A stretch of DNA of 64,000 nt from Halospeciosus flavus (GTDB taxonomy: Archaea > Halobacteriota > Halobacteria > Halobacteriales > Halobacteriaceae): NCBI RefSeq assembly GCF_029814175.1, contig NZ_CP122312.1, positions 372,001 to 436,000 on the forward strand. Reading direction: 5' to 3'. Within the stretch, counting starts at the first letter, position 1; every line of letters starts with the position of its first letter. Positions 1-64,000 of this stretch are shown piece by piece. The notes below the pieces were generated by a model. That model was not told the origin of the DNA, searched no databases, and worked only from the letters and a program-made list of their open reading frames with translations. Both the position numbers and the translations under genes were made by a program.

Positions 1-2
1 AT

Positions 3-245
3 GTGCGACGGGCGGTCGTCGAGGATTTCGACAAGATGGCCGATATGGATGTCGATGATGCGATCTGGATCGTCATGACGCAAGCCGATGGCCACGAAGT
101 GTTGCAGGCACTCAACGACCCGCTGGAGGGGCCAGTCCGCGTCGAGAAAACCTACGCCGCGTCGACGCCACCACAGCAGTTCCGCATCGACACGCCCGGC
201 CTCACCGCGATGTATCCGGCCGAGTGGCTGCGCGACCGACTCTGA
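3..245 (+). CDS. C-terminal part of an unknown protein (cut by window edge)
   Basis: The frame is open to the left edge and ends in TGA at 243-245, so this is probably the last 80 or so residues of a gene that begins outside the window. The visible part is acidic, with the Asp-rich start typical of haloarchaeal proteins, and ends in a PAEWLRDRL tail. The GTG at position 3 could be a start but has no context to judge. I recognise no domain. It is followed by a long non-coding stretch, so nothing about operon membership can be said. Confidence 0.45.
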   Translation: MRRAVVEDFDKMADMDVDDAIWIVMTQADGHEVLQALNDPLEGPVRVEKTYAASTPPQQFRIDTPGLTAMYPAEWLRDRL

Positions 246-1363
246 AGCAACACGATGACCGAGAGCGGAGCGACGAGGAAAAAGCAGAAGGCGAGGGGCA
301 AGGGTCGGGCGGCGGTTCAGCCCGATTCGGTGTGGTTCGGGCTCGGTCCGATGTCGGTCGGTGCAGTGAGCGAAAGGCAAGGCGAAGAGGGCAGGGAGGC
401 AGATGAAGCGCACCACCGGGGGAGCCCGGAAGCAATCGCAGTCGGTGGGTGTCCAGACTATTCAGCCACGAGAAGGGACGTACCGAGCCATGGAGCCCCT
501 CCCGTACCTGCTCCACACTGGATACAGAAATCCCATCACCTCCGCTGTTGAATAGCGGTGTCTTCGCAGAGGATCGTAATTTGATCCAGTGTCCCAACTA
601 CTGACCGTGGAGGTCCCAGAATTCCTGTCGATTCACGTCGGCTTAGAGACCGCTATTCAACACAGCAGCATTGCCAACACCTGAGAGCGACCACTCCCGA
701 CGTTCGCGACGACCGACTATCCCGTGGCGAATCGTCGGATTCGGTTTTACCGGTTGTGTGGGGTCGAGCCCCCGTCTCGAACCGTCTACTGGCACGAACG
801 GGTGTTCATAATCGGCTGTAACCCCCGCAAGGTGGAGTTGTGGGATGTCTGGTGGATGAGTATGACGTCGCGAGATCCGTCATGCTGACGCAGAACTGTT
901 TCGACTGGATCGCCGACCGAGCGCCTCTCGACGTCGCGATCGGCCGATTCGCCAGTAGGGCTGCTGGATACTGGTGGGGAGATTCCGGTCGCACTCGACA
1001 AAACCGCATGACGGCGACCGATTATGAAGATTCTCGACGGCGCGAACGCTCGACGAGTGGCGTCGGGGATCCAGGACGGGTGTGGACCGAGACCGGCCCA
1101 CGATGGGCGTGATGGCCGCGACGGCCGATCGTGACGCGTCTCGCCGTCGAGTTCCATCCGTCCCACATCACTCCAACTCACCCGTTTCAGTACTACACAG
1201 ACGCCTTCTTCCGGGGAATCGTACCGATTAGGAACGACAGCTAACTGCGCGTAACGCAGTAGACTCCTTCTCGGCCTTGCTTACCGCGTGAATCCGAGTA
1301 TGATGCCCTCGAAACTTAGACGGCGTGTGAGGAATCGCTCAAGAGCCGAGAAGACGCCACCTT
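246..1363. other. Long stretch without a convincing gene
   Basis: About 1.1 kb with several open frames on both strands. Their translations are rich in Arg, Ser and Pro and lack the acidic composition of the real genes here, so I read them as chance frames. The stretch holds an inverted repeat pair (546-563 and 645-662). It may be decayed mobile-element or gene debris. Confidence 0.5.
546..662. repeat. 18-bp inverted repeat pair, possible MITE remnant
   Basis: The 18 bases at 546-563 (core TTGAATAGCGG) recur as the reverse complement at 645-662 with one mismatch, with 81 bp between. There is no coding sequence inside. The size and layout suit a tiny non-autonomous element or an element end, but I found no clear target duplication. 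Confidence 0.4.
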
Positions 1364-1597
1364 CTACTCGCCATCGAGGGGCGGTCGCAGGTCCCGCCAA
1401 CGAACGTCGACCGACTCTCCACCATCAAGCTCGATCCGATACAGCAGTTGATCACGCTCATCGCCCGTCTCGAGATATGCATCATCAGACAATACGTCCC
1501 GAATCACCCCATGCTCCCCGTGAAGACGCTCATGGTCTGGATCACTCTCATCCGGAATATCGATTCGGACGCGGTCACCCTCACTAAACCGCTGCAT
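1364..1597 (-). CDS. Small acidic conserved-looking protein, unknown function
   Basis: A 77-residue protein with a short basic front (MQRFSEGDRVRIDIP), a glycine-containing turn (HGEHG) and repeated short beta-like stretches ending in a VRWRDLRPP segment. The pattern 'GDRVRIDIPD...HGEHGVI' resembles small SH3/KOW-like barrels, but that is inference from pattern only. ATG is the start at 1597. It lies just downstream of the EVE-HNH gene on the same strand, with an 89-nt gap, so the two could be cotranscribed. Composition fits a real haloarchaeal gene better than the overlapping plus-strand frames. Confidence 0.65.
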   Translation of the reverse strand: MQRFSEGDRVRIDIPDESDPDHERLHGEHGVIRDVLSDDAYLETGDERDQLLYRIELDGGESVDVRWRDLRPPLDGE

Positions 1598-1686
1598 CAG
1601 TATCGGTACTACGTCAGTACGACTCTTCGGTGTGCCGGTCTCACGTGCTCGGAGCGGTCATGAACTGACTCATCCCTCTAAACCGC

Positions 1687-2637
1687 CTACCACCACTCAA
1701 GCCCCGCATTCCGCTCCTTCAGGAATTCCTCGCCAACAGACGCCCTATCCGGAAACTGCACCCGCTCGCCGTCGCGCCGAACTAAGGTCTCCTCAAAGAA
1801 CTCCGTCTGTGCCTCGAACTCCGGATGGACGTGCAACCGTTGGTCCCCATCCAGCGTGAACAGCCCGGCGTCGAAGGCCTGGTGGTGCAACCAGTTGAGG
1901 ATCAGCACGTTGTCCGGGTGCTCGGCGACCTCGACGGTCTCGGCCCGCGGCACGATATGCGAGAGCGTGACGAACGGCGACCCCTCTAACTCTGTTAAGA
2001 GACACTGGTCATCGTACCTCGACAACACCCGATCACGAAAGCCTGCACTCACCTCAACCGTCTCGACAGTGTAGTTGCGGATCGTCCCACTCGCCGTCGT
2101 CCGACCACCACCCTCGCCGCCCTGCCCGATATCCCCGTTCAGCGCTCGTGCCTCACGGGCCATCTCGCGATCGAGTTCCAGAATTCGCCGGACGTTATCG
2201 GGCAGGTCGACGTCGGCCAACAGATGCGTGATGTAGCGTTCGACGTATTCAGGGTCAAGCGCATTCGCTGCTCTGACGAACTTCGCAAACTCGTCACCGT
2301 CGATAAACGCCGTGTCGTCGAGTGGCTCGTCGAACTCCCGAACGAGCGGCCGACAGTAGACGAAGTGCGCATAGTCGTCTTTCCACTGATGGTGGTCCTG
2401 ATCGGCGACTGGCGCCGTCGCCTCAACGGTCCACACGCCGACAACGCCATGCTCGGACTTTCGGACGATCGCCGTATCGCCCGGTTGCAGGCGATCGGCA
2501 ACGTAGGAAATATGCGAGGAGAGGCCGTGCCAGGGATACCCGATATGGCCGTCGTGAACGTCGAGACTCGGCGGCCCATTCACACAGCCCTCCCAGTTCT
2601 CTGGTTTGATGTTGAACAACCAGACCGTCGCGCCCAT
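1687..2637 (-). CDS. EVE-domain HNH endonuclease (type IV-like restriction enzyme)
   Basis: 316 residues. Residues 1 to about 140 look like an EVE/PUA-type fold: a start reading VWLFNIKPENW, then a GDTAIVRKS..GVVGVWTV stretch. EVE domains are known to read modified bases. The C-terminal part (about 205-265) is an HNH nuclease with C212, a HIVPRAE motif (H227), N243 and N248 within NVLILNWLHH (H251, H252), and FDAGLFTL after it. The likely job is cleavage of DNA carrying modified bases, for example modified phage DNA. Start is the ATG at 2637. The gene stands alone upstream of the small 77-residue gene and opens the defence-rich region. Confidence 0.82.
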   Translation of the reverse strand: MGATVWLFNIKPENWEGCVNGPPSLDVHDGHIGYPWHGLSSHISYVADRLQPGDTAIVRKSEHGVVGVWTVEATAPVADQDHHQWKDDYAHFVYCRPLVREFDEPLDDTAFIDGDEFAKFVRAANALDPEYVERYITHLLADVDLPDNVRRILELDREMAREARALNGDIGQGGEGGGRTTASGTIRNYTVETVEVSAGFRDRVLSRYDDQCLLTELEGSPFVTLSHIVPRAETVEVAEHPDNVLILNWLHHQAFDAGLFTLDGDQRLHVHPEFEAQTEFFEETLVRRDGERVQFPDRASVGEEFLKERNAGLEWW

Positions 2638-2840
2638 ACGCCCTCCTGTCGGAGTACCACCAAATAACTATCGCGTCGCTGGCCAGAGTCTAGGCTGGTA
2701 GACCCTCGTTACACGGCAAGTGAAGGCATATGCACGCCCGCATCTCCGACTGACGAGTCAATAGGGATTACCGTTCAAAACAGAAACCTGAATCGCCCGA
2801 TTTCGCTGCTCCTAGTTACTCTAGGGCATCAATTACGGAT

Positions 2841-3509
2841 ATGGCGCCAACACGCGAGAAAGCGCTCACGGAACGTGACTTTGAACGCCTTCTCATCGGA
2901 GCACGCCGTATCGACGACGCGAACCAACGACTCGAGGCACATGCAGCGATTCTTATCGGGGGTCGGCTTGGGCTCCGGCCGGGTGAAGTGACCCATCTCT
3001 CTGAGTCGTGGATCGACTGGCAGCGACAGATGATTCGCATCCCAGAGCACCATCCGTGTAAGAAAGGGCGTAATGGAGGTCTCTGTGGCTATTGTCGACA
3101 GGCAGTCGAACAGCAACAACGCCATGGATCCGAGGATACAATCGAAGAACTCACCGCGCAGTACTGGCAACCGAAAACCGCTGCTGCGGCCCGTTCGGTC
3201 CCGTTCCACTTCTCGTCTCGAGTACGGGTCGCACTCGATCTTCTCGTCGACGAATATAGTGGGTGGCCGTACTCGTTCTCGACGCTCCAGCGGCGACTGA
3301 ACCGTGCACTCGAGCTCGCACCCAACCTCGAGCCAGAAACGACATCGCCGCACGGATTACGGGCAACTGCTGCATCTTATCACGCAGGTCGTGGATTGGA
3401 CATGGCTGCACTCAGAGCGATGTTTGGATGGGAAGATCTCGAGACAGCACGGCAGTACTTGAACGTCGACGGGGCGATGACGCGCCGTGCACTCAGCAGT
3501 ATTCACTAA
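2841..3509 (+). CDS. Tyrosine recombinase / integrase-like protein
   Basis: 222 residues, mainly the catalytic domain of the XerC/D-integrase superfamily. Visible residues are the first Arg in GLRPGEV (about 50), a HGLRAT box (His-x-x-Arg, about 173-177), the conserved GW of the late motif (about 195), and the Tyr nucleophile in ARQYLN (about 205). A CxxC-like pair (CKKGRNGGLCGYC) lies near residue 73. The usual N-terminal core-binding domain (about 100 residues) is missing, though many haloarchaeal plasmid and provirus recombinases are short like this. It sits at the left margin of the defence island and may have helped assemble it. No att site was identified. Confidence 0.82.
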   Translation: MAPTREKALTERDFERLLIGARRIDDANQRLEAHAAILIGGRLGLRPGEVTHLSESWIDWQRQMIRIPEHHPCKKGRNGGLCGYCRQAVEQQQRHGSEDTIEELTAQYWQPKTAAAARSVPFHFSSRVRVALDLLVDEYSGWPYSFSTLQRRLNRALELAPNLEPETTSPHGLRATAASYHAGRGLDMAALRAMFGWEDLETARQYLNVDGAMTRRALSSIH

Positions 3510-3608
3510 CGGCTCGTAAATCAGGGTCAGTCGGAGCGGAAGTCGATCATCTTTGCCCTTCAGCAATACCGAAACGAGTGTTCACCATTGCTAAGCAGGC
3601 AGCCAGAT

Positions 3609-4556
3609 CTATGACCGGAGATTTGGAACGACAATCTCGTCATTGTGATAGTCGAGATACTCTCGCTCAATCTCGTGGTCTCCCCGAACGGTCAACACGC
3701 GGTTGTCGACTCGATCCTCGTAGAGATGCCGTAGCTCGTATGAGCGAGGGTCGATCGCGATAGTCCCATAGTCGAAGTCCGCGTGGTGGTCGGGGCAGAG
3801 AACAAGCAGATTATCTCGAGAATCCGGCCCATCATCGCCGAGTGGCCGAATATGGTGCCCCTCAGCATAGTAGACGTCGACAGCACGTCGCCGTTGCTCC
3901 TCACAGACCTGACAGCGGTAGTTGTACAGCTCTTTGAGCTCGGTGACGAGTTCGGTGTTCCGAAGGATTCGTGAAACCGTCGTCGTGGTCTTCGGTGGAG
4001 TTGCGACGTCACGCACGACTTCGGCAGTGTCGAACTGACCCCAGTCTGCTGCGATCGGCCCGTCACTGATGGTATTCGCCTCGAGGAACGACTCGATGTC
4101 ACCGAAGCGCTCACGGATTTCTCGATGTCCCTGCTCGTTGAGTGATTGGAAGCCGACAAGGTGGTCGATTCCATAGCCGGCCCAGTTGTGAAGCGTGACG
4201 CTATCGAGGTCGATAGCACGGACATCACGTAGATAGATGAGGTATTCCCACTCACCGGTTCCATCGTCCGTTCCCGGGGATCCCTCGGGGGACCAGAGGT
4301 CGTAGGCTCGCTCACGGTTCTGTTCCGTATCGACAACGGTTGCAGCATATCGATACCGGTGATTGCCGGTATAGAATAGGATGACATCGCCGGACTCCAT
4401 TTGAGACCAACTCCCCGACTGGCGCGCACCCCACACTGCTACCGGCCGGTCGAAACCAGGAATCGCATTTCCACTCTGAACCGTCTTCTGCAGATGTCGA
4501 TAGCCGCGGGCACTCCCACCCTGAGACGCTGCGGCAAGGAAGACCTGACTGGTCAT
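3609..4556 (-). CDS. PUA/EVE-like HNH endonuclease, left copy
   Basis: 315 residues. The first 150 or so (FLAAASQGGSARGYRHL, then SWSQMESGDVILFYTG and RYRYAATVV) resemble a PUA/EVE-type reader domain. The last 110 are a Cys-containing HNH nuclease: C215 and C218 (CQVC), H234/H235 (EGHH), N249, then C254 and H257/H258 (CPDHH), ending FDYGTIAI. It is probably a restriction endonuclease against modified or foreign DNA. A paralogue lies at 30954-31919 on the other strand and aligns without gaps over the first 52 residues. This gene is divergent from the DUF499 ATPase at 4794 and shares a 237-nt promoter region with it. Confidence 0.82.
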   Translation of the reverse strand: MTSQVFLAAASQGGSARGYRHLQKTVQSGNAIPGFDRPVAVWGARQSGSWSQMESGDVILFYTGNHRYRYAATVVDTEQNRERAYDLWSPEGSPGTDDGTGEWEYLIYLRDVRAIDLDSVTLHNWAGYGIDHLVGFQSLNEQGHREIRERFGDIESFLEANTISDGPIAADWGQFDTAEVVRDVATPPKTTTTVSRILRNTELVTELKELYNYRCQVCEEQRRRAVDVYYAEGHHIRPLGDDGPDSRDNLLVLCPDHHADFDYGTIAIDPRSYELRHLYEDRVDNRVLTVRGDHEIEREYLDYHNDEIVVPNLRS

Positions 4557-4567
4557 AGCTTGCTTTA

Positions 4568-4779
4568 CTAATGATGCGCGTTACGCGCGCTCCACACGTG
4601 GTTGTCTCGCCATTGTGGACGGGTTACGACGGTTTCAGATCGAATATACTGAATGTTCACTGAGGGAGATATTGATCAGTAGGGTGAAAAAGCCTATTGA
4701 TATTGTTCATTCCCATACTGGTGAACTGAACCACGTCTGGTGAATACTGAGTTCTGGGTTGCGCGTTGCGCATCATCAG
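4568..4779. promoter_or_regulatory. Divergent control region with matched inverted repeats at both gene starts
   Basis: The 21 bases at 4568-4588 (CTAATGATGCGC then GTTACGCGC) match the reverse complement of 4761-4779 (CTGATGATGCGC then AACGCGC). One copy ends 11 nt before the HNH start codon at 4556 and the other lies 14 nt before the ATPase ATG at 4794. The symmetry suggests a shared operator or matching 5' leader elements. AT-rich stretches between them (for example 4684-4710) could hold the promoters. Confidence 0.45.
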
Positions 4780-4793
4780 TTGGCCATCGACGG

Positions 4794-7700
4794 ATGAGCG
4801 ATACGTCGTCTCAATCTCTTACTGAAACGGTCACGTTGAGCCGCGAGCTTCGGGAAGAGGGACAAATCGACGGGCAGGTGAAGCTCTACAACGTCGACGA
4901 GGAGTCTGAGTTCGAATCCGACGCCGAAATATTCTTCGAGCGGACCATGCTGACCCACGGACTCCGAGAAGCTCTGACGATTCTTCGAGATGCCCTCACT
5001 GGCGATGACCCACGGGGAACACACATCCTCTATGGACCGTACGGAAGCGGGAAGTCCCACCAGATGGTTGCACTGTACCACTGCTTTGCTGCCCCAGACA
5101 TCGCTGGTGAATGGGCAGCCAGCGACATCGACGGATTCGACGAGGCACTCCCCGACGAGGGAGTCCCGATCACCGTCGCGATGCAGAACGAGCAGTACGA
5201 ATATCTTTGGGAACCGTTCTTCGAGGCACTCAACTACGACCCTGGTCACTTCGATTCGGGCGGATATCCAGATATGGAGACGATTCGCGAGGCGGTCGGC
5301 GACCGCTCGGTGCTGTTCCTCGTCGACGAACTTGAGGACTGGTTCGACACGCTTCAAGGAGACCGGAAAAGCGCGAACAAAGCATTCCTACAGGCACTGC
5401 TCGAGTCGACGGCGCTTTCAGACCTGGATCTGTTCACCATCGTTTCGGTTCTTCGCGAGGGATCAGAGGTTCACGAGATTCTGAATCGTGAACAGGCGGT
5501 CGAAGTCAACATGAACAATCAGGTCGACAAGCGTGACGTCCTCCACCATCGCCTGATCGAATCAGTCGACGAGGATGCCGCTCGCGATATCGTGAACGGG
5601 TACTTCGACGCCTACGACCAATCCGACCATGTCGACCTCCCGTCCGGTCTGCTGTCGGAGATGCACGAATTCTATCCGTTCCACCCTGTTCTCTTGGATA
5701 CACTCGAGACTCGCTACTACGCTGACGAGGGCAACCAGAACACACGCGGGATGATCTATCTGTTCTCGAAGGTACTGCTGGAGATGCGAGAGCAGACAGA
5801 TCTGATTACACACGGGGATATTGATGCACTCAAGTTCGAAGACGAACTCTCGAAAATCAACTACGAGCGGCTGAATGCAGCAACAGGAGACATCACAAGC
5901 CGAATCGACGAGAGTGAAGTCCCACACGGACGCCGCATTCTGAACACTGTTCTCCTGTATTCGCTAAAGCCAAGCGAGGGAGAGGGGGCCAAGACGTCCG
6001 AGATCGTTATGGGCGCTTACCAGACCAATAGCTTGGTCTCCGACATCGTGCTCAATCTCGAGCGCCTGCATGGCGTCGCATGGCATCTCCACAAACTCAA
6101 CGGAAAGTACGCTATTCGAGACCGACAGAATCCGAACGCTCTCATCCGAAACGCTGCCACTGATGTTTCTGAGGCTTCGGCTAAAGCTGAGATTGCTGAT
6201 TTCATCACCGAGATATTCGGCTCGAAGGCTTACCCAGTCGGTTTTCGGACGAACGATATCCAAAACCTGCCCGACAGTCGTGAGATCAAGGTCGTAGTAA
6301 AGGACGATCAGTGGGACCACGATGCGGTCGAGCGCGTCATCACCAACGATGGGCGCGGTCGTGAATGGCGTAACACGTTCGTGTTCGTCCAACCTTCGGG
6401 AACCGACGCCATCGAGTCCGGGACGAGATACATCGATAAGGCGCGGTACATCGAGGGAGCGAGACAGGTACTCTCAGACCAGTCCCTCAACGAGGAGATT
6501 CGTGACTCGATACGGGGGATGAAGAATCAGGAGGTGAGCGAACTCCGTGAAGAACTCCAACTGCTCTATGGAGAGGCCGTTGATGGTGACGACCTGCTCA
6601 ACGAGTTCGAGATGGCCGCACCGATGGATCTCGACGTCTTCGTCACCGTGGGCGAGAAACTCGACGCCTCAAACATCGCGGAGGCGGCCGCAGCTGATCC
6701 ATTCGATCTCCAAAATCACGTTTGGCCGATCGTCCAAGACCTCCTCGACCGACGTGGTGAAATTGCAATTGAGGATATCTACGAGCAGTTCCTTCGCGAT
6801 CCTGGGCTGCCGATCCCGGGAAGTGTCGACGACGTAGTGAGTGCAACCATCGATGGACTCGCTGACAGGCCAGTTCTCGCGCGTGATACTGACGGCTTCC
6901 GTGATGACCTCGCGGGGAGTTCACTCGATACGATACTCGTGTACCGAGATCCGGTCACACTCTGGGATGTCGACGACGTCGAGCAGGAACTACGCCGGCG
7001 CTTCGGAAGTGGGGCGACGACTATCGCGATCGGGGAGTTCCAACGCGAATTGCTGGAGGACAGTAACGTCTGGATCACTAGCGATGGCCACCAAGCAGTC
7101 CTCCAAGCAGTCGGACGGTTGCAACGCGAAGAACAGTACCTCGTCGTGCATGGCGACGAAATTCTCGATGAACCCACCGCCGATGCGTCGTTACGTGACG
7201 TTAGTCACGCGAAGACTGTCAGTGCGTCATACATCGGCGATCGTATCGAAGACGAGATTGAGCGGAATGGTCACGCGAATCTCGATACGATCATTAGCGA
7301 CATTCGGGTTGATGAGGGGGTGTATCTTCCACCGGACGAGACTGAAAGTGCCGCTCGTGAAGCAGTGAACGATTTCCTTGTCGAAGACTACGTGCTCGAG
7401 GCTGGTGGGCGATACCTAGAGTCCCTCGGCGACCGTAACCCGACGACCGTCACACTGATGCCGACGGTTTCCAGCGAAACTGGTACGCAAATTCTGGAGT
7501 ACGTACGAGAACTCGACGAGGGCAGACAGTTTACGGTGAGTAAGGTTGCCGACCGATTCGACAGTACCGTCACTGGCGATCGAGTTCAGACGTTCCTGTT
7601 GGCTAATCTCGGACGTGAAGACGAACCGATCTACGTCGTTGGTCCGACGGGCTCCGACGATCCGGCTGACTGGATGCCAGGCTATCCGTTCCGAAAGCCT

Positions 7701-7991
7701 GAGCAGGGTGCCCAGTCGTGGCGCTTCGAGTACAACGGCGACGACGTCGCCGCGATGCGGAGTAAGTGGCGGCAGGCTCACCAATCCGGGACCGTCGACT
7801 ATGGTGACGTTACCTTCATCCTGCCGAATGAATCGGGCGTTCCGGACCACCTCCAGGAGACCGTCGATGTTGAGCGCTCGCAGGTCAGCTTGACGCTACG
7901 TTCCGGTCAGGAGTACACCAAAGTACAGGACTTGTTCGAGCGGCCAGACGAGGCGTCGAGCCTGAAAATCGAAATCACCTTCCAGAGATAA
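4794..7991 (+). CDS. DUF499-family AAA-like ATPase, defence system 1
   Basis: 1,065 residues from the ATG at 4794. An in-frame GTG at 4740 would add 18 unlikely residues that run through the inverted repeat. A canonical Walker A is seen (GPYGSGKS, residues 81-88) with Walker B VLFLVDELED at 173-182. The surrounding FFERTMLTHGLREAL and EYPFHPVLLDTL segments align with the same segments of the second DUF499 ATPase at 16725, showing homology. DUF499 (COG1483) ATPases are typically encoded beside DUF1156 methylases in predicted phage-defence loci. The last base is shared with the methylase start (TAATG, 1-nt overlap), so the two are translationally coupled. Its methylase is now interrupted, leaving the ATPase without an intact partner here. 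Confidence 0.8.
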   Translation: MSDTSSQSLTETVTLSRELREEGQIDGQVKLYNVDEESEFESDAEIFFERTMLTHGLREALTILRDALTGDDPRGTHILYGPYGSGKSHQMVALYHCFAAPDIAGEWAASDIDGFDEALPDEGVPITVAMQNEQYEYLWEPFFEALNYDPGHFDSGGYPDMETIREAVGDRSVLFLVDELEDWFDTLQGDRKSANKAFLQALLESTALSDLDLFTIVSVLREGSEVHEILNREQAVEVNMNNQVDKRDVLHHRLIESVDEDAARDIVNGYFDAYDQSDHVDLPSGLLSEMHEFYPFHPVLLDTLETRYYADEGNQNTRGMIYLFSKVLLEMREQTDLITHGDIDALKFEDELSKINYERLNAATGDITSRIDESEVPHGRRILNTVLLYSLKPSEGEGAKTSEIVMGAYQTNSLVSDIVLNLERLHGVAWHLHKLNGKYAIRDRQNPNALIRNAATDVSEASAKAEIADFITEIFGSKAYPVGFRTNDIQNLPDSREIKVVVKDDQWDHDAVERVITNDGRGREWRNTFVFVQPSGTDAIESGTRYIDKARYIEGARQVLSDQSLNEEIRDSIRGMKNQEVSELREELQLLYGEAVDGDDLLNEFEMAAPMDLDVFVTVGEKLDASNIAEAAAADPFDLQNHVWPIVQDLLDRRGEIAIEDIYEQFLRDPGLPIPGSVDDVVSATIDGLADRPVLARDTDGFRDDLAGSSLDTILVYRDPVTLWDVDDVEQELRRRFGSGATTIAIGEFQRELLEDSNVWITSDGHQAVLQAVGRLQREEQYLVVHGDEILDEPTADASLRDVSHAKTVSASYIGDRIEDEIERNGHANLDTIISDIRVDEGVYLPPDETESAAREAVNDFLVEDYVLEAGGRYLESLGDRNPTTVTLMPTVSSETGTQILEYVRELDEGRQFTVSKVADRFDSTVTGDRVQTFLLANLGREDEPIYVVGPTGSDDPADWMPGYPFRKPEQGAQSWRFEYNGDDVAAMRSKWRQAHQSGTVDYGDVTFILPNESGVPDHLQETVDVERSQVSLTLRSGQEYTKVQDLFERPDEASSLKIEITFQR

Positions 7992-8612
7992 TGTCGAAAG
8001 AACCGAATGCGGAGAGCGAGCGGACGGAACTCCCTATCGAACGAGGATTCCCGATTGAACGGGTGAACGAAATCGCCGAGAAGGAAGGGCGCGCCAAGCA
8101 GTACTACCGACCGGTCTACACGATGCACAAGTGGTGGGCTCGACGCCTTGGCTGTGTCTTCCGTGCAGTCTCTCTCTACACACTCCTTGACGATCCTGAG
8201 AAAGTCGAAGTCGTCGAGCCAGGACACGAGAGCGAGACGCTTGCTGGGTGGGGTGAGAGCGAAGCCAGTTCGGACGTTGCGTCCATCATAGATCGGGTCG
8301 ATATGAACGACCCAGAGAGCCTCTGGGAACTCTATCCGAAGGACGTCCGCGTCGAGGACAAGAAAATCCTCGATCCATTCATGGGTGGCGGAACCTCACT
8401 CGTTGAAGCGTCGCGTTTTGGCGCCGACGTTGTTGGTAACGATCTGAATCCAGTCGCGTGGTTCGTCACGAAGAAAGAACTCGAAGCAGGCCAGACCGAC
8501 GTCGAGGCTCTCGAAGAGGCATTCGAGCAGGTCGAAGCAGACGTCGCCAACGAGATTCTCCAGTATTACGAGACGCCCTGTCCGAACGGCGACCACACAG
8601 CCGACGTGATGT

Positions 8613-9725
8613 TGCCTTGTTTTGCCACCGATTGATGGAAGTTTCAGACGCTCTCCCCGGAAGATTCCGTCAAGCTAACCAGGAATTGGACGCCGTCTGG
8701 CGATATGGTATCGCTCAGACGGCTTGCTTGGATGTGTCGAAACCTTGCCAAACAGCACGTTGACGATCCGGACGTACCCGCCGCGCCGGACGGCGCGGGC
8801 GGGTACGCCGAGTGGGTGCAGATCGCGTTGATTCTGTACCGTGTCGAACTGGAAAAGAGCCTCCGTGAATCCGAGGACTACCTCAACGAGATGCCCGGTG
8901 TTCTTGCCGTGTTTGGACTTGACGAAGCACCACACTACAGCTCGTTCTGCCGGTGGGAAAACGAGTATCGAATGCGTGAACTCCGCCGCCTGCTCCGCCG
9001 AAGCGCGGAGCAGGCGGGCTGGAGTGGCGAAGCCGCGATTGACGCGAGCGGCTTCCAGCGCGATCAAACCAGCTACCACTACCGCGACCGCGCGAATTAC
9101 TCGTTCCAGTCGATGAAGACGACGATCTTGATTGACGTGAACTCGCTAGCGATCAAGGACGTTCACTACACGACGCAGAAGGCGTGGGACGGCCACATCG
9201 GGATGCAGGTCTTCCGCCGGAACGCGGAAGACCTGCGGGTGCTGTCTGCTGACGCGAACTACTCGTGGAGCGACCTCCGTGAGGAGTGTCGCTCCGAATC
9301 AACGCGACCGTTGATCAAGCACAGGGAGCAAACACCGTTGCAGAAGGCTCACAACGCCCGGATGAACGAGGACTACAACCAACGCTGGATGAGTGAGACG
9401 GGCTTCTCGCAGTTGAAGGAAGACGACGGCGAGCGCTCCCGGAGCTGGCACGGCCAGTTCCGGGAGCTGACTCGGAAGTGCATCATCCATAACCTGACGC
9501 AGGCGGCGAGTTAGGCTCGCCGCCTGCTCCCCTTCTCCGGACGTATCCGGGAGAGGCATCGCCGTCGTCACTCGAACAACGGAGCAAGGTGCCATAGTTT
9601 TGACTCATCAGCAACCGCCGTGAGTGACAGCTACTGCATCTTCTGAGGTCAAGAACCCGTCTCTGACGCTGTGAAACTACGAATAGTCTTCCCTACCCCG
9701 ACGCTGTCTTGTGATTCAACGAGGC
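8613..9725 (+). mobile_element. IS5-type insertion sequence inside the system 1 methylase
   Basis: An element of about 1.11 kb bounded by a 9-bp direct repeat, ACGTGATGT, at 8604-8612 and 9726-9734. Terminal bases form a short imperfect inverted repeat: (T)GCCTTGTT at the left and GCCTCGTT as the reverse complement of the right end. A further subterminal AGTTTCA box occurs near both ends. It holds one intact transposase gene. IS plus one repeat copy is 1,122 bp, a multiple of three, so the host frame continues on both sides. Confidence 0.85.
8705..9514 (+). CDS. IS5-family DDE transposase
   Basis: 269 residues. The DDE triad is readable: Asp in AAIDASGFQ (about 122), Asp in VLSADANYS (about 184), and Glu in MSETGFSQLKE (about 232). 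The N-terminal third is a helical DNA-binding region. Length is normal for IS5-type transposases and no frameshift or stop is seen, so the element may still be active. It reads in the same direction as the methylase it interrupts. Confidence 0.85.
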   Translation: MVSLRRLAWMCRNLAKQHVDDPDVPAAPDGAGGYAEWVQIALILYRVELEKSLRESEDYLNEMPGVLAVFGLDEAPHYSSFCRWENEYRMRELRRLLRRSAEQAGWSGEAAIDASGFQRDQTSYHYRDRANYSFQSMKTTILIDVNSLAIKDVHYTTQKAWDGHIGMQVFRRNAEDLRVLSADANYSWSDLREECRSESTRPLIKHREQTPLQKAHNARMNEDYNQRWMSETGFSQLKEDDGERSRSWHGQFRELTRKCIIHNLTQAAS

Positions 9726-10555
9726 ACGTGATGTACAACTTCTGGGTCCGGGAACTGGACTGCGTCTCCTGTGGCCACACTGTCCCCCTCTTCAAGGATT
9801 ATCGTGTCGGGAATGGGCGATACGATAACGGTGATAAATACAACGTTCTCTGTCCTGACTGCGAATCCGTCGTCTACGTCAATGACTGGCAGAGTGAGTC
9901 GTCCTGCACTGACTGTGGAAACAGATTTGACCCCGCTAATGGGAACGTTAACCGGGGCAAGTACAACTGTCCAGATTGCGGCCAGAAGTACTCAGTTACC
10001 GATGCAGTTGACGAACAGGGCGGATATGAAATCCGACTCTATGCACTGGAGTATTACTGTCCAGCGTGTGAAGAGGCCGGACGAAGCAAGAGTGAAGTGA
10101 AGGGGTACAAACGAGCAGAGGATGCCGACCACGAACTCGCCCAGAAGGCGGAAAACGAATGGCACGCAAGTGACGACCTCAACCAGTATGTTCCTCAAGT
10201 TAAAATCGCGAAGGGAGCGATCACGCAGTCGTCTTCGATAAGTGGAAACGACCTCTTCCAACATGGATTAGAGGAATGGACAGATTTCTACAGTCCACGC
10301 CAACTCCTTTGTCTGTCTACGCTTCTGCGATCCATAGACAAAATCGAGGATCCGCAAGCGCGGGAGTATCTCCTGCTCGCGTTCAGCGATATGCTACGCA
10401 CGAACAATATGATGATCGGATACCAGCACTCGAACAATCATATTAACGATGTCTTTCAAACGAATTCCTTTGACGTTCCGCAAGGAGCCGCCGAGGCCAA
10501 TGTTTGGGGAACGGAGTATGGGATGGGGAACTTCCGATCGATCTGGGAGATGGTA

Positions 10556-11610
10556 CTCATACTCACGGACATAAGTACGTAAAGACATCTGGTACGTTGA
10601 TATCGTCCAGTGCACAGAGAGCAGCATCACGAAGTTCGTCAAGCGTTTCGAATAGGCGGTTGCCGAGTGATTGATCGAGTTGTCGCCAGCACTCTTCCGC
10701 GGGGTTCAGCTCTGGTGAACCCCGCGGAAGGTAACACAGTTCGATCGGAGTATCTTCAACGAACTCTTGGACTCTGTTCGCCGTGAAATACGAGGCGTTA
10801 TCGAGGACAACGCAGATTTTCTCGCCGAACTCTGTCTGGAGTGCATCCAGAAGACGAATCGTCGTGTCGCTGTTGAAGTTTTCCTCGCAGGGGAGAAAGA
10901 ACGTCTCATCAGTATCGCTGACTGCACCGAGAAGTTTGATGCTGTCCCACGCGCCCGTCACCGGGAGTGACGGGCGCTCACCCTTGGGAAACCATGCGTG
11001 AATCAGTGTCGAGAGAACCTGTCGCGTCTGATCAATGGCTAAGATCGTGTATTCGTCGTCCAGGTTGTCGCGCTTTTTTTGAACCCGTCTTGCCATGCTT
11101 CCTGTGCTCTCTCATCGGATTTGTGAAACTCCGGCCGGGCTGTCTTCCAGGACAGCCCGGCCTCGGTCATCAATCGTCGAACGTGACGCTCACAGTACTC
11201 AACGTCGAATTCCTCGGCGAGATAGTGACGAGCAGTGGAACAGACCACGCAGGCGCGTCAAGTCCAACTTCCTCTGGAGACTTGTGAAGCGCTTCAACGA
11301 ACTGTTCATGCTCTTTGTCGGAGAGTTTTGAGGGCCTTCCTGAACGGTGTTCGTCGTAGACGACCTCCTCGAACGGCTCGTCGGCGAGCCGTTCGAGTCG
11401 ATCAAGCCACCGCGAGAGCCAGCCAGCAGTGTATCCATAGCGTTCAGCGACCTCTTGTAGCGTCGCACCGTCTTCTTCAAGGTAATTGATCGCCGCCATG
11501 AGCCGTTGTGACGGCTTTTTTCCCTCGACCTCCGCCAAGACCTGGCGGAGGTCTTCGGTAGAGACGTTGTCGAGAGAGGTCATATCGGAGTAACGTACTC
11601 TTCTTTGAAG
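10556..11610 (-). mobile_element. Degenerate IS630-type insertion sequence
   Basis: About 1.05 kb between TA dinucleotides (10554-10555 or 10560-10561 at the left, 11611-11612 at the right), matching the TA target of IS630 elements. Both ends carry an AGTACGT box 12-19 bases in from the edge in inverted orientation. The transposase on the minus strand is frameshifted. The exact left edge is uncertain by 6 bp because there are two possible TA sites. Confidence 0.72.
10563..11583 (-). pseudogene. IS630-family transposase, frameshifted
   Basis: Reading from the ATG at 11583, the N-terminal helix-turn-helix (LQEVAERYGYTAGWLSRWL) runs to about 11235. There the homology moves to another frame (HYLAEEFDVEYCERHVRRLM), and after a run of seven A's near 11071 it moves again to the catalytic part: Asp in LAIDQT, Asp in VVLDNASYF, Glu in LNPAEECW. 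The shift at the A7 run could be programmed -1 slippage. The first shift, near 11235, has no slippery run and looks like a true lesion. The element probably cannot move on its own. Confidence 0.75.
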
Positions 11611-12984
11611 TATTTTTGGCTGACAGTATCAAAGGTGTAGAGTACGCGAATGCGCCAACCGATCGCTGGGTCGACAACGGTGTGAAGAAAGAAACAGCAC
11701 CATTCGATCAAGCAATCGGAGAGAACTTCACACTCTCCCAAGGAGATATGCGAGAGCTTGAATTCGATGAGGAGTTTGATGCCGTGATTACTGATCCACC
11801 GTATTATGACAACATTATCTATTCGGAGGTATCCGACTTCTTCTACGTCTGGCTACGCCTCTTGCTTGAAGAGGACTACGAGTGCTTCGAGTCAGACTAT
11901 ACCCCGCGAACTGAGAGTATCGTCACGAACCCATCGGAAGGGAAGAGTGTGAAGGACTTCGAAATGGAGCTCCACGAGGGGTTCGAAGTTATCAATGAAA
12001 ACCTCGCTGAAGATGGAGTTCTCACCTTCACGTATCACCATAGCGACTCTGAATCGTGGGGTGAGTTACTTGAGTCGCTCTGTAATGCACAATTCGAGGT
12101 GACGGCAACGTATCCAATAACCGCAGACCTTCACAAATTCATCTCGGGGGAGGCAGTGTCCTTTGACATCATCGTCGTCGCCCGCCCAATTAGCGAGACG
12201 GACCCGACGTCGTGGAACTCATTACGTCGTGATATCTACCGTACCGCTCGACGAACCCGCCAGCGACTTGAAGAAAATCGTGACCTCTCTCGTGGCGATA
12301 TCGGTGTCATGGAAATGGGTGAGTGCTTCCGCGAATACTCGAAGCATCACGGCAAGGTACAGCGCGATGGCGAGATTATGTCCGCGAAAGAGGTCGTCCA
12401 AGAGATCTACGGCATTATTCAGGAAGCCAGCGATATCGGCATTGAAGACGTCTTTATCGATCTCCTGGATACCGATGAGCCGTCCTACGACGATGTGAAC
12501 AAACTCTGCCGTGGCACTAACGCGACCCCCGAGGATCTGAGAACGGTCTGTCTCTATACCCAGGATGATGGCTTCGAGCTCGGCACTTGGGACAACGAAC
12601 GGCGCCGAGCGTATATCGAGGAACGGGTCAATGGTGACGGCGACGAGCATCTAACGGATCTCGACAAACTCCAGTTCCTCCGCTCTCGCTACGAGAAAGG
12701 GCAGTCGGTCCAGAACTATGTCGATAAGTGGGGTGTTGATGACGGTCTGCGAGAACTCGCTGGCCGGCTCGCCGACGTGACCGGCGACGACACTTACACA
12801 CGCGTGCTCGGCGACCGAGATATCACGAACTACTGATAGAAAATGAATCGTCTTCCCTCACCACGACGGAGAGAATTACGATGAATGGACACCACGATCG
12901 GACGAACGGCACGATGAGCCAGGGGAGTCACACTGTGCTTGACAGCGTAATTACTTACCGCACCGACGGGATCCGCTACTAAGA

Positions 12985-13368
12985 ATGGCTGGCCCTGGTC
13001 AAATCCCCGGCCGATACAATATCGTCATCGAGGGAGAATACGACACGTTTGACCACCAAATTCCGGTGAGGGAATTTATCGAGTGCCTCGAAAACGATGA
13101 TGTCCCTGACAAAGTCAGTGTCGTGGGTCTTGGAGAAGCGTTCGAAGACACCGATCAATCGGCCGAACTCGCACGCGCAATGGACCATCGCGCAAACGAT
13201 CTTGAGTACCAAAGCCCGACCGTACAGTTCGTCGTCGAGGGCTCGTTCCACCGCCGTGGGAAGTCCTTCGACCTCCGGTATGCGGAAGAACTGTATCCAC
13301 TCCAAGAGATCTTCGGCCCACAGCTCGAACGGAAAGGGGATGGCGACTGGTTAGTCGCGCCGTTCTAG
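12985..13368 (+). CDS. Small unknown protein, possible third component of system 1
   Basis: 127 residues, no domain I recognise. It begins MAGPGQIPGRYNIVIEGEYD and is mixed alpha/beta in pattern, with a charged middle. It follows the methylase by 148 nt on the same strand and ends just before the convergent McrC gene. A TATA-like run (12948-12957) lies 28-37 nt before the ATG, suiting its own near-leaderless promoter. In system 2 a 203-residue protein lies between ATPase and methylase. I see no clear similarity between the two, so a shared role is only a guess from position. Confidence 0.6.
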   Translation: MAGPGQIPGRYNIVIEGEYDTFDHQIPVREFIECLENDDVPDKVSVVGLGEAFEDTDQSAELARAMDHRANDLEYQSPTVQFVVEGSFHRRGKSFDLRYAEELYPLQEIFGPQLERKGDGDWLVAPF

Positions 13369-13406
13369 GCCTGTCGGAGGTGACTGATGTGGGCCGGAGA
13401 AAGCAC

Positions 13407-15167
13407 TTACAACAGTTTTAGCGGCCCTTCTTTCTCAACCTCACCAGTCCCGTTCTTGAGGAAATAGAGGTCGATCCACTCTTCGTCGCCGTCGCGACAG
13501 AATACCGGGATACACGTCGTTGTGTGTTCATACCGGTGGTTACAGCGTGTCTCAATCTGCTCCCGGGTCCAACTACCATCTTGCTCTAAGTCGTATCGGT
13601 TCCGAACGTCCCACGAGTGCTTGTCAGCCGCTGCCTTGACGACCCGAAGCGAGAAATCTCGGACGTCCTTGAACGTGAACGGACCACTCATAGTCTTCGC
13701 CTGATCGAGGTCGGCCTCGTCGACGCCATCGAGACAGAGCTTGTTCTCGGCGACGGCACGGAAAGCCTCGACTTCAGGGCAGTCCTCGGCGAGCACCTCA
13801 TGAAGATATTCGTGGACGACGTCGTCGTATCCCTCAAGGGTGAAGTCACCGAGTGGAGACACGATCTGTAGCTCCGCGCCAGTCTGTGTAACTCGTCGGC
13901 GTTTCGGCTCCAGCAACGGACAGAGAAACCCGAGCCGATCTGACTGGAGTAGGTATGCGTAACTGAACAGCCGAGATCGCGACGCCGATTCCTTCACTGG
14001 ATCATGACCTTCGGCATAGTATTTCGAGTCCAAGATCGCAATCGTCTTTTCGCCCTCCTGGATCGCGTGGTCGGGTTGGTGATAGACTTCATTCTCGTCT
14101 GCAAATGGATTGACCGACGGCGATCGAACAGGCGTGACATCGGCTAACTCGTCGAGGTGATCGTAGGACTTGATGTGGTCGAGTGCACGTTCGATGACGA
14201 CCTGTGAATATTGCTCAAACAGGGACTCCATATTGAGAACGTAGTCCACAACCAACTCTCGAGGACCCTCACGGAGTTGCTGACCAAGCGATGACGACAT
14301 GATCGCTTTCGCGACGTCGAACGCCTGTCGGTAGTACTGCCGTTGGCTCGGGAGATCACCGAGAGAAAGACGGCGATACTCCTCAATACGATCCAACCCG
14401 CTATCGACACCCATGTCCTCCAGACGAGTTACTTCACGGTATACCTCCGAGAAGATGCGGTCGTACGCTGGATGATTGATCTCCGATGAATTCTGCTGGA
14501 ACAGCCGAAGAAGCGTTTGTCCAGCGTAGTGGAGCAGCGAGTTTGCAGCATTATTGTACTCCGTCGTGTTCTGGATCCAATGCGGCTTGAGATTCCCGTG
14601 TGCGTGGTTCAATAGCGTCTGCTCTACGTCGATTTCCCCACGGCCGTCCATACTATCAGCACGGCGGATGAGGAGGTCCCGAATGTAGCCATGGCGTTTG
14701 ATCACTTCGAGCCCATCGAGATAGTTGATTGCGAGGACCACGAAGACGTCATCCAAATCAATGTCATCAGAGAGGAAATCCCGGAGCGGAATCCCGTGAT
14801 ACTCGATTGATCGGTTCTGATCGTAGACTGCCAGCAGCATGTCGAAAATATGCTCCCAGTCGATCTTTGGATCTACCTGTACCTTTGCAGAGGGTGTGAG
14901 ACTCACGACGCCGACGATATCGGTCGCCTCCACGTGGAGAATGTCATCGTCCTCACCATCGACAGTGACCGTGACGACTTCGTACTCCGTATCTGAATCA
15001 AGGGCGTCCTGACGCTTCGTGAAGACTCCTGGGCTCTCTTGGGTGAACGAGGCGCGACGAAGTTGCTCCGTAATCGACGTCGGACACCCCTCGATGCGTA
15101 TCTCGCCCCGCTCGGGGATATTGAACGTCTCTTGGCCGTACTCGTAGACTTCGTCGGCAGTACTCAT
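13407..15167 (-). CDS. mcrC: McrC-like nuclease subunit of a McrBC-type system
   Basis: 586 residues. The middle (about 95-330) has the beta-barrel and helical layout of McrC, and the C-terminal third holds a PD-(D/E)xK nuclease: HQPDHAI followed about 12 residues later by IAILDSKYY (Asp-x-Lys near residues 360-383). McrC is the cleavage subunit that works with the McrB motor on modified DNA. The start ATG overlaps the McrB stop by one base (TAATG), so the pair is coupled. The protein is longer than E. coli McrC (about 350 residues), as is common for this broader McrC-like group. It is convergent with system 1. Confidence 0.82.
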   Translation of the reverse strand: MSTADEVYEYGQETFNIPERGEIRIEGCPTSITEQLRRASFTQESPGVFTKRQDALDSDTEYEVVTVTVDGEDDDILHVEATDIVGVVSLTPSAKVQVDPKIDWEHIFDMLLAVYDQNRSIEYHGIPLRDFLSDDIDLDDVFVVLAINYLDGLEVIKRHGYIRDLLIRRADSMDGRGEIDVEQTLLNHAHGNLKPHWIQNTTEYNNAANSLLHYAGQTLLRLFQQNSSEINHPAYDRIFSEVYREVTRLEDMGVDSGLDRIEEYRRLSLGDLPSQRQYYRQAFDVAKAIMSSSLGQQLREGPRELVVDYVLNMESLFEQYSQVVIERALDHIKSYDHLDELADVTPVRSPSVNPFADENEVYHQPDHAIQEGEKTIAILDSKYYAEGHDPVKESASRSRLFSYAYLLQSDRLGFLCPLLEPKRRRVTQTGAELQIVSPLGDFTLEGYDDVVHEYLHEVLAEDCPEVEAFRAVAENKLCLDGVDEADLDQAKTMSGPFTFKDVRDFSLRVVKAAADKHSWDVRNRYDLEQDGSWTREQIETRCNHRYEHTTTCIPVFCRDGDEEWIDLYFLKNGTGEVEKEGPLKLL

Positions 15168-16399
15168 TACTCGTAAGTTCCCATCTGTCGACGTTCCTGT
15201 TCGAGTTCGCGTTCGGCCAGCTTCGCAGCGGGGGTGAGATCGAACGCTTCGAACTCGTCGTTCAACGCACGGTAATGGTCGACGATACGCTCAATCTGAG
15301 GGAATGCCGCTGCGTTCAACAGTCGGGGAACAACGTACGTTTGGAACGCCTGGCCAACGGCAGCAGTTGGATCATGTTCGTACTCGCCGCCGTCTCGACA
15401 GCCGATGCCGAGGAAGACTGCGACGTCGCGGTAATGCATTGGCCCGAACCGCATAATCGCGCCCTGTGCCGTTGTCTCGGTTCCGTGATTGATCCCCTGG
15501 TAATCACGCTCGAAGAGCCGAAGGATTTCGGCCTCGTCAAGGTCAGTGCTCCCACTGACGTGAGCGTTAATCCAGTCTTTGAACAATTGGCGACGTTTGT
15601 TCTCCTCGTACTCGTCGAGTTCAATCATCGCGAACCGGCGTGTGATTGCGTTATCAAGTTCGTTCACTGTCCGGTCGGACATATTCATGGTGCAGATGAT
15701 ATTGACTCGCTCATCCAGTTCGATGGTGTCTCCCTCGTCCGTCTCGAAAATCGTCTGATGGGGATTCTCGATGGCAGTGTAGAGCGGACCGAAAATCTTC
15801 GAGATATCTGCACGAGTGATCTCGTCGAGGATCACACCATATTCTACGTCGAACTTGCGAGCCCGCTGAACTGCTTCTGAGACACACCCCAGTTTCGTCC
15901 GATAGCTCAACGAGTCGTCGGAGTAGTCTGGACTAATGCCGCCGATGATGTCCGAGGGTGTCCAAGACGGGGTAGCAGTGTTGAGAGTATAGCCAACACA
16001 CATCTCACGGGCCAATTGCTTGGCGAACGTCGTCTTCCCGGTGCCAGTCGGTCCGTACAGAACAACTGGTTTTCCGGCTGCAAGAGCTACCTTCGCATTA
16101 CGCTTGACGTTCTGTGGAACGAGAATGTCGTCGGGGGTTTCATCACCACGTAGACTGACTAGACGCTTCAACTCGTCCGATGCAACGTCAGATTCGAGAA
16201 CCGCACGGCGAACTTCCCCCAGTCCACGTTCACCATCGTGTCGAACGTCAAGCTGTTCGTCTTCTATGAGATACTTGAGGACTTCCTCCTCCTCGGTATT
16301 CTCAATGGCTTCAACGGTTTCCTCCTCAACGCGCCGCAGAATTCCAATATCATCTTTCGCCTGCTCAAGTGTATATCCCTCATCCGAAGAGTCGCTCAT
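15167..16399 (-). CDS. mcrB: McrB-like AAA+ motor subunit
   Basis: 410 residues from the ATG at 16399 (an ATG at 16411 would add four). Walker A is GPTGTGKT (116-123), Walker B is GVILDEITRAD (about 190-200), and the McrB signature is seen as CTMNMSDRTV (normally MNTADRS), followed by the arginine finger in ITRRFAMIEL. There is no obvious base-reading domain. The first 90 residues are acidic helices, so target recognition must come from elsewhere, perhaps McrC or one of the EVE-HNH proteins nearby. The 5' side is a 325-nt divergent region shared with system 2. Confidence 0.82.
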   Translation of the reverse strand: MSDSSDEGYTLEQAKDDIGILRRVEEETVEAIENTEEEEVLKYLIEDEQLDVRHDGERGLGEVRRAVLESDVASDELKRLVSLRGDETPDDILVPQNVKRNAKVALAAGKPVVLYGPTGTGKTTFAKQLAREMCVGYTLNTATPSWTPSDIIGGISPDYSDDSLSYRTKLGCVSEAVQRARKFDVEYGVILDEITRADISKIFGPLYTAIENPHQTIFETDEGDTIELDERVNIICTMNMSDRTVNELDNAITRRFAMIELDEYEENKRRQLFKDWINAHVSGSTDLDEAEILRLFERDYQGINHGTETTAQGAIMRFGPMHYRDVAVFLGIGCRDGGEYEHDPTAAVGQAFQTYVVPRLLNAAAFPQIERIVDHYRALNDEFEAFDLTPAAKLAERELEQERRQMGTYE

Positions 16400-16724
16400 T
16401 ACCGCTATCAAACAGGCCTGCCATTAAAAGTCTATTCAGAACGACTATTTCGCCAAACCTCAATTAGTGCTGCGCCTCAATCAATCGCTGTAACTTCCTG
16501 TTTCTCCAGCTCACTGGAATTCGCCCCCATTTTGTGGCGATACACCGAGAACTCATTGCCTCAATTATTGTATGCTGGTCAGATAAACATACTGAACCTC
16601 GCAAGGTACATACGAAAACTCCCCTCTTTCAAGCGAATCTTCGACCGATGAGTACGTTCTTCGCAGCACACATTATTCACGAGTGATTTCTGTCACCTTC
16701 AGCTGAATCGACGGGGTGAATCCT
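16400..16724. promoter_or_regulatory. Divergent, AT-rich promoter region between McrB and system 2
   Basis: A 325-nt stretch without a gene, clearly poorer in GC than the flanking genes. It must hold the McrB promoter (minus strand) and that of the system 2 operon. At its right end GGGGTGA (16713-16719) is a Shine-Dalgarno-like match 5 nt before the GTG at 16725, which decides the start of the DUF499 gene in favour of 16725 over the GTG at 16716. Confidence 0.5.
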
Positions 16725-19700
16725 GTGAGTAGCGCTCAGTCCCTCTTCGACGCCTGTACCCCTCGTGGGGATGTGCTGGACGGAACGCTCCAGGAGGATC
16801 AATTCGCAGCGAGTCTCGCGACGGTCGCACACGCACCCGAGGAGTCGGCCCCGGTCTATCGCGACGCCGCGAGGTTCTTCGACATGACCTACCCCACGGA
16901 CGGGCTTCGGACTCTTCTGAGTAACCTGACGGGACGATTCCTCGCCAGCGGTGGATACGACAGTGGCGGATACTCGAGCAGCATCCTCTGTCTCGACACG
17001 CGGTTCGGCGGCGGGAAGACACACGACCTCATCGCGTCGTACCACCTCGCGACGAATCCAACCAAGATCCAGGACCTTAACCGCCACCTCCTCGCCGGGG
17101 ACGAGGAGCTCGCCAGCACCTACCAGAAGGCCGCCGAGAGCGACTTCGACGTCGACACTGCCGTCTTCGTTGGTGGCCACGTCGACGCTCGAAACGCCCG
17201 AAGCGATCGGACAGATCCGAACGCTCCAAACACACGAACGATTTGGGGTGAACTCGCCTATCAACTCTACGGCGTCGAAGGCTACGAACACCTCAAGGAG
17301 TACGACCAGGAGCGAAACGCGCCGGGACAAAACACGCTCAAGGATCTCTTCGATCTCGGCGACGGTCCCGCACTCATCCTGATCGACGAAATCGCAGCCT
17401 ACCTCGAGGCTGCCTCGGCTGTCGAGGTCGGGAGCGCAACACTCGCCAGTCAGACGCTCAGCTTTATCCTCTCCCTTCTCGAGACGGCCTCGGAAGTCGA
17501 CGACGTGACCGTCGTCTACTCGGTCGCAGACACGGCTTTCGAGGAAGAGGCCGAAGACGTCCGCGGCCTCATTGACGAACTCAACCAGATCGGCCGTCGA
17601 CAACATAAGACCGTTACACCGACCGACGAGAGCGAAGTCGGACAAGTCCTCCAACATCGGCTCTTCGAAGAGATTGACGAAGGGAGCGCGTCCGAAGTCG
17701 CACAGACCTACTTCCAGTTCTACACGAGTAGCGAGCGACAGTTCCCACAGGAAGCGACTGATGCGAGCTACGTCGACCGCCTGGAGCGTGAATATCCCTT
17801 CCACCCGACGGTCATCGATACCCTCACCGAGAAAATCGACACGATCCCGAAGTTCCAGCGGACGCGCGGCGCACTCAAACTCCTCGCACGGGCCGTTTAC
17901 TACCGGTGGAACAACCAGCCCGAACACTACGACCGTCACTGGATCCGTCTCTACGACCTCACGCCCGAAGATGACGCGCCAAGTGGGAGTATTAGTTCGA
18001 CACTCCACGAGTCACTCTTCGAGTTCGTCGACCTGAGCTCCGCAGTCTCGGCGGACATCTACAACGATGATGGCACTGCACATGCCCAACTTGAGGACCG
18101 CAAGTGGACTGAGAAAGGAATCCCTCCACTCGGCACCCACCTCACGACGACGGTCCTCTGGCACAGCCTGGCCTACGGTGAGCAGGCCACAGGACTCACG
18201 CGTGCCGAACTGAACGAGACACTCGGCCATCCCGACGTTCGGTTCGACAACTACGACTCAGCGTTAGAGGCACTCGCCGGCTCCGATATGGCCGTCGCCT
18301 GCTACTACCTCTACGACGAGGAGCGCGTCCGCTTCAAGTCCGACCCGAACCTCATCCGCATCATCGACCAGCGGGTGGACAACACACCCGACGCACAGGC
18401 CCGCTCGCGCTTCGGCGCCCGCCTCGAAAGCGAAACGGGGAGTGGCGCCTTCGAGCCAGTTCTCTATCCAGAGTCGCCAGCTGATCTCCCAGATGATGCG
18501 TCGACACCGCAACTCGCGGTGATGCACATGGACACGGCGCCGGTGACCGGTAACCTCCTCGCCGATGAGTCGAACGAGGAGTCGGTCCCAGAGAAGGTCC
18601 AGACACTCTACCAAAAGTCGGCGTCGAAGCACGGCGGCGACGTCCAGAGTCGGGTCTACAAGAACTATGTCCTCTTTCTTGCACCCGACGCCGAGCGGGT
18701 GGAGAGTGCCGTCGACGAAGCGCGCCATCTCGAGGCAATCGAGGCACTTCTCGATAACTCCCAGCAGACTGCCGACCTCTCCGAAGAGCAAATCGCCGAA
18801 CTCGAGGAACGAAAGAACGAGAAATACGGGCTTCTCGGAGAGCTCGTTCGTGGTGTCTATCGCCACCTGTACTACGTCGATCGGCAGGGTCTAACCCACA
18901 TCACCATCAACGCGACCGAGGCGAACGGTGGGGCCTCCTTGGTAAGCGCTGTCGAGGAGACACTCGACGATCGACTCATCCGGGCCGATGCAGGGGCGAA
19001 GGGCATCGCGTTCTTCAAGCAGAAACTCTGGCAGCGGACGCAGGACAGCATGACGACCCAGCAGTTGGTCGAGCAGTTCGCGAAGAAGCCCGGCCTCCCC
19101 TATCTCCTGAGCACGAAGCCGCTCCGCAAGACTGTCGCGAAGATGGTCGCCGATGGGGACCACGTCTACTGGGACGGCGACGCAGGGACGATTTACTGGG
19201 ACGGCGATGACGATGATGACCCCTCGAACTGGTCGAAGCGGGGTTCACTCACAGAGTCGCCAGATGTCCGCACCACCATCAGCGATACCGACGTGAAAAT
19301 CGGCGGCGAGTATGTCGTCTACACGGGCATCGAAGCGCTTCTCGACGTCCATCACGACGCGATTCAGCCACCCGAGACTGACGAAGAGAAGTGTGCCAAA
19401 CCGGGGTGTACGAACGCCGCCGAGGGTGACGAATCAGAGTACTGCGACGAGCATCAGCCCGAGACGGCCGAGTGTGCGGATTGTGGCGAGATAGTCCCAA
19501 AGGACGAGCTTGACGCAGATGGCTACTGTTCGGACTGTCGTGGCCCAGAGGACTGGGAAGATTCGACCAGTCAGATGGCGGCATCGCGTGCGTTCAACAA
19601 AGTCCGCACCCACGCTCTCTCGGAAGCTGGCACAAACAGCACTCCCGGTGTGTCACACGTCATCGTCGAAATCGTCGGCGAGGACCAACTCTCGAAAGGC

Positions 19701-20036
19701 TCGTTCGCGGCCGGCCGTAACGCTCTGACTACCCGTTCAGAGAACGTCTCCGTCCGGATGAGCTACGACGTCAAGACCGCCACTGGGTCGACGTACACTG
19801 CGGAGTACCAGGGCAGTCTCGACGACTTCTCTCGCGTAACCAACCAGCCCGACCCGTTCGGGGATTCCGTCGATACCTCGCTGAAGTTCCGAATCGACTT
19901 CGACGACCCCGAACCGATTACTGAGGCTGAAGAAGACGTTCTCGCCGCCCTCCAGCAGGAGCTCGGTCAAACGAGTATCGACGTGAAGGTTCGTGCTCGG
20001 GGCCCGACCGAAATTGCCGCGGAGGTGACTCGATGA
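16725..20036 (+). CDS. DUF499-family ATPase, defence system 2
   Basis: 1,103 residues. The family's unusual P-loop is present (DTRFGGGKTH, about 91-100) with Walker B ALILIDEIAAYL near 214-226. The front begins SLFDACTPRGDV, and the FFDMTYPTDGLRTLL and EYPFHPTVIDTL blocks match the system 1 ATPase. Near residues 890-940 lie Cys clusters for two zinc ribbons (CAKPGC..YCDEH, then CADC..YCSDC). DUF499 (COG1483) proteins are predicted motor partners of DUF1156 methylases. The gene starts the system 2 operon and overlaps the next gene by 4 nt (ATGA). Confidence 0.85.
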   Translation: MSSAQSLFDACTPRGDVLDGTLQEDQFAASLATVAHAPEESAPVYRDAARFFDMTYPTDGLRTLLSNLTGRFLASGGYDSGGYSSSILCLDTRFGGGKTHDLIASYHLATNPTKIQDLNRHLLAGDEELASTYQKAAESDFDVDTAVFVGGHVDARNARSDRTDPNAPNTRTIWGELAYQLYGVEGYEHLKEYDQERNAPGQNTLKDLFDLGDGPALILIDEIAAYLEAASAVEVGSATLASQTLSFILSLLETASEVDDVTVVYSVADTAFEEEAEDVRGLIDELNQIGRRQHKTVTPTDESEVGQVLQHRLFEEIDEGSASEVAQTYFQFYTSSERQFPQEATDASYVDRLEREYPFHPTVIDTLTEKIDTIPKFQRTRGALKLLARAVYYRWNNQPEHYDRHWIRLYDLTPEDDAPSGSISSTLHESLFEFVDLSSAVSADIYNDDGTAHAQLEDRKWTEKGIPPLGTHLTTTVLWHSLAYGEQATGLTRAELNETLGHPDVRFDNYDSALEALAGSDMAVACYYLYDEERVRFKSDPNLIRIIDQRVDNTPDAQARSRFGARLESETGSGAFEPVLYPESPADLPDDASTPQLAVMHMDTAPVTGNLLADESNEESVPEKVQTLYQKSASKHGGDVQSRVYKNYVLFLAPDAERVESAVDEARHLEAIEALLDNSQQTADLSEEQIAELEERKNEKYGLLGELVRGVYRHLYYVDRQGLTHITINATEANGGASLVSAVEETLDDRLIRADAGAKGIAFFKQKLWQRTQDSMTTQQLVEQFAKKPGLPYLLSTKPLRKTVAKMVADGDHVYWDGDAGTIYWDGDDDDDPSNWSKRGSLTESPDVRTTISDTDVKIGGEYVVYTGIEALLDVHHDAIQPPETDEEKCAKPGCTNAAEGDESEYCDEHQPETAECADCGEIVPKDELDADGYCSDCRGPEDWEDSTSQMAASRAFNKVRTHALSEAGTNSTPGVSHVIVEIVGEDQLSKGSFAAGRNALTTRSENVSVRMSYDVKTATGSTYTAEYQGSLDDFSRVTNQPDPFGDSVDTSLKFRIDFDDPEPITEAEEDVLAALQQELGQTSIDVKVRARGPTEIAAEVTR

Positions 20037-20644
20037 CACCGCACCTCGACGGTGCAGAATCGGATACGGTCCCGACTACATCTACGCACGGAAGTAGCGT
20101 CTACGGCGGGCGTCCAACGTTCGCCCTCAGCCGTCGAGACGACCAAGACGGCGGTGCGGTGACGCTCTACGAACTCCTGCCCAAAGAGCAGGCGAACGCA
20201 CGTCACGACCGCCTAGAGCGCTGCGGTCGTAACCTCCGAACTGAGTCGTTTGTCGACGTGTTCGGCGATTCAACGGCTGGCCCAGTCGAGCAGTGGGCCT
20301 GGGAGGACTGGACGGCTGTGAAGATCGCGCGACTCTCCGGTGGTCGCCTCCGCTCGCTCCTCCCACTGCTCCGCGAGGAACTCGACGCCGTGGGTCTGGA
20401 TGTTGCGACCGTCACAGGGACCGGCGACGGCGACGTCTTCCTCCCGGAGACTGTCGGCGTTCGTCTCGCACTCGCGTTTCGAGGCATCAAGCCCATCCAG
20501 CGGGTCGACCGCATGCGGGCTTTCTGCCGTGGGCTCGCCCGAATGGGCGATGAAGAGTGCTACTACTGGTTCGCGAAGTGTCGTTCCCCGTCGAGTCCGA
20601 ACGGCGAGAAAGCCCTCCGAACCCTACTAACTGACCACCTATGA
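20033..20644 (+). CDS. 203-residue middle protein of system 2, unknown function
   Basis: A 203-residue protein locked between the ATPase and methylase by 4-nt overlaps on both sides, so it is almost certainly a component of the same complex or pathway. The C-terminal half is arginine- and leucine-rich and predicted helical (SGGRLRSLLPLLREEL, GIKPIQRVDRMRAFCRGLARM, ending HL), reminiscent of a helical adaptor or nucleic-acid contact. No catalytic motif is visible. GC content is high like the ATPase gene and unlike the methylase that follows. Confidence 0.72.
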   Translation: MTPHLDGAESDTVPTTSTHGSSVYGGRPTFALSRRDDQDGGAVTLYELLPKEQANARHDRLERCGRNLRTESFVDVFGDSTAGPVEQWAWEDWTAVKIARLSGGRLRSLLPLLREELDAVGLDVATVTGTGDGDVFLPETVGVRLALAFRGIKPIQRVDRMRAFCRGLARMGDEECYYWFAKCRSPSSPNGEKALRTLLTDHL

Positions 20645-23505
20645 CGGACCACAACGACGATCTAAAACCGCTCGCAATCGAGGGACAGCTTCCACTGAAA
20701 GCAGTAGGAATCGAAAATCTGAAAGAAGAAAATCCGAAGCATATGCCACCAAATCGGTATCTGTTCCCGTGGTATGCTCGGAGGCCTACCCCAGCAGCGC
20801 GGCTAGCTGTTCTTGCCTCAGTTTTACCGAAAGGTGTCGATAGTAACGAAATACTGAGTTTGATGCAGATTGAGCCACGTTTCGACATCGATGTTGACCT
20901 GGCTGAGTATGTAGAGAGGAAGAAGGCCACTGAAGACGAACGGTCTGGCACCCTTGGTGATCACTACGGTTACCCCCGTCCTTTCGAATCAACGCCCAGT
21001 CCGAAGCAGCGGAAAAACCTCCATGAAAAACTTCGAAACCACTGGGACGGAGAGCTTCCGACGGTCTTTGACCCTACAGCAGGCTCCGGGGTTATTCCAC
21101 TAGAGTCGCTTCGTTATGGCCTCCCCACTACAGCGAATGAACTGAACCCAGTTCCATCACTGATGCTAAAGGTTATTCTCGACTACCCAATCTCCGCGGG
21201 AAGCCTAAAGCAAGAGGTTGAGAAATGGGGAGAAGTAGTTAACAATAACGCAGAGGAAGAGCTATCCGAATACTTCCCTAGTGCTGACAATCGTCAGACC
21301 CCATCTCATTACATCTCCACATACACTGTTCAATGCCCGAATTGCGGATGTCGGATGCCTCTTACCTCAAAGTGGTGGTTACTAAAGAGGTCTGCCTCAG
21401 AGGGAATCGCTGTTCGTCCAAGATACGTTAATGGTGAATTACAATACGACCGGGTTGAGTTACCAGAAGATGTCACAAAGGATGAATTCAATCCGCAGAA
21501 CGGTCCACGTTCACGGGGAGGGGATACAGAATGTCCCAATTGTGACATTGTGACTGAGAGTTCAGAGATTAAGGATCTCGTTAGTCAAGGAAAATATGAG
21601 TACGAGATTCTCGGTGTGAAATACACCACTCCAAATGGTGGGTCTGGATATCGGACTGCGACTCAAACGGACTACGAGGGTTACGAGAAAGCGGTTGAGC
21701 GGGTTAACTCAGACTTCGAGCTTCATTCACTACTAGACGAAAAAATCCCCGAAAATGGACAGAAGACATCGGAACCAGCTGGCTACGGGTTCTCTGAATG
21801 GCGAGATATGTTCACCCCCCGTCAGTTGGTATCGCATTACGAGTACTGGCAAGCGTTTGAGGACGCCAAAGAAGACATAATTAGAGAATATAGTGAGGAG
21901 AAGGCTAAAGCGATAATCGACATACTCTCCCTAACAGGAGGTAAACTAGTCGATCGGAACTCGCGGATGTCTCCATATAATATCCACCGTGGGTATCCTA
22001 TGCACCTTACCGGCGCTAAAAATCTCAGCCCACAGTGGCTGTTCACTGACAACAACTCCTCGTCAGGGGATCAACAGTACCTCGATATTTTAGATCGGAT
22101 TCTGGGTTCATACGAAAAGATCGTTTCTTACCTAGAAAAGGTTGATGTGGACCCTGCTGATGTGCTCTCACAGGATGCAGCAAGCCTCTCATTGGAGTCG
22201 AATTCAGTTGAGTCAGTTGTGATTGATCCGCCATATTATTCTAGCATCATGTACGCAGAGCTATCAGACATATTCTATGTTTGGCTAAAGAGGTACCTCA
22301 ACGATGTACATCCCGAATTTTTCTCTGAGGATCTCACTGACAAGGAGGCAGAAGCAGTCGCAAATCCGGGAAAATTCCACGATGTGGCTGGAAATACGTC
22401 GAAGAAAGAGCTTGCACGCGACTTCTATGAAGAAAAAATGAGTGATATCTTCTCGGAGCTATATCGAATCGTAAAACCAGGGGGGGTTATGACTGTAATG
22501 TTCACTCATAAAGAGACTGATGCTTGGGATACACTAACCCGTTCCCTGATTAATTCCGGATTCACAATTACTTCTACACATCCAATAACGAGTGAGCGCC
22601 CTAATAGAGCAGACACCCAAGGAGGAGGTTCAGCCGATAGTACCCTTCTTCTGACTGGTCGAAAGCCACTAGAAGAGCAAGAGGACGCCGAGTCTATGCC
22701 TTCCCTATGGAGCGATGTAAAAGCTGAGACCAGAACCGCTGCAAAAGACGCTGCACGAGATCTTATTGACTCCGGAGTTAGCTTAACGAAAACAGACATA
22801 ATCATCAGTGCCTTCGGTCCAACGCTTAGGGTATTCGCAGAATCACATCCCGTCGTTGACGACGAAGACAACGAAGTTCGTCCTCGTCGGGCCTTGGAAG
22901 AAGCACGTGAAGCTGTCACTAAAGTATTGGTTGATGAGTATCTTGAAGCGGAAGGAATAGATGATTTAGATGATATTACAGAGTGGTACGTCCTGAGCTG
23001 GCTCGTGCACAGTTCCTCCGTTATTCCCTATGATGAGGGTCGTCAACTCGGACTAGGCATAGGCGTCGATATTGAAGAGATTAAAAGAAGTACCAAAGTT
23101 TGGGGGAGAAGTAGTGGCGATATTAGTCTCAATGGCCATCGCGACCGCGTACAGAACATCAACGAGAAGACCGAAGACCGATCCAGCCGCCTTCCGGTAA
23201 ACCCCGATGACCTCTCGTTCCCGCGTTCGCTGGACGCCGTTCACGCCGCAATGCACGTCTACGACAAGCGCGGCGAGACCGAGACCATCGAGTGGCTTCG
23301 GGAACGCAACTTCGACACTGACAGCCAGTTCAAGGCAACGCTGAAGGCGCTGCTTCAAGTACTGCCACACAACCACGACGACTGGGAACTCGCTCGGGAC
23401 CTCGCTGTCGGTCGGACAAGCGAAGTATTGGATTTAGACTTTAGCCCGAACGTTTTCGCAGAAGACAGCGACGATACGAAACAGAGCGAGCTTGAAGACT
23501 ACTGA
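20641..23505 (+). CDS. DUF1156 (COG1743) DNA methylase, system 2
   Basis: 954 residues. The family's conserved tryptophan/arginine start is seen as LFPWYARRP (41-49). The SAM-binding motif is FDPTAGSGVIPLESLRYG..ANELNP (143-170). Zinc-ribbon pairs follow (CPNCGC and CPNCD), then the catalytic DPPYYSS box near residue 530 and YAELSDIFYVW, as in system 1. It probably methylates adenine in host DNA to mark self or acts with the ATPase and helicase. Most of the gene (to about 23,130) is about 40-45% GC by spot count while the last 375 bp and both neighbours are well above 60%. The stop lies inside the 3' end of the antisense STAND-like gene. Confidence 0.85.
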   Translation: MTDHNDDLKPLAIEGQLPLKAVGIENLKEENPKHMPPNRYLFPWYARRPTPAARLAVLASVLPKGVDSNEILSLMQIEPRFDIDVDLAEYVERKKATEDERSGTLGDHYGYPRPFESTPSPKQRKNLHEKLRNHWDGELPTVFDPTAGSGVIPLESLRYGLPTTANELNPVPSLMLKVILDYPISAGSLKQEVEKWGEVVNNNAEEELSEYFPSADNRQTPSHYISTYTVQCPNCGCRMPLTSKWWLLKRSASEGIAVRPRYVNGELQYDRVELPEDVTKDEFNPQNGPRSRGGDTECPNCDIVTESSEIKDLVSQGKYEYEILGVKYTTPNGGSGYRTATQTDYEGYEKAVERVNSDFELHSLLDEKIPENGQKTSEPAGYGFSEWRDMFTPRQLVSHYEYWQAFEDAKEDIIREYSEEKAKAIIDILSLTGGKLVDRNSRMSPYNIHRGYPMHLTGAKNLSPQWLFTDNNSSSGDQQYLDILDRILGSYEKIVSYLEKVDVDPADVLSQDAASLSLESNSVESVVIDPPYYSSIMYAELSDIFYVWLKRYLNDVHPEFFSEDLTDKEAEAVANPGKFHDVAGNTSKKELARDFYEEKMSDIFSELYRIVKPGGVMTVMFTHKETDAWDTLTRSLINSGFTITSTHPITSERPNRADTQGGGSADSTLLLTGRKPLEEQEDAESMPSLWSDVKAETRTAAKDAARDLIDSGVSLTKTDIIISAFGPTLRVFAESHPVVDDEDNEVRPRRALEEAREAVTKVLVDEYLEAEGIDDLDDITEWYVLSWLVHSSSVIPYDEGRQLGLGIGVDIEEIKRSTKVWGRSSGDISLNGHRDRVQNINEKTEDRSSRLPVNPDDLSFPRSLDAVHAAMHVYDKRGETETIEWLRERNFDTDSQFKATLKALLQVLPHNHDDWELARDLAVGRTSEVLDLDFSPNVFAEDSDDTKQSELEDY

Positions 23506-25670
23506 CTGTCTGACTTCTCGTCTTCGAAACTCTGCTCGTTTTTCTCTTCCTCACCCGACTCGAGAAGTGCCGGCTGGGAATCCGTAGTAGCAATATCGTC
23601 CATGAATTCCGGCATCTCGAGCTCTCCGTCATCAAGTTCGTCCGCATCAATGAGTGGAGATTCGAGCTGCTGTTCGTACTGAGCGCGTTCATTACGATAC
23701 GTCTCGAAGCGTCGCTGGAGCGGAGAGAGAATCTCTGCATCGGCCGTGAACATACTTAATAGCTGGACCGAGAGTGAATACCACATCGCTGCGAAGACAG
23801 GGTTTTCCGCGCGTCCGAGTTCTTCACCTGCGTTCTCAATGAACTGGATGACCCACTCCGAGTCATCTGCTAGGTGGCTCGCAAACTTACCGATCGCATC
23901 AAGTATCTCCCAGAAGAGATCATCCTGCATTTGAACGAGTGACGTTCGGACCATCTCGTCTTCACCAGCCTCATCAATCATCGAACCAACCCGCGACTCA
24001 AGTGCAGTTTCGACATCGACGTTCTCCTCAAGTGTGTCGAGGAATGTGCGACACTCGGTGAAGAATCCACGCGCAGCCCCTCTATCCAAGCCATAGTTTT
24101 TGAAGATGTCGAGAACCGCCCGCTGCTGCTCGCCCTCCTCCTCCTCGCTTGTGGCCTCGCGATACAGCATTGTCCGGCATAAAATTTCGAGTCCGTCTTG
24201 GAGCGCCGTACCATCGGGCTCGTCCAAGTGTTCAGTAAATTCGTCTGCCTGAATCTCTTCGAGTACGAATTCGTAAATCTCCCAAGCAGAGGTCTCGAAC
24301 TCAGCTGGGGCTCGGGAACGAATCTGGCCTCGGAGGAGATTGATATACAAAAGCCCGATACGATAGTCCGCCTCCTCATCCTCGTCGATATCCTGCGCAG
24401 CGAACGTCTCATGGAATCGGTCAATCTCCGGAGCCAACAATCGGCTATGATGATCAAGAGGAGAGTAGGGAGCGAAACCCATGACGAAATTCAGACGCTC
24501 CCCAGGACCGAATCCAAGTTGGTCGATCTCCGAAGCAAGCTCCGTAGGTGACGGGTTCTCACCGTGGATACGTTCGAGATGGATACCGGCGAACGTGTTA
24601 TACGCGAATCCTTGGAGGGGTGCCATCTGTGATGTATCCTGTTCTGCGAACGCCTTGTGCGCATAATACTGGAAGGCAGCTCGATGGAGTGTACCTGTAT
24701 TCTCTGTTCGCTCGTAGAGGAACTCCCGGAACAAGTGATGAACGTCATATACTAACAGTCCAGATTCACCGGAGCGCCCGAGTTCCCGAATAACTGCTTT
24801 CTCACGGAGACTCTCAAGCGTCTGGCGAACCTCGCTTCGCGTGAAGTCCTCAAGTACATTCGCACAGATTTCAGCATCCAGTTCGATGAGAGGTGACGTC
24901 TGCCGGAGGAACGTCTCCTCGCGTTCGCTAAGTGACTTGAGATATTGCTGTTCGATGTGATAATAGACATCGTCGCGAATCTCGAGCTCCGGCTTGGTAT
25001 CGGAGGATTCGATGAGAAGCTCGAGATAGTACGGATGACCATCAATCGCAGAATGAATCTCCTCAATACGTGAGGCAGAGATATCCCCGAAAGCATCCTG
25101 GAGAATTGAACTCGTCTCCTCCGAATCGTACATCCCGAGTTTTATCGATCGGGCAGCATCCTCATAGGGGATACGCCCTGTGGTTACGAGATGAACCGCG
25201 GAACCGAGGCCTTCTGAGAGTTCTCGAAGAAAGTCACGAGTCTGTTCCGGTGATTCAGGAGCGAGCTTGTGAACATCCTTCAAGTAAAGGACAAGGGGAT
25301 TCCCGTTTGATATCCCCGCGGTAAGATTCTGAAGCTTCTTGATATGCCGAGATCGGTCATCTAACTGTGCGCCGAAAGGTACGGGACCAAACCCAACATT
25401 TCCACCAGTAATCTGATTCTTGAATGATTGCACGACACCCGCTGCGTCTCGCGCTTCAGCTAGCAGATCCTGGGCAACGACATCCGGTGTATGTCCTCGT
25501 CGAACAGCGAAGCCACGCATTCTGGATCGGTCGGTGAGATCCTCCAGTACGTGGTCGAGGAATCGATTAACCCCGACTCCCGGTTCGCCATAGAGGTGGA
25601 CAGTTTGTTCTCCCGCATGGATAGCCTCGTGAACAGCATCCAGTTCCTCAGAGCGAACATTCGAGTTCAA
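23499..25670 (-). CDS. STAND/AAA-like regulator with a dead Walker A, antisense within system 2
   Basis: 723 residues. The fold reads as a P-loop NTPase followed by a winged-helix and long helical repeats: HLYGEPGVGVNRF at residues 25-37, a Walker B-like LVLYLKDVHKL near 125-135, a TTGRIPYEDA stretch, then HPYYLELL and LREKAVIRELGRSGE..VHHLFREFL typical of STAND ATPases. In the P-loop, the expected Lys and Ser/Thr are V34 and N35, so nucleotide binding should be weak or absent. It overlaps the methylase 3' end by 7 nt and its start is 105 nt from the helicase start, giving a divergent promoter. It may be a sensor or regulator of the system, or an independent insert. Confidence 0.72.
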   Translation of the reverse strand: MNSNVRSEELDAVHEAIHAGEQTVHLYGEPGVGVNRFLDHVLEDLTDRSRMRGFAVRRGHTPDVVAQDLLAEARDAAGVVQSFKNQITGGNVGFGPVPFGAQLDDRSRHIKKLQNLTAGISNGNPLVLYLKDVHKLAPESPEQTRDFLRELSEGLGSAVHLVTTGRIPYEDAARSIKLGMYDSEETSSILQDAFGDISASRIEEIHSAIDGHPYYLELLIESSDTKPELEIRDDVYYHIEQQYLKSLSEREETFLRQTSPLIELDAEICANVLEDFTRSEVRQTLESLREKAVIRELGRSGESGLLVYDVHHLFREFLYERTENTGTLHRAAFQYYAHKAFAEQDTSQMAPLQGFAYNTFAGIHLERIHGENPSPTELASEIDQLGFGPGERLNFVMGFAPYSPLDHHSRLLAPEIDRFHETFAAQDIDEDEEADYRIGLLYINLLRGQIRSRAPAEFETSAWEIYEFVLEEIQADEFTEHLDEPDGTALQDGLEILCRTMLYREATSEEEEGEQQRAVLDIFKNYGLDRGAARGFFTECRTFLDTLEENVDVETALESRVGSMIDEAGEDEMVRTSLVQMQDDLFWEILDAIGKFASHLADDSEWVIQFIENAGEELGRAENPVFAAMWYSLSVQLLSMFTADAEILSPLQRRFETYRNERAQYEQQLESPLIDADELDDGELEMPEFMDDIATTDSQPALLESGEEEKNEQSFEDEKSDSQ

Positions 25671-25775
25671 GATAGATAGGAAGAAGAGATGCAGTTACAA
25701 AAACCTACGACAGGGGTGGGGAGCCTCCGCACGGGTTATATGTGGGTCGGAAGTAAAGAACAAGCACCTATCACG

Positions 25776-28700
25776 ATGCCTACGCTCGATGATCGACCCT
25801 GGCAGTCAATATATGAGAGCCAGCCGGCAGAAGCCGGGTCATACCTCGTCAATGAATTCTACATCCCAGCACTTGAGCGGAGCATTCGCTACGATCGTGT
25901 CGCCGGATACTTCTCGAGTAGCGCACTCGCTGTCGCGTCCCGCGGCATCGACGCGCTCGTCGAGAACGGTGGCAAGATGCGTCTCGTCGTCGGCGCGGAA
26001 CTCTACGAAACCGACCGACCAATCCTCGAAGCACTCACGGACGAACTCGGTGACGACCTCGAGGAACTCGACGACGAGCAACTCGATGCTCGCCTCCAAC
26101 TCCTCGCTCATCACCTCCGCGAGGACCGCCTCACTATCAAAGTCGCCGTGCCTCGCGAGGGCAACTGGGGTATCTTCCATCCGAAACTCGGGATCTTCCA
26201 CGACGACGCGGACAACACCCTCTCCTTCGAAGGCAGCGTCAACGAGACGGCTGGCGGGTGGGAACGCAACTACGAACGGTTCAAAGTCCACCGCTCGTGG
26301 GTTGATGGCCAGACAGGATACGTCGACGGCGACATCGACACCTTCGATCGCCTCTGGAGCGACGACCATCCCTACGTGGAGGTCTACGACCTTCCGGAAG
26401 CGATCGAACAGGAACTCATCGAGTGGAAGGCGCCGGACACAGACACGGCCGTCGACGAAGCCATCCAGATTGCACGTGGGGAAGCCCCACCGACCGAACG
26501 CGATAAGGCGAACATCATCGCGGACGGCTCCCTCACGCCAGGTGGACTCGCACTCGCCGAGGAGGGAAGCACCATCACGCCGTGGCCCCACCAGCGCGTC
26601 GTCTCAGATACACTCGTCAACACCTACCCGAACAGCTTCCTCCTCTGTGACGAGGTTGGCCTCGGGAAGACGATCGAAGCCGGCCTGACCCTCTCCCGCC
26701 TCGGCCTCACCGGGGAACTCGAGACCGGCTTGCTCCTTGTCCCTGCAAGCCTCACGATCCAGTGGCAGGAAGAACTCTGGGAGAAGTTCAACATCAACGC
26801 CTACCGCTTCGACCGGGGGAGCGGGAACGAGTACGTCTTCCACGACGCATTCGGCCGGGAATACGCACCACCCTCGACGGCCGACCTGGACCTCGACGCC
26901 GACCGCCACGAGGAAGCATGGGTCGAGAGTCCGATCTGGCGCTTCCTCCACACCCGACAGAACGACACAGGCCCAACAATCGTCATCATGTCGTGGCACA
27001 CTGCTCGTCTCGAAGACCGCTGGGACCAGGTGGCCCCCAAGGACGGCGGTCGACCACGAACTCGCGATGAGGTGCCGGCGAGCTGTCGGGGGCGAACACC
27101 AACGAACCGTGAGGGCGTATGGGACGCCGTCATCGTCGACGAGGCACACAACGCCCGTTTGGGCAGTAGTTTCTACTCACTCCTCGAACGCCTCCGGGAA
27201 CACACGCAGACGTACTATCTACTGACTGCGACCCCGATGCAGTTGCATGCAGGCGAGCTCTACGACCTCATGTCGCTACTCGATCTTCCTGGCGACTGGG
27301 AGCACAAAGGGCAATTCGTAGAGTTCTTCGAGACACGGCAGGCACTCACGCAGGCCCTCGACGATGAACTCGGCCCAAACGACAGAGGATCGACGAGTGA
27401 GGAGTGGTCCGCACAGACGACACTCGAAACGGGCCGGTATCAGGACCGACTCCCGTCTGAACGGACTCTCTCTTCCCGTGTCTTCGATACCGTTGCCGAG
27501 ACTCTCGAAATCGACGACGAGGACCAATCCCGGAAGATCGCGAAGGATCGCGTCCTCACAACCTGTACACTCGCCGCCGACTACGGCGAACACTACGACG
27601 GCTACATTGAGACGTTCCAAACAGCACTCGACGAATACGACGTCGACCCATTCGACGCAAACGAGGACGAGAAGCTCAAGTACCTGCTCTATCCCGAGTG
27701 GAAGGCCGAGGAGGAGTGGCTCACCTTCTCACGCGGTGATCGACTGACGGCACTCGACGACCTCTCCGAGTCGGGATGGCGCGTTGTGCAGGACGTCCTC
27801 GCCGAGTCAACGCCGGTCGATGCACTCATTCACCGGAACACACGCGATACCCTCCGGAAGTACGAACAGGTCGGCCTGCTCGACGCCACAGTCCCCACCC
27901 GTAACCCACAACAGCGCGAAATCGAGTTGACTGAGGCGACGCGCGAGGTGTATGACCGCATCGACGATTACACGAATAAGTTCTACAAACTCGCTCAACA
28001 GTCCGACGAAGCCGAGACACGGGCTATCGGGTTCGTGATGACCACCTATCGGCAACGGCTGACGAGTAGCGTCTACGCGATTTCACAGAGTCTCCAGCGA
28101 CGCCTCGAGACACTCAGAGCCCAACGAACCGTTCTGAAGGGCAAGCAACGGGCTACCGACCGGAATACAGCTGACTCCGAACAGGCAATACTCGACACAC
28201 TCTCGGAGTACGACCTCGACAATCTCGAGGCACTCGACGAGCTGGAGGGTGACTTCGAAGAGGCTGATCTCGCGGCAGTTGTCCCGAACGTCACCGACGA
28301 AGGCATCGATTTGCTCGAGCAAGAAATCGCGGAGTTAGAGTCGTTCGTCGACGATCTTGCACGGATCGACCGCGACCCGAAAATCGGCCAACTCCGAGAG
28401 GACCTTGCGAAGCTCGATCGGGATGGACATAATCGGATCATCATCTTCACGCAGTATGCAGACACGATGGACTTCATCCGCAGGGAGCTCATCTCGGTTC
28501 ACGGGGCGACAGTTGCGACGTACTCGGGCCGCGGCGGTGAGATGTACGACGCCGAAGATGGGACCTGGACGACAGTCGGGAAAGAGCGAGTGAAACGCGA
28601 ATTCGCCGACGATGACGGACAGGTCGATATTCTCGTCTGTACGGACTCTGCGAGTGAGGGGCTGAACCTTCAGGAGTGTGGCGCACTCATTAACTACGAC

Positions 28701-29708
28701 CTGCCGTGGAATCCGATGCGAGTCGAACAGCGTATCGGACGCATCGACCGGATTGGACAGGAACACGAGGAAGTCGCGATTCTCAACTACAGCTACAAAG
28801 ATACGGTCGAGACAGATATCTACGAGCGACTGGACGCCCGTATCGGGCTCTTCGAGAACGTCGTCGGCGATATGCAGCCAATCCTCTCGGGTGTGAGTCA
28901 GCAGATTCGTGACGCGACGCTCAAAGCCGATCCGGAAGAACGCGACGACGTCGTCGAGCAAGCCGACCGGCAGTTTGCCGACGAGATCGAAGATCAAGAA
29001 GCGGGCAATCGTGTGGACGTTGGCGAGTCACTTGCGTCGGTAGACACGCTTGTCGAACAGGACGTCATCGACGAGGCGAAACTCGACGCCTGGCAATCCT
29101 ACAACCACCCCGATATCGTCGACGTCGGCGATACTGAGTACGAATACGCGTCACCGTATCGAACTCGAAGCCTGCAGGCAGTCCTCGTCGGGAACGAATC
29201 CCTCGCCGACTCAGGCATCGTGTTCACCGCCCTGAGCGACGTCGAATCCAACTTCGACGACAGCGAATACGCCGATGAGTTTGCGTTCGGTGAGAGTACA
29301 TATCGTCTCTCAGTTGACGGGTCACCGATCGATGCACCAGCGCCAGCGGGCGAACAGACCCTTGCGCAGGCTATCGCACCAGGTGCAAAGGAAGTAGCCG
29401 TGACGTTCTCTGCAGAGTGTGCCGACGAATTCCCCTCTGTGCATCATCTCGCCCCAGGGAATCCGCTCCTCAGCCAGCTCATCAACATGCTTCGAGAAGC
29501 CAGCGAGGAAGCGGAACGATTCGTCCAGCAGACTCAAACTCGGTCAGAGCAGTCCGAACACCCCGTCGTTCGGGGATGGGGCCGCGACGGCGACCTTGGA
29601 CGGCTGACGAGTGATGGCGAAGTCGTCGAGGATCAGACGATGCAGATCCTACAGTCGTGGTGTGAGACGTTCCTCGAAAATCGCGACCAAACCGCTAATT
29701 CGACGTGA
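25776..29708 (+). CDS. PLD-SNF2 helicase/nuclease-like protein, system 2
   Basis: 1,310 residues from the ATG at 25776; upstream in-frame starts give non-acidic extensions. The N-terminal domain is phospholipase D-like with one HxKx4D box (HPKLGIFHD, about 133-141) and a GSVNETAGGWERNYE segment. The Snf2-type helicase follows: CDEVGLGKTIEAG (about 290), VDEAHNAR (about 454), LTATPMQL, then TDSASEGLNLQ (about 956) and PWNPMRVEQRIGRIDRIGQ. PLD-helicases of this kind (COG0553) recur beside DUF499/DUF1156 genes in predicted defence loci. The likely role is tracking on, or cutting, unmodified DNA. There is no second helicase for system 1 in the window. Confidence 0.85.
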   Translation: MPTLDDRPWQSIYESQPAEAGSYLVNEFYIPALERSIRYDRVAGYFSSSALAVASRGIDALVENGGKMRLVVGAELYETDRPILEALTDELGDDLEELDDEQLDARLQLLAHHLREDRLTIKVAVPREGNWGIFHPKLGIFHDDADNTLSFEGSVNETAGGWERNYERFKVHRSWVDGQTGYVDGDIDTFDRLWSDDHPYVEVYDLPEAIEQELIEWKAPDTDTAVDEAIQIARGEAPPTERDKANIIADGSLTPGGLALAEEGSTITPWPHQRVVSDTLVNTYPNSFLLCDEVGLGKTIEAGLTLSRLGLTGELETGLLLVPASLTIQWQEELWEKFNINAYRFDRGSGNEYVFHDAFGREYAPPSTADLDLDADRHEEAWVESPIWRFLHTRQNDTGPTIVIMSWHTARLEDRWDQVAPKDGGRPRTRDEVPASCRGRTPTNREGVWDAVIVDEAHNARLGSSFYSLLERLREHTQTYYLLTATPMQLHAGELYDLMSLLDLPGDWEHKGQFVEFFETRQALTQALDDELGPNDRGSTSEEWSAQTTLETGRYQDRLPSERTLSSRVFDTVAETLEIDDEDQSRKIAKDRVLTTCTLAADYGEHYDGYIETFQTALDEYDVDPFDANEDEKLKYLLYPEWKAEEEWLTFSRGDRLTALDDLSESGWRVVQDVLAESTPVDALIHRNTRDTLRKYEQVGLLDATVPTRNPQQREIELTEATREVYDRIDDYTNKFYKLAQQSDEAETRAIGFVMTTYRQRLTSSVYAISQSLQRRLETLRAQRTVLKGKQRATDRNTADSEQAILDTLSEYDLDNLEALDELEGDFEEADLAAVVPNVTDEGIDLLEQEIAELESFVDDLARIDRDPKIGQLREDLAKLDRDGHNRIIIFTQYADTMDFIRRELISVHGATVATYSGRGGEMYDAEDGTWTTVGKERVKREFADDDGQVDILVCTDSASEGLNLQECGALINYDLPWNPMRVEQRIGRIDRIGQEHEEVAILNYSYKDTVETDIYERLDARIGLFENVVGDMQPILSGVSQQIRDATLKADPEERDDVVEQADRQFADEIEDQEAGNRVDVGESLASVDTLVEQDVIDEAKLDAWQSYNHPDIVDVGDTEYEYASPYRTRSLQAVLVGNESLADSGIVFTALSDVESNFDDSEYADEFAFGESTYRLSVDGSPIDAPAPAGEQTLAQAIAPGAKEVAVTFSAECADEFPSVHHLAPGNPLLSQLINMLREASEEAERFVQQTQTRSEQSEHPVVRGWGRDGDLGRLTSDGEVVEDQTMQILQSWCETFLENRDQTANST

Positions 29709-29759
29709 CTCCCTCCGCGCCGTAAACGGCAGGACACTCTCTTCGAAGCACGCTGCCTT

Positions 29760-29781
29760 CCCCCGCCTTCAGGCTGGGGGG
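29760..29781. terminator. GC-rich hairpin between convergent genes
   Basis: CCCCCGCC, loop TTCA, then GGCTGGGGG, sitting between the helicase stop and the convergent small gene at 29786. It could end transcription from both sides. The same look (CCCC..GCCTTCAGG..GGGG) is also common at haloarchaeal TnpB-element ends, so it may be a leftover of such an element. Confidence 0.4.
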
Positions 29782-29785
29782 GATG

Positions 29786-30049
29786 TTACTCCGAACTCTC
29801 CTCAGAATCGTCCCGTGCTTCAGCAATCTCTTTGGCGACGTCTTTTACGTGCTGTTGGTGTGCCGCCGACGTTTGCACACTCTGTGCGGCCTCAAGTTGA
29901 TCGTTGACGACGATATTTTGCTGTGGCCCCCACTTCTCCGGCGGCTCTGACTTGATGTACTCCACCCAGCGCTTGACCGCCTCGATCCGCTCCTGGCGGT
30001 TCTGCTCGTGTTTCGCGTCGAGGGAATCAGGCACGTTTGAGTCGCTCAT
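29786..30049 (-). CDS. Small partner of the nucleotidyltransferase (possible TA component)
   Basis: 87 residues, highly charged and helical (AKHEQNRQERIEAVKRWVEYIK), with an acidic tail. It overlaps the 3' end of the upstream nucleotidyltransferase gene by 23 nt on the same strand, so the two are coupled. No domain is recognised. Arrangement as a tight pair inside a defence island suggests a toxin-antitoxin-like unit, but which partner would be toxic cannot be told from sequence. Confidence 0.65.
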   Translation of the reverse strand: MSDSNVPDSLDAKHEQNRQERIEAVKRWVEYIKSEPPEKWGPQQNIVVNDQLEAAQSVQTSAAHQQHVKDVAKEIAEARDDSEESSE

Positions 30050-30629
30050 ATTCGTCTTCGACGCCGAGGCGCGTCACCCATTCTTCGAGGCGGGCGACAC
30101 TAAGGCTTTCCTCGAAGAGCGTGTAGAGGTGGACTGCGTCTTCGAGGTCCTTCTGGGCACCAAGATGGAGTTTGTAGGCGATCTGGAGTTCCAACGGACC
30201 AATCGGAATCGTCTCGCCACCGATGCGAGCAGTGATCGCGTTCTTGAGGGACGCACGGTCGAACTCGTCACGTGCGAACTTCACTTCGAGATGGGGGGTT
30301 ACCTGTTCCTCGGGCGCGACCCAGATGTTGTCACCGTTCGATAGCATCTCGTACATCGAGGAGAGCGGCATTGCTGCACCCCAGAACCCCTCTTCCTTCA
30401 GCGTTTCAGCAACATCCTCTGCGGTCTCTTCGTCGATGTTCTCGATGAGGACGTCGACATCTTCCGTTGACCGAGCGCGGCCGGCGAGGATGGAGACATA
30501 TCCCGCGATGTAGACGTGATCGATGTCGAATCGGTCGAGAATCTCTGAGAACTCAATCGCCAGCTCGTCGAGTTGATTCGGCTCTCGTCCGACGATGAGA
30601 GTCTCGTCTCGAAGCTTGATACCGCTCAT
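30027..30629 (-). CDS. Nucleotidyltransferase-fold protein (AbiEii/MNT-like)
   Basis: 200 residues. The front holds a nucleotidyltransferase signature: HVYIAGYVSILAGRARSTEDVDVLIE (about 39-64), with the paired acids of EDVDV and a glycine start, though GY replaces the more usual GG/GS. The later part (IPIGPLELQIAYKLHLGAQKDLEDAVHL) matches the helical region of DUF6036/AbiEii-type proteins. Members modify tRNA or protein partners in toxin-antitoxin and abortive infection modules. Followed by the 87-residue gene with a 23-nt overlap. Confidence 0.72.
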   Translation of the reverse strand: MSGIKLRDETLIVGREPNQLDELAIEFSEILDRFDIDHVYIAGYVSILAGRARSTEDVDVLIENIDEETAEDVAETLKEEGFWGAAMPLSSMYEMLSNGDNIWVAPEEQVTPHLEVKFARDEFDRASLKNAITARIGGETIPIGPLELQIAYKLHLGAQKDLEDAVHLYTLFEESLSVARLEEWVTRLGVEDEYERLKRA

Positions 30630-30748
30630 ACAGACATCTCAACGGATAGGTGGATAAATAATCGGGGCAGATACTGGGGTGTCTGTTCCAGTGGAATTTC
30701 AAAACTGCTTGGAACGGCGTGCAAGATGTACGCCTTGGCCACAACGGT

Positions 30749-30940
30749 CTATCCAGTATCGGCGACAAGAAAGTCCGCGTCGACTCCGACGTCGCGGATT
30801 GACTGGTCGACCTCGTCGCGGAAGATATCGGCCACCTCGGCGACTAACGACACCCCCTCAGAAGCACCCACTCGCTGACTCGTTCGCTGGACGCGATCAC
30901 AACGACAGCCGCCGAGGAATACTTCTTTGGCACCCGACAT
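30749..30940 (-). CDS. Short acidic frame, perhaps a gene fragment
   Basis: 63 residues with haloarchaeal-like composition in its second half (VAEVADIFRDEVDQSIRDVGVDADFLVADTG). The ATG at 30940 lies only 13 nt from the divergent HNH copy start. It has no recognisable domain and could be a decayed 5' end of a longer gene. The plus-strand frames over the same bases are Ser/Arg-rich and not convincing. Confidence 0.35.
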   Translation of the reverse strand: MSGAKEVFLGGCRCDRVQRTSQRVGASEGVSLVAEVADIFRDEVDQSIRDVGVDADFLVADTG

Positions 30941-30953
30941 ACTCCCCTTGGAG

Positions 30954-31919
30954 ATGTCCCGCTAGGTCTATCTCGCCGCCGCGAGCCAGGGTGGTAGTGC
31001 CCGCGGCTATCGCCATCTCCAGAAGACCGTCCAGAGCGCGGTCACCCTTCCGGACTTCGACCAACCCGTCGCCGTCTGGGGCGCACGCCAACCGGGTGCG
31101 TGGTCACAGATGGAGGCCGGCGACATCCTCCTCTTTTACACGGGCAATCACCGCTACACCCACGCGGCCACCGTCGTCGATATCGAACAGAATCGCGAAC
31201 GTGCTCGCGACCTCTGGTCGGCCGACGGATCTCCAGGTACCGACGACGGCACAGGCGAGTGGGAGTATCTCGTCTACCTGCGCGATGTCCGTGAGGTCGA
31301 CATCAACAGTACGGAACTCCACGACTGGGCAGGCTACGGAATGGACCACCTCGTCCGCTTTCAGTCACTCAACGACCAGGGCCACCACGAGATTCGCGAA
31401 CGCTACGGCGACGTCGAGACCTACATCGACGCGAAGACGACCAGTGATGGTCCAATCGCCGCCGCGTGGCAGGACTCGATCTTCGACGACATCACGGTCG
31501 ACGCTGCCGAGTCCGTCCGCGACGTCCACCAGCCACCACGTACCGAACATCGGGTCTCACGGATCATCCGGAATTCCGAGCTCGTCGACCAACTCAAGGC
31601 ACAGTACGACTACCGCTGTCAGGTATGCGACGAGCAACGGCGCCGCGGCGTCGACGTCTACTACGCCGAGGGCCACCACCTCTACCCACTCGGAGAGGGT
31701 GGCCCAGACGAACTCGAGAATCTGCTCGTACTGTGTCCGAATCACCACGCCGACTTCGACTACGGGACGATCGCTGTCGACCCACAATCCTACGAGTTAC
31801 GGCACTTGTACGAAGACGCCATCGACAATCGGGTACTAACTGTTCGCGGCGACCACGAGGTCGAGCGAGAATTCCTCCAGTATCACGACGAGGAAATCGT
31901 CGTGCCGAAGCTGCGGTGA
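30954..31919 (+). pseudogene. PUA/EVE-like HNH endonuclease, right copy, amber at codon 4
   Basis: From the ATG at 30954 the frame reads M-S-R-stop-V-Y-L-A-A-A-S-Q. The left copy reads M-T-S-Q-V-F-L-A-A-A-S-Q, and its fourth codon is CAG where this copy has TAG (30963-30965), a single C-to-T change. Everything after is intact and gap-free: reader-domain residues, then CQVC, EGHH, CPNHH of the HNH nuclease. The next in-frame start is ATG at 31110, which would lose 52 residues and damage the reader domain. TATA-like AATACTTC lies 28-36 nt before 30954. Either the gene is silenced or a shortened product is made. Confidence 0.75.
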
Positions 31920-31994
31920 TCACTAACTCCGGTGTGGACCGATAGAGATCACCACCGACTGAAGACCAAGCGCTCGAAGGCCCCTACCACCTGA

Positions 31995-34841
31995 TCAAGC
32001 ACTCGCTTCTGCAACGAGTGTCCGTATCTCTTCCAGTGAGAGCGGCTCTATCTCACGCCGCGTCCCGGTCTCGGTGTACAGTATATTGGCAGTGAGCTCC
32101 CGCTCCGGATAGACCTCGCTGGCGACGTGGTAGTAGACGCTCAACTGCTTGCGGTACTCGCCCTCACCATGCCGACCACGGTCCGTCTTGTAGTCGACAA
32201 TCTCGACGCGATCCGGCGTCACGTGGACGAGGTCGACGACGCCCGAGATGGTCACACGCTCGCCATCGACCGTGAGCGGGAGGTACGCATCCTCCTCGAC
32301 CACCACCTCGCCATCGAGCCCATCGAGAAACTGCGCGACGTTCTCTTCGTCCCGATTCGACGGGGAGACATCCTCCCCGAGTGCGTACGCCTCGGCGAAG
32401 TCGTGGACCTGCGTGCCGAACGCAACCCCACGACCACCCTCCACATCTTCGAAGACGTCGTCGCGCATGAGCGTGTGTGGGGTGTGGCCCGTCGGCCCCT
32501 CCGGGACCGGCATCTCGACCTGCAGTGTTGTCTGTGCTGTCGTGTCCTGCGTACGCTCTGTAACCGCTGGCGTAACCGATTCGACGTCGACAGGGAGTTC
32601 CTCGATGAAGGTGTTCGGATCCTCGCCCGCCGTGAAGACGACGTGGCTCTCGGCGCGCGTAATCGCGACGTAGAGGAGGCGCCGCTCCTCGTCGTAGTTC
32701 CGAGGGACACACTTCCCGAGCACGTCCGCCCGCCAGTTGTCGTAGACGTGGGGCATGCCGTGGGCCTCCTCCGAGTACACCTTCCGCTGACGAAGGCCGA
32801 CGGGGTCGTCGTAGGTAATCACGCCACTACTACCGCCACCGGGTGGGAAGCTCCCACTGTTCATGTTCGCGAGGATGACGATCGGGTACTCGAGACCCTT
32901 CGTCGCGTGAATCGTTTGGACCGTCACCGAGTTCGTCCCCACACCAGCATGCACCTCGTGGGTACTCCCAGCCTCGATGCCGCGTTCGATAAACCGAATT
33001 AGGTCGCCTCGCGTCTGTGTCGTAGCGTTATGCACTGACTGGATCGTGTGGAGGACGACGTCCGCAGTCGGCCCGTCGTAGCCGTAGCGAGCGAACACGC
33101 GCCGCGCCACGCCGCCGAGCGTCTCCATCTCCTCCAGTTCCGCACGGAACGCGACCATATCCTCGGGGTACGCCTCACTGTCGAAAATCGCGTCAATCTC
33201 GTCGAGGGTATAGCCCGCTCGCTCGAGGACGACCGCCCAGCCGCGCTCGGCGTCGGCTTCGAGGATTCGCAGCCAGGCGAGCAGAAGTTTCGCCTGATCC
33301 GTCCGGAAGAGTTCGATGCCGCCCTCGTAGGCCATCGGGAGGCCGTACTCCTCGGCGGTCCCGAGCAACTCGCGACCGAAGTCACGAGTGCGCGTCATCA
33401 CGGCGATGTCGCCGTACTCGGGCAGCCGTAACTCACCGTCTTCGTCCTCGACGCGATACCCCTCGTTCCCGACGATCTCCTGGACCTTCGCGAGCACTGC
33501 CTCCTGCTCGTCGTCGCTCTGGATGGCCTCGATGGTGGTATTCTCGTGGTCGGCGTTCGACTCGAGTGAGACAATGCGGTCGTCGATCGCCTCAACATCG
33601 ACGTCGTCGCGCTTCGCCGCGGGGACGCGCAGGCCGTGTTCGGAGAAATCAAGAATCTCCTGGGTGGAGCGGTAGTTCTCGACGAGTTCGATGGTGGTCA
33701 CGTCGTTCGTCGGGAACGAGATGCGTTCGTGGTCGCGGTTGAGCTGGTCGACGAACCGATCGAGTCGGTCCTCAAACTCGACGATGTTGTCGACATCGGC
33801 GTACTGGAAGCTGTAGATACTCTGCTTCCAGTCCCCAACGACGCAGATGTTGTTCGTGCCCGCGAGCAGGAGTGCGAGTTTGAACTGGATCTCGCTCGAG
33901 TCCTGGAACTCGTCAATCATCACGTACTCGAAGGCAACCTCCTCACGCAGGGAGTGGTTCTCACAGAGCAGGACGTACGCGAACAACTGGAGCATCCCGA
34001 AGTTCAGGTAGTTGCGCCGCAGCGCAAACTGGAGATACTCGTGATAGACGTCGTGGACGAACTGCTTCAGTTCGCCTCTCTCTTCGTCGAACACCCGCTG
34101 GGCAAGTTCGTCCGGGACCTGTTTGCCGCTGCCGCGGATCGCCGACTTCTCGGGTGCCTCCGGCAGGTAGCATTTGTCCTTCCCGTAGCGACCGAGCTTC
34201 GAACGAAGCACTGACTGCTTGCTCCCGCCGTTTCGCGGCTCGTTCAGCTCGTCGAACTGCTGTTTGAACACCGCGAAGTCACCATCGAGGTGGCGTTCGC
34301 CGTCCCGGTACCACCCCTCGGCGTCGGGGAAGACACCCTTCGCGGCCAGTTGGTTGAGCACATCGAGGAGCTCACCCGGCTCGCCGAGTGCGCGAAAGAC
34401 GTCGTCGTACTCGGGGTGGTCGTCACTGAAGCGATCGATGAACGCCCCGAACAGCGCCTCCTCGACGAGTTCGTCTTCGACGATGCGGGTCGAGCCCGTG
34501 ATGCGGTCGTCGATGCCGAGATACGTCGGGGCCGTATGCCCGTGCTCTTCGAGGATGTCGTGACAGAGCGAGTGGAACGTCTTGATCGGCGCGTCAGCGA
34601 GTTCGCGCATCCCATACGGGGAGTGCCCGATGATGCGCTCTTTCATCTCGGCCGCCGCGTTATTGGTGAACGTCACCAACAAGACGTCATCCGGAGCAAC
34701 GTCATCTTGCGAGACGATATTCGCATAGCGACGCGTGACGGTGAACGTCTTGCCCGTTCCGGCGCCAGCGTCGACGAGATAGAGGCCGTCCGTACTGTCG
34801 ATGAGTTTCTGTTGTTGCTCGTTCGGCTCGAGATCCGTCAT
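31995..34841 (-). CDS. UvrD/AddA-like helicase-nuclease
   Basis: 948 residues. Superfamily 1 helicase motifs in order: VDAGAGTGKTFTVTRRY (about 24-40), TFTNNAAAEMKERI, DEFQDSSEIQ (about 312-321), VGDWKQSIYSFQYAD, VQTIHATKGLEYPIVILAN, and RRLLYVAITRAESH. The C-terminal 170 residues are a PD-(D/E)xK nuclease: GVVDLVHVTPDRVEIVDYKTDRG. This is the layout of AddA/RecB-type exonucleases used in recombinational repair and in degrading foreign DNA. It is the second gene of a pair, overlapping the upstream AddB-like gene by 4 nt (ATGA). Confidence 0.85.
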   Translation of the reverse strand: MTDLEPNEQQQKLIDSTDGLYLVDAGAGTGKTFTVTRRYANIVSQDDVAPDDVLLVTFTNNAAAEMKERIIGHSPYGMRELADAPIKTFHSLCHDILEEHGHTAPTYLGIDDRITGSTRIVEDELVEEALFGAFIDRFSDDHPEYDDVFRALGEPGELLDVLNQLAAKGVFPDAEGWYRDGERHLDGDFAVFKQQFDELNEPRNGGSKQSVLRSKLGRYGKDKCYLPEAPEKSAIRGSGKQVPDELAQRVFDEERGELKQFVHDVYHEYLQFALRRNYLNFGMLQLFAYVLLCENHSLREEVAFEYVMIDEFQDSSEIQFKLALLLAGTNNICVVGDWKQSIYSFQYADVDNIVEFEDRLDRFVDQLNRDHERISFPTNDVTTIELVENYRSTQEILDFSEHGLRVPAAKRDDVDVEAIDDRIVSLESNADHENTTIEAIQSDDEQEAVLAKVQEIVGNEGYRVEDEDGELRLPEYGDIAVMTRTRDFGRELLGTAEEYGLPMAYEGGIELFRTDQAKLLLAWLRILEADAERGWAVVLERAGYTLDEIDAIFDSEAYPEDMVAFRAELEEMETLGGVARRVFARYGYDGPTADVVLHTIQSVHNATTQTRGDLIRFIERGIEAGSTHEVHAGVGTNSVTVQTIHATKGLEYPIVILANMNSGSFPPGGGSSGVITYDDPVGLRQRKVYSEEAHGMPHVYDNWRADVLGKCVPRNYDEERRLLYVAITRAESHVVFTAGEDPNTFIEELPVDVESVTPAVTERTQDTTAQTTLQVEMPVPEGPTGHTPHTLMRDDVFEDVEGGRGVAFGTQVHDFAEAYALGEDVSPSNRDEENVAQFLDGLDGEVVVEEDAYLPLTVDGERVTISGVVDLVHVTPDRVEIVDYKTDRGRHGEGEYRKQLSVYYHVASEVYPERELTANILYTETGTRREIEPLSLEEIRTLVAEASA

Positions 34842-37423
34842 CGCTCTCCCTCCAAGAGCAGGTCGCGATTATCCACGTAGCGATAGTTCGGTTCGCCGCC
34901 GAGTCCCTCGACGGGGAAGCGTTCCTCACCAGCGCGCCGACGATTCAACTCCGTCAGCCGTTCGTCGATGAACTCCTCGAAGGCATCAAGGTCGTCCTCG
35001 AAGAACGTCCGCCCGCGAACGCGTGTCAGCTGGCGCATCGCCTGCTTGCAGCCCTTCTCGACGTACTTGTAATCGCCCACATGCGCTTTCATCTGTGAAG
35101 TCAGTGTCTGGCCGAACGTCGAGTCGATGAGTTCGTCGCTGTCGGTCGTGTCCGGAGGGGCTGTCTCGTCGAATACTGCGGCGTAGTCCTCGTAGTCAAC
35201 CTTCGAGAGCGTCTTCTGGCAGTTGTTCGCACCGTCCTCGACGAGCTCGTCGAAAAACGCCTTCGAGCGTGCGTACTCCTCGAACTGCATCGGGTAGTAC
35301 GAGACTGTCGTCAGCGTCTCGTCTAGATTGACCTCGCCGGCGACGACGTCGTCGAGTGTCTCCAAGAAGTGGAAGAACGTGAATTCCAACTCCTGATTGG
35401 GGACCTGTGAGCGCCAGTGGGTGAGGTAGAGTAGCGCTTGGAAATTCGGCGAGTCACTGGGTGGGTCGAGTGCCGAGTGCTTCACGACTTGGGAGGCACT
35501 TTTGCGATGCCCACTTTTGTGGTCGATCAACCGCGACGGCGAGTGCACCAGGTCGATCTTCCCTTTCAGTCCCAGTTCGTCGTTCTCGAACCAGCGTTCG
35601 GTAGTCGGTGAATCGACCGGTCTGTCGAAGTGTTCGGCGAAGACGTTCTCCCCCCAATCGCTTGTCGTGGTCAGGAACTCACCGTCGACTGGCGTATTCT
35701 CCTCGAAGAATGCGACGATGGTCTCCAGCCCAGCACGATACTTCGTGCGCCGCGTCGCCTCATCGACTGACCGGACGAATGGCCGCGTCTCGTCGAGAAT
35801 ATATTCGACGACCTCCTCGAGAATACCCTCATCAACGAAGCCGGGATGGTTGACGTAGAACTCCGCGAAGTCGTGGAAGAGATTCCCTTCCCTGAAGTAG
35901 TCCTTGTCCGGGCTATCGACGAGTCTCCCGAAGAAGTAATCGCGGGGTGAGTTGACGTAGCTTCCGAGACTCGACTGACTGATAGTCGATACCTCGGTCG
36001 TGGTAGCGTCGACTGATTCCTTCGTGAACCTGTGGCTCTCACGGCCGAACTGCCGAGTATGTGTCTGCGACTCCAAGTCACTGAAGCGCTCGAACTCCAC
36101 ATCAAGCAGTTCCTCGAAGTAGAAGCATGGCGTCACTGGTGACCCACCCTTCGCGTCCTGTACGAGGTAGTATTGCTTTGCCCCACTCTGGAGGAGGAGC
36201 TGAAACTGCTGGATATTGCGCGTATACTGGGCGTCCTGGTCGACCCAGGGCCGTCGCGGCGCCGAGTGTGTCCAGTCTTCATCGAGCCCGAGGAAGAAGA
36301 CGACCGGGCGGTCGACGTACGCGGCCGACTTTGCGTCGGCAAGCAATACCCCCTCGTTCTCGCGGTCGACGGGCACCTCGTAGCTCTGGAGGTAGAAGAC
36401 GAGTTGGTCGACGGCGCGCTCGCTCGCGAAGGTGTCGTCGATCCCGAGTGTAGCCAGTTCGTCGCGGAACGTGTTCAGCTGGCAGCCTGCCCGTTCTTCG
36501 AACGCAGAGAGTGCGTCGGCGAAGGTTTGGCTCTCGATGCACTCACAGAAATCGACGATCCAGTCGAGTGCGTCGTTCTCGAGTTCGGACAGCCGCTTCT
36601 CGTCGTGTTCGACGTCGAGCGAGATGTCGAGACGCGCCAAGAGCGGCCGTATCTCGGCGACGCGCGTGTCGGTCCCGCCATGCGCCATCCTGAGGAGCTG
36701 GACAAACGTGCGGTGGTCGGGGTCATCGATGAATCCCGGCCCGCCGTAGAACGGGATCTCTTCGACTTCGAGGGCCGACTCGATGAGTGCAGAGAACTCA
36801 CTCCCCCGGTCAAGCACGACCGCGACGTCGTCGGCATTTTCTTCGGTGACGGCGTCGACGACAGTGTCGACGATGGCCGTCGACGAGCCGAAGATGTGGA
36901 ACGGCGGATAGTCGAACTCCTGCCCGCTGAACGTGTCGTAGGTATCGTAGTCCTCGGGGAGGATCGATCGTTCCAGACGAGTTAGTTGGTCGTCGCCGAC
37001 GACTGCAACATCCTGATCGTCGTCGATACGGAACTCGGTCAGCCGCTGGGACGTCGTATCGAGGTCGGCAATGTACTCGACGGCCTGGCGCGTGGCGTCG
37101 TCGACGTAGGCATCGTAGTCGAGGATTGCCCCGAGACGCCCCTGGTGTTCCCAGCACTGCAGGATGTTCCCGATAGCGTAGGCACCACGTTTCCAGTCGA
37201 AGTCGGTCTGGTCGACGAGTTCGAGGAAGGCAAGCCGGTCCTCGGACTCCTCTCGGCGACCCGCAGCGAGACGACGTGGAGTGATGGCAAATGGGCCGAG
37301 ATGTGGCCGATCAATGCGACGGTTCAACGCGCTTGCCAGTGGCGCGTCTGGGACCACAACGAGGTCGTACCCGGCGACTTCCTCATAGAGGTCATCAATC
37401 GTCTTAGCCCGGGGAAATGTCAC
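34838..37423 (-). CDS. AddB-like PD-(D/E)xK nuclease subunit
   Basis: 861 residues. The front half resembles an inactive helicase scaffold (VVVPDAPLASALNRRIDRPHLGPFAITPRRLAAGRREE, no intact Walker A), as in AddB/RexB subunits. The C-terminal third has the nuclease core: GLKGKIDLVHSPSRLIDHKSGHRKS (about 620-645). An iron-sulphur cluster, as in bacterial AddB, is possible but the Cys set is not clear to me. It is the first gene of a two-gene operon with the AddA-like partner. Such pairs are found both as repair enzymes and in defence islands. Confidence 0.8.
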   Translation of the reverse strand: MTFPRAKTIDDLYEEVAGYDLVVVPDAPLASALNRRIDRPHLGPFAITPRRLAAGRREESEDRLAFLELVDQTDFDWKRGAYAIGNILQCWEHQGRLGAILDYDAYVDDATRQAVEYIADLDTTSQRLTEFRIDDDQDVAVVGDDQLTRLERSILPEDYDTYDTFSGQEFDYPPFHIFGSSTAIVDTVVDAVTEENADDVAVVLDRGSEFSALIESALEVEEIPFYGGPGFIDDPDHRTFVQLLRMAHGGTDTRVAEIRPLLARLDISLDVEHDEKRLSELENDALDWIVDFCECIESQTFADALSAFEERAGCQLNTFRDELATLGIDDTFASERAVDQLVFYLQSYEVPVDRENEGVLLADAKSAAYVDRPVVFFLGLDEDWTHSAPRRPWVDQDAQYTRNIQQFQLLLQSGAKQYYLVQDAKGGSPVTPCFYFEELLDVEFERFSDLESQTHTRQFGRESHRFTKESVDATTTEVSTISQSSLGSYVNSPRDYFFGRLVDSPDKDYFREGNLFHDFAEFYVNHPGFVDEGILEEVVEYILDETRPFVRSVDEATRRTKYRAGLETIVAFFEENTPVDGEFLTTTSDWGENVFAEHFDRPVDSPTTERWFENDELGLKGKIDLVHSPSRLIDHKSGHRKSASQVVKHSALDPPSDSPNFQALLYLTHWRSQVPNQELEFTFFHFLETLDDVVAGEVNLDETLTTVSYYPMQFEEYARSKAFFDELVEDGANNCQKTLSKVDYEDYAAVFDETAPPDTTDSDELIDSTFGQTLTSQMKAHVGDYKYVEKGCKQAMRQLTRVRGRTFFEDDLDAFEEFIDERLTELNRRRAGEERFPVEGLGGEPNYRYVDNRDLLLEGER

Positions 37424-37501
37424 GATGGTAAGAATCGGCTGGCGACTAATAAAGGTTCACAGAGTAATCGTTCGTTACTCAGGAGGGTTGAGGCTGATCT
37501 A

Positions 37502-37552
37502 CAGGTGAACAAGACGAGTGTCTTGGGGACTTGTCCCCGAGGTGCTTCACCT
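37502..37552. repeat. Left inverted hairpin of a two-gene cassette
   Basis: Nested palindrome: CAGGTGAA at 37502-37509 pairs with TTCACCTG at 37545-37552, and inside lies CTTGGGGAC/GTCCCCGAG. The part 37518-37550 matches the reverse complement of 38191-38223 with only a few changes. The hairpin plus trailing CTTCAC resembles the right-end hairpins of the TnpB elements at 42013 and 43478. Confidence 0.7.
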
Positions 37553-37625
37553 GAACCAACCCGCACCACTCCTCGGCGTCCTCCGGGACGAAAGCTTTGT
37601 TCGACCGCTTAGCGAACACCCACCA

Positions 37626-37838
37626 ATGACCGACGAGAGCGACGACGAACCGACGGTCCCGATTCACTGCGAAGCGTGTGAGACGACCAGCCGCGTTCCT
37701 CTCTCAACCGTCGCCGATACGATCGAGAGCCACAACGAGCGTCTTCACGACGGCGAGGAACGGGCCCAAGTCGACCCCGACGTCGCGGACCAACTGGCCG
37801 ACCTCATTGCGAAAGACATCGGACTCCTCGACGAATGA
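37626..37838 (+). CDS. Small acidic protein, unknown
   Basis: 70 residues starting MTDESDDEPTVPIHCEACETTSRVPL. A single CxxC with no matching second pair; a metal site would need a partner or dimer. The rest is helical and acidic. It overlaps the next gene by 4 nt, so the two form an operon. Both genes lie between inverted hairpins at 37502-37552 and 38191-38227. Confidence 0.65.
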   Translation: MTDESDDEPTVPIHCEACETTSRVPLSTVADTIESHNERLHDGEERAQVDPDVADQLADLIAKDIGLLDE

Positions 37839-38194
37839 CGCAAACATACGCCCTCACTGTCGGTCTCGAAGCCCACGAGTACAACGGCGAGTTCTATCTC
37901 GTCGGGGAAGGCTACGATACACCGGCCGACGTCCTCGAACACGTCGCCGCAGAGCACCTCTTAGGCATCGCGAGCGCCAGGACCATCGAAGACTACCTCC
38001 TGGACGTCCTGAAGCGAGGCGAGAACACGGGCGAAGACGAGTACACCGCCACTGACGTCGACGTCGAGTGCTGGATACACGTCAACGTCCCCTACCAGCG
38101 GTTCGCGTTCGGGGTTAGTGACCACGTCTACGAATTCGACGGCGAACCGACCGAGAGCAAAATCGAGTCGATGGTTTCGACGCTCCGCTTGTGA
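37835..38194 (+). CDS. 119-residue unknown protein of the hairpin-bounded cassette
   Basis: Begins MTQTYALTVGLEAHEYNGEFYLVGEGYDTPADVLEHVAAEHLL and looks alpha/beta and very acidic. No domain is recognised. Its stop codon (TGA, 38192-38194) lies inside the right inverted hairpin, so the hairpin may double as terminator. Coupled to the 70-residue gene upstream by a 4-nt overlap. Confidence 0.65.
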   Translation: MTQTYALTVGLEAHEYNGEFYLVGEGYDTPADVLEHVAAEHLLGIASARTIEDYLLDVLKRGENTGEDEYTATDVDVECWIHVNVPYQRFAFGVSDHVYEFDGEPTESKIESMVSTLRL

Positions 38195-38227
38195 AGTACC
38201 TCGGGGACAAGCCCCGAGGCACTTGCC
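38191..38227. repeat. Right inverted hairpin of the cassette
   Basis: CCTCGGGG-acaa-gCCCCGAGG core at 38199-38219, flanked by GTGAAGTA and CACTTGCC. As the reverse complement it matches the left hairpin (37518-37550) over about 33 bases, and its core differs from the right-end hairpin of the TnpB element at 43478-43500 at two of 23 positions. Confidence 0.7.
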
Positions 38228-38298
38228 TCGCCCGTAGACGGCCCAGCGACGTACGACCAACCTTTTCTCATCGCGTATCTTCGATCCCAGTACGAGGA

Positions 38299-40116
38299 AT
38301 GGGACGAGACGCACCACTCACCGAGACAACGGTGCGACGGCTCGCGCGGTCACAGTCGTACGACCGCGGTGAGAACTACTACGAGCAGGGCGCAGTGTTG
38401 GACATCGAGAAGCGAGGTGAGACCCTGCGTGCCGAGGTCGAAGGCAGCCAGTACGAGCCCTACCAGGTGACGGTCGAACTCGGGGACTCCGGAATCGTCG
38501 ACTCCGAGTGCTCGTGCCCGTACGATCACGGCGGTATCTGCAAACACCGCGTCGCCGTGTTGCTCACCTCTCTTCGCGACCCCGACGCAGTCACCACACA
38601 CCCGCCCGTCTCCGAACTTCTGGCCGATTGCGACCGGGAGACACTGTACACGGTGCTCGTCGACCTGCTTGACGACCGGCCCGAGCTCGTTGACGACGTC
38701 GAGCAACGACTCGCCGAGCAGGGCGTGACCGCGGCCGCGGAGGGCGAGACGGAACCACCAGTGAGCCAAGCGTCGCTGAATCCCGAGCAGGTACGACGCC
38801 GCGTCCGTGACCTCCTGGATTTCTCACAGAGCGGTGTGGTGTCCGATCCCCGCGCAGACATGGAACAGCGAGTCGACGACCTCTCCGATCTCGTCGACGA
38901 CGCGTGGACGCTCGTCGAAGCCGGTGACGGCGACGCCGCGCTCGACGTCCTCAAAGCGATCGCCGAAGAGTTACTAGGCGAGGAGTGGCTTCGTCTCTCG
39001 GACGACGACTCGGGCGCGGTGTTCGAGTGTCTCGACGAGTTGGGAGCGGCGTGTAGCGAAGCGGTACTCACGGCCGACCTCGCCGACGACGAACGCGAGG
39101 CGTGGGCAGCGCAACTCGATACGTGGGCTGACGAACTCGCGAGCTACACCCGCGAACCGCCGTTTCGTGCCGCGGCGGCCGCGGCCGACCGCGGATGGGA
39201 CGACGACCGGCTTCAGCGTGTTCTCGACGATACAGAAGACACATCACGTCTGTGGGAGGACGAGAACGGGCGACCGTGGTACGCCGACGACGTCGCGGTC
39301 GCGTACCTCGACGTCCTCGAACGAAACGGCCGTACGGACGAATACTTGCGGCTGTCGAAGGCAACCGACCAAACCGAGCAGCACACGACGAAGCTAATCG
39401 AGGTCGGACGCGTCGACGACGCCGTCGAATACGCGGTCGAGAATCTCTCGACACCGGATGTGGCGGTCGCCGTGGCCCAAACGCTCGGAGAATGCGACCG
39501 GCCGGCCGATGCGATCCGGGTCGCCCGAGAGGGGCTCTCGGACGACGGTCCGAAGAAAGCGGAACTGGCCGCGTGGCTCCGGGAGTTCGCTGCGAACCAC
39601 GGCGACAACGAGAGTGCAGTCCAGGCGGCGATCACCGCGTTCGACGCCGACCCCTCGTTGACGGCGTATCAGGCCGCCGAAGATGTGGCCGGTGACAGCT
39701 GGCCAGCGACTCGCGAGGAACTGCTCGCGTCGCTCGAACAACGACGTCCGGAGCGACCCTCGACCGCACGCGATCACGTCGAAGTGTTCCTCTACGAGAA
39801 CCGCCTCGACGAGGCCATCAGTATCGCGAACCGATTCGAGCACCACTCGGTCGTCGAGCCAGTGGTCGACGCAGCCATCAAGGACCGACCGCAGTGGGCG
39901 ATCGACGCCTGCAAAGCGCAGGCGGAACCGATCATCGAAGCGGGGAAATCGGACCAGTACCGCCACGCCGTTCGCTGGCTCGAAAAAGCAGGCAAAGCGG
40001 CCCGAGAAGCGGGGACACTCGACGACTGGCACGAGTACGTCGAAACGCTTCGGGAGCGGCACAGTCGCAAGTATAAGCTCGCACCGATGCTGGACGACCT
40101 GCTTGCCGACTTCTAA
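38299..40116 (+). CDS. SWIM zinc-finger protein with helical repeats
   Basis: 605 residues from the ATG at 38299, chosen because the stretch before it is arginine-rich and unlike the acidic protein. The SWIM motif CxCx7CxH is exact: C71, C73, C81, H83 in CSCPYDHGGICKH. The rest is alpha-helical, with repeated short helices (for example YLDVLERNGRTDEYLRL, VGRVDDAVEYAVENL, LRERHSRKYKLAPMLDDLLADF) like TPR-type arrays. SWIM proteins bind DNA or partner proteins, and some act in recombination. No enzyme domain is seen. It follows the right hairpin of the cassette and precedes the IS605-type element. Confidence 0.8.
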   Translation: MGRDAPLTETTVRRLARSQSYDRGENYYEQGAVLDIEKRGETLRAEVEGSQYEPYQVTVELGDSGIVDSECSCPYDHGGICKHRVAVLLTSLRDPDAVTTHPPVSELLADCDRETLYTVLVDLLDDRPELVDDVEQRLAEQGVTAAAEGETEPPVSQASLNPEQVRRRVRDLLDFSQSGVVSDPRADMEQRVDDLSDLVDDAWTLVEAGDGDAALDVLKAIAEELLGEEWLRLSDDDSGAVFECLDELGAACSEAVLTADLADDEREAWAAQLDTWADELASYTREPPFRAAAAAADRGWDDDRLQRVLDDTEDTSRLWEDENGRPWYADDVAVAYLDVLERNGRTDEYLRLSKATDQTEQHTTKLIEVGRVDDAVEYAVENLSTPDVAVAVAQTLGECDRPADAIRVAREGLSDDGPKKAELAAWLREFAANHGDNESAVQAAITAFDADPSLTAYQAAEDVAGDSWPATREELLASLEQRRPERPSTARDHVEVFLYENRLDEAISIANRFEHHSVVEPVVDAAIKDRPQWAIDACKAQAEPIIEAGKSDQYRHAVRWLEKAGKAAREAGTLDDWHEYVETLRERHSRKYKLAPMLDDLLADF

Positions 40117-40137
40117 TCGGGGACGTACTCACAGCGT

Positions 40138-40155
40138 TGACTGCTCCCATGACTA
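40138..40155. repeat. 18-bp repeat, copy also at 45528-45545
   Basis: TGACTGCTCCCAYGACTA occurs here and at 45528-45545 on the same strand with one base different. Here it lies just left of the IS605-type element. There it runs into the left edge of the 250-bp MITE. It may be a remnant of a once larger shared element end. Confidence 0.4.
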
Positions 40156-40250
40156 GAGTGGTCTGCGTAAGTTCTGGATTCGGTTCTAAACAACCTGCGA
40201 GGGCGAGTTCCCCGACCCACCGGGGTCGGGGGTGAAGCCCGACACTCAAC

Positions 40251-40649
40251 TCAGTGTTCTGTCTCCTCGATATACCGTTCAATCACTTTCTCCGACACCG
40301 CTCCCGTCGTTCCCACGTAGTACCCAACCTTCCAGAATCCACCGCCCCAGAAATACGACTCCCGAATCTCGGGATACCGTTCCAGTAGGTGTTTTCCTGA
40401 GTACGACTTGAACTGCCGAGCAATATCCGCTGGACTGTGTTTCGAATCTGTTTGCACGAACAGGTGTATGTGGTCGTCCGCAATCTCCAACGCCAGAATT
40501 TCGTGCTCGAAGTGGTCGGCAGTCTCTGCAAACAACTCTCGCACATCGACCTCCACTACATCGAGAACCGGGTGGCGGTACTTGGGAGACCAGACGAAGT
40601 GATACTTGCAGGAACTGACCGAATGTGCGTGACTGCGGTACTCCTCCAT
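40251..40649 (-). CDS. tnpA: IS200/IS605-family Y1 transposase TnpA
   Basis: 132 residues, normal length. The HUH motif is DHIHLFV (H59, H61 region), and the catalytic Tyr lies in GYYVGTTGAVSEKVIERYIEE near 108-109. The enzyme cuts and rejoins single-stranded DNA at the element's hairpin ends. Divergent from tnpB with 44 nt between the start codons. The stop is at the left-end hairpin region. Confidence 0.88.
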   Translation of the reverse strand: MEEYRSHAHSVSSCKYHFVWSPKYRHPVLDVVEVDVRELFAETADHFEHEILALEIADDHIHLFVQTDSKHSPADIARQFKSYSGKHLLERYPEIRESYFWGGGFWKVGYYVGTTGAVSEKVIERYIEETEH

Positions 40650-40693
40650 CCCTCTTCCCTATATTTATGATAGTCTGGAACGATCGTCAACGT

Positions 40694-41998
40694 ATGGGTG
40701 AAGAAGCCACGAAAACGATTCAGACGCGCCTTCACATAGCGTCTGGTGAACGGTCGTGGCTTCACGACGCCCGCCTTGCCTCACGCGAAATTTTCAACGA
40801 GACTATCCACCTCAAACAACAGGGGTACAATCGCACCGAGATACAGAAGGAGGTTGACCGCGACGACTTCTTGCGGAACAACAAGTGCGCGGTCGTCGGC
40901 AAAGCCCTTCAGACGTGGGACTCCTACCAGTCACTCAAAGAGTGGTGGGAGAATCAAGACGACCCTGATGGCGGCAAGCCGACGCCGCCGAGTACGGACA
41001 AATCTGGTGCGTACCCGCTCGTGATGGCGCATACGGAAGGCTATCGCCTCACCGTTGACGACGACACGAACCGCGTCCAGTTTCGCATCAGCCCGAAACC
41101 CTACAAGAAGGTGAGAGGCCACCTTCGGGGTGAACCGGACGCGATGGACGAACTTCGAGACGCTCTCGCGTCGGACGAGGTGGATGTGGGGCAGGCCGAA
41201 CTCCTGTACCGCGATGGCGTGTACTACCTACACGTCACGGTCACACGCGAGTTCGACGTGCCCGAACCCGACACCAGCGACACGCTTGTCGGTGTGGACA
41301 TCAACGAGCGCAACATCGCTCTCACCGCCCTCGACCGCGAGACGATGCGGACGAAGGGCACGCTCGTCCTCGACTACGGACGAGTCAAGCAGGAACGCCA
41401 ACGCTACCACACGATCACTACTCGCTGTCAGGAACACGGCAAGACGAGCATCCACCGGAAACTCGGTGACAAGGAAGAACGATTCACCGAGTGGGTGTTG
41501 CATCGGCTCTCCCGTGCTGTCGTAGAGTTCGCAGAGCAGTTCTCGAACCCGGTTATCGTGTTCGAGGATATGAGCGGTATCCGCGAGGAAATGCAGTACG
41601 GGACGTATATGAACCGCCGGTTGCACAAACTGCCGTTCCACAAGTTCGAGAAGTTCGTCTCGTACAAGGCGACGTGGCGAGAGATTCCGACGGATACAGT
41701 GGATGCGTACTATAACTCGAAGACGTGTTCGTGCTGTGGTGAGCGTGGGGATCGGCAGGGAGGTCGGTTCCGCTGTACGAACGACGAGTGTGACGTGGCG
41801 CAAGACCACGCTGACCGAAATGCGTCAGTGAACATTGCGTGGCGTGAGAAGGCGAAACTCGACGGTAACACGACGAATTACCGGACTCACAAAACCCAGC
41901 CGCAGGTCAGGTTGGTGCGTCTGTCCGGGTCGGGGCGTGTAAGCCACCCAACCTCATCCCGCTCGCTCGCCGAGCAGGGAGTGCTAGCGCACGGCTGA
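40694..41998 (+). CDS. tnpB: TnpB RNA-guided nuclease (IS605-type)
   Basis: 434 residues from the ATG at 40694. RuvC-like residues are present: Asp in GVDINERN, Glu in IVFEDMSGI, Asp in DHADRNAS. A four-Cys zinc knuckle lies between (CSCCGERG, then CTNDEC). TnpB proteins are established RNA-guided DNA nucleases, ancestors of Cas12, that favour retention of their element. The C-terminus (about 45 residues after the last RuvC motif) overlaps the expected guide-RNA region. The gene looks complete. Confidence 0.88.
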   Translation: MGEEATKTIQTRLHIASGERSWLHDARLASREIFNETIHLKQQGYNRTEIQKEVDRDDFLRNNKCAVVGKALQTWDSYQSLKEWWENQDDPDGGKPTPPSTDKSGAYPLVMAHTEGYRLTVDDDTNRVQFRISPKPYKKVRGHLRGEPDAMDELRDALASDEVDVGQAELLYRDGVYYLHVTVTREFDVPEPDTSDTLVGVDINERNIALTALDRETMRTKGTLVLDYGRVKQERQRYHTITTRCQEHGKTSIHRKLGDKEERFTEWVLHRLSRAVVEFAEQFSNPVIVFEDMSGIREEMQYGTYMNRRLHKLPFHKFEKFVSYKATWREIPTDTVDAYYNSKTCSCCGERGDRQGGRFRCTNDECDVAQDHADRNASVNIAWREKAKLDGNTTNYRTHKTQPQVRLVRLSGSGRVSHPTSSRSLAEQGVLAHG

Positions 41999-42114
41999 GG
42001 GAACCAACAAAAGCCTCGGGCCACCGCGCCCGAGGCTGTTTACCGATGCTGTGAGCCTAGATCATCTCCCTGCAGTCTGTTGATTTCTCGAAATGTAGCG
42101 GTGTTCACAGGCGG

Positions 42115-43510
42115 TACGAGGCGGATGCCCCGACCCTTGAGGTCGGGGAGGAAGCCGACAACCGATGACACAAACCACGCTACGATGGCAGGCCGACTCC
42201 TAAACGTATAAGTAACACCGCCCATATATGTGAAAACACAGTGGAATACCGTCGTACCGCCGTCATCAAACTCGACACTCCCGAAGGAGCTGACGCCCCC
42301 CTTCGAGAGACGGTCGAGCAGTTCAAACACTGCGCCAACACCGCGAGCGAATGGTGCTGGCACGGCGACGACGGCTACCACGTCACCTCAAAAGCCAAAG
42401 CCGAACGCGCCCTCTACGACCAACTCCGCGACGAAACCAACCTCACCGCGAATCTTGTCCAGAAAGGAATTCGCAGGGCGGTTGAGGCCGTCAAAAGTGG
42501 AGTCTCGCGTCTCGAACGTGGCGAGAACACGTCACAACCGCACTTTTCTGCCGATAGCGCGGTCTACGACAAGCGGAGCGCGACGTTCCACCGCGACCAC
42601 GTTTCCCTTTCGACCGTAGAAGGGCGCGTCGAGTGCGATTACGTCCTCCCCGACGACTCGGAGACACCGCCGACGAAGTACGTCTCCGACGAGGACTTCG
42701 AGTTTCGGATGGCACACTTACAATATCGAGACGGTGACTGGTATCTCCACGCCTCAATGCGGAAAGTCGAAGCCGACGAGGGAACGTCTGAATCTGAGTC
42801 CAAGCACAGAACAGTCCTTGGTGTGGATTTGGGCGTGAACAACCTCGCCGTTGCTTCGACGGGGCGATTCTGGTCGGCAGACGAGTTCAACCACTGGCGT
42901 CGAGAGTACGAAAAGCGTCGTGGGTCGCTTCAACAGTGTGGTTCTCGCTACGCCCACGAAAACATCGAGTCAGTCGGACAGAAAGAGTACGGGCGGTTCG
43001 AGATACACCTGCACACGGTGGCGAACGAACTTATCGAGGAGGCCGTCGAGAACGACTGTTCGCACATCGTGTTCGAGGAGTTGACCTACATTCGGGAGAA
43101 CATCCCCGAGGCGACGTGGCAACACATTTGGGCGTTTCGACGCCTCTACGAGTACGTCGACTACAAAGCCAAAGAACACGGCGTCGAAGCCGTGCAGGTT
43201 GACCCGCGCAACACGTCGAAGCGGTGTTCGACGTGTGGGTTTACCCACGACGATAACCGGAACGGGGAGTCGTTCGAGTGTCAGCAGTGCGGGTATGAGA
43301 ACCACGCCGACTACAACGCTTCCAAGAACATCGGTTTGCAGTATCTCCGTCGTCGGCAAAACGCAGACGATGGAGGCGCACCCGTAGATGTGCGCTTGAA
43401 TCGCGGGACGTTGAACGTGAGCGGGGAGTACGCACCCCCTGCCTCTACCGAGGCATAGAACGGGAGTCCACGCGAAAGCCTCGGGGCTTGACCCCGAGGC
43501 GATTTACCAG
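42115..43510 (+). mobile_element. Stand-alone TnpB element (IS1341-type)
   Basis: A tnpB gene without tnpA, bounded by CCCCGACC/GGTCGGGG at 42128-42148 on the left and GCCTCGGGG/CCCCGAGGC at 43478-43500, followed by ATTTACC, on the right. The ends are like those of the IS605-type element just to the left, whose TnpA could move this one in trans. Limits are estimated to about 15 bp. Confidence 0.75.
42241..43458 (+). CDS. tnpB: TnpB of the stand-alone element
   Basis: 405 residues with a GTG start (MEYRRTAVIKLDTPEG). RuvC motifs: GVDLGVNNLAV, IVFEELTYIRENI, and HADYNASKNIGL. Zinc knuckle: CSTCGFTH and CQQCG. It belongs to a different TnpB subgroup from the neighbour at 40694: the core motif wording and zinc spacing differ and the N-termini do not match. 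Complete, so likely able to work as a guided nuclease if its guide RNA is made from the region around 43400-43510. Confidence 0.87.
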   Translation: MEYRRTAVIKLDTPEGADAPLRETVEQFKHCANTASEWCWHGDDGYHVTSKAKAERALYDQLRDETNLTANLVQKGIRRAVEAVKSGVSRLERGENTSQPHFSADSAVYDKRSATFHRDHVSLSTVEGRVECDYVLPDDSETPPTKYVSDEDFEFRMAHLQYRDGDWYLHASMRKVEADEGTSESESKHRTVLGVDLGVNNLAVASTGRFWSADEFNHWRREYEKRRGSLQQCGSRYAHENIESVGQKEYGRFEIHLHTVANELIEEAVENDCSHIVFEELTYIRENIPEATWQHIWAFRRLYEYVDYKAKEHGVEAVQVDPRNTSKRCSTCGFTHDDNRNGESFECQQCGYENHADYNASKNIGLQYLRRRQNADDGGAPVDVRLNRGTLNVSGEYAPPASTEA

Positions 43511-43553
43511 AGAGCCCAACAGTTTCGCTGATCACTCAAGTCGTGAGAGAAGG

Positions 43554-44432
43554 TCAAAGGTGGCCGTATCCCTTCCGCTCGAGTTCCTGGTTCAACTCGA
43601 TGTTCATCGCCTCGACCGTCTCGTCGTCGAAGACCTGCCCGGACGCAGCCGACGCTATCTCGGCGATCTCGGCGTGCCACTCCCGCGCCGCACTCGCAAG
43701 GGCCGACAGGAGTTCTTCTTCGGTCTTGTCCTCACCGTCGACTTCCTCGATGATCTCCCAGCCCTGTGGCGAGTTCTCCAAGAGGTAGCCGACGTCGTCG
43801 AACTGGATCATGAATCGCTCGGAGACCGCCCCGAAGCCGGTCTCGATACTCAGGAGCACGATGACGTGTGCGACGTCGTCGCGCTCTTCGAGCGCACGGA
43901 GGTCGGCGGTCGGAATCGCGGTCTCAGGAAGATCGAGTTTCCGGAGCCGCTCTGGGAGGAGCGGTCCCTCCTTGCCCATGGGCGCGTATTGGTCGACCTG
44001 CTCGCCTTTCTCTTCGACCACTTCGGGTGCTCGGTCGTCGGGGTCGTCGTCGATGATTTCCTTGAGAATCGCGTAGAAGCGCCACTCGTCACCGTAGTCG
44101 AAGAGGTAGCAAATGCGGTCGTACTGGTCGAGGCCTAGCTGGGCCACCATCTCGCCTACCGTGGTCGTGCCCGCAGTGTACGTCTCCTCGCCGAACCGCA
44201 TGGGCTGGCCGCTCGGGAGGTCCTCGTACTCTTCCGGGCGCTGGTACTTCACGTCGCTGTCCCAGTAGTCCTCGTCGATACCGAAGAACCAGAGGTGGTC
44301 CTGATCAAGGCCCATCGCGGCGTTGATCGTCGCCTGAAACTCGTCGAGCGTGCGGTCGGCACCGACAACGATATCGCGCCACAGCGAGGTCGGGTCGGAG
44401 TCGAACTTGACGCGGAACCGGTAGGCCGTCAT
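43554..44432 (-). CDS. pRiA4b ORF-3-like protein
   Basis: 292 residues. The first 150 carry the family pattern: YRFRVKF..WRDIVVGADRTLDEFQATINAAMGL..DHLWFF, then YDRICYLFDYGDEWRFYAILK. The family occurs on plasmids and near transposons, with no established function. The C-terminal 140 residues are acidic and helical. It overlaps the upstream 323-residue gene by 4 nt (ATGA), so both are made together. Confidence 0.78.
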   Translation of the reverse strand: MTAYRFRVKFDSDPTSLWRDIVVGADRTLDEFQATINAAMGLDQDHLWFFGIDEDYWDSDVKYQRPEEYEDLPSGQPMRFGEETYTAGTTTVGEMVAQLGLDQYDRICYLFDYGDEWRFYAILKEIIDDDPDDRAPEVVEEKGEQVDQYAPMGKEGPLLPERLRKLDLPETAIPTADLRALEERDDVAHVIVLLSIETGFGAVSERFMIQFDDVGYLLENSPQGWEIIEEVDGEDKTEEELLSALASAAREWHAEIAEIASAASGQVFDDETVEAMNIELNQELERKGYGHL

Positions 44433-45400
44433 CCCTGCATCTCCCTCCCCGTGCGGAAGCTCGTGAGTTCGTCGATTCGGTCTTCCAGGTCCTCAATTTC
44501 CTGTCTGAGCTCGTCGGTTTGAGCTTCGCTGCTCGCCGCGAGGCGGTCTTTGAGCCCTTGGAGTCGCGACGCTTTTACCTCCTCGTCGACGTCGGCCTTG
44601 CGCACGTACTCACTCTCATCGACGTCGTAGACGGCCGACTCGGACAGCCCCGTAACGTCGAGGGCCTCGTCGACCTTCTCGCGGTCGACACTCATGACAT
44701 GCTCGGGATCGACACCGGCATCTTCCAACACCGCGATGACTTCCTCGTCGTCTTTGAGCGAGCGATTGCGACGGGCGGTGCGCTGGACTGACCCGTACTG
44801 TCCGTGGACGGGCTGGTCGTGGTGGAGTCGGTCCAGCAGGACGTCGGCGACGTCCTGCCGGAAGTCATTCGCATCCCGCTGAACATCGGAGAGGAGCGTA
44901 TAGAGGTTCACCAGTTCGGGGGTGTCCACCTGGCCGAGGTCGGTGACGTCGTGACGTTCGAGCGCGTCGACAAGCAGAAGTGCGTCCGAGTAGACGTCGA
45001 TCCCGTCGGGCTCTGTTCGGTCGGCCGTCTCGGTAGCTGGTTCGCCGCCGACAAGTTGCGTCCCCGTTGCCTCGTCCATTTCGGTTATCACGCCAGCATC
45101 GTCGTCGATCTCGAACCGCGGGTGCAGGCTCAGTACTGCCGGATGCGGATCGGCGTCGGAGGGCAGTCGACTCAGGTCGAACCCGCCCGAAGTATCCTGG
45201 ATTCGTTGATACAGCGTCTCGAACTGGTCGCGCTGGAGTGGTCGCGTCTCCCCGGAGTCGCTGAACTCGACGACGACGCGGTACTCCTGCACATCGGTAA
45301 TGCGGAATCGATCGTGAGACAGCGGCGCGATGAGTTCAGCCCCCTCCCCAACTCTGTCGAGCTTATCAAGAAGCGTGTGCCACGTGGCGTTGAAGGGCAT
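44429..45400 (-). CDS. Unknown protein with C-terminal coiled coil, partner of pRiA4b-like protein
   Basis: 323 residues from the ATG at 45400 (MPFNATWHTLLDKLDRVGEG). A longer reading upstream runs through the MITE and is not acidic, so it was dropped. The N-terminal third looks like a small beta-rich domain (RFRITDVQEYRVVVEFSDSGETRPL). The middle resembles a helix-hairpin pattern (VIAVLEDAGVDPEHVMSVDREKVDEALDVTGLSESAVYDV), which could contact DNA. The end is a coiled coil (RLQGLKDRLAASSEAQTDEL.., IEDLEDRIDELT). No known function. First gene of a two-gene operon. Confidence 0.65.
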   Translation of the reverse strand: MPFNATWHTLLDKLDRVGEGAELIAPLSHDRFRITDVQEYRVVVEFSDSGETRPLQRDQFETLYQRIQDTSGGFDLSRLPSDADPHPAVLSLHPRFEIDDDAGVITEMDEATGTQLVGGEPATETADRTEPDGIDVYSDALLLVDALERHDVTDLGQVDTPELVNLYTLLSDVQRDANDFRQDVADVLLDRLHHDQPVHGQYGSVQRTARRNRSLKDDEEVIAVLEDAGVDPEHVMSVDREKVDEALDVTGLSESAVYDVDESEYVRKADVDEEVKASRLQGLKDRLAASSEAQTDELRQEIEDLEDRIDELTSFRTGREMQG

Positions 45401-45550
45401 ACCGACGGTTACGCGTTCTACGGCTAAAACGTCCCGGACACCCGAGCTTGAGGTCGCTCTTCCAATCCGGTGCGCGCTACTGAGACGACGCCAACGCGCA
45501 TCGAGGAGTTCGAGATACGTGCTATCGTGACTGCTCCCACGACTAACGTC

Positions 45551-45800
45551 CTGTCTCTTACCCATAAGTCCGGGTGATCTAGAGCAGCAAGTCGACTGCT
45601 CTCGGCAGCGACCTGAGACGGGGAGAAACACACGGTGATGCGAACTCCGATCGGCTCCCGGCCACGGGGTGTCCAAATTTCCCAGTCCACGCAACAGGGA
45701 CCGCTCCGACACGCGATGAACCCGGAGAATTTCGGAAATCTGTTGGTTCTTGTTACTGAGACAGTTCATGCTGGCGACTTGATTTGTGGGTAAGAGACAG
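45551..45800. mobile_element. 250-bp MITE with Tn5-like inverted ends
   Basis: Both ends read CTGTCTCTTACCCA(T/C)AA inwards, as 20-bp inverted repeats with two mismatches. Flanking 10-mers GACTAACGTC (45541-45550) and GACTGAAGTC (45801-45810) look like a slightly drifted target duplication. CTGTCTCTTA is also the start of the IS50/Tn5 mosaic end (IS4 superfamily), so an IS4-type transposase may have moved it. No coding sequence inside. It sits 150 bp upstream of the 44429-45400 gene. Confidence 0.7.
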
Positions 45801-45910
45801 GACTGAAGTCGTGGGCCTTCTCCTTGTTGATCGTAAACGACTACGAGAACGACTGCCAGCAGAACGAGTAGGATGGCGCCAGTTAACCTGACGAGGAGAT
45901 GCAGCCCAGA

Positions 45911-46633
45911 CTATGCGAGTCGTTCGAACTCCTGCTGGAGGTACTCAACAGTGTAATCGTCGTGGTTGATCTGGATCGAGTGGAACTGCTCCGACCGCAT
46001 TCTGTAGTCGAACTCGACGAGTACGTACGTCGCGGTGTCGCGGGGAAGGAAGTGAATCTCCACCTCCTTGTAGTCGCCATTCTGCGGTTTGAAGACGAAT
46101 TCTTGATCCACCGGGTAGTTGGCCGTCTCGTCACCCACAGAGATGCGGTCGTTGTCCACGGTCACCTCTTTCAGGTAGTTGCCGGCGTTCTCGACGGCGT
46201 CGAGCATCGCCTGAACCGGGGCCGTCGGTTCAACAGAGAGGTAGTCTGTATCGTCAGTATCGATAGCTCGGTCGATCTCCAGATCGGTGTCGATCCAAAC
46301 CTTCGGACTCCGTCCTCGCTTTGCGTTGATGGTCGTAATCGGTGTCTCATAGGGAATTTGAAGGTCAACCTCGAAGACACGCTGTTCGCCCTCCTCGATT
46401 GTGAACGATTCGGCGACGCGCTCTGAAGTCAGCGCATATGTCTCGGTCACGTCGCCGTGTTCCCGCTTCGTCTCGAGTTCGAGTTCGATGCCCCGGATAT
46501 CCTGGTCTACCTCGCCGCCATCAACAACGACCTGCGTGGACAGCGTTTCACCAGGCTGCACGGTGTCCTGATCAAGTCGCGTATCGACCGTTGCCGCACC
46601 GATTTTGACCGACGCTAAGACCTTGTCGAACAT
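45911..46633 (-). CDS. Spo0M-family protein
   Basis: 240 residues. The opening (MFDKVLASVKIGAATVDTRLDQDTVQPGE) is typical of Spo0M, an arrestin-like double beta-sandwich protein. Repeated beta strands continue to YRMRSEQFHSIQINHDD near the end. In Bacillus Spo0M affects sporulation timing and cell-surface processes. In archaea, which do not sporulate, the role is unknown. Stands alone between the MITE and the PQQ-propeller lipoprotein. Confidence 0.82.
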   Translation of the reverse strand: MFDKVLASVKIGAATVDTRLDQDTVQPGETLSTQVVVDGGEVDQDIRGIELELETKREHGDVTETYALTSERVAESFTIEEGEQRVFEVDLQIPYETPITTINAKRGRSPKVWIDTDLEIDRAIDTDDTDYLSVEPTAPVQAMLDAVENAGNYLKEVTVDNDRISVGDETANYPVDQEFVFKPQNGDYKEVEIHFLPRDTATYVLVEFDYRMRSEQFHSIQINHDDYTVEYLQQEFERLA

Positions 46634-46754
46634 GTCTGTCCGTGGATTGACAGGGAGATATCAAGTGTGTTTGGGAGGGACGAATGGCTGTTTTAGCTAT
46701 TCGGACTTGTTTGGTTGCAGCGCCACACCTCGTCCGTTTGCTCGATCGCCTCGA

Positions 46755-48179
46755 CTACTCGCCGTCGACAGACAATGCAACGACTCCCTGCTCTTGGCCA
46801 CTAACGTAAACGCGGTCGCCGGCGACTGCTACGTCCCAGGGTGCCATCGGGAGATCGGTTCGCCACCGCAGACGACCGTCCCCGCTCGAAAGTCCCAACA
46901 ACGATCCCTGGCCTGTGGTCTGTTTTGAATCGAGACCGTATCCGACAACCACCGTATTGTCGCCGACGACGGGGCAACTGACTCTGAACTCTGCAGGCGC
47001 CGCCGTCGAGAGATCTCCATCGTCAAGCGACTGCCGAAAGATCCACTCGAGCCCGCCAGTCGAGGCATCCAGCGCGAAGACGACGAAGAGCGCCTTCGAT
47101 TCGTGGCCCTCACAGACGAACACGCGGTCGCCGTCGGTTGCGACCGAGGAAAACGTGGCAGGACCCGAGCTATCCCATCCCGGGAACTGCCAGGCAACGT
47201 CCGTACCTCCGGCAGCCCCGAACGCGAGCGATCGGTGCGTGTCAGTCGACCAGACCACCTGACTCGAGACGGTAACATCGCCATCACGGGCGACGACTGG
47301 TCGACCCGGAAGATCCATCGGTGACGCCAACCGGTTGATGGACGGTGATTCATCGAACATCTCCAGCTCGTATATCGATGGCGTGGGCTGACTGTAGCTC
47401 GCCCATACACAATCATCGGTCACCGCGAGTCCACCGGGCTCGTCCAACACACGGTTGTCCTCTTGGTCGTGGTTACCGAGATAGAGCCGCCACTGCTCGC
47501 GGCCGTCCGATGGTGCGAGTCCGTGAAGTCCGTAGCTGGACTGGATATACACAGTCTCGGGTGTTGCAAGCGGAAGCGGTGAGAACTGCTCTGGTGAATC
47601 ACTCGAGCGAGTCAGAAACCGGTTGGGAACGGCCTTGGCGACCTGCTCGTAGAGGTTGATCCGCCATCGAACGGTTCCATCCGAGATATCGACAGCGATG
47701 ACGTCGGTTCCAGAGTCCGTCAGAAAGAGTGTTCCGTCGACGAGACCGCCGAATTGCGGATAGCGATGCCCGTGTGGATATTGGACCTGACGTCGCCAGC
47801 GTCGGTCTCCGTCGACTGCGTCGTATGCGTACAAAATGACGTCAGAATCACGAGTGACAGCGCTAACAACTAGGTTAGTCGTAGCTGCGACAACGTCTCC
47901 CGTCCTCGCTGTATCGGGGCGACCGTCTCCGTGTTGCTTCTGCCAGGCGACCGTCGGTCGAGTACGCAGTCCACGCGAGGTTCGCGCAGTATTCGAGAGA
48001 TCCGCCCGTGGGAATCGCCACTCGTCGGCAGGCGGTTCCCACGACGTACCGATCGACTCGGGCGGACGCTCGGTCGGACTGGACAAACCGAGTTCGGCAC
48101 AGCCTGCAAGGCTGGTCGTTGCAGCGATCCCGGACATCTGGAGGGCCGTACGGCGCGTGATAGGGACCATGGTGTCCAT
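46755..48179 (-). CDS. Tat-exported PQQ-like beta-propeller lipoprotein
   Basis: 474 residues. The leader has a twin Arg (ITRRTALQMSG) and a lipobox LAGC (Cys at about 27), so the protein is exported folded and lipid-anchored outside the cell. The rest shows repeated propeller blades with the AxDxxDGxxxW pattern (YAYDAVDGDRRWRRQ, IAVDISDGTVRWR, LGLSSGDGRLRWR). Such proteins are outer-surface binding or scaffolding modules, and catalytic PQQ residues are not evident. It lies at the edge of the starch locus and could bind sugar or protein there, but that is inference from place only. Confidence 0.8.
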   Translation of the reverse strand: MDTMVPITRRTALQMSGIAATTSLAGCAELGLSSPTERPPESIGTSWEPPADEWRFPRADLSNTARTSRGLRTRPTVAWQKQHGDGRPDTARTGDVVAATTNLVVSAVTRDSDVILYAYDAVDGDRRWRRQVQYPHGHRYPQFGGLVDGTLFLTDSGTDVIAVDISDGTVRWRINLYEQVAKAVPNRFLTRSSDSPEQFSPLPLATPETVYIQSSYGLHGLAPSDGREQWRLYLGNHDQEDNRVLDEPGGLAVTDDCVWASYSQPTPSIYELEMFDESPSINRLASPMDLPGRPVVARDGDVTVSSQVVWSTDTHRSLAFGAAGGTDVAWQFPGWDSSGPATFSSVATDGDRVFVCEGHESKALFVVFALDASTGGLEWIFRQSLDDGDLSTAAPAEFRVSCPVVGDNTVVVGYGLDSKQTTGQGSLLGLSSGDGRLRWRTDLPMAPWDVAVAGDRVYVSGQEQGVVALSVDGE

Positions 48180-48368
48180 ATTCTGTGGGATTGGTGAAAA
48201 GGTTCAGCCTGCTCACCGGATTCGTACTCGTTCTTACCGGGCTTGATATTGGCAGGATGGCTACATTTCACTCGAATCGGTTTGCGTAGTATGGTCTACG
48301 TAGTGGCTCACATTCTTTAATAAGAGGAGCATCAGCCAAGGGTTAACCGAGCTGTGGGCAACTGGCCG
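48180..48368. other. Gap between lipoprotein and amylase genes
   Basis: Holds the promoter region of the lipoprotein gene on the minus strand and the 3' end of the amylase transcript. No gene or repeat seen. Confidence 0.4.
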
Positions 48369-50525
48369 TTACCAGGTTGTCCGGAACTCCGCCGTGCCGG
48401 TCGTCGGCGTCGTATAGGTGTGGTTCGACCCACTCTCCCAGGTCACATTCCCAGAGCTATCCTCCTTGATGAACTTGAATTCGATGTCCTGACCAGCTGG
48501 CACATTCACGTCGTAGTACCATGTGGGGTAGGAGTACTCGACTTGATTGAAGAATGGGCCGACGGCTCTCGAGGTATCCCAGTTCCCGAGCTCGTGAACA
48601 TTACCCGTGAGGTAGACGTTTTCGCCAGTCTCCGTCGTCGCATCGTCAACAATGAAACGTACGGTGACCTGCTCACCGGAAAGTACCTCGAAGCCGTTGA
48701 ATGCGGTGCTCGTCGTGCCTGACGAGCTTTCAACGGTAACGTCGTAGAACCCACCCGCTACAGAGGGGATAGTCACGTCGATGCGGTCATCACTCCACGT
48801 CTGTACGGTCCCCTGTGTGGAACCGAACCGGACGGTCCCCTGTGTAGAACCGAATCCTTCGCCGCCGAGTGTAACCGTCGTTCCGGGCGTCCCGATGGTC
48901 GGACCGACGTGTCCGAGGGTTGGCGTCGTGGTGTCGCCGCGGTGGGCCCACACCGAGACAGTGTGTGGACCGAACGAGAATTGATCAATAGACCCATCGT
49001 CGTTCACGCTGACGGTCCATCCATTTACTTCGCCGTCGAGCACGTCGGCATAAGAACCGCCAGGAAGGGATGTCTGTAGGGTATTGATGTCGTACCATGT
49101 ATCTTGACTGCGGTTGACGGCAACGACAACGGCGTTGTCACCGAACTCGCGTTCGTAGATGTATACATCTCCGTTTATCCAGCGCTGCTGGGTATCTCCA
49201 TACGCGATAGCTGGGTTCGACTGACGGAGTGCGGCGAGCTTTGAGATGACTGCATACGCCGTTGTGGACGTATCGAACGACGTCATGGACTTTCGATTTT
49301 CTGGATTCCCTGACTCGTTCGCGCCCGTCATGTACTGTTCAGTCCCATAGTAGACAGCTGGTGTTCCTCGTGAAGTGAGAAGAACGGCGAGCGCGATATC
49401 TGTCATCGTTGTGCTCGCAGACGCCGTCGTGAACCGATCCATATCGTGGTTGTCGAGGAACGGTACTTGGCTCGTGACCTGCTGGTGCTCCGACTTAGTC
49501 TCCTGAATCACGTTGTGGAGTCCATTGAAGTCGTCCGTCCTGTCACGAAGGACATCTCGTATTTTCTGTCCGAACCGGAAGTCAAGAAGATTCATCCCGC
49601 TATCGTTTGAGAATTCGTAGTAGCGCTGGCTCGTCTGACCGGATCCGAGGAACCACTCGCCGAACGTAAACACGGGCGCGTGGTTGTAGATAGTTTCCAT
49701 CATGACCTTCTGCCATTTCGGCGGCATGTGCTTGACAGCATCCACCCGAATACCGTCCACTCCGAGATCCAACCACTTCGTGATAGCTTCCTTGAGGTAC
49801 TGGTCAATGTACGTCTCTGAGACGTCAAGATCGGCGAGATCGTAGAGATTCCTGTAGATACCATCCTCGTATGAGGAGAAGTCTGTTCCGCCGTTGTGAC
49901 GGAAGTAGTTGTTCGGGTCGTTATCGTAGTCGGCGACGAACGAACCGTTGTCGTACAGCGCACCCTCCTCCATGAACCCGTCACCATCTGTCTCGGACGC
50001 TGGGTTCGAGTGATTCGGCACAAAGTCGATAATAATCTTAATATCGTTGTCGTGAGCGACGGAGACGAGTTCCTTGAAGTCGCTCATATCCCCGAAATAC
50101 GGGTTCGGTTTCTTCAGGTCGCGGATCCAGAACCCGTGGTATGCTGCGGAGTCGTAGTCGGGGTGGATTTCGTAGACGTTCTCGAAGGGTGGCGATATCC
50201 AGAGCGCGGTCACACCGAGGTTAGTGAGATAGCCATCCTGAATCCGCTGAATAATACCCCGCCAGTCCCCACCGTGGTACTTCGTAAGGTTACTCGGGTC
50301 GTACAGCTCACCGTCCGGGTTGTTCGAAGTGTCTCCGTCTTGGAAGCGGTCGGTCAGAATTTGGTAGATGACGTCATCCGTGTAGTCAACGGAACTGCCT
50401 AGACCACCAGTAACCGCTCGCGCCTCCTGACCAGCGAATTGGAGGCCAGCAGCAGCCTGTGTCGCGCCAATAGTTCCGAGACCGAGCGCCTTGAGGACGT
50501 CACGTCGAGTGGTATCTTCTGGCAT
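48369..50525 (-). CDS. Secreted GH13 amylase, CGTase-like, with TIG and CBM20 domains
   Basis: 718 residues. A twin-arginine leader (TTRRDVLKALGLG) directs folded export. GH13 motifs: DFVPNH (about 163), GIRVDAVKH with the nucleophile Asp (about 258), FTFGEW with the acid Glu (about 286), FLDNHDMDRF (about 356). Domain order A/B/C, then a TIG/IPT domain (about 500-595) and a CBM20 starch-binding domain (from about 605: VTVRFIVDDATTETGENVYLTGN..LGNW), is that of cyclodextrin glucanotransferases and maltogenic amylases. It starts starch breakdown outside the cell. A TATA box lies 28-33 nt before the ATG. Confidence 0.88.
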   Translation of the reverse strand: MPEDTTRRDVLKALGLGTIGATQAAAGLQFAGQEARAVTGGLGSSVDYTDDVIYQILTDRFQDGDTSNNPDGELYDPSNLTKYHGGDWRGIIQRIQDGYLTNLGVTALWISPPFENVYEIHPDYDSAAYHGFWIRDLKKPNPYFGDMSDFKELVSVAHDNDIKIIIDFVPNHSNPASETDGDGFMEEGALYDNGSFVADYDNDPNNYFRHNGGTDFSSYEDGIYRNLYDLADLDVSETYIDQYLKEAITKWLDLGVDGIRVDAVKHMPPKWQKVMMETIYNHAPVFTFGEWFLGSGQTSQRYYEFSNDSGMNLLDFRFGQKIRDVLRDRTDDFNGLHNVIQETKSEHQQVTSQVPFLDNHDMDRFTTASASTTMTDIALAVLLTSRGTPAVYYGTEQYMTGANESGNPENRKSMTSFDTSTTAYAVISKLAALRQSNPAIAYGDTQQRWINGDVYIYEREFGDNAVVVAVNRSQDTWYDINTLQTSLPGGSYADVLDGEVNGWTVSVNDDGSIDQFSFGPHTVSVWAHRGDTTTPTLGHVGPTIGTPGTTVTLGGEGFGSTQGTVRFGSTQGTVQTWSDDRIDVTIPSVAGGFYDVTVESSSGTTSTAFNGFEVLSGEQVTVRFIVDDATTETGENVYLTGNVHELGNWDTSRAVGPFFNQVEYSYPTWYYDVNVPAGQDIEFKFIKEDSSGNVTWESGSNHTYTTPTTGTAEFRTTW
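48805..48858. repeat. 27-bp tandem repeat inside the amylase TIG domain
   Basis: Two adjacent 27-bp units that differ at only a few bases encode FGSTQGTVR and FGSTQGTVQ. TIG domains normally have similar but not identical halves here, so this looks like a recent local duplication or gene conversion. Confidence 0.6.
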
Positions 50526-50552
50526 GCGCTAGAACGAGTGAAGTGATTTTGA

Positions 50553-50558
50553 ATAAAA
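50553..50558 (-). promoter_or_regulatory. TATA box of the amylase gene
   Basis: TTTTAT (minus strand), 28-33 nt before the start codon at 50525. That spacing places transcription start at or next to the ATG, the leaderless pattern common in haloarchaea. Confidence 0.5.
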
Positions 50559-50651
50559 CTTTTCCAAGAATTGGGATAGGTGCCTACTTCCACGACTCAG
50601 ACCTCCGGCTACTGAACTAATGGGGTGCGAAAAACACGGTGGTGGAGCTTG

Positions 50652-51698
50652 CTACTCCCGGTAGAGAGTGAGTTCGTCCGCCTCGATATCCTCGATGAAC
50701 GCACCCTCGCCGCCGACAGTGTACTCGCCGTCCTCGGTTTCGACGACGAGTGAATGCTCAACCGGGAAGGAGTTGTTCGTCGGTTTCACGAGCCCCTGAC
50801 GGACCCCCGTGACGACGCCATCGAACGAGGTCTCACCATCGTCGACAAAGCGACCACGGCCACGTGCCCGAAGATCGTCGCCATCCTTCAGATGGAGGGT
50901 CGCGGCGAGCACCGCGTGCCGGAAGTTCCGGTAAGACACGGGGAGCTTGGGCGGATCGACGACGTACAGTTCCTCGGCGGGTGGCCAGTAGTTCCCGAAG
51001 AACGACCCGACGATGACGGGGCCGAGTTCCTCCTGAACGAACGCGATCGCGCGCGTATCCGAGTTCGTACGAAGGACGATATCCGGCGGTGCGACGAGTC
51101 CAGACTGGGAGTCTGCCGTCACCATCGTCGGCATTGCCTGGCTCCAGGCACGCGCGACTGTCGATACACCAGCGACGTCCGGTACGTCCGCGGGGTCGTC
51201 GACGTCGGATAAGAGCAAGACGACGAACACACCACGGTGTACTGCAGATCGGAGGGCGTCGCGCACGCTGTCCAGCCGAGATGCCGGGATAGCGAGTGTG
51301 AGCTCTCTGGTCGCCCGATCGATAAGCTGCTCGACGCGCTTGATGACGGTTGCACGCGCCTTGATAACCTCAAAGTCGTCCTCTGTGGGCTGTGTAGCGG
51401 AGAACCGCTCCTCGAGGGCAGGGCCCATGGCGTCGAGTTGATTCTCGAGTTGGTCGACGACTTTCTCTGGTGGGTTCGCACGGATCGTCGTCGGGACGAG
51501 GTGGTCATTTACCTGGACGAATCCCCGCTCCTCAAGGTCCTCACTGAGGCTATAGACGTAGCGCTTCGAGACGCCGGCGTCCTCTGCGATAGTGGCGGCC
51601 TCTGCCTCCCCATGATTGAGTATCGTGAGGTAGGTGTCGATCTCCTTTTCAGAGAGGCCAAATCGGCCGAGGAGCTCGGCGAGTTCTGCGTCATTCAT
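50652..51698 (-). CDS. trmB: TrmB-family sugar-responsive transcription regulator
   Basis: 348 residues. Residues 1-70 form the TrmB winged helix (LLGRFGLSEKEIDTYLTILNHGEAEAATIAEDAGVSKRYVYSLSEDLEERGFV). A linker with a coiled section follows, then the sugar-binding C-terminal domain (about 110-348). TrmB proteins control maltose/maltodextrin or central carbon genes and release or change DNA binding on sugar binding. Place between the two amylase genes makes them and the ABC importer its likely targets. The gap to the upstream GH13 gene is only 33 nt, so the two are probably cotranscribed. Confidence 0.87.
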   Translation of the reverse strand: MNDAELAELLGRFGLSEKEIDTYLTILNHGEAEAATIAEDAGVSKRYVYSLSEDLEERGFVQVNDHLVPTTIRANPPEKVVDQLENQLDAMGPALEERFSATQPTEDDFEVIKARATVIKRVEQLIDRATRELTLAIPASRLDSVRDALRSAVHRGVFVVLLLSDVDDPADVPDVAGVSTVARAWSQAMPTMVTADSQSGLVAPPDIVLRTNSDTRAIAFVQEELGPVIVGSFFGNYWPPAEELYVVDPPKLPVSYRNFRHAVLAATLHLKDGDDLRARGRGRFVDDGETSFDGVVTGVRQGLVKPTNNSFPVEHSLVVETEDGEYTVGGEGAFIEDIEADELTLYRE

Positions 51699-51731
51699 CG
51701 TCTCCTAGTGAATTCTGGGGCCTGCGCGCAT

Positions 51732-53753
51732 TTAACGTCTCGCGTGCAGAACGGCAGCGTCATGTACGCGTAGCGACTCGTCGGCGCCGACCTGGCTCCC
51801 GGTGAGCAGGTCGGTCGTCGCCACGGACTCGTCGACGGTGACGGTCGCAGGCTGACTTGCGAAGTTGAGCACGACGACGACGCGGTCGTCATCATCATCG
51901 CGTGCGAATGCGACCACTCGATCGTCGTCCGGCCCGTCCTCGACACTGTACGAAATGCGCTCGACGGACCCATGCTTCAGGACGGAATGGTCGTTCCGTG
52001 CCGCCGTGAGCTGGCGGTGATACGCAGTCAAATCGCTGTCGCCATCGTGCCACTGCATCTTCCCGCGGTACTCCGTCATGCCACGCTCCTGTCCGTAGTA
52101 GATCATCGGCGCACCAGGAAGGGTGAACGTCGCCGCGGCGGCCGCGCGAAGCGAACCCTCGTCACACTCGTCAAGGTAGCGGTCTTCGTCGTGGTTCTCG
52201 ACGTACCGCATGTGGACAGAGTGGTCCGGGAACCCCATGCGCTTGGACGCATCGAGTGCATCGAAGACTGCGTCTGCGGATGCCTCCTCGTTTCCGATGT
52301 CGCGGAGCGTGTGGTAGAGCGAGGTATCGTAGTGGACGGTGAACTCACCCTCGTGATAGAACGGGTCGCGAGGAACAGTTTCGTCGAGTAGGAGGAAGTC
52401 CTCGGGTGTGCGGTCGGCGACTTCCTTCCAGAACCCGTGGGGGACACCCCACGCGACGTCACAGCGGAACCCGTCGACGACACCCGCCCACTCGTCGACG
52501 ACGTCGAGAAGGAACTCGCGTACGGCGAGTGTTCCGAAGTTCAGGTTCGGAATGTGCGTCCAATCGAAGTAGTACTCCGCGCCGACGGGAGAGTCCTCAT
52601 CGGGCACGTAGAAGTCATCGTATGCAGGGACGTCACCCGCGAAGTGGTGGAAGAACGGGTGGTCGCGGGACGTGTGATTGATGACGAGGTCAAAGACTAC
52701 GCGGATGCCCGCGTCGTGACAAGCGTCGACGAAGGACTCGAACTCTGCACGCGTCCCGAGGTCAGACGCCGTCGAAAAGTAATCCGTGATGTGGTAGCCG
52801 TGGGTGGTCGGACTCTCGAGGACGGGCGTAAGCCAGACACAGTCGACACCGAGGGAGTCGATGTACGGAACGCGGCGTTCCAGTTCGCGAAACGTCGTGT
52901 CCGGGGTTTCTCCAGCAAACGACCGCACGAAGATTTCGTAGACCGTCGGTGCCGTCGCCCAGTCCGGGCCGTCGTTCGGCCGGTGGACATCTACACGATC
53001 GTCCTCGACCTGCACATCGACGTAGTCGGAAACTCCGTAGCGTTCCGCGACTGGGACAGCGTGCACGCGTACGCGCTCAGAGATTTCACTAAGAGGGATA
53101 CGAGCACTCGTGCCGTCGACATCGAGAGCGGCATCCACGTCGTCGCGGTCACGGTCATCAAGGTAGAACTCGACGTCGGGTGTCGAGCCGTTCGGCGCAG
53201 CCGACGGCGTGGCTTCGACAAGGAGATCGCCGTCGTCGACAGTCGCATCGACACGGAGACGGGGTCGGCCGGGCCCCTCGACGGTGGTCGTCCCCCAGAC
53301 GGACTGGTGGATGTCGTCGTTCGCGCAGAAGTTGTAGTGCTGTTCGCCAGGTGGGAGCTGTTTCTCGAGAACGTACGTGTCGCCCTCTCGGTGCGCATAG
53401 TCCCGTCCGATGACTTGCTCGTTCCAGGGACCGATGACGGCGACGGAATCGAGATCCTCTTCTGGAACAGGAAGGTCGGCAGCCGCGACCTCAAAGCGTG
53501 CGGTGACACGCTCATCGGGGAAGACGCGGACTGTCTGTTTGTACGTCCCGTCTGACGACTCCAGTTGGAAGCGGTACGTGCCCGGCGTATCGGGCGAGAC
53601 GGTAACCACGGGGTCGTCAGGGACAGTGACAGCGTCTGCATCGGGGCCGTCAACGAGCGACCACGTGTAACTCGTGTCGGGTGCTGGGTCACGAGGGGCA
53701 AGTTCGACTGATTCACCGACGGAAACGAACCGAGGGGGGCCCGGTTGGTGCAT
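51732..53753 (-). CDS. GH13 amylase-type enzyme, probably cytoplasmic (neopullulanase/cyclomaltodextrinase-like)
   Basis: 673 residues, no leader, so it acts inside the cell on imported dextrins. The first 270 residues are beta-sandwich domains (FVSVGESVELAPRDPAPDTSYTW; a CBM-like segment with LPPGEQHYNF). The catalytic barrel follows: DLVINH (about 350), GFRCDVAWG (about 432), FLLLDETVPRD (about 458), YVENHDEDR (about 520). The N-domain plus ENHDED box is typical of cyclomaltodextrinase/neopullulanase enzymes. Divergent from the GH15 gene; 104 nt separate the starts. Confidence 0.85.
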   Translation of the reverse strand: MHQPGPPRFVSVGESVELAPRDPAPDTSYTWSLVDGPDADAVTVPDDPVVTVSPDTPGTYRFQLESSDGTYKQTVRVFPDERVTARFEVAAADLPVPEEDLDSVAVIGPWNEQVIGRDYAHREGDTYVLEKQLPPGEQHYNFCANDDIHQSVWGTTTVEGPGRPRLRVDATVDDGDLLVEATPSAAPNGSTPDVEFYLDDRDRDDVDAALDVDGTSARIPLSEISERVRVHAVPVAERYGVSDYVDVQVEDDRVDVHRPNDGPDWATAPTVYEIFVRSFAGETPDTTFRELERRVPYIDSLGVDCVWLTPVLESPTTHGYHITDYFSTASDLGTRAEFESFVDACHDAGIRVVFDLVINHTSRDHPFFHHFAGDVPAYDDFYVPDEDSPVGAEYYFDWTHIPNLNFGTLAVREFLLDVVDEWAGVVDGFRCDVAWGVPHGFWKEVADRTPEDFLLLDETVPRDPFYHEGEFTVHYDTSLYHTLRDIGNEEASADAVFDALDASKRMGFPDHSVHMRYVENHDEDRYLDECDEGSLRAAAAATFTLPGAPMIYYGQERGMTEYRGKMQWHDGDSDLTAYHRQLTAARNDHSVLKHGSVERISYSVEDGPDDDRVVAFARDDDDDRVVVVLNFASQPATVTVDESVATTDLLTGSQVGADESLRVHDAAVLHARR

Positions 53754-53826
53754 ACGTCACCGTGCTGATGCCGGTTACTTCAATATTCCCCTCTCAGTAG
53801 AATCTGTGAATTAGTATTATACCAAA

Positions 53827-53832
53827 TTTTAT
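53827..53832 (+). promoter_or_regulatory. TATA box of the GH15 gene
   Basis: TTTTAT within AAATTTTATC, 26-31 nt before the ATG at 53858: leaderless-type promoter. The divergent GH13 promoter must share this 104-nt gap. Confidence 0.5.
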
Positions 53833-53857
53833 CGGGCTGTGCTTCATCCCCTCCATC

Positions 53858-55891
53858 ATGCGATTGCATGACGCTCTTGACGACTACAAACGCCGCCGTG
53901 ATGACTCACGGGCGTTCGCCGGCGAACGTAGAACTACCACCGGCCGGTTCACGGGAACGGACGGCCGACTCGTCCATGTCGCCCTCGACGGCAGTCTCCG
54001 CGACTTCAGTTATTCACTCACTGGGCAGAACGGTATCGAACGTTCTCGATTCGGCGTCCGTGTCGACGGCAATCTGGACTGGTTCGATGCCGACAACGCC
54101 ACCCAGTCGTACGACGCGGCCACTTCCCTCGTCGTCACCGACCACGAAGCCGCTGACGTAACCCAGTACGACCTCACGGTCGAGGACGCCCACCTCACAC
54201 ACGTCGAGGCCTCGGACGCCGACGAGCTCGTCGTGTACGTTGCGTTCGGCCCCGATCGTCAGGAGGCACAGCTCAGCCAACTCCGCTACGACGACGCAGT
54301 CGAGGTGTACCACGACCGAGAGCACGACTTCCTCGGCGCCGATTCATCGTTCTCGTCGCTGGCCGGCGAGCCTCTGCTCCCCTTCGCCGATATCCTCGCC
54401 GCCGACCCCATCGAAGAACCGCGTGCGACTCTTGGCGACCGCTACGAAGCTGATCGACTCAGCGGCGAGTTCGTCGTCGGCATTCCCTTCACAGACGGCT
54501 CCGTAACCGTTGCTACCCTCCTGACCAACCGTCGAGAGACCACCCGTGAGGCCGCCCGCACTCGACTCGACGATCTTCTCGAGACTTACGACTCTCCGGA
54601 CGCCCTCCGCGAGGCTGCCGAACACCGCGCCACTACTGCCGACGACCTTCCCGAACAGACACGCGCTGCCGTCACTGCCGACCTTCGCGTCCTCGATCTC
54701 CTTTCCGCAGACTCCGGGGCCCGTATCGCCGGTCCCGACTTCGATCCGTTTTACGTCCACTCTGGAGGTTATGGCTACACCTGGTTTCGAGATGACGCCG
54801 AGATCGCGTCGTTCCTCTATGACGCTGACGAGGCTCTCTCCCTTGACCTCGCCGACCGTCACGCCGCTAGCGCGCGCTTTTACTGCAATACGCAACGATC
54901 CGACGGCTCGTGGCCACACCGTGTCTGGCCGCGCAACCATGCGCTCGCACCTGGCTGGGCGAATGGTCGCCTCGAAGCCGGCAGCGATGTCGACTACCAA
55001 GCCGACCAGACAGGCAGCGTCATCGCATTCCTTGCCGACTACCGCACTGACGCGCCCTCCGGCCTCCGCGAACGAATCGACGAGACGCTCGAACGCGCAC
55101 TCGACGGTCTCGACGCCACACTTGCCCCCGACGGCCGACCCGTTGCCTGCCAGAACGCGTGGGAGGACACTACAGGACGATTCACGCACACAGCCGCGAC
55201 GTTTCTCGAAGCGTACGCTACGCTCGCGACCGTTGACGCTCCCGGAATCGATACCGAACATGCACGCGAGCAGGCACACCGCGTCTACAACGCCATCGAC
55301 GACCTCTGGTGTTCGAACCGTGGCGTCTACGCATTCCGCGAACACGACGGCAAACTCGACGACCGCTATGACTCCGCATCCCTCGCGCTTGCTGCCGCAC
55401 ACCGAGCGTATGATCGCCTTGCCTCCGTTGATTCTGACCGCCGCGATCGTCTCGTCTCTCACGTCGAAGGTGTCTGCGAGGGGCTGTGGCGAGAGACCGA
55501 CGCCATTCGTGGGCTGATGCGATACGAGGGCGACGATTGGCGACAAGGCGAGCAGGAGTCCCCGAAGGTGTGGACCGTCTCGACGGCGTGGGGAGCTCAT
55601 GCTGCCGCCGAACTCTCCCTGCTCCTTGATGCCTATGACGACCCGCGAGCGACTACAGTTGCCTCGCGCTCGCGGACACTCCTCGACACAATTTCGCCGG
55701 ATAATGAGCTCATCGCGCCCACCGGCTATCTCCCGGAACAGCTGTTTGACGATGGCACACCGGACAGTGCGACGCCGCTCGGCTGGCCACACGCAATCCG
55801 TACTGCAACGCTCGCGTTACATGCGGAAAACGAGGTACTTCAGACCGAGGGCATCGACGTCGCCGTGACGTCTTCGGAACCGCTGGACTGA
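53858..55891 (+). CDS. GH15 glucoamylase-type glucan 1,4-alpha-glucosidase
   Basis: 677 residues without a signal peptide, so cytoplasmic. The N-terminal beta domain (about 1-260) is followed by the (alpha/alpha)6 barrel with GH15 marks: GYTWFRDDAEIASF (about 306-319), the QESPKVWTVSTAWGAHAA stretch (about 567) and the LPEQ base motif (about 628-631) before LGWPHA. It releases glucose from the ends of imported maltodextrins. The 3' end overlaps the convergent MalK-type gene by 52 bp. Confidence 0.86.
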   Translation: MRLHDALDDYKRRRDDSRAFAGERRTTTGRFTGTDGRLVHVALDGSLRDFSYSLTGQNGIERSRFGVRVDGNLDWFDADNATQSYDAATSLVVTDHEAADVTQYDLTVEDAHLTHVEASDADELVVYVAFGPDRQEAQLSQLRYDDAVEVYHDREHDFLGADSSFSSLAGEPLLPFADILAADPIEEPRATLGDRYEADRLSGEFVVGIPFTDGSVTVATLLTNRRETTREAARTRLDDLLETYDSPDALREAAEHRATTADDLPEQTRAAVTADLRVLDLLSADSGARIAGPDFDPFYVHSGGYGYTWFRDDAEIASFLYDADEALSLDLADRHAASARFYCNTQRSDGSWPHRVWPRNHALAPGWANGRLEAGSDVDYQADQTGSVIAFLADYRTDAPSGLRERIDETLERALDGLDATLAPDGRPVACQNAWEDTTGRFTHTAATFLEAYATLATVDAPGIDTEHAREQAHRVYNAIDDLWCSNRGVYAFREHDGKLDDRYDSASLALAAAHRAYDRLASVDSDRRDRLVSHVEGVCEGLWRETDAIRGLMRYEGDDWRQGEQESPKVWTVSTAWGAHAAAELSLLLDAYDDPRATTVASRSRTLLDTISPDNELIAPTGYLPEQLFDDGTPDSATPLGWPHAIRTATLALHAENEVLQTEGIDVAVTSSEPLD

Positions 55892-56967
55892 GTGACAGCC
55901 TCCCCGGTCTTTTCGTCGAACAGGTGAACAGCCTCTTCAGGGAATGTGACTGCGACCGTCTCGCCGACTTCGGGGGTGACGTTGGCGGGGACGCGCGCGA
56001 TGAAGTTCTCTCCAACGTCGAGGTAGAGGTAGTTGTCTGATCCGACCGGTTCGAGGACTTCAACTTGGGCCGTAACGGTGTTCGTCGCTCCAGGGTCGGC
56101 GACGGCAACGTCTTCCGGACGAACACCGAGGGTGTAGTCGCCGGCTGGGACGTTTGCGTCCTGAAGCGTATAGTTGAACGAGGGTGCCTCAAGCGAGACG
56201 CCACCGTCGGCGCTCGCGTTCGCAGTGACATTGAGGAAGTTCATCGAGGGACTGCCGACGAATCCGGCGACAAACCGGTTCGCGGGGTGCTCGTACACAT
56301 GTGTGGGTGCACCGACCTGCTGGAGTTCGCCGCCGTCGAGGATGACCATCCGGTCGCCCATCGTCATCGCCTCCTCTTGGTCGTGGGTGACATAGATGGC
56401 AGTGATGTCGAGTTCCTCTTGGAGGCGCTGTATCTCAGTCCGCATCGTCGTGCGAAGCTTCGCGTCCAGGTTAGAGAGGGGTTCGTCGAAGAGGAAGACA
56501 TCGGGCTCGCGGACGATCGCGCGTCCAAGCGCAACACGCTGTTTCTGCCCACCGGAGAGCTCGTCGGGTCGGTCGTCGAGCAGCTCTTCGATGTCCATCA
56601 TCTCAGCGGTTTCGCGGACGCGAGCACGCCGCTCCTCCCGCGTGAGGTCGGTACTCATGCGGAGACCGAACTCCATGTTCTCAAGGACGGTCTTGTGAGG
56701 GTAGAGCGCATAGTTCTGGAACACCATCGCGACGTCGCGCTCACGGGCGTGCATATCGGTTACGTCCTTTCCTCCGATATCGATACGGCCGCTGGTGGGT
56801 CGTTCGAGGCCCGCGATCATACGGAGCGTCGTGGACTTCCCACAGCCACTCGGGCCGACGACGGTGACGAACTCTCCGTCCTCGATGTCGACGGAGAGGC
56901 CGTCGACAGCGACGATCTGTCCGCTGTCGAACTCCTTGCGCAGGTCGTCCAATCGAACTGTTGCCAT
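55840..56967 (-). CDS. MalK/UgpC/MsmX-type ABC transporter ATPase
   Basis: 375 residues from the ATG at 56967; an earlier ATG at 57018 would add 17 non-conserved residues and pass through the TATA box. Walker A GPSGCGKST (about 37-45), signature LSGGQKQR (about 135), Walker B VFLFDEPLS (about 158), switch His in IYVTHDQEEAMT. The last 120 residues are a TOBE regulatory domain. It powers the sugar importer encoded across the divergent gap. TATAG-like box at 56991-56998 (minus strand), 24-31 nt before the start. Confidence 0.88.
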   Translation of the reverse strand: MATVRLDDLRKEFDSGQIVAVDGLSVDIEDGEFVTVVGPSGCGKSTTLRMIAGLERPTSGRIDIGGKDVTDMHARERDVAMVFQNYALYPHKTVLENMEFGLRMSTDLTREERRARVRETAEMMDIEELLDDRPDELSGGQKQRVALGRAIVREPDVFLFDEPLSNLDAKLRTTMRTEIQRLQEELDITAIYVTHDQEEAMTMGDRMVILDGGELQQVGAPTHVYEHPANRFVAGFVGSPSMNFLNVTANASADGGVSLEAPSFNYTLQDANVPAGDYTLGVRPEDVAVADPGATNTVTAQVEVLEPVGSDNYLYLDVGENFIARVPANVTPEVGETVAVTFPEEAVHLFDEKTGEAVTQSSGSEDVTATSMPSV

Positions 56968-56990
56968 ACCCCTATGTGGGCAGGTGCCGA

Positions 56991-56998
56991 AGTATAGT
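56991..56998 (-). promoter_or_regulatory. TATA box of the MalK-type gene
   Basis: ACTATACT on the minus strand, 24-31 nt before the ATG at 56967. Supports this start and leaderless transcription. Confidence 0.45.
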
Positions 56999-57192
56999 TC
57001 TTTCCCAAGAGTCTGCACAAGTGAGGTACTATTTCGTCATTGATTTTCTTCCCGCACCGCTAATTCTATATAGGTAGTTATCATGCGACATGGTACTGCT
57101 GAAGAGTTCGACTCACGGACGGGCCGGGGATCGCCTTCATACCGGCACCCTTCACCTAGCGACCCCAACTGCTGAAAATTAGATTCTCCGGT

Positions 57193-57204
57193 AGATTTAA
57201 ATCT
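57193..57204. promoter_or_regulatory. Perfect palindrome AGATTTAAATCT at the malE-type promoter
   Basis: A 12-bp perfect palindrome centred on TTTAAA, 26-31 nt before a TTG at 57227 and 32-37 nt before the ATG at 57233. It may be both TATA box and operator, for example for the TrmB regulator. A second AT-rich near-palindrome (57211-57221) follows. TrmB binding is inference. Confidence 0.45.
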
Positions 57205-57232
57205 GTGATGAATAATTTATTCAACGTTGCCC

Positions 57233-58507
57233 ATGACAATGGATCGCAGATCGATGCTCCGGAAATTCGGCAGCGCAGGCGTTCTTGCGGCCATCGCTGG
57301 CTGTGCTAGCGTCCAGAAACAGGCCACAACCACGGCCGCGGGCGGTGGCGGCGGCTCCGACGGCGCCGACACCACTAGCACCATCGAGGGTGGAAAGGCC
57401 ACCGCGTGGGTCGCCCGTCCGTCTGCCGAGGAGAAGTCCATCAAACAGAACATCGACCAATTCAATGGTCAGTCACCCCATACGCTGGAAATGTCCGACA
57501 TCTCTGATCTCGGGAAGAAGACTTCCAGTGCCATCCCCGCTGGTCAAGGACCCCACACGTTCGAGTGGGCACACGACTGGATTGGCGACTATTACCAGAG
57601 CGGCTTCCTCGCTGACCAGAGTGGGAAACTCGACGTCAGCCTTGATACGTTCACGGACGCCGCCGCGCAAGCCGTCCAGTTCGACGGGGCCACCCTCGGA
57701 CTCCCCACATCCGCAGAGACTGTCGCTCTCCTCTACAACAAGGAATACGTCGACTCTCCGCCCAAGACGGTGTCCGAAATGGTGGACATCATGTCCGAAC
57801 ACCACGATCCAGCCAACGGTACCTACGGCCTCAGTTATCCCCTCACTCCGTACTTCATCAGCGGCTGGGCACAGGCGTACGGTGGCTACTACTTCGATCC
57901 TGACAAGGACCCCATGCTCGGCCTCTCCAAACCCGAGACCATCAAGGGGTTCAATCTCGTCGCGGACACCTTCACGAAGTACATGCCTGAGGACACCACG
58001 TACGGCCCACAGGCATCTGTCTTCTCCACCGGGAACGCTCCCCTCGCCATCAACGGCCCCTGGTACCTCGCTACCCTTCGCGAGAAGAATCTCGACTTCG
58101 GCGTCGCTGAACTTCCTACACCCGACGGTGGCACTCCAACTCCCTACACGGGCATCCAGCTCTGGTACTTCTCCAAGAAGATGCAGAAGGATACGCCAGC
58201 AACGAATGCTGCCCGCTCGTTCATCGAGTGGTACGCTACGAACACCGATCTCCTCCTCGAGATCGCAGAGAAACACGGCTTCATCCCAGTCCACGAGGAT
58301 CTCGCGGGCAGCGACGAGCTCCCTGCGAACGTCAAAGGGTTCTCTGAAGCCGCTCGCCAGGGGATCCCGATGCCCACTCACCCGAAGGTGAAAGCCGTCT
58401 GGGACCCCGTGAAGAACGCGTTCAAGACTGCGCTCAACGGCGACGAGTCCATGGAGAGCGCCATGGCAGGTGCTGAGGAGACAATCCGCTCACGGTGGGA
58501 AAGCTAG
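57233..58507 (+). CDS. Sugar-binding lipoprotein of the maltodextrin ABC importer (MalE-like)
   Basis: 424 residues from the ATG at 57233 (TTG at 57227 and ATG at 57239 are alternatives). Leader MTMDRRSMLRKFGSAGVLAAIAGCAS has a twin Arg and lipobox IAGC, so it is exported and anchored outside. A Gly/Thr-rich linker follows, then a family 1 solute-binding fold (GGTPTPYTGIQLWYFSKKMQK; WYATNTDLLLEIAEKHGFIPV). It captures maltodextrin. Followed after 4 nt by the first permease gene. Confidence 0.86.
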   Translation: MTMDRRSMLRKFGSAGVLAAIAGCASVQKQATTTAAGGGGGSDGADTTSTIEGGKATAWVARPSAEEKSIKQNIDQFNGQSPHTLEMSDISDLGKKTSSAIPAGQGPHTFEWAHDWIGDYYQSGFLADQSGKLDVSLDTFTDAAAQAVQFDGATLGLPTSAETVALLYNKEYVDSPPKTVSEMVDIMSEHHDPANGTYGLSYPLTPYFISGWAQAYGGYYFDPDKDPMLGLSKPETIKGFNLVADTFTKYMPEDTTYGPQASVFSTGNAPLAINGPWYLATLREKNLDFGVAELPTPDGGTPTPYTGIQLWYFSKKMQKDTPATNAARSFIEWYATNTDLLLEIAEKHGFIPVHEDLAGSDELPANVKGFSEAARQGIPMPTHPKVKAVWDPVKNAFKTALNGDESMESAMAGAEETIRSRWES

Positions 58508-58511
58508 GGCA

Positions 58512-59465
58512 ATGAGCACGGTTTCCCGAATCAGCCAGCGGTTTGAGGACTCCCCGCTCGTCGAACGGAGAGACGTATCGCTCCTCCTCGTTCTTCCAGG
58601 GCTGTTCTTCTTCTCCGCGTTCATGTTCTTCCCGATGCTCTACCTCATCGGGATTTCATTCACGAACGCCAGCCCTGCGAACCTCTTCACTGGGGGAAGC
58701 TTCCTCACCTTCGGGGATGCAACGTTCGTCGGCATCCGTAACTATGTCTCCGTCCTCACAGACGGGGCATTTTGGAACTCCTTTGCCACCACCTGGCTAT
58801 ACGTCGCAACGAGCGTCGTGTTGAAGATTGGTCTCGGTCTCCTCACCGCACTCGTCGTTACCGGCAAGCACGTCCGCGGGAAACGCTGGATGCGCGCGCT
58901 CATCATCCTCCCGATGGGGCTTCCCGCCATCTTCACGGTCACTGTCTGGCGTGGGATCTTCACGTCTGCTCAGTTCGGCCTTGCTAACCAACTACTCGGT
59001 GCGCTCGGCTTCGAGTCGGTCGCGTGGCTCCAACAACGCTGGCTCGCGTTCTTCGCGTATAACATCACGGAGATGTGGCTCGCATATCCGTTTATGGTCA
59101 TCATCACCGTGAGTGCGCTCCAAGACGTCGACGAGAACCTACACGACGCCGCGAAGGTCGATGGAGCTGGCTACTTCGCCCGCCTTCGGCACATTACACT
59201 CCCCAGCATCAAACGACCAGTGCTGTTTGCATCGATCCTCACGGCAGCTGCATCCTTCCAGCAATTCCTCATTCCGTACGTGTTCAACGAGGGGGGCCCT
59301 GGCCGCACGAACGAACTCCTCATCGTATACGGATTCCGTGAGGCATTCGCGCTCTCCGAATACGGTCAAGGTGCCGCTATCATGGTCATCACAGTGTTGT
59401 TCATTGGCATGTTTATGTGGGTGAACGTGAAGAAGGGACGTCTCGCCGACGGGGTGGACGGATGA
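58512..59465 (+). CDS. MalF-like ABC sugar permease
   Basis: 317 residues, six or so membrane segments (LLLVLPGLFFFSAFMFFPM, ALIILPMGLPAIFTVTV, GQGAAIMVITVLFIGMFMW). The EAA coupling loop is DAAKVDGAGYFARLRHITLPSIKR. Start at the ATG 58512, 4 nt after the binding-protein stop; earlier in-frame codons lie inside the upstream gene. The stop overlaps the MalG-like start (ATGA). Compared with E. coli MalF the large periplasmic P2 loop is absent, as usual in archaea. Confidence 0.87.
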   Translation: MSTVSRISQRFEDSPLVERRDVSLLLVLPGLFFFSAFMFFPMLYLIGISFTNASPANLFTGGSFLTFGDATFVGIRNYVSVLTDGAFWNSFATTWLYVATSVVLKIGLGLLTALVVTGKHVRGKRWMRALIILPMGLPAIFTVTVWRGIFTSAQFGLANQLLGALGFESVAWLQQRWLAFFAYNITEMWLAYPFMVIITVSALQDVDENLHDAAKVDGAGYFARLRHITLPSIKRPVLFASILTAAASFQQFLIPYVFNEGGPGRTNELLIVYGFREAFALSEYGQGAAIMVITVLFIGMFMWVNVKKGRLADGVDG

Positions 59466-60544
59466 GCCTGCTCCGCTCGATCCGCCGGAGCGTTACGGAG
59501 GACGTCGTCCGTATCGCGAAGACACCCGGACAAACTGCCCGTAACATCCACTACACCGCCCGTGGTGTGTATCACGGCGAGATCCCTGCACGCCGCCTCG
59601 CCCGGACGCTCCTCTCGACAACCGGCGCTGTCGTCCTGGTCATGGCGTTACTCTTCCCGATTTATTGGATCCTTCTCTCTGCATTCTCGGGAACTGGCGG
59701 GTCCATCTACGCATCGGGGGGATTCCACCTCTTACCCCAAGAGCCGTCACTGAAGCCGATCTTGTGGGTTATCGGCAATCTCGGAATTCCCGGATATGTC
59801 GTCTCTGTCTCGATCCCGCTCACCGACCTCGTGGTTGTGTTCAACACTCCAGAGGTCCAACTCCTCGACGTCAGTCAGTATGGCGTCGAAAATCCCTCGG
59901 ACTTCAAGAAATACCTTTGGAACAGCCTCACAGTCGCCATCCCGACGGTCATCCTCGCGATGTGCCTCATCGTTCCGGGCGCGTATGCGCTCTCGCGTCG
60001 TGAGTTCATCTTCCGTCGGAAACTCCTCTTCGGATACGTTCTATTCACGCAGGTGGGTGGTGGACTCGGAATCGCGGCGCTCATCGCACTGTACGCCATG
60101 TTCGTGCAGGTTGGCCTGAACAACAACAAGCTCGCACTCGCTGCCTACTACGCAGCGACCGCTGTGCCCTTCAACACCTGGCTGTTGAAGACCTATATGG
60201 ATGGCATCCCGGTCTCCTACGAGGAGGCCGCGGTCGTCGATGGTGCTCCACCGTGGAAGGTTGTCACGGAGGTGATCCTTCCACTCTCAACTGCGGGTCT
60301 CGCGACTGTGTTCATCTTCACGTTCCTCACCGGATGGACGGAGTTTGTCGTCGCTCAGACCTTGCTCTCGACGGACAACTACACGCTCCCTGTGGGCCTG
60401 TACGCGCTCGTCAACGAGTACTCCATCCCGTGGGCTCGCTTCGCGGCATTCGCGCTCATCTTCGCGTCACCAATTGTCGTCATCTACCTGTTCGCCCAGC
60501 GCTACATTGAGGGCGGACTCTCCTTTGGTGGTATGGAGGGGTAG
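59462..60544 (+). CDS. MalG-like ABC sugar permease
   Basis: 360 residues. Hydrophobic segments include TGAVVLVMALLFPIYWILL and LATVFIFTFLTGWTEFVV. EAA loop: EEAAVVDGAPPWKVVTEVILPLS. A longer soluble section (GGFHLLPQEP..LDVSQYGVENP) between the first and second segments is larger than in E. coli MalG. It forms the membrane channel with the MalF-like protein. Last gene of the importer operon; the stop is followed after 81 nt by the interrupted phosphotransferase gene. Confidence 0.87.
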   Translation: MSLLRSIRRSVTEDVVRIAKTPGQTARNIHYTARGVYHGEIPARRLARTLLSTTGAVVLVMALLFPIYWILLSAFSGTGGSIYASGGFHLLPQEPSLKPILWVIGNLGIPGYVVSVSIPLTDLVVVFNTPEVQLLDVSQYGVENPSDFKKYLWNSLTVAIPTVILAMCLIVPGAYALSRREFIFRRKLLFGYVLFTQVGGGLGIAALIALYAMFVQVGLNNNKLALAAYYAATAVPFNTWLLKTYMDGIPVSYEEAAVVDGAPPWKVVTEVILPLSTAGLATVFIFTFLTGWTEFVVAQTLLSTDNYTLPVGLYALVNEYSIPWARFAAFALIFASPIVVIYLFAQRYIEGGLSFGGMEG

Positions 60545-60938
60545 TCCCTTCCCATCAGAAGAATTCGGCCGTCGCGATCCACACACCACCCGAACACTTC
60601 TTGGCCCCCCTCCAGTAGCGCCAGTATGGCCGACCCAGCCGTCGCCGACGCGAGCGTCCGGGGGATGGTCGACAACCTCCGTCCGGCGTGGCACGTCGAG
60701 ACGATCGAGCGGGCACCACACGGCACGGACTTCGTCGCGATCCTCGACATTCGTACGCCGGCTGGCCCCAAGCAGGCGGTACTGAAGGCGACGACAGCCG
60801 ACCTCGTCGACCCCGTCGTTGCACGGGCGGAACCACGCCTCCTCACCCTCCTCGACAACGAAACTTCGATTCCGGTCCCGACAGTGTATGGGAGCTGCGA
60901 TGCCCACCCCGAGTATCCCGCACCGTTCACCGTTCCGA

Positions 60939-60960
60939 CTTTCAGTAGCTTTCAGTAGTA
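60939..60960. repeat. Left subterminal repeat pair of the IS607-type element
   Basis: CTTTCAGTAG twice in tandem. Its reverse complement matches 63407-63428 beside the recombinase start at 19 of 22 positions. Confidence 0.6.
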
Positions 60961-61258
60961 CACCGTAAGAAACGGGTACACTGTTGGACGGCTGGGCCAC
61001 GTCCATCGCTACTATCCGCGTTCGACTCGGGCAGGGCGACAGCGGGCGCTATGACAGCCGACCCACCACCAGCGGTCGCCCCTGCCTGTTCGGGTTCGTA
61101 GGCAACGATCCCAGTCCCGAACGTGAGCCGCGTGCCAGCGGAACGGCCAGCTATAGTAGAATTCAGAAGTCTTTGTAGTGGCACCTGCCGAAGACTGGTG
61201 TGTCTCGTTAGTTCTCGACGATCTGGTGAGAGATGTGAGCAGATACTTCTGGGGATTA
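60961..61258. other. Left arm of the IS607-type element, no gene
   Basis: No convincing gene. A minus-strand frame (60942-61184) has a Gly/Ala-rich translation without a domain. In TnpB elements this side of tnpB can encode the guide RNA. Confidence 0.35.
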
Positions 61259-62772
61259 CTATAGCACGATTTCGGAATCCCCCATATAGGAGGACGTGAA
61301 ACCGTGGTCTAGCTCGTCCGTTTCGCTGAAGAACACGCGAGCCACGTTCAGTGCCCCGATGTAGTCGCGGTCACCCTCAAAGCTACACCGTGCGTTATCA
61401 CACCGGAAATGGCCACCCCACCACAGTTCCTAATGATGGTCGGGCGACTTACAGGTGTGACCGGCCGACCCACACCGGGGGCATGACCGACTCGTCCCCT
61501 CTGGATAGACTCGCTCGACACCGATGCCAGCACACTCTGCCCGATACTTGATGTTCTCGATTATGTCCCGCCGCGCCCACGACGACAACTCCCACGACAA
61601 CGTGCCTTCATCGCTCGGTGGTGACAGCGAGCGCAAGTCCTCGTGAACAATCGCGTCCACGTCGTACAGGAGTGCGAGTGCGAGGACTTGGTTGGCTACA
61701 TCGTGTGTCAGTTGCTCGCGCTTGTGTCGAATCTTGTTGTTCACCCGTTCGTATTCACTCTGGATATGCACGAACTCGTCAGTGTGAGCGCGACCATCGC
61801 GGCGCAACGCTGACAGACGGTCGTTCAGGCGGGTTCGTTCGCGGTGAAGTCGTCGCACTTCTCGCGGTCAGTGAACTGGATGAACTGTGGCGTAGACAGT
61901 TGTTCGCCGTCGTCAGTGACCACTACGGCAGTCATGTCTTTTCGCATCCCGGCGTCGAGCGCCAGCACGCAGTCAGCGTCGTTAGTCGGCTCTGCGTGTT
62001 CGACTTCGACGGGAAAGGACAGTTCGTAGTAGGCGTCACCGGTTTTGCGACGCGCGGGCTGAAACTCGGGAGCCGAGAGATCGCCGTGGGTGAGCAGGTC
62101 ATGGAACGCCTCGTAGCCGTCGCGCTCGTACTCCGTCCACGACCAGTCACCTCGTGTCTCCGGCGACAGTGTGTCCGGTGTTTTGAGTCGGATGGTCAGC
62201 GTCTCGGTGTCGCTGTCGTACTGGTATTTGACAGCTTGCCCGCTGGTTGGGCCGTCGTCCGCAGAGAACGGGAGCACGCCGTTGTCATACTCGGGGCAGT
62301 CCTGCATCTCAAGATACGTGTCTGGATATACCCCGTGACGGTCGTAGTAACTGTTGAGTTGGTCGATGAGGATGTCCACGTAGCCTGACGAGAGGTAGTC
62401 ACCGTCATCCCAGAGTTGGTCTTTGATGTGACGACGGTGGATGCGTCGGATTTTGTGGTCAGGAAGTACGTCTCGGATGGATTGGAAGGCGTCTCGGCGG
62501 TCAGCGTGACTCCGAAGCGTTTCACCGACTTTCTGCAAGATGCACCGTCGAAACCGCGAGGGGAGATACGGGTCACGTTCTTCGAACGGTTCGTGTTCAT
62601 CGAAGTATTTCCACGCCTGATGGGAGGAGTCAGCAATCCCGTTGAGGTGGGCCGGCGTCCAGTGGTCTTCGAGGACGTGAGTAGCAACACGTTGTGTGAG
62701 TGTTGCCAGTCGCTCGAATCGTTCGGCGTCCTCGTCTGGCAAACGGATTGGGAGCGAGAGGTGGTCACTCAT
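61259..62772 (-). pseudogene. IS607-associated tnpB, one frameshift and one amber stop
   Basis: From the ATG at 62772 the protein is normal to about 61830 (with RuvC-I Asp in LALDAGMRKDMTAVVV), where the frame shifts to the one carrying MRRLHRERTRLNDRLSALRR and the catalytic Glu (VDAIVHEDLRSLS). That frame meets a TAG at 61430-61432 within the zinc-ribbon (CPRCG..CKSPDHH, stop, ELWWGG). After the stop it continues in frame through C and C of the second half and the last Asp (GDRDYIGALNVARVF) to a stop at 61259. Two separate lesions mean no full TnpB. It overlaps the recombinase gene by 8 nt. Confidence 0.8.
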
Positions 62773-63391
62773 CAGGTTTCACCTCGGATTCGACGGTGTT
62801 GACGACCTGTTGTGTTTTGTTGGAGCGCATTCCGTAGAGTTTGCCGCTGAAGCTGGCGACGAGGTTGATGAGGTCATCAACGAGTTCTTCCTGTGCAGAT
62901 TTATCCGTCTCGTCTTCGATGACGGTGACTGTAACGCCGTAACAGTCGAAGTACCGTTCGAGATACGAGAAGCCAAAGCGGGTGAGTCGGTCTTCGTAGG
63001 TGAGGAGGACGCGTCCGTAGTCGGCGTCCTGGACGTCATCGAGGAGGGAGTTGAGGCCACGGCGGTCTTCGTTGAGGCCACTGCCAACGTCGGTGTAGGT
63101 GTTTTCGACGGTCCAACCGTGGTCGTGGGCGTAGTCTGTGAGTTGGTCGAGTTGGCGGTCAAGGTCGCCGTTGTCTTTCTGGCCGTGGGTTGAGACGCGA
63201 GCGTAGAGGGCAACGCGGTCTGTTGGGCGAGTATCGCCTGCAAGTCGGCGGAGTTCTCGGTGTGGAATCCGTCGTTCACCGCCCGGTGTTCGGGTGTAGT
63301 CAAGGTCGCCGTTACGGCACCAGCGTTTCACGGTCTGGGGGTGGACACCGAGTTCATCCGCGAACTCGCCAATCGAGTACGACCGTGGCAT
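62765..63391 (-). CDS. tnpA: IS607-type serine recombinase (TnpA)
   Basis: 208 residues. N-terminal MerR-like helix-turn-helix (YSIGEFADELGVHPQTVKRWCRNGDL) is followed by the small-serine recombinase core: LYARVSTHGQKDNGDLDRQLDQL with the nucleophile Ser at about 68, then GRVLLTYEDRLTRFG. Complete and apparently functional. The start lies 15 nt from the tandem repeats at 63407-63428, which could be its own binding and autoregulation site. Confidence 0.86.
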   Translation of the reverse strand: MPRSYSIGEFADELGVHPQTVKRWCRNGDLDYTRTPGGERRIPHRELRRLAGDTRPTDRVALYARVSTHGQKDNGDLDRQLDQLTDYAHDHGWTVENTYTDVGSGLNEDRRGLNSLLDDVQDADYGRVLLTYEDRLTRFGFSYLERYFDCYGVTVTVIEDETDKSAQEELVDDLINLVASFSGKLYGMRSNKTQQVVNTVESEVKPDE

Positions 63392-64000
63392 TCTGATGTT
63401 ACTATTTACTACTGATAGCTACTTATAGATACTAGATTCTGTAACAGTCACACAACCCTCATGGCGTATGTCGACGGAGAGAATTTCGAGGGACGCGTCG
63501 ACGACCTCTCGCCGTCGGCACGCGAGACCATCCTTCGCGAGGCGGGCACGAACCTCGCCGACCTCCACCAACTGGGCCCGCTCTCCGGCTATGGCCAGAT
63601 CGGCGTCGAAGACGACTCACTCACGGTTCTCGACACCGACACCCACTCCAAATACGCCGATTTCCGTACGATATTGCTCAATGACGTCGAGGACACACTC
63701 GACAGTCTCCTCGACGGCGGGTTCTTCGCGGACCTCGCCGACGATCCGGAGCGATTCGTGGACCTCGTCCCCGCACTTCGTGACTACGTTCGCGAAACGA
63801 TCCCCGCACTTCCGGAGCCGGATCCACCGACCTACAACTTCTGGGACTACCGCTACGGCAACCTTCTGGTCGATCCCGAAACCGGCGACGCACAGGCGGT
63901 TCTCGACTGGGCGAATCTCTCGGCCGCCGATCCGGCCTACAACCTCGCAAAAGTCGAGGCCAATCTCCTCACTCCCGAGACGGACAGCGCACACCGGACA

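Follow-up and report, generated by a model that had tools for sequence, protein, structure and literature searches.

Operons that combine a DUF499 ATPase and a DUF1156 methylase with a helicase are BREX-related (BR) systems, whose Type 2 is marked by a helicase with an N-terminal HKD domain and also carries DUF3780 (PMC12839542). Inactive STAND proteins have been described as BrxB and BrxF and in Type-3 BR systems, and the role proposed for those of the BrxB type is in line with that of a sensor or guard signalling to a live partner (PMC12839542). Moreover, accessory genes within BREX loci have been reported (PMC11341690), among them PARIS and BrxU, extra defence genes inside or beside the restriction-type genes of Type I loci (PMC11341690, PMC12839542). 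The sequence-only reading of the locus analysed here knew of no described defence system with a member of this kind, a statement that goes too far for the kind as such, given the inactive STANDs and accessory genes just named. For this particular protein and its position, no description was found in the mostly open-access literature, including PMC8565338, PMC11341690 and PMC12839542.

The stretch of DNA under study (64,000 nucleotides, hereafter the window), haloarchaeal to judge from its relatives, contains a four-gene operon with the following components:

16716..20036, forward strand: DUF499 / HmaC-like AAA+ ATPase, GGGKT loop present
20033..20644, forward strand: DUF7680 protein
20641..23505, forward strand: DUF1156 / HmaB-like DNA methylase, DPTAGSG and DPPY motifs present
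25776..29708, forward strand: helicase with HKD (PLD-like) and SNF2 parts, start at 25689 in the list of open reading frames

The helicase probably starts at 25776 and not at 25689, as its orthologues align from Met29-30 of the listed frame onward; this agrees with the interval 25671-25775 that the sequence-only reading had singled out. With the Type-2 BR systems, also described as Hma and as the DUF499-DUF1156-phospholipase D antiphage set, the operon shares the DUF499 ATPase, the DUF1156 methylase and the HKD-SNF2 helicase (PMC12839542). The ATPase matches PF04465 with 113 bits (cut-off 23), and the methylase matches PF06634 (DUF1156) with 26.1 bits (cut-off 24); its score for N6_N4_Mtase (19.9 bits) lies below the cut-off of 26.7, and its N6 specificity is putative. 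The helicase exceeds the cut-offs for SNF2-rel_dom (49.6 bits) and Helicase_C (65.5 bits), and its HKD part, although below the PLDc_2 cut-off (22.3 against 27 bits), displays the HPK and GSVN motifs. Both the ATPase and the helicase (GLGKT, DEAH) retain their nucleotide-binding motifs. In PADLOC, the ATPase is closest to HmaC (296.5 bits) and the methylase to HmaB (197.9 bits), whereas the helicase is matched first by PLD_Helicase (224.9 bits) and only in fourth place, after BrxHI and PbeA, by HmaA (204.0 bits). By domain content, the host operon is thus a BREX-related DUF499/Hma-like system, with a predicted function in antiviral restriction. It differs from described Type-2 BR/Hma systems in that the NCBIfam DUF499, DUF1156 and phospholipase D antiphage families match it below their equivalog cut-offs, that it includes DUF7680, and that, in one clade, a cargo slot separates the methylase from the helicase. 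A search of ten genomes for DUF3780 gave no match, but neither did its control.

On its upstream side, the operon is flanked by a McrB/McrC-type pair (window 13407-16411, reverse strand) that is divergent from the DUF499 gene. Further out lie a second DUF499-type ATPase (4740-7991), a DDE transposase (8705-9514) and, next to the latter, a fragmented methylase (9671-10582 and 11616-12836) from a different BREX-like set; the region 4740-12836 thus appears to hold the remains of an adjoining system. The island is flanked on opposite strands by a pair of HNH genes (3609-4556, reverse; 31110-31919, forward) that share 72% identity over 269 aa and possibly represent its repeat borders.

The gene between the methylase and the helicase has the following layout:

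23499..25670, reverse strand: STAND-type protein, 723 aa, ATP site lost, TTG start; AAA_16 match of 27.8 bits, below the cut-off of 32.6
23499..23505, both strands: convergent overlap of the methylase and STAND stop ends, 7 nt
25671..25775, intergenic: divergent region between STAND gene and helicase, 105 nt with the helicase start at 25776
25566..25589, reverse strand: Walker A remnant GEPGVGVN, residues 28-35 (K34 to V, S/T35 to N)
25269..25295, reverse strand: Walker B remnant LVLYLKDVH, residues 126-134 (D131 to K, D132 kept)

The open frame of 723 codons, its 7-nt overlap with the methylase stop and its divergence from the helicase had all been noted correctly from the sequence; the gene had also been called nested antisense, yet beyond the overlap it is antisense to no gene and simply sits between two genes. 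It has three full-length relatives (P0001-P0003) with identities of 95, 78 and 69%, of which P0002, the 78% ortholog, is from Halarchaeum grantii. Between the window and genome G237, the dN/dS ratio (Nei-Gojobori) is 0.098 over 723 codons (dS 1.36) and 0.095 in residues 1-180 (dS 1.51), values that are rough because dS is near saturation. Together with the full-length relatives, ratios of about 0.10 argue against a chance open frame. The gene is under purifying selection between the two copies compared and is not a dying gene. Scans for sigma-70 promoters and terminators around it, which are ill-suited to archaea, returned chance numbers only.

To characterise the ATP site, we aligned the window protein and P0001-P0003, which constitute a dead lineage of four members, with 16 relatives whose motifs are intact. 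In the latter, the P-loop reads GQPGVGK(S/T) and Walker B FF(V/I)D(D/N)xHK (e.g. FFVDDVHKL), whereas the dead lineage shows GEPGVGVN or, in P0003 with its A34, GEPGVGAN, followed by LYLKDVHK. K34, S/T35 and the Mg-binding D131 are absent from all four members, residue 131 being a lysine throughout. The alignment thereby bears out the earlier observation that V34 and N35 (GEPGVGVNR) replace the P-loop residues, and it shows that the lysine, whose absence from orthologues had been put forward as a check, is missing from them, too. By contrast, Walker B had been taken to be kept, when in fact only Asp132 is left of its acidic pair (LYLKDVHKL). D132 and the GHPYYL motif, which we take to be the GxP motif, are retained in all four members and R166 in three. 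Within residues 1-320, the live set has 132 invariant columns, of which the four dead members all preserve 77; another 37 differ in every one of them, and 18 differ in part. Structure prediction and comparison yield a STAND fold with the NBD-HD-WHD arrangement of STAND NTPases, as the sequence-only reading had supposed; the best structural matches are archaeal STANDs (2qen, 2fna), NLRs and MalT (8bob). Compared with these archaeal ATPases and MalT, the window protein lacks the P-loop Lys, with its adjoining Ser/Thr, and the Walker B Asp, and it can probably not cycle ATP. The winged helix is predicted to be retained, and about 390 residues beyond the STAND core are predicted to be helical, which would give a C-terminal half made up entirely of helices and perhaps resembling TPR repeats. 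Pfam recognised no effector domain in the 723 residues, no PADLOC family matched at E up to 0.001, and a sequence search of the PDB gave no match at E up to 10.

The setting of the gene becomes clear from a comparison of related operons. A methylase search of 391 haloarchaeal genomes gave matches in 132 of them. The locus set comprises the 60 matches of about 894 bits or more among those listed, plus L034, L038 and the window, amounting to 63 loci in 59 genomes; listed methylase matches scoring no more than about 862 bits, among them fragments and members of a distant family (about 25-37% identity), were dropped, and one stretch in the set (G238) has its methylase split over two frames. DUF7680 accompanies the operon in 58 of the 63 loci. 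Outside the helicase clade of the window, the gap between methylase and helicase measures -4 to 21 nt in 40 of 42 loci, the exceptions being L116 (143 nt) and L118 (265 nt, together with a shortened methylase). Within this clade (SH-aLRT 98), it is at least 714 nt long in 19 of 21 loci, and the two empty junctions (87 and 179 nt) are copies within a single genome, G306. With a dividing line of 300 nt, drawn after the gaps had been inspected, the junction is filled in 19/21 clade loci versus 0/42 others. The cargo amounts to 32 open reading frames in 17 families (blastp), some small ones of which may be false because frames were called mechanically (90 aa or more, longest first). At least one minus-strand frame occurs in 10 of the 19 filled loci, and the orientation of the STAND gene is therefore not special. 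The occupants are as follows:

L038, L083, L084, L098, L102, L117: SF1 helicase, 738-743 aa, with a small protein (Pfam AAA_11/AAA_12 in L038; PADLOC MkoA in L098)
L082, L085, L086, L100, L108: 312-323-aa family without Pfam match (L082 scanned)
window, L038: STAND
L105: Ppl-like PHP-ATPase
L087: DUF3800
L088: TauD and a protein without family
L094: Nmad3 and a protein without family
L112: HSDR_N with MCM OB
L084, L089, L110: genes without family match or unscanned

The methylase-helicase junction is thus a swappable cargo slot with several defence-type occupants, a placement that is well supported, and it is confined to one clade. This cargo resembles PARIS and BrxU in its position, but here a single junction receives a wide range of occupants within one clade, and the occupant of interest is a STAND without ATP site or recognised effector.

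Of the 26 genomes of the taxonomic family, just two, G000 and G237, yielded a member of the dead lineage, and no further member was detected among 392 genomes of the order. A search with residues 331-700 alone retrieved the same three close relatives, and a profile of the four dead members, scored against the best 7993 candidates by shared words, revealed no new protein and no intermediate between dead and live P-loops. Among 32 stretches of viral contigs matching a pattern, none encodes a relative. The idea that orthologues would likewise lie between methylase and helicase was borne out in the one other genome with readable context, G237 (L038), where the STAND gene has the same orientation, albeit with two more genes on the methylase side. 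There, the STAND stop adjoins the decayed 3' end of a methylase gene (34 codons that share 53% identity with the end of the window methylase, E 2e-5), and the live methylase now lies away from it, beyond the SF1-helicase gene and a small gene; in G237, too, the STAND gene once abutted a methylase, as in the window. In G381, which has the same genus code, a deletion scar has left only the two ends of the STAND gene, and a 797-aa gene adjoins the helicase. The remnant and the scar imply that the STAND gene probably occupied the slot already before these genomes diverged, and that it can be lost. Between the window and G237, the STAND (78%), helicase (79%), DUF7680 (74%) and DUF499 (78%, part of the gene) proteins show similar identities, whereas the methylases are only 62% identical; the window methylase is, among the matches listed, nearest to that of G259 (L082; 76%) and has a low GC content (0.489). 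The STAND thus diverges in step with the operon, and the methylase, given its lower identity and low GC content, seems to have been exchanged on its own.

More distantly, a profile of the STAND family finds matches in 27 of 391 genomes. Six full-length relatives with live P-loops are 36-38% identical to the window protein, and five of them have no operon gene within about 20 kb. The sixth, in L034 (G345), lies about 1.6 kb after a helicase of this system, outside the slot. A further live relative, in Halorientalis marina (L145), has in its vicinity a different BREX-like set, with genes 21-40% identical to those of the window. Two live relatives at a greater distance (identity of about 30% at most over their length) are found at restriction genes, one being divergent from an Eco57I-type enzyme (L041) and the other from McrB and followed by OLD-TOPRIM and Eco57I-type genes (L042). 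A second protein without an ATP site is encoded in G312 (L051); it comprises 687 aa, is 25% identical to the window protein and has lost both the P-loop (GEVGTMSN) and the first Walker B Asp (FIHDIH). It is part of this arrangement:

L051:7842-11278, one strand: TIR (ThsB_TIR, 64.4 bits), 8xMP (116.6 bits) and, beginning 84 nt past this pair, the second ATP-dead STAND, in a row

In a 26-row tree, in which the G312 protein (L026) sits on a long branch, a single origin of the dead P-loop appears in 4% of 200 bootstrap trees; the tree thus favours two losses, although the AU test does not reject a single clade (p-AU 0.245). Divergent from live relatives lies a gene for a conserved protein of about 128 aa that contains cysteines and has no Pfam match (L032:9318-9710, L033, L035-L037, L145); it was not found in the window or the 63 loci. 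In addition, the N-terminal part of this family recurs in haloarchaeal STANDs whose open frames span about 1350-1411 aa, one of which (L045:9067-13122) matches PADLOC Dsr1 over 492-1222.

Collectively, these results support the placement of the STAND gene as an accessory gene in the slot, and what its product does may be approached from there. In the reading we prefer, to which we give about even weight, the protein, having lost the ATP-site Lys and the Mg-binding Asp, is an interchangeable occupant that likely serves as an add-on sensor or guard signalling without an ATP cycle. As such a swappable sensor, it would likely back up the restriction system. It would be expressed from its own divergent promoter, and its helical C-terminal half would recognise a protein of viral origin, an anti-restriction protein or a core subunit that has been damaged. 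Since it probably cannot cycle ATP, the signal would then be passed on not by ATP-driven assembly of its own but by binding to a live partner, for which the DUF499 ATPase and the helicase are the most plausible candidates. With no recognised effector in the protein and neighbours that are able to act, a hand-over of this kind appears to be the most economical mechanism. A wider and distinctly more tentative reading holds that this clade of BREX-related operons became a dock for defence genes after the helicase had gained its own promoter, and that one occupant belongs to a new class of ATP-independent, NLR-like STAND sensors; the ATP site would have been lost probably twice, each time beside a partner module (the DUF499-HKD system and the TIR and 8xMP pair), leaving the dead STAND as the sensing subunit of a live partner.

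Less probably, the slot harbours a free-standing defence gene whose product senses a virus and acts alone or with an unlinked effector, making no contact with the restriction system. The diversity of the 17 occupant families, some of which resemble stand-alone defence genes such as Ppl, fits this possibility, as does the location of five of the six full-length live relatives away from this operon. However, a STAND that lacks both an ATP site and a recognised effector is an unlikely autonomous executor, and its divergence in step with the helicase, DUF7680 and DUF499 proteins likewise counts against this possibility.

We consider it rather improbable that the protein is a core subunit of the system in this lineage, functionally equivalent to BrxB/BrxF or the inactive STAND of Type-3 BR systems. 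It shares with these a P-loop domain of the STAND/ORC type in which both Walker motifs are eroded, and a location among methylase, helicase and BrxC/DUF499-type genes (PMC12839542). By contrast, the dead STAND is present in only 2 of the 63 loci, the third match (L034) being of the live type, and it has been deleted in G381 while the core genes stay; this reading was rejected as the main one on account of the former count. Moreover, BrxB/BrxF are compact domains with a PglZ partner in the locus, whereas the window protein adds a winged helix and its long helical extension, no PglZ match was obtained among eight genes scanned, and the best structural matches lie elsewhere. As for the three-stranded cap that follows strand 4 in BrxB/BrxF, none is evident in the DSSP string of the window protein, but this string derives from a model of moderate confidence.

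The sequence-only reading had also raised the possibility that the STAND uncouples helicase expression from that of the other genes, either by divergent transcription or through its product. The divergent starts are indeed about 105 nt apart, and the gene lies across the methylase-helicase transcript. A candidate promoter element is located in the intergenic region:

25736..25741, forward strand: TATA-like TTATAT at -40 of the helicase ATG, a variant outside the pattern counted

A pattern chosen after viewing the upstream sequences (T[AT]TAA[AG] or TTAAGT, 18-52 nt before the helicase ATG) occurs in 16 of 21 clade loci, where dinucleotide shuffles predict 1.1, always at -34 to -41, and in 0 of 42 others (0.4 expected), although related loci are not independent cases; a first pattern, TTWAWR, was not enriched (2/21 in the clade, 1.0 expected; 1/42 elsewhere, 0.7 expected). 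These counts suggest that, in this clade, the helicase is transcribed from a promoter of its own. Such a promoter may have made the junction tolerant of inserts, and the slot probably arose once the helicase had gained it, as genes on either strand could then enter without silencing the helicase. Only one of the 16 positive helicases adjoins a STAND, and one has an empty junction. Because the element mostly occurs beside other cargo or none, uncoupling needs no STAND, and a role as expression switch, rejected as the main reading on these grounds, seems quite unlikely.

Still harder to sustain is the notion that a displaced lysine continues to hold ATP, with K131 of the Walker B strand substituting for K34: loss and gain coincide in all four members, yet the gain of K131 comes at the cost of the Mg-binding Asp, and the P-loop Ser/Thr has given way to N35. 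That a decaying gene was captured by chance is scarcely credible, given that, despite the two gene ends left in G381, the frame is open, purifying selection acts between two genera and four members share the same substitutions. The sequence-only reading had tied this explanation to the existence of orthologues with an intact P-loop apart from the operon; such live relatives do exist, but a decayed chance insertion does not follow from them because the dead lineage is conserved and under selection.

STAND proteins, including NLRs, are generally held to act through ATP-dependent switching and assembly. A lineage that has lost the ATP site while keeping the fold, the winged helix and the helical half offers a test of sensing without ATP switching. 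Beyond this one occupant, the slot marks a junction at which the haloarchaea of the clade accommodate accessory genes, of which some are defence-type and many lack an assignment, and the same junction in new genomes should yield candidate antiviral genes in archaea, where few have been tested.
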